Part shown: positions 1 to 23,342 of the stretch, in pieces
Position numbering within the stretch: position 1 is the stretch's first letter
Layout: each line of letters begins with the position of its first letter
NCBI GenBank assembly: GCA_018398765.1
Contig: JAHBMJ010005873.1
Coordinates: 34,515-57,856 of the forward strand
Source of the DNA: Chromera velia
Lineage: Eukaryota; Sar; Chromeraceae
Direction of reading: 5' to 3'
Length of the DNA: 23,342 nucleotides
Position numbers and translations under genes: made by a program
The notes under the pieces: model-generated
What the model saw: only the letters and a program-made list of their open reading frames with translations
Databases searched by the model: none
What the model was told of the DNA's origin: nothing

Positions 1-409
1 TCTGTCTGTCTTCCTATCTGTGTATCTGTCTGTCTTCCTATCTGTGTATCTTTCTGTTTTTCTATCTGTGTATCTGTCTGTCTTCCTGTCTGTCTGTCTT
101 CCTATCTGTGTATCTGTCTGTCTTCCTATCTGTGTACCTGTCTGTCCGCCTGTCTGTCTGCCTGCCTGTCTGTCTGTCTATCTGTCTGCCTGTCTGTCTG
201 TCTGTCCGCCTGTCTGTCTGTCTGTCTGCCTGCCTGTCTGTCTGTCCGCCTGTCTGTCTGTCTGCCTGTCTGTCTACCTGCCTGTCTGCCTGTCTGTCTA
301 CCTGCCTGTCTGCATGCCTGTCTGTTCGCCTGTCTGCCTGCCTGTCTGTCTGTCCTCCCTGTCTGTATGTCTATCTGTCCGTCTGCCTGTCCGTCTGTCT
401 CTCTGTGTG

Positions 410-444
<35 letters not shown>

Positions 445-1275
445 GTGTCTGTCTGTCTGTCTGTCTGTGTGTGTCTGTCTGTATGTATGTCTATCTGTCC
501 GTGTGTCTGTCTGTGTGTCTGTCTGTCTGCCTGCCTGTCTGTCTGTCTTCCTGTCTACCTGCCTGTCTGCCTGCCCGTCTCCCTGCCTGCCTGTATGTCT
601 TCCTATCTGTGTATCTTTCTGTTTTGCTATCTGTGTCTCTGGCTGTCTTCCTATCCTAGCTTCCTATCTGTGTATCTGTCTGTCTTCCTGTCTGTCTGTC
701 TTCCTATCTGTGTATCTGTCTGTCTTCCTATCTGTGTATCTGTCTGTCTTCCTATCTGTGTGTCTGTCTGCATGTCTTCCTATCTGTGTATCTGTCCGTC
801 TTCCTATCTGTGTATCTGTCTGTCTTCCTATCTGTGTATCTTTCTGTTTTTCTATCTGTGTATCTGTCTGTCTTCCTGTCTGTCTGTCTTCCTATCTGTG
901 TATCTGTCTGTCTTCCTATCTGTGTATCTGTCTGTCTTCATATCTGTGTGTCTGTCTGTATGTCTTCCTATCTGTGTATCTGTCCGTCTTCCTATCTGTG
1001 TATCTGTCTGTCTTCCTATCTGTGTATCTTTCTGTTTTTCTATCTGTGTATCTGTCTGTCTTCCTGTCTGTCTGTCTTCCTATCTGTGTATCTGTCTGTC
1101 TTCCTATCTGTGTATCTGTCTGTCTTCCTATCTGTGTGTCTGTCTGTCTTCCTATCTGTGTATTTGTCTGTCTTCCTATCTGTGTATCTGTCTGTCTTCC
1201 TATCTGTGTATCTGTCTGTCTTCCTATCTGTGTATCTGTCTGTCTTCCTACCTGTGTATCTGTCTGTCTTCCTAT
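1..1275. repeat. CTGT/CTAT tetranucleotide satellite with 24-bp and higher-order units
   Basis: The stretch is built almost only from CTGT, CTAT, CTTC and CCTG words. From about 600 on it resolves into a 24-bp unit of the form tcttcctatctgtgta plus tctgtctg. A longer block that includes the variant tttctgtttttctatc recurs near 47, 838 and 1026, so there is a higher-order period of about 188 bp between the last two. All long open frames here read as monotonous Cys-Leu-Ser-Val repeats and exist because the repeat has no stop codons, not because of coding. The array ends abruptly at about 1275, where unique sequence begins. Confidence 0.97.
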
Positions 1276-1391
1276 CTACGGACGCAGTTGGACGGCCGTT
1301 CTCGCAGTTGGAGGGTGCGCATACAAGGAAAGAAAGAGGCAGAGGCAGGAAGGGGCAAAGATTGAAGTCAGAGAGGTCCACCGATCCTCTT

Positions 1392-1528
1392 CTCAAGAGA
1401 GAGACAATGAATGATGCTACACGACGATGCATTTATTCAAACAATCCAAAATAATCCAAAATAATTCAAAATAATCCAAAATGATGGGACTCCTCAAGAG
1501 AGACAATGAATGAATGATGCTACACGAC
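1392..1528. repeat. Direct duplication (34/36 bp) around a 67-bp AT-rich filler
   Basis: The motif ctcaagagag...gatgctacacgac occurs at 1392-1425 and again at 1493-1528. The copies differ only by slippage of GA and of the 4-mer tgaa. The filler at 1426-1492 contains four near-copies of aatccaaaat. No gene is visible around it. Confidence 0.85.
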
Positions 1529-1667
1529 AAAAACAACAGAAGGGCAAGGAAGGGAAAAGGAGGGCAGGAAGGCAGGGAAACACAGGGAGGGAGGGCCCTG
1601 CAGCGACCGACTGACCGACCACAGAGCTAAGGGCCCCTCCAGGATTTATGAGGGCGAAGAGCATCGC

Positions 1668-1811
1668 TGTGGTTCCCTCCTGCAGGCAGATTGCAGGCAG
1701 GCAGGCAGGCATGTTCATTATGCATGTTATTATATTAATATATGTATGTGTGTGATATGTATAATTATTATTATGTGGTTCCCTCCTGCAGGCACACAGG
1801 CAGGCAGGCAG
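1668..1811. repeat. Direct duplication around an AT-rich filler
   Basis: The 21-mer beginning tgtggttccctcctgcag is present at 1668-1688 and 1774-1794. Each copy is followed by a CAGG tetranucleotide run. The intervening filler (about 1711-1773) is almost entirely A/T with alternating TATG words. It has the same layout as the other duplication-plus-filler structures in the window. Confidence 0.75.
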
Positions 1812-2335
1812 GACGCATTATTGGTTGTTCTCGATGGAACATGCGCAAAATTTACTCTCGCGCAAGAAAAACAGAGCTTCTTCTCTCCGGTCTCGTTTTT
1901 GTTTTCTTATTTTCACCAGCAGGCAGCAAGACAAGCAAAAACATTGAATGAGAGACAGAACGAATAAACAAACAAACAAACGAAAGACCGAAGGAAGGAA
2001 GGAAGGAAGGAAGGAAGGACAGAAAGAAAGACAGAACGACAGAACGACAGAAAGAGAGAGAGAGAAAGAAGCGGAATCCGACCATCAACATATCCAGCTC
2101 TAGATAGCGCAAGGAAGGCACACAGGCAAGCGACAGACCGTATGTTCTTCTTTTTTCCTTTCTCTTCTTTTCCTTTCGCACATCAAAAAACGAAACATAA
2201 AAAAGAAAACAAAAACAAACGCAAAACAAAATCAGACAGGCAAGCAACAGACAGACAGGGAGAGAAGCAACTTGAAGTCCGCCCCCCTCCCACTCACCCG
2301 CGCAGCCCCTTCACAAGAATGAATCAATGCATACG

Positions 2336-2366
<31 letters not shown>

Positions 2367-2830
2367 ACACGAAAGAATAATGCGGACCGACTGACCGACT
2401 GGCCAGCCGAGTGAGATGAGGCCTCTGAGAAAGACCTCTTTGACCCCCCCGTTCTCCCTCCCGCACTTCGGTTCGACGCCTTCCTGCATGCTCGAAGAAG
2501 CGATCGAGGCATGTCGTTGGTGAAAGGAAAGGAAGGGAAAGAGACGATCAATTGTTATGGAGCCAGCCCTTTTGGTTGCCTTCCTTATTCATTTGCTCGT
2601 TCGTTCGTTTGTGGTGACGTGCAGGGAGGGAGTGATTGAAGAGAAAGTTCTTTCGAATACAGTGAAACGTCAACGGACATACAGGCCCGCCTGTATCACC
2701 TTCTTGAATCTCGACAGACAGGCAAACAGATGTCGACAGACGTCATCGTTCCTTTCTTTTCTTTTCTTTTCTTTTTCTCTTCCGTTCTACACACAGAGAA
2801 AAACTATACTGACAGACTGGTGGGTATATT
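1812..2830. other. No gene recognised; microsatellites and purine/pyrimidine tracts
   Basis: The region holds a GGAA run (1990-2020), AG-rich tracts, a CA/CG alternating tract (2336-2370) and scattered CAGA words. Open frames here are short and of low complexity. I see no splice-consistent exon chain and no RNA gene. Confidence 0.5.
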
Positions 2831-2909
2831 CTTCTTTTTTCTTTTTGTTCTTCTTCCTGACAGACAGACTTCTTCTTTTTTCTTTTTGTTCTTCTTCCTG
2901 ACAGACAGA
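2831..2909. repeat. Tandem duplication of a 38-bp pyrimidine/CAGA unit
   Basis: A 38-bp segment starting cttcttttttctttttg and ending cctgacagacaga is present at 2831-2868 and again, identical, at 2872-2909 (period 41). It joins a polypyrimidine tract to a CAGA tract, so each copy looks like a 3' splice-site tract. No exon follows. Confidence 0.9.
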
Positions 2910-3185
2910 CAGATAGCCGGACAGACAGAGTACGAGAGAGACATAATTGGGGGAGCGGCGCGGATAATTGAGCAGAGAGTCAGCAGAGAAGAGAAAACAC
3001 GTGCAGCTCATCGACAAACTAGATATGAGGAGAGAGGGGACGTGCACAGCAAAAGCATGTATGGCTGGGAAAGAGGGTCCTCAGAGATCGATCGCGCAAC
3101 TGATTGATTGACTGGATAATCGATCAACCCTCATGCTCATGTACCACATTGACTCCCCCAATCACCCACTCACTCACTCACTCAC

Positions 3186-3489
3186 TCATTCATTCTGACT
3201 GACTAACTCTGAGACATCTTCTGGATTTGTGCGGATGGGCGGCGGTCGCATTCCTCCTTTCCCTTCCGCCCTCTTCCTTCCTGCGCCTCCTCGCCCCCCC
3301 TCCCCTTTCCCTTGCCCTTGCCCAAGTTGCCCCTCTAGCGGGGAGGAATAGGAGACTGCTCCTCCTCCTCTTCCTGCTGTTGCCCCAGCAGAGCTCGCAG
3401 AAGCGCCACTTGGGGAAGACCAACACTTCTTCACCTTCGAATGTGCCGCCTGCTTCGCTCGCTGAAGGGCAGGCAGCCCCGTATTCAGG
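3186..3489 (-). CDS. Candidate terminal exon of an unidentified minus-strand gene
   Basis: Reading on the minus strand, a GTGCAG acceptor at 3495-3490 opens an exon that starts with one base completing a codon and then runs 101 codons to TGA at 3186. The peptide is Ser/Gly/Lys-rich with a basic start (LPALQRAKQAAHSKVKKC) and ends NPEDVSELVSQNE. Its entry phase matches exactly the exit phase of the candidate exon 4266-4163. The tail lies beside a tagtcagtcag word, which resembles donors used elsewhere in the window, so the exon could be spliced on instead of ending here. No family is recognised. Low-complexity content makes chance openness possible. Confidence 0.4.
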
Positions 3490-3519
3490 CTGCACCGACA
3501 CGCACATATGCATGCATGG

Positions 3520-3529
3520 ATACACACAC

Positions 3530-3568
<39 letters not shown>

Positions 3569-3747
3569 GATACACAGGGACACACACAAGATTGCATAGA
3601 GGGAGGAGAGGGAGAGGGAGACGGAAAGGGGGGGCAGAGGGGGGCAGAAGGAGGGGAGAAGGAGGGGAGAAGGAGGGGAAAAGGAGGGGAGGGGGAGAGG
3701 GAACAACAGGACGATCGAGCAAGCCATATGACACACTCAGACACACA

Positions 3748-3789
<42 letters not shown>

Positions 3790-3790
3790 A
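3520..3790. repeat. CA, GGAGGGGAGAA and GA microsatellite cluster
   Basis: A (CA)n tract at about 3524-3565 is followed by purine repeats built on ggaggggagaa (3640-3690). A second (CA)n tract at about 3735-3765 runs directly into (GA)n and then CATT repeats. This is non-coding in appearance on both strands. Confidence 0.9.
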
Positions 3791-4140
3791 GGCATTCATT
3801 CATTCATTCTGAGGGCGGTAACGAGACCCACTCATTGATCGATGGATTTACTGATCGACTCACTGACTGGTTCGTTCATACGCTGGTTGAGCGATCGATC
3901 AGCTGACTGATGGATGGATGGATGGATGCATCGATCGACTGCATGGAGGCAGAGAAGAGGCAGACATGACTGACTAATTGAATGATACACTGACAGGCGA
4001 ATGTTTGAGTGAGTGAGTGAGTGAATGAATGAATGAATTGCTTAAATCTCGAATGACGAGTTTTGGAGTTCCAGACCCATGCATAGGTTTTCCTGACTGA
4101 CTGACTGACTGCTGAAGTGTATGGTTGATTGGATGAATGA
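3791..4140. other. No gene; tetranucleotide-rich spacer
   Basis: The sequence is dominated by ATCG/GATC, TGGA, GAGT, GAAT and TGAC tetranucleotide words. I see no coding exon or RNA gene. Confidence 0.5.
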
Positions 4141-4162
4141 TCGAAAAAATTGACGCACGCAC

Positions 4163-4266
4163 TTGTTTCTGCCCAAAGGCAACGGCGGCTTCTGCGCTGA
4201 GACTTTCAAAGAAGCTTTGGGGGGGGGCGGCTGGGACGCCGTCACTGAAGATGATGATGAGGCTGT
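4163..4266 (-). CDS. Candidate internal exon, Ser/Pro-rich
   Basis: On the minus strand a CTTGCAG acceptor precedes 4266, and a GTGCGTGCG donor follows 4163. The exon is 104 nt, phase 0 in and phase 2 out, and encodes a Ser run followed by Pro and Lys/Pro segments (TASSSSSVTASQPPPPK, then SAQKPPLPLGRN). The outgoing phase fits the acceptor of the exon at 3489. The donor has the tetranucleotide-repeat form seen at well-supported donors in this window. Product unknown; it is probably a disordered region. Confidence 0.4.
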
Positions 4267-4303
4267 CTGCAAGCATGAAGGAAGGAAGAACGGTTCAAAA
4301 CAT

Positions 4304-4429
4304 GCATGCTCTCAATCAAGTGCAGGCAGACAGAGGTTTATTCATTTTTTTTTTTCATACAGAGAAAAAGAATTCTGTATGAAAGTAAACGCATGCTCTC
4401 AATCAAGTGCAGGCAGACAGAGGTTTATT
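4304..4429. repeat. Perfect 39-bp direct duplication flanking a palindromic filler
   Basis: The 39-bp sequence starting gcatgctctcaatcaag and ending ggtttatt is identical at 4304-4342 and 4391-4429 (period 87). The 48-bp filler between them shares its core with the filler at 20005-20076, but the duplicated flanks are unrelated. The duplication is therefore local to each insertion site. Confidence 0.95.
4343..4390. mobile_element. Palindromic mini-insert, shortened version
   Basis: The insert carries TTTCATACAG (4353-4362) and its exact reverse complement CTGTATGAAA (4375-4384) around a 12-nt loop. From 4364 to 4395 it is identical for 32 bp to 20043-20074. Compared with that copy it lacks most of the left palindrome arm and the centre. 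It has no coding capacity. Calling it mobile is inference from two copies in unrelated contexts, each with its own long flanking duplication. Confidence 0.55.
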
Positions 4430-4460
4430 TTTTCTTTCTGTGTCCCGCCTCGCATTCCTT

Positions 4461-4606
4461 TGCTCTCTCTATCTCCATGCACTTGGCCGTGCTCCTCTCT
4501 CATCAGTCTCTGTATCATCTTTCTGTCTGTATCGCTTTTATTTATTTTTTTATTTCTCTGTATTGGTGTCTGCTCTCTCTATCTCCATGCACTCGGCCGT
4601 GCTCCT
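4461..4606. repeat. 36-bp direct duplication around a 74-bp filler
   Basis: The unit starting tgctctctctatctccatgc occurs at 4461-4496 and 4571-4606 with one mismatch (cttgg/ctcgg). The T-rich filler lies at 4497-4570. The structure matches the other duplication-plus-filler loci, without a shared filler sequence. Confidence 0.9.
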
Positions 4607-4856
4607 TCGATCCTGCGTGAATATCTCTCTCTCTCTCTCTCTCTCACCTTGACCGACCGACCTTCGTGTTCTCCTTATTGTCCTTCTCCTCTAACTTGAG
4701 CATTTTGATTCCTTCTGTAATAGCCCCCACGCCGCCATTCTGTTTCTGCGGAGGGGGCGCCTGCAGGTGAGCAGGCAGGCAGGCAGGCAGGCAGGCGTGT
4801 GCGCATCGAATTTGAATGAGTACTCGTCAGCATGGGTGTTCAATCAGGAATCCAAG

Positions 4857-5805
4857 CAGACTATATGTTTCTTCTTTTCCCTCTATTTCTTCAGACAGAC
4901 TATATGTTTCTTCTTCTTCTCCCTCCTTTTCTTTATGAACACAACAGACAAAAAGAAAGAAAGAACAAAGACAAAAGAACAGCACCAACAATCAAACAAC
5001 GTGGGCAGGGGGCCCGAAAGGTGAGAGTTAAGCGCCCCTTGCCTCTCCACCTCCCGACAGACTTTCACGTGATCACTGGTTTCACACGCTACTCCTCTGC
5101 TGCTTCCACTCAAGACAAGAAAGAGAAGATAAGAAGACAAGACAAAAAAATTCAAAAAACAAAAAACAAAAAAAGAAAAAAAGAAACAGAACTGCACGCG
5201 GGGACCGGCACCGTCATGGTCTTTAGACAGGGGTGGGGGGGTGGGGGGGCGTCCCTGCGGAGGGGGATTCTTCTGATGCTGTGTCTTCGTATCTTGCGGA
5301 AGGACTCTTTCGGCGGTAACGAAACTCTCAAAGTCCCATACCGAAAGAGCGACGGTGCTGGTGGGGCCGAAAACCTTCTCCAGAACCTCTTCTCTCTCTC
5401 AGGATTCCTGTTCTGAAGGGGACGGGTTTTGATGCTCTTGGTCATGCGTGGAAGCTCGGTGGGGGATGTCGCTAGAAGCAGAAGCAGAAGCCGAAGCGGA
5501 ATTGGGTGCTGCGGCTGGGGCGGAGACGGGGGCTGGCATGGGATCGGGGGCGGCGGCTGCATTTGGCTCTGGCTCGTTCTCTTCTGTTCGGTGCAGCCTT
5601 CTTGATTTTCCTGGTGACGACCTTCTCCAGGGGGGTTGCGATAATCGTGGGGCTTCAGGGGGAGGGTCTTCGGAGGGAGCCGGAGGATTCGGCAATGCTG
5701 CTGCTATAGCTGAGGAGGAGGAGGAGGACGACGAAGAGGAGGAAGAAGAAGAGGGAAGGGAGGGATCGGGGAGGGGAGGGTTCGGGTCCAGACAGACAGA
5801 CAGAC

Positions 5806-5840
<35 letters not shown>

Positions 5841-5900
5841 CATCAGACAGACTATATGTTTCTTCTTCTCCCTTCTTTTCTTCATGAACAGACTATATCG
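4857..5900. repeat. Dispersed repeat cagactatatgtttcttctt (three full copies, one partial)
   Basis: The 20-mer cagactatatgtttcttctt is found at 4857-4876, 4896-4915 and 5848-5867, with a truncated copy at 5889-5898. The second and third copies stay similar for about 50 bp up to a tgaaca word (near 4942 and 5889). Each is preceded by CAGA repeats and followed by a pyrimidine tract. Coordinates span the outer copies; the sequence between is not repeat. Confidence 0.8.
5206..5708 (-). CDS. Proline/alanine-rich candidate coding block with an in-frame TGA
   Basis: On the minus strand a long pyrimidine tract ending CCTCAG (to 5709) is followed by an open frame rich in Pro, Ser and Ala (starting ALPNPPAPSEDPPPEAPR) that stops at a TGA ending at 5399. 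The same frame continues past the TGA with a more ordinary peptide (EEVLEKVFGPTSTVALSVWD, then FESFVTAERVLPQDTK) to about 5206. The two parts may be separate exons with a small intron over the TGA, or the second may be spurious. It could belong to the same minus-strand gene as 6252-6532, but I could not close the phases. No family is recognised. Confidence 0.3.
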
Positions 5901-6085
5901 TCTTTTCTTCACTTCACTTTTTCCGAATCGCTTCCTTTCTTTCGGACAGACAGGCAGACAGACAGACAGACACACAAACAAGCAGACACAGACAGACAGA
6001 CACAGACGAACAAACAGAGCCTTCCCTTCATTCTCTTCTGTTTTCTTCTTTGAACAGACAGACAGACAGACAGAGAGACATCAGA
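5780..6085. repeat. CAGA/GA microsatellite stretches
   Basis: Runs of cagacaga and gagagaga at 5790-5840, 5945-6010 and 6050-6090 alternate with pyrimidine-rich pieces. Frames through them are low-complexity and not credible as coding. Confidence 0.9.
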
Positions 6086-6251
6086 CAGACAGCGATGGAT
6101 CCGATCCTTAAGTAAGGCCGATCGATGGGTGATCACTACGCCTTGCCCGATCATTTTGCGACTTGCTAGATGCTTGCCCGACTCCCCACATGCACTCAAT
6201 TGATCAATCAATCGTGCGCGTGCATACCCACCCGTGCACCCACCCCCTCAC

Positions 6252-6532
6252 CTTCACGCGCCTCGACAAAGAAGAAAAAGAAGAAGCAGGTCGCTGTGTC
6301 GTCGTCGAGGAGGTCTCCTGCTGCGGCAGCTGGGCGAGAAGGAAGTTCTCTTTCTTCGTCAGCTCCATGTCCTGGAGCACCCTCTGCTCGGGTGTGGCGC
6401 TCGCCCAATGGCCCTCCCCCTTCTTGACCTCCTCCTTCTCCTCCCGCACTTTCTTGAGCTCATCCTCGATCGAATACGAAGAAGTATTCTCATGGACGTG
6501 CCGTTTCTTCGTCTCGTTCGACAGAGCCCACT
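6252..6532 (-). CDS. Candidate internal exon of an unidentified coiled-coil protein
   Basis: On the minus strand a GTGCAG acceptor precedes 6532, and a GTGAGG donor follows 6252. The 281-nt exon (two bases plus 93 codons) encodes a charged, helix-forming stretch containing YSIEDELKKVREEKEEVKKG and then ATPEQRVLQDMELTKKENFL, ending in a Ser/Thr-rich tail. The composition is far less repetitive than its surroundings and there are no stops, so I consider it a real exon. The phase at its 3' end is 0. The charged Lys/Glu segment suggests a coiled coil; I do not recognise the family. Upstream exons would lie beyond 6540 and were not found with confidence. It may be part of the same gene as 4163-4266 and 3186-3489. 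Confidence 0.55.
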
Positions 6533-6569
6533 CTGCACCACGCACACGCAATCAGCAACCACTGCAGAA

Positions 6570-6930
6570 CCCTCTGACTCACTCACTGGCTCACTGACTG
6601 AAAAACTGACTGAATGACACACTGACTGACTGACTGATTGACAGACACACAGACTGACTGACTCACTGACTGACTAAGCCTGACTGGCTAAGTGACTGAT
6701 ACACAGACTCACAGACACACTTACTGACTGGCTGACTGACTCACAGACATACAGACTCACACAGTGACTGACTTGCTGACTGATACACTGACTCAAACAC
6801 TGACTGACTGACTGACTTGAGTGAGTAAGTGAGTCAGTGTGTCGGTCAGTCAATCAGCCGAAAGACTGAGTGGCTCACTGACTCACCAACTCACTGACTG
6901 ACTGCCTGATTGACTGTCAGTCACTGACCG
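6570..6930. repeat. TGAC tetranucleotide repeat region
   Basis: The region is dominated by imperfect ACTG/TGAC repeats with ACAC interruptions. The repeat phase flips to GAGT/CAGT near 6820-6860, so the two halves are partly complementary. No gene was seen. Confidence 0.93.
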
Positions 6931-7432
6931 GCAGGAGGAGGGGGATGGCTGCTGCCCTGCGGCTCCGCTGAGGGAGACTGGCTGCTGTGCATCGATCGAT
7001 TGACCGATCAATGGATGGATCATGAACAGGACAGATAGGGGGGGCGTCTCTCTGCCCGGCTGCCTGCATAATTTAAATGAGAGAAGAAAGACACCATCGA
7101 TCAACCGCATGGAAAGCTGAAAGGCATGATAACGGAAAGGAATAGAACGCCTGTCCACACGCACGGAAGCAAGGAACGAAGGAAATAAGGAGGGCAGGAA
7201 GGGAGGACACCCAAGGAAGAAAGAAGAAAGGAGGACTCCCTTGCAAGCACGAAAGCCGAGAGATTGACTGCTTCAAATGCACTCGTTCGATCAATCGAAC
7301 ACAAAAAAGGGAAGGAATCTGACTCGAACAGATTGAAGACTACACAAGCACACGATCCAGGATTCCAAACAAACGAAGTCGGGCAATAGTTTCTTCTGGC
7401 ATCTCTCTGAGTGTGATCAGCAGCAAACTGAC

Positions 7433-7559
7433 TTTTTTTTGTGCTTCTCTCCAGCGGCGGAGGACGCTGATTGCGAAGAACGTCCGGCTGGTCCCGTGTC
7501 TTCGCTCGTTCACAAAGTTCCTCTCGAGGAATCGCGTGCGTCTCCAGATGAGTGTGCAA
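7433..7559 (-). CDS. Weak candidate exon ending in a GTCAGT donor
   Basis: An open minus-strand frame (containing THAIPREELCERAKTRDQPD and VLRNQRPPPLE) runs to an A-run followed by a GTCAGT donor at 7432. The donor form matches others in the window. I found no convincing acceptor or start, and no homology is recognised. It might be an upstream exon of the minus-strand gene at 6532 and below. Confidence 0.18.
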
Positions 7560-7599
7560 TTTAATTCAAAGAGAAACCAAAGGGTCCAGCTCAGACTAC

Positions 7600-8298
7600 A
7601 ATAGAGCCTTCACGACGTCACATGCACAAACGCACGCACTGACGCACTATTGACGCACTGAGGCGGTCAGAGAGGAACAGAGCATGCACTCAAAAGCTAG
7701 CCCGGGCTATGCCCGGCGTCTCTTTTCTCGATCCGCTTCCCCGATCATGCTGATCGAATTGTCGTGGATATAAATATCCGTGCATGCATGAGTTGTTCCT
7801 GGTTTTCCATCTATTTTTCGAAAAAAATGTGACCAGACAGAAACTGAAGCTGTGAATTAAGTGCCAAAAAATGTCCAAAAACTCAAGTCGCAACAAAGCA
7901 CTCGTCCTATACAGTTGCATGAGAGTGCATGGGCCAAGTAACTAAATAATTGATTGTCCCACCATAGCATATTTGTTGAGTTGCGGAGCTGCCATCAGTG
8001 GAAAAACAAAATTACATTTCTGCACAGAATCTGCCATGCGGGGCCGTGTTTTTCCCTGCTTTTTTTTTTTTGCGCACAACTTTTCCAGAAATTCCAAATT
8101 CGCTTTCCGGGACATTTTGCGGGGCCACGGTGTGCTTCGTCAAAAAATGTCAAAAACATGGCGAGTGAGTTCCTGGGATGGCCAGACTATTTTTTCACAG
8201 TTCCGACGCACATTTTACACATGGGAGTTGCCGCTATATTTCCAAAGGGCCCTAAACGGGGGCCCTAAACGGGAAAAAAATGCGGCCGCGAGAAAAAA
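7600..8298. other. No gene recognised; possible degenerate element
   Basis: The stretch is unlike its neighbours in that it is nearly free of microsatellites. It has a perfect 12-bp palindrome TAGCCCGGGCTA (7698-7709), two related words near 7865 and 8140 (caaaaaatgtc followed by aaaaac), T- and A-homopolymers, and a 15-bp tandem ccctaaacgggg (8250-8275). Short open frames at 7954-8302 are not supported. It could be the remnant of a transposable element or a 5' flank of the ORF at 8299. Confidence 0.35.
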
Positions 8299-8955
8299 AT
8301 GATTTACGCCATCGAAAACAACAACTTCAGTTCACCCATGTTCACCCACCTAAGAAACTTGAGTTCACAACAGCAACCTGAACTCTCATTCAGCCCATTT
8401 GATCTGCTGATTCTGAGTCTGCTGATCGAAGCACCTGAGAATATCTTCTCATCTCGGATACGAAGCAACACAATTCTCGATCAATCCTCGAAAATGCGCT
8501 CCTTCTTTGCAAATCTCTTCAAAAACTGCCAGGTCCCTGCACTGGACGAAAATGAGGTGCAGGTGATCCGCCACTCCCGCCACCCCCGCTACGCCTCCCA
8601 CGTGGCTCAGGCGACCCACGACTCGCTCCTTTCTCAGGGGCGGGTCCAGGAAGCCGAGTCCGTGGTGAGTTCCCTCACCGTCCACGACCTCACCGGTCCT
8701 CCTCCCTCCACCACCGCCCCCCGCACCATCAACGCTTCCCTCCCTGGTCTCCCCCTTCGCTTCTGCGCGTCGATTCCGGCGGCAGATATAATTTATTCTG
8801 ACATGCCGGAGGAGGTGGACGGGGTTCCTCGTCCCCTGAAGGACTTGTATAGAGTTCCGTCCCCTCCGTCCCCTCCTCCTCCTCCTGCTCCTGTTGCCGA
8901 TGAGGACTTCTGGTGCCTCTTCGGCCAAGAGAACGAGGGATACTTCGTCCACTGA
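8299..8955 (+). CDS. Hypothetical protein, intronless, Pro-rich C-terminus
   Basis: This open frame has 218 codons from the first ATG, ending TGA at 8953-8955. A second ATG at 8494 (residue 66, followed by RSFFANLFKNC) would give 153 residues and may be the true start, because the first 65 residues are compositionally different (Ser/Leu/Gln-rich). The body has no repeats and mixes charged and hydrophobic residues (VQVIRHSRHPRYASHVAQA, then AADIIYSDMPEEVDGVPRPL). A run of Ser/Pro follows (SPPSPPPPPAPV) and then an aromatic/acidic C-terminus (DEDFWCLFGQENEGYFVH). There is no signal peptide and no recognised motif. An A-rich leader precedes it and a stem-loop follows the stop. It could be a stand-alone gene, a last exon, or an ORF from an unrecognised element. 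The third-position preference for C and G in the downstream half supports real coding. Confidence 0.5.
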   Translation: MIYAIENNNFSSPMFTHLRNLSSQQQPELSFSPFDLLILSLLIEAPENIFSSRIRSNTILDQSSKMRSFFANLFKNCQVPALDENEVQVIRHSRHPRYASHVAQATHDSLLSQGRVQEAESVVSSLTVHDLTGPPPSTTAPRTINASLPGLPLRFCASIPAADIIYSDMPEEVDGVPRPLKDLYRVPSPPSPPPPPAPVADEDFWCLFGQENEGYFVH

Positions 8956-8960
8956 AGAGG

Positions 8961-8983
8961 CAGGGTAGCGCGTTGCTGCCCTG
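8961..8983 (+). promoter_or_regulatory. Stem-loop immediately downstream of the stop codon
   Basis: cagggtagc (8961-8969) can pair with gctgccctg (8975-8983), nine pairs including one G-U, around the 5-nt loop gcgtt. It starts five bases after the TGA of the ORF at 8299-8955, so it would sit at the start of the 3' UTR. No U-run follows. Function unknown. Confidence 0.4.
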
Positions 8984-9932
8984 AGAAAGGGAGTTAGGGT
9001 CTCATCCGCCCGTTCTTGCCCTCAAACCTCTCTCTGGCTCAAAAAAAAAGAAAAGCGAAAACTGACCCCTCTGTGTGCTCGTATGTTGGTTGCAGGCTGC
9101 TGACACTCTTCATTCCATGCACGGGGCCTTACTGAATCCCTTTGGGGTCAGTAAGTCGGCCGGTTGGCCCGTTTTGCGGTCTAACAGGTACGATCCTTTG
9201 TTGGGGTGGGGCGGTCTCTTTGATTCCTTTGGAGTAAAGAGGCAGCTCTTGTCTGTGTGCTTCTCTGGAAGGACAGACTTGAGTTTGTTGGCAGTGTGGA
9301 TTGAGCCTGGATGTTCTTTTTTTTTTACTCTCTGCTTAACCCTTTGGGTGATGCGTGAGTGAGGAAGGCAGAAGGGCGGGGAAAGAGAAAGCGAAAAACC
9401 TGGATGTCGAAGGATGGATGTCTGACCCCTTTGGGTGAGGACGGAAATCTGGAGGACGGAAAGGCAACAAGAAGCGAATCTCTGGTTAGAAAGCACACAG
9501 GAAAGACGAAAAAAAAAAAAAGCGCAACAAAAGAAAAGAAACAAAGACAAATTCACAAAACGGCAAGCGCGTGAAAAAAAGGGGCAGAAAAAAAAGAAAA
9601 GAGCAGATCGAGAGAGAAAGGAAAAAGAGAAAAGAAACCTTGAAGAAAGCCCAGAAAGGCCGCGGGCAAAAAAGAAAGAAAAGGGCCCTGGACAAAGACG
9701 CCAGATATGGGCAAAGGATGATTGATTCTCTCTCTCTTCTTTCTGAGCAACTGCAGCAACTGCAGCTTCCTCCTCTTCAGTTTTCTCAGAGTGACTTACT
9801 GACTCTTTTTCTTTCAATCTTGGCATCAGATGGACGAGTCAATTCAATTCTCTCCTCTGAGTGCAATACAAAAAAACCAAAAAAACAAAAAAAAATCAAA
9901 AAATCAACCCCCCCCCCAAAAAAACCCTTCGA
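8984..9932. other. No gene recognised; purine-rich low-complexity DNA with a repeated CCCTTTGGGG word
   Basis: A word close to ccctttggggt recurs near 9138, 9226 (as cctttggagt), 9341 and 9427, spaced about 85-115 bp. From 9495 to 9700 the strand is strongly A/G-rich, which opens long Lys/Arg/Glu frames on plus and Phe/Leu/Ser frames on minus; neither is credible. A short stretch at 9717-9860 (with a peptide SLLSEQLQQLQLPPLQFSQS) is more protein-like but is hemmed in by A-runs. Poly-A and poly-C runs fill 9870-9927. Confidence 0.45.
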
Positions 9933-10008
9933 TGCACACCACCGTGACGTGGTGAAGGGGCTTACGCCTCCTCAAACATTATTTTGTTGAGGCAACCAAG
10001 AGTGTGCA
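9933..10008 (+). other. Compact nested hairpin cluster, possible structured RNA
   Basis: Three complementary pairings fit in 76 nt. TGCACAC (9933-9939) pairs with GTGTGCA (10002-10008). CACCAC (9937-9942) pairs with GTGGTG (9949-9954) around CGTGAC. CCTCAA (9970-9975) pairs with TTGAGG (9987-9992). The first two overlap by three bases, so the closing stem is 4-7 bp. A further GGGGC/GCCTC hairpin (9957-9970) competes with the third. It does not match a tRNA (no T-loop) or the hammerhead core that I can recall. Confidence 0.35.
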
Positions 10009-10099
10009 GCTTGCCTGCCTGTCTCCTTCTTGGCTGTCTGTCTCCTTCTTAGCTGACTGTCTCCTTGCCTGCATGCCTGTTTCTTGACAGGACAAGAAG

Positions 10100-10135
10100 G
10101 TGCGTCGGTCTGTTGGGTGCATGCCTGTGGGCCTT

Positions 10136-10170
<35 letters not shown>
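10100..10170. repeat. CTCT microsatellite with flanking pyrimidine-rich DNA
   Basis: A (CT)n run of about 30 bases at 10137-10168 lies inside CTGT/CTTG-rich sequence leading into the minisatellite. Confidence 0.85.
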
Positions 10171-10176
<6 letters not shown>

Positions 10177-10420
10177 TTGCGTTTCAATCCATCTTCTCTT
10201 TCTCTGCATGCCTGTGGCGTCTCTGTTTTCATCCTTCTCATTTTCTCTTTTTGCCTCTCTCTGAATCGTTCGATCGCTCTGCAGTCTGCCTCTTTCTTTG
10301 CTTCAAACGTTTCCCTCTTCTTTGCCTCTCTTGCTTGCAGCAGGAGAGCCGAGCTCTCTTCTTCATCGTCCGCCCCCCCCTCTCTTCTTCGTCGTCATCG
10401 CGATTGCCCTGCACATTTCT

Positions 10421-11200
10421 TTCTTCGAGATCGCGTGGGAGTCCTTGCAAGAACGTCTCGGTGTGCATCCCCCCCCTTTCTTCGAGATCGCGTGGGAGTC
10501 CTTGCAAGAAGGTCTCCGTCTGCATCCCCCCCTTTTCTTCGAGATTGCGTGGGAGTCCTTGCAAGAACGTCTCCATCTGCATCCCCCCCCTTTCTTCGAG
10601 AGCGTGGGAGTCCTTGCAAGAACGTCTCCGTGTGCATCCCCCCCCTTTCTTCGAGATCGCGTGGGAGTCCTTGCAAGAAGGTCTCCGTGTGCATCCCCCC
10701 CCTTTCTTCGAGATCGCGCGGCAGTCCTTGCAAGAAGGTCTCCGTGTGCATCCCCCCCCTTTCTTCGAGATCGCGCGGCAGTCCTTGCAAGAACGTCTCC
10801 GTGTGCATCCCCCCCCTTTCTTCGAGATCGCGTGGGAGTCCTTGCAAGAAGGTCTCCGTGTGCATCCCCCCCCTTTCTTCGAGATCGCGTGGGAGTCCTT
10901 GCAAGAAGGTCTCCGTGTGCATCCCCCGCCTTTCTTCGAGATCGCGTGGGAGTCCTTGCAAGAAGGTCTCCGTGTGCATCCCCCCCCTTTCTTCGAGATT
11001 GCGTGGGAGTCCTTGCAAGAAGGTCTCCGTGTGCATCCCCCCCCTTTCTTCGAGATCGCGCGGGAGTCCTTGCAAGAACGTCTCCGTGTGCATCCCCCCC
11101 CTTTCTTCGAGATCGCGTGGGAGTCCTTGCAAGAAGGTCTCCGTCTGCATCCCCCCCCTTTCTTCGAGATCGCGTGGGAGTCCTTGCAAGAACGTCTCCG
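10421..11200. repeat. 57-bp minisatellite, 13 full units plus a partial
   Basis: Units begin at ttcttcgag at 10421, 10478, 10535, 10592, 10647, 10704, 10761, 10818, 10875, 10932, 10989, 11046, 11103 and 11160. All are 57 bp except the one starting 10592, which is 55 because of a 2-bp loss (gagagcg for gagatcgcg). Each unit carries a run of about eight C. Variation is limited to a few sites: cgtggga/cgcggca/cgcggga, gaacg/gaagg, ccgtgtgc/ccgtctgc. Because 57 is a multiple of three, several frames on both strands stay open (a 19-residue repeat such as IAWESLQEGLRVHPPPFFE). The 55-bp unit shifts the frame without a stop, which argues that openness is incidental. Confidence 0.95.
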
Positions 11201-12800
11201 ATGTTCGGATGCCTGGCTGGTTGACTGGATGACTGACTGCATGAGCTCTCGATCATGCGCGCGTGTTGTTTGTATCGCAATTCACTCGCTCAGCCTGCCG
11301 TTTGATCGTTTGTCTGCATGCCTTTGTTGGCCATCTTTGAACGTGTCTTTCTCGATCGGTGTTCAAACGGAATCATGGCGTGCCTGTGCATCACAGAAGC
11401 AACCTGAGAGATTCTGATCGAACAGCATGCGAGACAGAACAGTCCTTTCCGCCTGCATGTCCGTCTTCGGTCACTCATGTCTGAGATGCTCGTGTGAGAC
11501 GTTGTATATGAATCGATCGTTGCATATGGTATGCATAGGCTGGCCGGCCGCTGTCGTCGCCTGTCGATCGTTGTCTAGATCGCTGTATGAGTCGATCGTT
11601 CTAGCAATCGTTGCATGCCCGGTGCCGTGCCTTACATTGAAAATTGAAATTTCTATCATTTTTCTACTAGTTTTTCTAATATTTCAAGTTAACTTTTGTC
11701 CTAAAACTTTTGTTTTGACCTTTGTAAGGAGTTAAGGTTAGGATAGGGTAGGATTAATGTCTGGAGGATTGGCCGCAGGAGTCTTGCCCCAATGCCGAGC
11801 GTTCGACGTGCGGTGTCAAAGAAAAGCGCATATATACGCGTCAGACCTTCCTGGCCGGCCCACACAAGCTAAAAGACCTGTGCTGCAATTTGGCCCGCAA
11901 ACTGTTTACCGTTTACGTGGTAATCAATCGATTATACTATCAATCAGTTAATTTTAAACTGGATTTTAAATAAGATTAATAATTTAAAGCTAGTTTGCAT
12001 AGACTAGCATAGTCTAGCATATAGCATAGCATTTTAAATAGTAACTGATAAGTGATTTATTGGTGCACTATAAGACCTAGTAGTATAGATCACTAGTTGT
12101 CACCGTTTTGTTTTATAGAGGTTGCCCCTATAAACGATAGGGAGTAGTATTGAGATATATTGAGAAAAAGATGTATCAGGTGCTGGTGCCATTCGCCTGG
12201 GAAGGAGGGACCTGAAATTAAGTACCAAATCAGGTGTTTCTCTAGGTGTCTCTTTTGACCTAAAAACACTTGTGTTCTAAAAACCTTTTCTACTGTTTGA
12301 TTATTTGATTGATTGATTGATTGATACGCTCCGCACTAGGCTTTCCCGCTATCTAGGGTGCATGAGGTGTTCGAAGTCCGTGTTCGGTGTTCCAGATCAT
12401 GGACCAGATGCAAATAAGGTATACTAAGTACACTTTTCGTGACACATGTTTTCTCAGGTATACCTTTTCTGAATCCTATAGCAGAGAGTGTATACACGTA
12501 CTTCAGCGTAACTAGCAATGTAAATATAAATTTTAATATACCAATGTAAAGTTACCATGCTAGTTATTATTACTAAGTTATACCACGTAGAATCAACACA
12601 CTCTAGCGAATACTCCATCAATCTTGATCGTCCGACATCTTTGCACATTAAAAAAAAACTCTCATTAAACGAATGCAGCTGGTGTAACACACTCATGCAC
12701 TGCATCCCTCGATCCACATTGCTCACAACGTACTTAATTAATTCCTTCTTAATTCTCATCCATCGAGGCGTAGTCAGTCACTGCAGCATGCAGCTCATCA
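11201..12800. other. No gene recognised; AT-rich spacer
   Basis: Up to about 11630 the sequence is rich in GATCGAT and GCATG words. From 11640 to 12790 it turns AT-rich, with repeated TAGCATAG words (12000-12030), a GATT run (12300-12325) and no microsatellite blocks. Open frames are short and unsupported. The 3' UTR of the minus-strand gene ending at 12801 presumably lies in the right part. Confidence 0.5.
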
Positions 12801-15187
12801 TCATGATGTCCCGTTCATGACAGAGGGACACTTGCTCTGCGGCCAGCAGCCCAGCCAGGTGTTCCAAGACTGTTGCTTCCGTCTCCAATCCGTCTGCAGA
12901 GAGTGGGGCATCAGGAAGCCGCTCTCGATCTCGTCTGAGTAGGCCACCAGAGAGAAGGTCTCGGGGTCGATCTCCAAAATGACTGCATGCATGCAGGCAA
13001 AGTCAAAGCATTAGCATGAAGACGCATGAATAAATGGAGAAAGGGAATATCCGTCTGACTGACTTTCTGCATGACCATGTCACTGACTGCCGACCATGCA
13101 GCTGGCATGCAGACTTTCCTGCCTGCATGCCTTCCGGCTTGCTTGAGTGTCTGTCTCTCTGTCTCTCTGTCTGCCTAGCTGTTCGCCTGTGTGCCTAGTC
13201 TGCCTGCCTGTCCAGCTGACTTACTGACTGACTGACTCACTGACTGACTGACTTGCGCTGAGGACGCTCTCGATGACCAGGAGGACCTCCGACGAGTTCT
13301 CCTCCAGTGTCTGCGGGCTCTCTGCCCCCTTCTCCGTCTCCAGCTTTTCGTTCCACGCCTTCTCAAAATCACCCAACACGCCATCGAACGGGTTCTTGAC
13401 CCCCCCCTTCTTCTTCTCTGCATCTCCATTTGAACCCAGATCCACTCCTGTATCGATCAACGTCATCAAATGGGATGAGTGCCAATTCTCTGGATACCCG
13501 TCCGAACCCGCCCAGAATCTCTTCACAAACCGCAAATTGGTAAATGAATAAAAAGGGTCGTTGCCTTCCACAGGGCTGACTCCGTTGTTCGTCGACAGAG
13601 AGACGTTCAACGGGACCTCCCACACCGCGTAGCTCCCTTTCCTTCTCTTCTTGTTGCTCTTGCAGTCCCGCACCTCCCCCATAAACCCCCTGTCTCCCTT
13701 CTCTCTTTCCTCCTCCACTTCGTCCTCACAGTCTGCGTCCCCCTCCTCTGATATCCACGCGATCGCCTTGGTCCACCCGTCCTCCTCTGCCACCACAAGG
13801 AAGAGCTGGTCGGTCGAGGGGTGGTACACAAGCTCTGCCTGGTTGAATCCGGCGATGATACCTGCATGCCGAGAGAGATGGAAGGAGAACATGGACGTGA
13901 TTGATTGAGCCAGGTCGACAGGTAGGAAGGCAGGAAGAACGGAAGCAAGCAGTCATGCACACGAGTTGTCAAAGAAACCAGAAAGAGAAGAGCTTTGCCA
14001 GGCACACACTCTGCGTTCCGAGCCGCCCCTCTTCTCACTGAATTTGCATGCATGTCCACAGACAAACGTGAAACCAGCCGAAAAGAATCCTGAGTGAACA
14101 ACACAGTTAGGAGCATTGCGTGGATCCCCACAGAGATTTCAGATTGACACACAAAAAGAAAGAAGGCAGAATGGAAGGACGGGTAGATCACAAAGAAGCT
14201 CGGGAAAATTCCACAAGGAAACCCCTTACTTACCTTCGCACTGCGTCTCTGCAGGAAACTCGGAGCCGTCCAGCGGACCCCCACACCACTCTGCGATCTG
14301 GATGCCCTCCCCCGTCTCCGACCAGCTGTCGAACAACCACATCCCGGGGGGAATCAGTTCTTCCACCTCCTCAGGGGAACTCGCGTGCAGGAGGTACTGG
14401 GCACTCCCCCCGAGGGCCCAACGGTCGTCGATCCAGGTCACAACGGGGCCTCCCAACAGACCCCTGCATCCAGGAATGCATCCATGCATGCCACAAAGCA
14501 GCGCATTGTATATGTGCACAGTCACAACAGGGCATTCCGAGAAAGCCATGCATGACATGCAAAACTCCTTTCGTGTAGTGAGCATTGAAAAGTCCAAGAG
14601 AAAGGACTGCAGACCGACCTCCTCTCTCGCGTGCCGTAGTAGAAAGTTCGCTTGAAGGTCAGATCTCCCGTCTCCAGATCGACCTCAAACAACTGCATGC
14701 ACGCGGGGGGGGCGGGGGGCACAGAATTGATTCAGGTGTGCTCAGAAGCGTAGTGTCTATATACGTAGCCATTGTAAGAAATCTGTCTCTCTCACGGTTT
14801 GTCTTCTGATTGTCTGCTCATTTTCTCTACCCACTTCCGTATCTTTGCAGTGAAGTATCGTTACTTCTTTTTTCTTTCCTTTTTCTCTGTTTCTCTCTCT
14901 CTCATTGCATTTCCTTCCTTCCTTCCTTACTAACTTACTTACTTACTTGCTTACTTACCTGCATGGTCCCATCTGGGTAAGTGGGGGCAGAGAAGGCGAG
15001 GTTGCCAGAGGGGTTCGTCCATATGCCGTGGAGCTGGTCGGACACCCCGGGGAAGGCGAAGGTGTTCGTCTTCTTGTTTGTGCGGGGGTCGATGAGGAGA
15101 ATGCGGTCGTCCGAGTAGACGTTCCAGTACACCCAACTGTACAAGCAATACACGCATGGGACTGTGAATTTTCCTTCTGTTTTGTTT

Positions 15188-15221
<34 letters not shown>

Positions 15222-17896
15222 GCACACCCACCTGTACATGCATGTATAGATGGTTGGGGGTATACATATGTTCACGATCTATCTTCGTCTTTCGGTCTTT
15301 CGAGGACACTCAAAAAAACATGCAGTGTGTTTCACAGCTAGAGACTGCCAATCACCCCGTCTCGTCTTTCTAACGAAAGAGCAGACATGCGCAAAGAAGC
15401 CTATGCACACGCAGACAATCGGTCATACAGGAAAGGAAACACATCAAGGACAGAACAGACAGACACACACACACACACACACACACACAGGTCTCCATGA
15501 ATTCAGACGACCCACCGCAGGCCATTGAGGTGTCCGTCTCGTTTAAAGTTCCCGACCAGGGTGGGTGCGTGCAGCTGCGTCTGGGCCATCGTGATCATCG
15601 GAGTGAAGAACCCGACCTGCTTGCAGGCAGGGAGGGAGAGAGGGAGACAGACGGAAGAAGAGAGTGAGGGAGGGAGGGATCCTCAGGGGGCTCTACAGGA
15701 TGAATCAGAGGAAACAGAAAGGTCGACAGGCGAAGTGCTCGCCGCATTTAATTCTGCCAACAGACAGCGACATGACAGAAATCGATCGGGGAGCTGGGGG
15801 CAGGCAGGAATGTAGAGAGAGAAATTAAGCGAATTAAGTGAAGCATGCATACAGACAATTAATTTGCATGCAGGTCGAGGTTCATTGACCCGGTCGAGGA
15901 GCTCTTTTTCTTTCTTTTCCCATACACCTCTTTGCAAACCCATGCAGGCGGACAAAGCGTGAGTGTACACACACACACACACACACACACACAGACGTAC
16001 GGACGCTAACATGTCTATACACATGTACATATACGTATACACGAGAGTGGGCGCGCATCGCGCGCCGAAGAATTTCGGACAACGTAGTACGCGGACGAAC
16101 CGAGTATAGAAGCGCACACAAACTTTGTGTTTTGTCAATTCTGGCGATTCGGCTTCCCAAAAACGTAACGCGCTGAGAGTGAGATTGGACTATAGAAGAG
16201 TAAGACATATACATGCACCGTCTGGCGGTTGACTGACGTTCTGTCCCCCGTCGACTTCCTCTGGCAGTTTGAAGACATAGTCTGACTTGGGCACGATCAA
16301 GATCTCCTCGACCAGCTTCACGTCCGCCGTCTCCTTCTCCCAGTCCACCTCGGAGACCTCAATTATCATCAGACTGCACGGCACCTGCAGATTTTTTCGT
16401 TTTCATATGTACGTATGTACTTTGTATTCTATGTATTCTATCTATGTATGCACAGTTTACCTCGGAGACCTCAATGATCATCAGACTGCACGGCACCTGC
16501 AGGCAGATTTGGGCGGACGGCAGTCATCGGTTGGGATGGCCAAGATGCGTTGGTTGTCTTCGAAGGGAAGGGAAGGAAAGGAAAGTGTTCGGAGAGGCCT
16601 ACCAGAACAGATGGTAAAAAGAGGACAATTGTCTCGAAGAAAAGTTTTGGTCCAATCCTGCTACTCCCTGACAGAATTTGTTTGCATACCCACCTCTTGA
16701 CACAAAATATTCACTAACCTGTAGCGGTCCCCCTGCAGCGATGTGGAATGTCTTCCCGTCATCCATTGCCCCCACATGAACGTTTTCATATGTATGTATG
16801 TATGTATGTATCTATGTATGTATATATGTATGTATGTATGTAGGTATGTATTTTGTCTGTATGCACACTCACTCACTAACCTGTAGCGGTCCCCCTGCAG
16901 CGATGTGGAACGTCTTCCCGTCATCCATTGCCCCCACATGAACGATGGGTCCGATTGGGTGAACAGTCGGGAGACTGAGCAGGTTGTAGATGATCATTTG
17001 GTGCGTGCGTGCGTTGACGAGCGCAAAGTCCGCAAGAAGAATGTCCCCGTAGGCGTACCAAATGTCGCCGTCAATGTCCCCACCCCCCCCGGAGAGTTTG
17101 CCCTTCAGGGATAGAGGGGCAAACCTTTGGAGAGGGTCCCAGTGCTCCCTCACGTCCCTCCGGGCCATGTACGCTGGGGTGTCCTTGTCAATGTATCTGC
17201 ACGTATATACATTTATTTTCATACAGAATGATGCATACATTTGTTTTCAGACAGAATGATGCATACATGCACTTATCTTCATACAGTATGTATACGCAGG
17301 GGTGTCCTTATCGATGTATCTGCACGTACACAGGAGAAGGGGGAGGAAGCCGTTCTTTCGGCAGTGTGTGAATCGTTAGCGTGTGTTGTAGACTGTTTGC
17401 CATGCGTGTGGTGGGGCTCTGGGGCTGTTGCCCTGTACATGCATGCTCATGTGTGCAGATGGTGTGACAACTACGCCTCAATTTACACGGATGTCTTTCG
17501 TGCAAGTAGAGTGCATCTGAAGACACGTACGCATACGTGTACGTACTTTGGCGGGTAAGCTTCCAGGAAGGGCGGGAGCTGTTGCCTGAACTCATTGGTC
17601 CACTCTGGCAAGTACTTGCCGAGCTTCTGTATCTCCTTCACGCGGTCTCTCACAGCGAAGTATTCCTCCACAGCCCCGTAGGAGGTCGGGAACTCTTTTC
17701 GGATCTCCAACGCTACCTGCTTCCTCATCGCCCCCTTCGCCCTCTCTGCCACCTCTCCTTCTTCTCCAGAGAGACCCTCGAACAGAGTGCCCAAGCCCTT
17801 CAAGTCGAACTCGAATGCACCGTTGTCGGAGGAGGCTTGCGAGAGCAGGATGCTCATGTAAAGCACCCCCAGCGGAATAAAAGAAAGGGAGCGCAT
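12801..17896 (-). CDS. Nine-exon gene: predicted secreted 728-aa protein, propeller-like, function unknown
   Basis: Exons, in transcript order: 17896-17547, 17196-16881, 16384-16238, 15616-15516, 15136-14959, 14692-14619, 14463-14234, 13861-13253, 12982-12801. All introns are GT-AG, all phases close, and the total is 2187 nt including TGA. The start ATG at 17896 opens a classic signal peptide (RSLSFIPLGVLYMSILLSQA), so the product is probably secreted or enters the endomembrane system. Residues 24-116 are helical and charged. Residues 117-630 show repeated short strands with W, Y, D and G turns (GDIDGDIWYAYGDILLADFA, WVYWNVYSDDRILLIDP, HGIWTNPSGNLAFSAPTYPD, QAELVYHPSTDQLFLVVAEE), which look like beta-propeller blades. 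Exon 8 carries an acidic and then a basic insert (DCEDEVEEEREK; CKSNKKRRKG). No enzyme motif is recognised. Exons 2 and 3 have partial duplicate copies next to them. The chain is very likely; the fold is inference. Confidence 0.82.
13140..13252. repeat. CTGT and TGAC tetranucleotide tracts inside intron 8
   Basis: Intron 8 of the minus-strand gene begins (minus sense) with GTCAGTCAGTCAG repeats directly continuing the donor, and further on contains CAGA-type repeats (plus-sense ctgtctgtc). The repeat therefore starts at the splice site itself. Confidence 0.85.
14925..14958. repeat. GTAA tetranucleotide array beginning at a splice donor
   Basis: In minus sense the intron after exon 5 opens gtaagtaagtaagcaag and continues with further gtaagtaag words before turning into GGAA repeats. 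The consensus donor is thus repeated at least six times. Confidence 0.9.
15190..15222. repeat. CAGA microsatellite in intron 4
   Basis: About eight CAGA units lie just outside exon 5 on its acceptor side, in an intron of the minus-strand gene. No function is evident. Confidence 0.9.
15464..15490. repeat. CA microsatellite in intron 4
   Basis: A (CA)n run lies about 25 bp beyond the donor of exon 4 of the minus-strand gene. A second (CA)n run is at 15968-15993, in intron 3. Confidence 0.9.
16347..16502. repeat. 44-bp duplication of the exon 3 acceptor region around a 68-bp filler
   Basis: The 44-bp copies at 16347-16390 and 16459-16502 differ at one base. In minus sense each contains the CTGCAG acceptor and the first 38 bases of exon 3 (VPCSLMIIEVSE). 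The upstream copy could act as a decoy acceptor or a 36-nt mini-exon, because it is followed by GTAAAC. Using it would add 12 residues in frame. The filler 16391-16458 contains cgttttcatatgta, shared with the filler at 16783. Confidence 0.93.
16711..16944. repeat. 72-bp duplication of the exon 2 end plus donor around a 90-bp TATG filler
   Basis: Copies at 16711-16782 and 16873-16944 differ at one base. Each holds, in minus sense, the last 64 bases of exon 2 (VHVGAMDDGKTFHIAAGGPLQ region) and eight bases of the intron with the GTTAGT donor. The transcript meets the true exon first, and the second copy lies in intron 2 as a decoy exon end. The filler 16783-16872 is mostly TATG/TGTA repeats. Confidence 0.95.
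17170..17328. repeat. 36-bp duplication of the exon 2 acceptor region around an 87-bp filler
   Basis: Copies at 17170-17205 and 17293-17328 differ at three bases. In minus sense each has the GTGCAG acceptor and the first 27 bases of exon 2 (YIDKDTPA). The filler 17206-17292 holds three near-copies of a 20-mer related to the right arm of the palindrome at 20041-20064 and its tail (in minus sense, CTGTATGAA followed by ATAAAYGTAT-like bases). Confidence 0.9.
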
Positions 17897-18658
17897 GATA
17901 ATTGAATGGCCGGTATGTGCAGAGATCTTCTGAGAGTTTGGGCCGGAAAATTTTGCTGGGTTGAAAGTGTATGGTGTTGTTCAGCAGCCGTACACTCAAG
18001 GAGACGAACAGCTGCCTGCATCGAAAATGAAAGAACAAAAATTACACATCCCACCAGATTCTGTTGATGCCAGGTAAAGACATGTGCTGTAGAATCATTG
18101 ACAGGTTTTGTCCTCACTATATAAGCGTCCAGTACGTTTTGGCAACTCACGTGCTGAGCATATTGAAGTCGATCTGCAATGATTTCTGCACGCAGAATTC
18201 GAAGCCTGAATCGAAGGTCAGGCAAATCTGCATGAATGTTGCAGTGCATGAACGCGTGGCGGCGCGGGAGTTCGCGGAGTCGGCCCAACGCGTACCAGCT
18301 AGCTAGGTTTTAGGAGCCCCACGCGCCGCCGCGGGCCACATGATCCCCTCGTCGCGCGGATCGTGTTGCTTTGTGTTGCTTGCTGCCATGCACCTTGCTT
18401 CAATGCATGGTTGTCTTCACATGTGAGAGACTATGAGAGTCTCGATCAGCCGACTTCGGACAAAGGCTGACATACTCGATAACTAGCTGCTGCCTGATTG
18501 ATCTTATTGCATGACCCGTCGCCAGAATGTTTATCCTCAAGACTTTCTGAGAGAACAGACAGATCCTTAAATTCGGACTCTCCACCGAGGTATATATGTA
18601 GATTGAATCTTTTCCTTCCTTTTCTTTCTGTTCACCCGTGAATCCACGCACTTCAGCA
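17897..18658. promoter_or_regulatory. Shared intergenic region of a divergent gene pair
   Basis: This 762-bp interval separates the ATG of the minus-strand secreted protein (17896) from the ATG of the plus-strand TBC-like gene (18659). A TATATAT word at 18591-18597 lies about 60 bp before the plus start. A TATATAA word near 18118-18124 is about 220 bp from the minus start. In minus sense TTTCGATGCAG near 18018 could be the acceptor of a 5' UTR intron. The centre (18300-18360) is GC-rich with CGCG words. Core-promoter assignment is inference. Confidence 0.45.
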
Positions 18659-21600
18659 ATGTCGTGCGGTCTACTTCCTCTCGCTGACGACCTTGTTGAC
18701 TTTTTTGTGGACGGCGTGTTGAAGGGCGATCCAGTCTTTCTTGAATGCAAACGCTCGGCCATCGACTTGGCAACACACTTGGAAAAGGAGAAGGACAAGC
18801 CAGAGAGACAACAGAGAGGGAAGGCCGAGAGCGCGGAGGCAGATGCGCAAGAGCAAGCACGGTTGTTGGAGGCGGTCAACGGAGTTGTGCAGAGAGAGGA
18901 ATTCGCCAACCACATAAAAAGCGCGGCGTACCGGTTTTACCTCGGCACAGAGGGACTCAAACTCAGGCGCAAAGCCCGTCTCTGTCTGGGAGGCCCTCAA
19001 GGTGGGTAGAGGGAATGTGTGTGTGGGGGGTCAAGAATGGCAGAGAGAAAGGAAAAGAGGGAGAAGGAAGTAGGGACCGAACGAAGAAACGGCAGAGGGA
19101 CTGAAAAAACCAAACAAAGAAGGAATGGCAGACAGAATGAAGCAAGGCAGGACGGAGGAATGCAAGAAAAACAGGAGGCAAGGAAGTCTATCTACGCAGC
19201 CTTTTGTGGAGAGAAAAGGGTATAAAGAAAATACGACTTCGGAGGGCCGTGCGTCCACGTATCCCTGTTTACGTCCCTGTCCGTTCGTTCATTTGCCCGT
19301 CCGTCTATCCCTCTGCCTGCAGGTTCACTCGGCATACCTGAGTCAGTGTTCCAACAACCCAAAACGGGTGAGTGGGTATCTGGGAGTGCAGGTAGGGGTG
19401 GAAGTGTTTTTTCTCAAATTTGTATTTCCTTTTCCCTTCTCCGTTCTCTCATTTCCCTGTTCTGCTTTGACGTCCTGTCGCCCCGCATCAAGCACTCCAG
19501 TGTCTTGGCATCAGTCCTCACACTCGATCAGCCCTTCAGTTACCCTCTCTCTGCCTTTCTCTTTGTGTCCCTTTTCTTCCTCTCCCTCAACCCTTTCCCC
19601 CCCTCCCCCGGGCCCTCTGTGACTCCGTCCGTCCGTCCGTCCGTCCGTCGGTCTACGCATCATCGATCGATCAGCAATCCAGATGGATCCGCCTGCCTGC
19701 CTGCCTGCAGGGTCCTTTGATGCCCACGCAGGGCTGATCGATGCGAGGTCGAAGTGGGCAGCGCGGCTGCGGAAGGTTCGTGTTAGAAAGAAAGGGGAGG
19801 GGTGTGTGGTCGTTTGGGAGCTCAAATGTGCAAACCCTCTGCCTCTGAGGGTCCTCCTCTCTGCTTTGGAGTGAGTGAGTGAGGTGGCAGGGAAGAATTA
19901 AGTGACCTCAGTTTGGTTGGTTTGTCTTCCTCCTGTGTTTTTTCTATTTCAGCTGGTGGAATGTCTGTCAGGGAGGGACCTGGCACACCGGAACGAACTT
20001 TTTGTTTTTGCTTTCATACAGAATTCTTTTTCAGGGAGCGCTGAAAAAGAATTCTGTATGAAAGTAAACGCATGAACTGTCAGGGAGGGACCTGGCACAA
20101 CGGAACGAACTTTTTGAGATTTGGCTTCTTTCTGAACCTTGCGTCTTCTCTCTTATTTCTCTGTTTCTTTTCAGTTCCTTCCAGCGTGTCTTGCTGCTTG
20201 GCCATTCTTTTCTTCTGTCGCTTTTTTTTTCTTCCTCCCTTCCTTTTGCTTCCCCTTCCTTTCTTCCGTCTTCCTTTCCGGAATTGCGACTTCTCTGCAT
20301 TCATTCATTCATTCATTTTCAGACCGAATTCTTCTTTCTGTCTTCCTTCCTTCCAGGAATTGCGACTTCTCTGCATTCATTCATTCATTCATTTTCAGAC
20401 CGAATTCTTCTTTCTGTCTTCCTTCCTTCCAGGAATTGCGACTTCTCTGTATTCATTCATTCATTTTCAGACCGAATTCTTCTTTCTGTCTTCCTTCCTT
20501 CCAGGAATTGCGACTTCTCTGCAGGGAGCAGACGCAACCTGTGCTCAGGTCTGTTTGTCTGCTTAGTTTTCTGGCTGTGCATGCGTGGGTGTGTCTGCTT
20601 AATTGTCTGTTTGAAAGTCAGGGGAGCGATTTGGGAGGATCAGTCAGGTCGGGAGGATTTGTTCAGGCAGTTCAGGAAGAAAGAAGAATAAATACAACAT
20701 GTTGGCAGGTGAAAGGGAGAGAGGGACTGGTTTTGCTAAACGACGCGAAAGAGAAAACGTTTACACATGACGCAGGTCTATTAGTATTTATCTGACGGCT
20801 CAGGACATGCATCAAACAAATAAATGATGCACGCATGGACGCATCCAAATAAGTGACGCACGCACATATATTCATCTGACGGCTCAGTACATGCATCAAA
20901 CAAACAAATAAATGAATGAATGTGTGATTGCAGAGTGAGGCAACCAGAAAATGAACCAGAAGAAGTGCAGACACGGCCCCTTGCGGAAATGCCGGAGCTC
21001 TACCAAGTCCGTCTTTTGTCTCGTCTCGTTTCATTGTTTTTCCTCCCTCCCCCCTTTGCTCTCTCTGGCTTTCTGTCTCTCCTCTCGCGTGGAGGGCTCG
21101 AGGCCTAGGTGTATCCCATGCAACCAATAAGTCGGGGGGGGTTCCCCTTCCTTCTCTTTCTCTCTCTGCTGTTTGGTTTCGCAGAATCCAGTCTAACTCT
21201 TGTGGTTTTTTTTTTTGTTCACACAAGATCTTCCCTTTGTTTGAGAATATCCTTAGAGATGTTTTTATTCGTCCGTGAACCCAGACTCACTTTCTTCTTT
21301 CTTCTGCCTCTCTTTTTTTTCATCTTCTCATCGACTCTTGGCTTTTGCTTCCGTTCCTTTTTTTTTTTGCCTGCCCTCTTTCTTTCTTTCTTTCTTTCTT
21401 TTCTTCCTTTCTTTCTTTCTTTCTTTCTTTCTTTCTGTTTGTCTGTCTGCCTGCCTGTCTGTCTGTCTGTCTGTCCGTCTTTCTTTCTTTCTTTCTTTCT
21501 TTCTTTCCTCTTTTCATCCCTCCCTCTGCACTGCAGGCCGCTCTCTCGTTCCAGCCCTCCTACTCCCCGTCTGTGCGTCTGCCTGGCTCCCTCGGGCTTT

Positions 21601-22709
21601 CTTCCTCTGTTCCTCCTCCGTCCTCCCCCTCTGGCTCCAGTAGCTCGGCAGGGGGGGCAGGGGGGACGGCAGGGGATTTGGGGAAAGGGGGTGGTTCTTC
21701 TTCTGTGCCTGTGCAGAAAGGGGGCGGTGCGGTGCTCGTGTCTGACCTCGTGAAGGCAGTCAGGGGGGGAGGCTGGAAGGACAGAGAGAAGCAGCAAGGG
21801 GCCCATCAGAGTGAAGGAGAGAGGGCGAAAGGAGGGAGTCAGAAGGAAGGAGGAGACGGAAAAGAAAAGGATAAGGTGAGCAACGAGAACGAGGCGGACA
21901 AGCAGAAGCGAAATCAAGGGGGGGAGAATCTCGCTCTGCTGAACTCTTCTTGGTGCTGTGTGAAGGCGCTGCTCCCGACAGGTCGGTCGGTCGGTTGGGT
22001 GAAGTTGGTTGGGTGTGCATACAGCTCTGTATGTGTTTATTTTCGCAGGCTTACTTGCAGTCAAACTTCTTCGTCAAAACTTTTCTTCCTGCCACAGGTG
22101 GGTGGAATCCTGTAGTTGTCTTTTCATACGTTTTATCTGGAAGGGGACGCAAATTTATTCCCGTCTCCATTCGCGTAGTCCCCTTTCGTTACTCTTCGCA
22201 TTTTTGGGGTTTCTTTTGTGTGTTGTCAGTAGGTGTTTTCTTGGCTCCAGTGTCTCTTTTAGTGACAATCACTTGTTGTACTATCGATAAACTTCCTTTT
22301 GCCATACTCATCTTTGAGAGTCTGTCTCTCTGTTTGTTCAGATTCCCTGTGGACTCTGCGAAAGAAATACTGGATGTTTTTGGATATGTTTGGAATATCC
22401 AGATAAAAATGTCTCTCTGTTTGTTCAGATTCCCTGTGGACTCTGCGAAAGAAATACTGGGAACTGGGAGTTGAATATCCACAGGTGGGTGGGGGGGTGC
22501 ATGGGGGGGGGTCTGTCTGCTTGGATGGAGGCTTTGCATGGGCGATTCTGTCTCTGTCTCTCTCTGTCTCTCTCTGGGCGGAAGGGTCTTCGTGTGTCTA
22601 CCCAGATTGTGCCTGCCCTCCCTCCACTCTTCCCTCCCTCGCTTTTGCTTTGGTCGATAGATTTGGCTGGAGAGGACAGACTTCGCCTCTCCTTTCTTCA
22701 CTTCATGGC

Positions 22710-22758
<49 letters not shown>

Positions 22759-22779
22759 TGTGTGTGCGCGTGTGTGTGC

Positions 22780-22819
<40 letters not shown>

Positions 22820-23240
22820 ATAGGAGTGGATTCGGAGTCAAAATTTCTTCAAGCTCGCACGGAGAGGGCAAAGCGAATGATGAAGAAGGTCGGTTGGTTG
22901 GGGAGTTTGCCATATTGGTTGCACGCGTACCTTTTTTTTTTCTTTCTCGAGCTGTCATTCAAGCTGTCTATCGCGCGTTTTTCGTCTCCTCGCTTCTTCA
23001 TCTGCGCAAGATGGTGTAGGCCTGCACCCGAATCGAACAATTGATTTGCATACATATATAACATGACGAGAATTTTTCATTCATTTATTCATCTTCCTTC
23101 TCTGTCTGTCCCTTTTTTTTTCGTTCATGCAGCCCGATGCTGGTCGCATGGCCAGATTCCTCCGGAGGGGCGTGCCCGCTGGGTGCCGTCTCTCCTTCTG
23201 GAATTTTGTGCTTCTGGGAGACGGGGAGGAGAGGAGACAG
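18659..23240 (+). CDS. TBC1D19-like Rab GTPase-activating protein, 5' part (gene runs off the window)
   Basis: Exons: 18659-19001, 19323-19367, 19711-19775, 19953-20063 (or to 20003), 20505-20548, 20934-21006, 21537-21875, 22049-22097, 22429-22484, 22820-22888, 23133-23240; the rest lies beyond 23342. All phases close, giving 434 codons, or 414 with the shorter exon 4. TBC proteins activate GTP hydrolysis by Rab GTPases in membrane traffic. The last exon carries a TBC-domain opening (RFLRRGVPAGCRLSFWNFVL: G-[VI]-P-x3-R-x3-W). Upstream, GLIDARSKWAARLRKLVECL and SLWTLRKKYWELGV followed by IGVDSES resemble, from memory, the N-terminal region of TBC1D19. The catalytic Arg and Gln motifs would lie outside the window. 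Exon 7 (113 residues, Ser/Gly/Lys-rich) looks like a disordered insertion. The start ATG at 18659 is the first in frame after a TATA word. Exons 4, 5 and 9 touch duplicated segments. Confidence 0.72.
19965..20116. repeat. 40-bp duplication of the exon 4 end around a palindromic element
   Basis: Copies at 19965-20004 and 20077-20116 differ at one base (period 112). The copied segment is coding (ECLSGRDLAHRNELF region) in the first copy and lies in intron 4 in the second. The filler is the perfect palindrome described at 20005-20076. Confidence 0.95.
20005..20076. mobile_element. Palindromic mini-insert, full version, inside exon 4
   Basis: Perfect 24-bp inverted repeat: left arm 20011-20034 (ctttcatacagaattc...), six-base centre ggagcg, right arm 20041-20064. 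The tail GTAAACGCATG follows. The right arm plus tail matches 4364-4395 exactly for 32 bp. Read in the exon frame, the insert is open for 20 codons and then offers GTAAAC as a donor at 20064, in the phase needed to join exon 5. The element may therefore have become part of the exon. Mobility is inferred, and there is no transposase here. Confidence 0.55.
20281..20523 (+). repeat. Tandem array of the exon 5 acceptor and exon start (four copies)
   Basis: gaattgcgacttctctg appears at 20281, 20357, 20433 and 20505 (periods 76, 76 and 72). The last three are preceded by CTTCCTTCCAG, while the first has CCG in place of CAG. Only the last copy continues into the full exon (CREQTQPVL). Between copies lie CATT repeats and ttttcagaccgaattc, which resembles the palindrome arm. 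The 72-bp spacing is one CATT unit shorter. Confidence 0.95.
20790..20915. repeat. 38/42-bp duplication in intron 5 around a 46-bp filler
   Basis: A segment starting atctgacggctcag and ending aaataaatga is at 20790-20827 and 20874-20915, with one substitution and a 4-base insertion in the second copy. The filler is rich in GACGCA/GCACGC words. It lies about 20 bp upstream of exon 6. Confidence 0.88.
21380..21508. repeat. TTTC and CTGT microsatellites in intron 6
   Basis: Two long (TTTC)n arrays flank a short CTGT array, which gives a nearly symmetrical composite. It lies in the intron before the large exon 7 and forms part of its polypyrimidine tract. Confidence 0.93.
22324..22460 (+). repeat. 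Perfect 50-bp duplication of the exon 9 acceptor region around a 37-bp filler
   Basis: The 50-bp copies at 22324-22373 and 22411-22460 are identical (period 87). Each includes TTTGTTCAG and the first 32 exon bases (SLWTLRKKYW). The first copy runs into the filler and meets TAA in frame, so only the second yields a usable exon. The filler 22374-22410 holds TGGATAT and ATATCCA (22381-22387 and 22395-22401) as a small inverted repeat. Confidence 0.95.
22707..22816. repeat. CT then GT dinucleotide microsatellite forming the acceptor tract of exon 10
   Basis: A (CT)n run passes into a (GT)n run with CG interruptions and ends directly in GTGCAG, the acceptor of exon 10 at 22820. The dinucleotide repeat therefore takes the place of a normal polypyrimidine tract. 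Confidence 0.93.
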
Positions 23241-23342
23241 GTGCGTGCATGTAGGTATGTATCTACGTGGAAAGACGTTCCTTTTTCTTTTTGATCCGCC
23301 TGCGTGTACGGCAGAAGAGGAGAAGTCGGTGGGTTCATGCAC

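What the first reader, a model, noticed from the sequence alone, without database searches (positions are those of the whole stretch)
4343..20076. The same palindromic mini-element at two sites with different long flank duplications
The filler at 20005-20076 is a perfect 24-bp inverted repeat with a 6-bp centre. The filler at 4343-4390 matches its right arm and tail for 32 bp and keeps a 10-bp stem, but lacks the middle. The flanking duplications (39 bp and 40 bp) are unrelated to each other. A shared core with site-specific duplications is the signature of insertion rather than segmental copying. At 48-72 bp it would be among the smallest mobile units, and target duplications of about 40 bp would be exceptional.
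Basis: partly seen in the sequence, partly recalled or inferred. Interest (0 to 1): 0.85.

Follow-up and report, generated by a model that had tools for sequence, protein, structure and literature searches.

The report
Palindromic mini-insertions with long duplications
The genome of the alga Chromera velia carries many tiny mirror-image DNA insertions, nearly each between two copies of its own 20-60 letter landing site, and they look as if a short template had been copied from both ends of a staggered break, which fits none of the mobile-DNA classes it was compared with here.

Summary
The window is from Chromera velia CCMP2878. CTTTCATACAGAATTC (at most 1 mismatch) has 1,441 genome hits; the reversed control has 3. 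The first 97 of 100 listed hits are 59 single sites and 12 tandem arrays; 57 of the 59 have a flanking direct duplication. Over a wider 76 sites 73 do, against 17 of 163 shifted controls. Median length is 39 bp, most are 20-58. Another subfamily gave 20 of 20, one of them weak.
Anatomy: the outer ends are usually the start of one ~45-nt arm, pointing inward. Arm starts lie at positions 1-12, ends scatter over 8-45; arms also occur head to tail. Centres are mostly private and already scrambled where the two duplicates are identical. The two arms usually share a subtype; junctions show microhomology.
Best reading: primed copying of a ~45-nt template from both 3' ends of a break staggered by 20-60 nt, then end joining. 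No template gene, enzyme or larger relative was found. A second palindromic family of unrelated sequence has the same design, on fewer sites.

The parts
4304..4342 (.). left copy of the 39-bp target duplication, site A
   Evidence: identical to 4391-4429
4343..4390 (.). mini-insertion A: short degenerate left arm, long right arm GAAAAAGAATTCTGTATGAAAGTAAAC
   Evidence: exact 32-mer shared with site B; arm parse F(9-24) R(2-34)
4391..4429 (.). right copy of the 39-bp target duplication, site A; starts GCATGC, 6-nt microhomology with the arm end
19965..20004 (.). left copy of the 40-bp target duplication, site B
   Evidence: 39 of 40 identical to 20077-20116
20005..20076 (.). mini-insertion B: perfect 24-bp inverted repeat 20011-20034 / 20041-20064 with 6-bp centre
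   Evidence: genome-wide 30-mer relatives
20077..20116 (.). right copy of the 40-bp target duplication, site B
17170..17205 (-). one copy of a 36-bp duplication that holds an intron 3' splice site (TGCAG|ATACATTGAC); the copy used in the deposited gene model
   Evidence: protein P0001 reads YIDKDTPAYMARR from this copy
17206..17292 (.). third member of the family in the window (TTTATTTTCATACAGAATGATGCAT units)
   Evidence: same subtype as the copies
17293..17328 (-). other copy of that duplication, inside the intron of the deposited model
20785..20909 (.). 41-bp duplication (20785-20825, 20869-20909) around a 43-bp filler 20826-20868 that carries second-family words GGACGCATCCAAAT and TGACGCACGCA
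   Evidence: letters; family words

Best explanation
A high-copy family of non-coding mini-insertions in the nuclear genome of Chromera velia. Each copy is made anew at its site. Steps, with status: (1) both strands of the target are cut or nicked 20-60 nt apart (inferred; the duplication itself is shown); (2) a free 3' end, often helped by 1-8 nt of microhomology to TGCATGC(A/G)TTTAC, primes copying of a ~45-nt template that begins there and ends ...CTTTCATACAGAATTCTTTTTCAGGGAGCGCTC (arm polarity, constant starts, variable ends and microhomology are shown; the polymerase, perhaps a reverse transcriptase copying a small RNA, is inferred); (3) the same happens from the other side, usually with the same template variant (subtype concordance shown); copying may restart and give head-to-tail arms (shown); (4) the two extended ends are joined, in some copies at the self-complementary words GAATTC and AGCGCT, giving an inverted repeat with a mostly private centre, and fill-in leaves the long direct duplication (joining mechanism inferred); (5) the new unit duplication+element can expand to a tandem array (arrays shown, the order of events inferred).
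For: Long duplications at 73 of 76 single sites against 17 of 163 shifted controls, 57 of 59 in the systematic set, 20 of 20 in another subfamily, 19 of them with score 21 or more and one with only 15 bp. In a parse of 72 sites the outermost piece points inward at 65 left and 61 right ends; 54 of the 63 sites with two or more pieces are inward at both ends; 125 of 126 outer arms start at arm positions 1-12 while ends scatter from 8 to 45. Among the 55 outer arms that lack the 16-mer used to find the sites, 54 still start at 1-12. Head-to-tail arm pieces at 38 of 72 sites by a loose parse that accepts pieces of 8 nt, so an upper bound; clear in L032, L049 and L057. Microhomology mean 1.51 against 0.46 in 2,000 shuffles (highest 0.95) and 0.71 in simulated blunt joins; 4 nt or more at 9 of 73 ends (12%) against 2.1% simulated. 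Subtype of both arms agrees at 28 of 43 sites, shuffle mean 16.4, highest 26 of 5,000. The gapped palindrome TTTCATACAGN{1,31}CTGTATGAAA has 228 occurrences, control 0; the 50 that were listed fall into 40 sites with 35 different centres. Of 22 sites with identical duplicates 1 has both outer arms of 43 nt or more, so scrambling seems to come with the insertion, not with age. In 30 loci (23 sites) with the 30-mer no common sequence continues the arm.
Against: No template RNA or its gene, no enzyme and no polymorphic empty site was found. A 3' tail as in LINEs and SINEs was not seen at the 82 of 144 ends where the arm abuts the duplication; the other 62 ends carry extra or unclassified bases. 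Target duplications of 20-60 bp exceed those of the retroelements I read about (L1 15 bp, ZfL2-1 5 bp, abstract of PMC4245944; Penelope elements 8-10 bp or none, passages of PMC3846280). No motif at the cut sites beyond A at the first flank base in 43% of 136 contexts. Subtype concordance would also follow if a preformed palindrome were inserted. 18 of 72 sites do not show the inward/inward arrangement, and 26 of 73 ends have no microhomology. Local duplications without this element also exist: of 78 such events in 171 kb of fetched sequence 39 hold the core, 6 a half and 33 neither.
Confidence: 0.5

Rival explanations
1. A palindromic miniature DNA transposon (MITE) of ~90 bp, moved by an unknown transposase that makes very long, variable target duplications; centres decay because perfect palindromes are unstable.
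For: Inverted repeats at both ends, subfamilies, insertion with duplication; some copies contain the perfect palindrome CAGGGAGCGCTCCCTG; both arms usually share a subtype.
Against: The first arm base at the junction ranges over arm positions 1-14; duplication length is broadly variable; 21 of 22 sites with identical duplicates lack full arms on both sides; head-to-tail and single-arm copies. By eye, the listed hits hold four inward-facing pairs 250 bp to 10 kb apart (C57, C280, C410, C433); the ends fetched have their own duplications, while the far end on C433 (38727/38773, itself a pair) was not fetched. The lists are cut at 100 places, so a larger relative is not excluded.
Confidence: 0.2
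2. Passive capture of small DNA pieces (organellar or other filler) at double-strand breaks with long overhangs, by end joining.
For: Microhomology, extra bases at some junctions, variable duplication length. The window also has a duplication with a unique filler (22323-22373: 1 genome hit).
Against: Captured pieces should go in either orientation; 54 of 63 sites with two or more pieces are inward at both ends. One sequence family recurs at many sites. Nuclear mitochondrial inserts in primates show duplications in 17 of 71 cases and of 1-11 nt (passages of PMC2567098). No core word in the five fetched cox1 loci L059-L063; the rest of the organelle sequence was not examined.
Confidence: 0.15
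3. The primary event is a tandem duplication or replication slippage around palindromes that already existed; the elements are by-products of minisatellite turnover.
For: Arrays with unit = flank+element at 12 loci of the systematic set; local duplications without the element are common in this genome (33 of 78 events; window 2829-2910 without filler).
Against: Flanking duplications differ between sites while the element recurs, and 59 single sites outnumber the 12 arrays. Slippage does not bring the same ~45-nt arm to many unrelated places.
Confidence: 0.1
4. Introner: the elements create introns on insertion.
For: TGCAG is in 27 of 76 duplications (either copy) against 39 of 303 flank controls; AGGTNNGT in 8 of 76 against 6 of 303. 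Several duplications hold what I read by eye as a splice site.
Against: In the two genes read, the insertion lengthened an existing intron by duplicating its splice site (window 17170-17328 with P0001; L074). Known introners have 3-9 bp duplications (passages of PMC9860276) or 3-5 nt (passages of PMC7789003).
Confidence: 0.05

Closest known systems
Target-primed reverse transcription by LINEs with 5' inversion (twin priming) and template jumping
   Same: One constant end at the priming site, variable truncation at the other end, inversions, concatenation, microhomology, target duplications (general features recalled).
   Different: Template of only ~45 nt, both target ends primed as the rule, duplications mostly 20-58 bp, no tail at abutting ends; no core word in 10 RT loci.
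MITEs / TIR DNA transposons
   Same: Short non-coding, inverted repeats at both ends, subfamilies, target duplication.
   Different: No precise ends, mostly private centres, duplication long and variable, no autonomous relative found in capped lists.
Introners of algae and Amoebophrya
   Same: High-copy short inverted-repeat elements with direct repeats; Amoebophrya is also an alveolate (passages of PMC7789003).
   Different: Duplications mostly 20-58 bp instead of 3-9 bp; the two gene cases read extend introns rather than create them.
Penelope-like elements with inverted pseudo-LTRs and palindromic junctions
   Same: Inverted and tandem copies of one terminal sequence, palindromes at junctions (passages of PMC3846280).
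   Different: 8-10 bp duplications or none there; only one weak GIY-YIG match in this genome.
Filler DNA and numts at double-strand breaks
   Same: Short captured sequence, some flank duplication.
   Different: Fixed polarity, one sequence family, near-universal long duplication here.

Membership tests
MITE / TIR DNA transposon | terminal inverted repeats | tested here: met
   inward arms at both ends at 54 of 63 sites with two or more pieces, 54 of 72 in all
MITE / TIR DNA transposon | short target duplication of fixed length | tested here: not met
   quartiles 27, 39, 48 bp at 72 sites
MITE / TIR DNA transposon | precise, constant ends | tested here: not met
   first arm base at positions 1-14 at the 82 abutting ends, most often 1, 5, 8, 9
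MITE / TIR DNA transposon | copies share internal sequence | tested here: not met
   35 different centres at 40 listed sites; those shared are simple joins of the arm
MITE / TIR DNA transposon | autonomous partner with same ends | tested here: inconclusive
   none among the listed hits; lists are cut at 100 places
SINE / LINE-type retroelement | constant 3' end, variable 5' truncation | tested here: met
   54 of 55 unselected outer arms start at positions 1-12; ends scatter 8-45
SINE / LINE-type retroelement | A-rich or simple 3' tail at the priming end | tested here: not met
   82 of 144 ends have the arm directly at the duplication; the other 62 were not classified
SINE / LINE-type retroelement | 3' end shared with an RT-encoding element | tested here: inconclusive
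   no core word in 10 RT loci; 1,759 first-look RT candidates, 150 scored
Penelope-like element with endonuclease | GIY-YIG endonuclease elements abundant in the genome | tested here: not met
   one match, E 4.6e-4, of 14 candidates
Introner | insertion creates a new intron | tested here: inconclusive
   two readable cases lengthen an existing intron; no RNA data
Numt / passive filler | either orientation of the captured piece | tested here: not met
   54 of 63 sites with two or more pieces inward at both ends

The most novel reading that the evidence does not exclude
Chromera has an insertion machine of a new kind: a ribonucleoprotein with a fixed ~45-nt template that extends both 3' ends of breaks staggered by 20-60 nt, rather like a telomerase working on internal breaks, and lets the self-complementary products anneal. 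At least two templates of unrelated sequence (family 1 and the TGACGCACGCAAGGACGCATC family) have been used, and the machine lengthens introns and seeds minisatellites over the genome.
Probability: 0.3. Interest if true: 0.95.

Novelty: new variant of a known kind. Interest (0 to 1): 0.8.

Why it matters
If right, it is, as far as I know, among the smallest insertion families, with much longer target duplications than the element classes whose figures I could read. It would give a natural record of staggered breaks, show how minisatellites are born (duplication+element is already a two-copy repeat), and explain how insertions near exon edges survive: the long duplication copies the splice site. 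It makes a direct test possible: look for the template molecule and for new insertions in culture.

Tried and rejected
Larger element with the same ends: pairs of hits on C311 and C433, both 1,356 bp apart, looked like one but are independent insertions, each with its own duplication; the inward pair on C57 (862 bp) too. LINE partner: 10 RT loci carry no core word; one locus that I take for a LINE (L070) runs into a TAA/TGA simple repeat. Penelope partner: one weak GIY-YIG match. Target motif: none apart from A at the first flank base, 43%, where the depletion of T may be an artefact of how the edge is set. Filler at 22323-22373 as a second high-copy family: rejected, one genome hit with up to 3 mismatches. 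RNA families at gathering score and tRNAs in the window: none. Pfam on 10 mechanical ORFs: nothing. Papers: ten searches, seen as listings, showed no title or abstract that describes this family; I read passages of PMC4501334, PMC3846280, PMC9860276, PMC7789003 and PMC2567098 and the abstract and outline of PMC4245944. Most subscription papers are not held and supplements were not readable, so this is weak evidence of novelty.

Weak points: the 76-site set mixes systematic hits with sites chosen for long arms. The systematic set is 97 of the first 100 listed hits; three hits at two places (C433:38727 and 38773, C440:6529) were not fetched. One search had given 58 single sites and 56 with a duplication, because one site (C316) was counted under another locus; one search recounts 59 and 57 (52 at score 18 or more). 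L091 runs into an assembly gap. Shifted controls include some real tandem repeats. The 16 loci flagged as clustered were left out of the length statistics. Searches use 72 sites: 4 of 76 were dropped (three below score 14, one duplication of 79 bp); one search uses 68. In the second family 4 of 9 independent loci (L139, L141, L142, L143) showed no duplication and L140 only 12 bp; some are probably chance 13-mers (reversed control 32 against 387 hits). Splice sites were called by eye from sequence, except where the deposited protein P0001 bears them out. Identification of RT loci as Ty3-like or LINE-like is mine from memory.
Full report
What the window is. The window lies in an assembly of 177.8 Mb and 4,040 contigs. 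A 137-aa frame of a minus-strand gene matches a Chromera velia CCMP2878 protein at 99% identity over 77% of the query. Chromera velia is a photosynthetic relative of apicomplexans; [quoted passage not shown]

Check of the observation. Site A has a 39-bp and site B a 40-bp flanking duplication, unrelated to each other, and the two sites share an exact 32-mer.

Scale. The 16-mer with at most one mismatch has 690 and 751 hits on the two strands against 0 and 3 for the reversed word. The exact 13-mer TTTCATACAGAAT has 789 and 861 against 3 and 0. Since a palindrome gives two hits and arrays give more, and 97 listed hits made 71 sites, I estimate roughly a thousand sites (inference).

The duplication is the rule. 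I fetched 97 of the first 100 listed hits, in contig order. They are 59 single sites and 12 arrays; 57 of the 59 reach a local-alignment score of 14 or more between the flanks, 52 reach 18. A wider set with sites picked for long arms gives 73 and 67 of 76; the same procedure at shifted places in the same loci gives 17 and 16 of 163. Duplication length is 8-79 bp, 69 of 76 between 20 and 58; quartiles are 27, 39 and 48 at 72 sites. I expected copies of the subtype GCATTTATTTTCATACAGAAT to behave alike and fetched 20: 19 have a score of 21 or more, the last has 15 bp only. The duplicates are identical at 22 of 72 sites and below 90% at 6, so insertion seems to have gone on for a long time.

Anatomy. 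The arm reads TGCATGC(A/G)TTT(A/T/G)CTTTCATACAGAATTCTTTTTCAGGGAGCGCTC; further subtypes occur. In 30 loci (23 sites) found with the 30-mer no common sequence follows it; in some it turns back on itself, CAGGGAGCGCTCCCTG. A parse of 72 fillers into arm pieces gives FR 24, FRR 10, FFR 9, F 7, FFRR 4, FF 4, RR 3, FFFR 3 and eight in other orders (F = inward from the left). The left-most piece is F at 65 of 72, the right-most R at 61 of 72. Of 126 outer pieces 125 start at arm positions 1-12, and they end anywhere between 8 and 45; among the 55 that do not contain the word used to find the site, 54 still start at 1-12, so this is not an effect of selection. Head-to-tail pieces occur at 38 of 72 sites, 11 of the 22 with identical duplicates; the parse accepts pieces of 8 nt, so these are upper bounds. 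Of these 22 sites one has both outer arms at 43 nt or more. The gapped palindrome TTTCATACAGN{1,31}CTGTATGAAA has 228 occurrences, control 0; the 50 listed fall into 40 sites with 35 different centres.

Junctions. At 82 of 144 ends the arm abuts the duplication; the first arm base is position 1, 5, 8 or 9 most often. Microhomology between the target end and the arm averages 1.51 nt at 73 ends, against 0.46 with target ends shuffled and 0.71 in a simulation of blunt joining; stretches of 4 or more are 9 of 73 against 2.1% simulated, none at all at 26 of 73. No motif marks the cut sites except A at the first flank base, 43% of 136 contexts.

Both arms tend to come from one template variant. Positions 11-12 of the arm agree between the two arms of one insertion at 28 of 43 sites (shuffle mean 16.4, highest 26 of 5,000), position 8 at 24 of 30 (mean 15.0, p 0.0008).

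Mechanism. Shown: insertion with long duplication, polarity, constant start and variable end of the arms, some reiteration, microhomology, shared variant, scrambled centres already at sites with identical duplicates. Inferred: staggered cutting, primed copying of a short template from both sides, annealing at self-complementary words, end joining. This works like target-primed reverse transcription with twin priming, but membership in the LINE/SINE kind is not shown. A miniature transposon with a very unusual transposase remains the main rival. Against any reading tied to this element alone: in 171 kb of fetched sequence, which is enriched for the element, 33 of 78 local duplication events hold neither the core nor half of it.

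Genes. Duplications hold TGCAG, which I read as the usual Chromera intron end, at 27 of 76 sites against 39 of 303 control stretches. In the window gene the insertion at 17206-17292 lies between two copies of TACGTGCAG|ATACATYGAYAAGGACACCCCWGCGTA; the deposited protein uses the downstream copy. In L074 the duplication ends at a likely 5' splice site (CTCAG|GTCGGT) of a gene that I recognise, from memory, as succinate dehydrogenase flavoprotein subunit; the rest of the intron lies beyond the second copy. Whether the excess reflects targeting or survival of insertions whose duplication saves the splice site is open.

Minisatellites. At 12 loci of the systematic set the unit duplication+element is repeated, with periods of about 70-107 bp and 2-6 cores.

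A second family. L138 holds 40-bp duplications around TGACGCACGCAAG...CTTGCGTGCGTCA. This 13-mer has 387 genome hits against 32 for the control; the gapped palindrome has 61 occurrences, control 0, again with variable centres, many of the form AAGGACGCATC(A/C)AAATTT. Of 9 independent loci fetched, L147 has a duplication of 50-52 bp, L146 one of 57 bp with the word lying across its edge, L144 and L145 of 18 and 17 bp, L140 only 12 bp, and 4 have none. The window has a likely member at 20826-20868. So the design is probably not tied to one sequence, on thinner evidence than family 1.

Literature. What I read gives duplications of 15 and 5 bp for LINEs (abstract, PMC4245944), 8-10 bp or none for rotifer Penelope elements (PMC3846280), 3-9 bp for introners (PMC9860276), 3-5 nt for Amoebophrya introners (PMC7789003) and 1-11 nt in 17 of 71 primate numts (PMC2567098), the last four from passages. 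None of these passages described this family.

Noticed in passing
window 16347-16502 and 16711-16944: Two more duplications (44 and 72 bp) with fillers holding TTTTCATATG, in the same minus-strand gene region, each spanning a likely splice site; perhaps older or divergent relatives.
   Followed up: partly
L138 1-1475; L144, L145, L147; window 20826-20868: Second palindromic mini-insertion family with arm TGACGCACGCAAGGACGCATC(A/C)AAATTT, also between duplications; L138 holds insertions of both families.
   Followed up: partly
window 22323-22460: 51-bp duplication holding TTCAG around a semi-palindromic 36-bp filler that occurs once in the genome.
   Followed up: yes
window 4461-4606: 36-bp duplication around a 74-bp pyrimidine-rich filler.
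   Followed up: no
window 2829-2910: Perfect 41-bp tandem duplication with no filler.
   Followed up: no
window 10300-11323: Minisatellite of 57-bp units (CTTTCTTCGAGATCGCGTGGGAG...), 14 overlapping matches.
   Followed up: no
window 20270-20500: Three 72-76-bp tandem units each holding TTTTCAGACCGAATTC, a possible decayed relative of the arm.
   Followed up: no
window 16857-16880 (minus strand): The deposited protein A0A0G4IDW5 ends GPLQVSE, apparently by reading across a likely 5' splice site (CTACAG|GTTAGT); the gene may go on at 16380.
   Followed up: partly
genome G000: 1,759 first-look reverse-transcriptase candidates (150 scored), but only one weak GIY-YIG match.
   Followed up: partly
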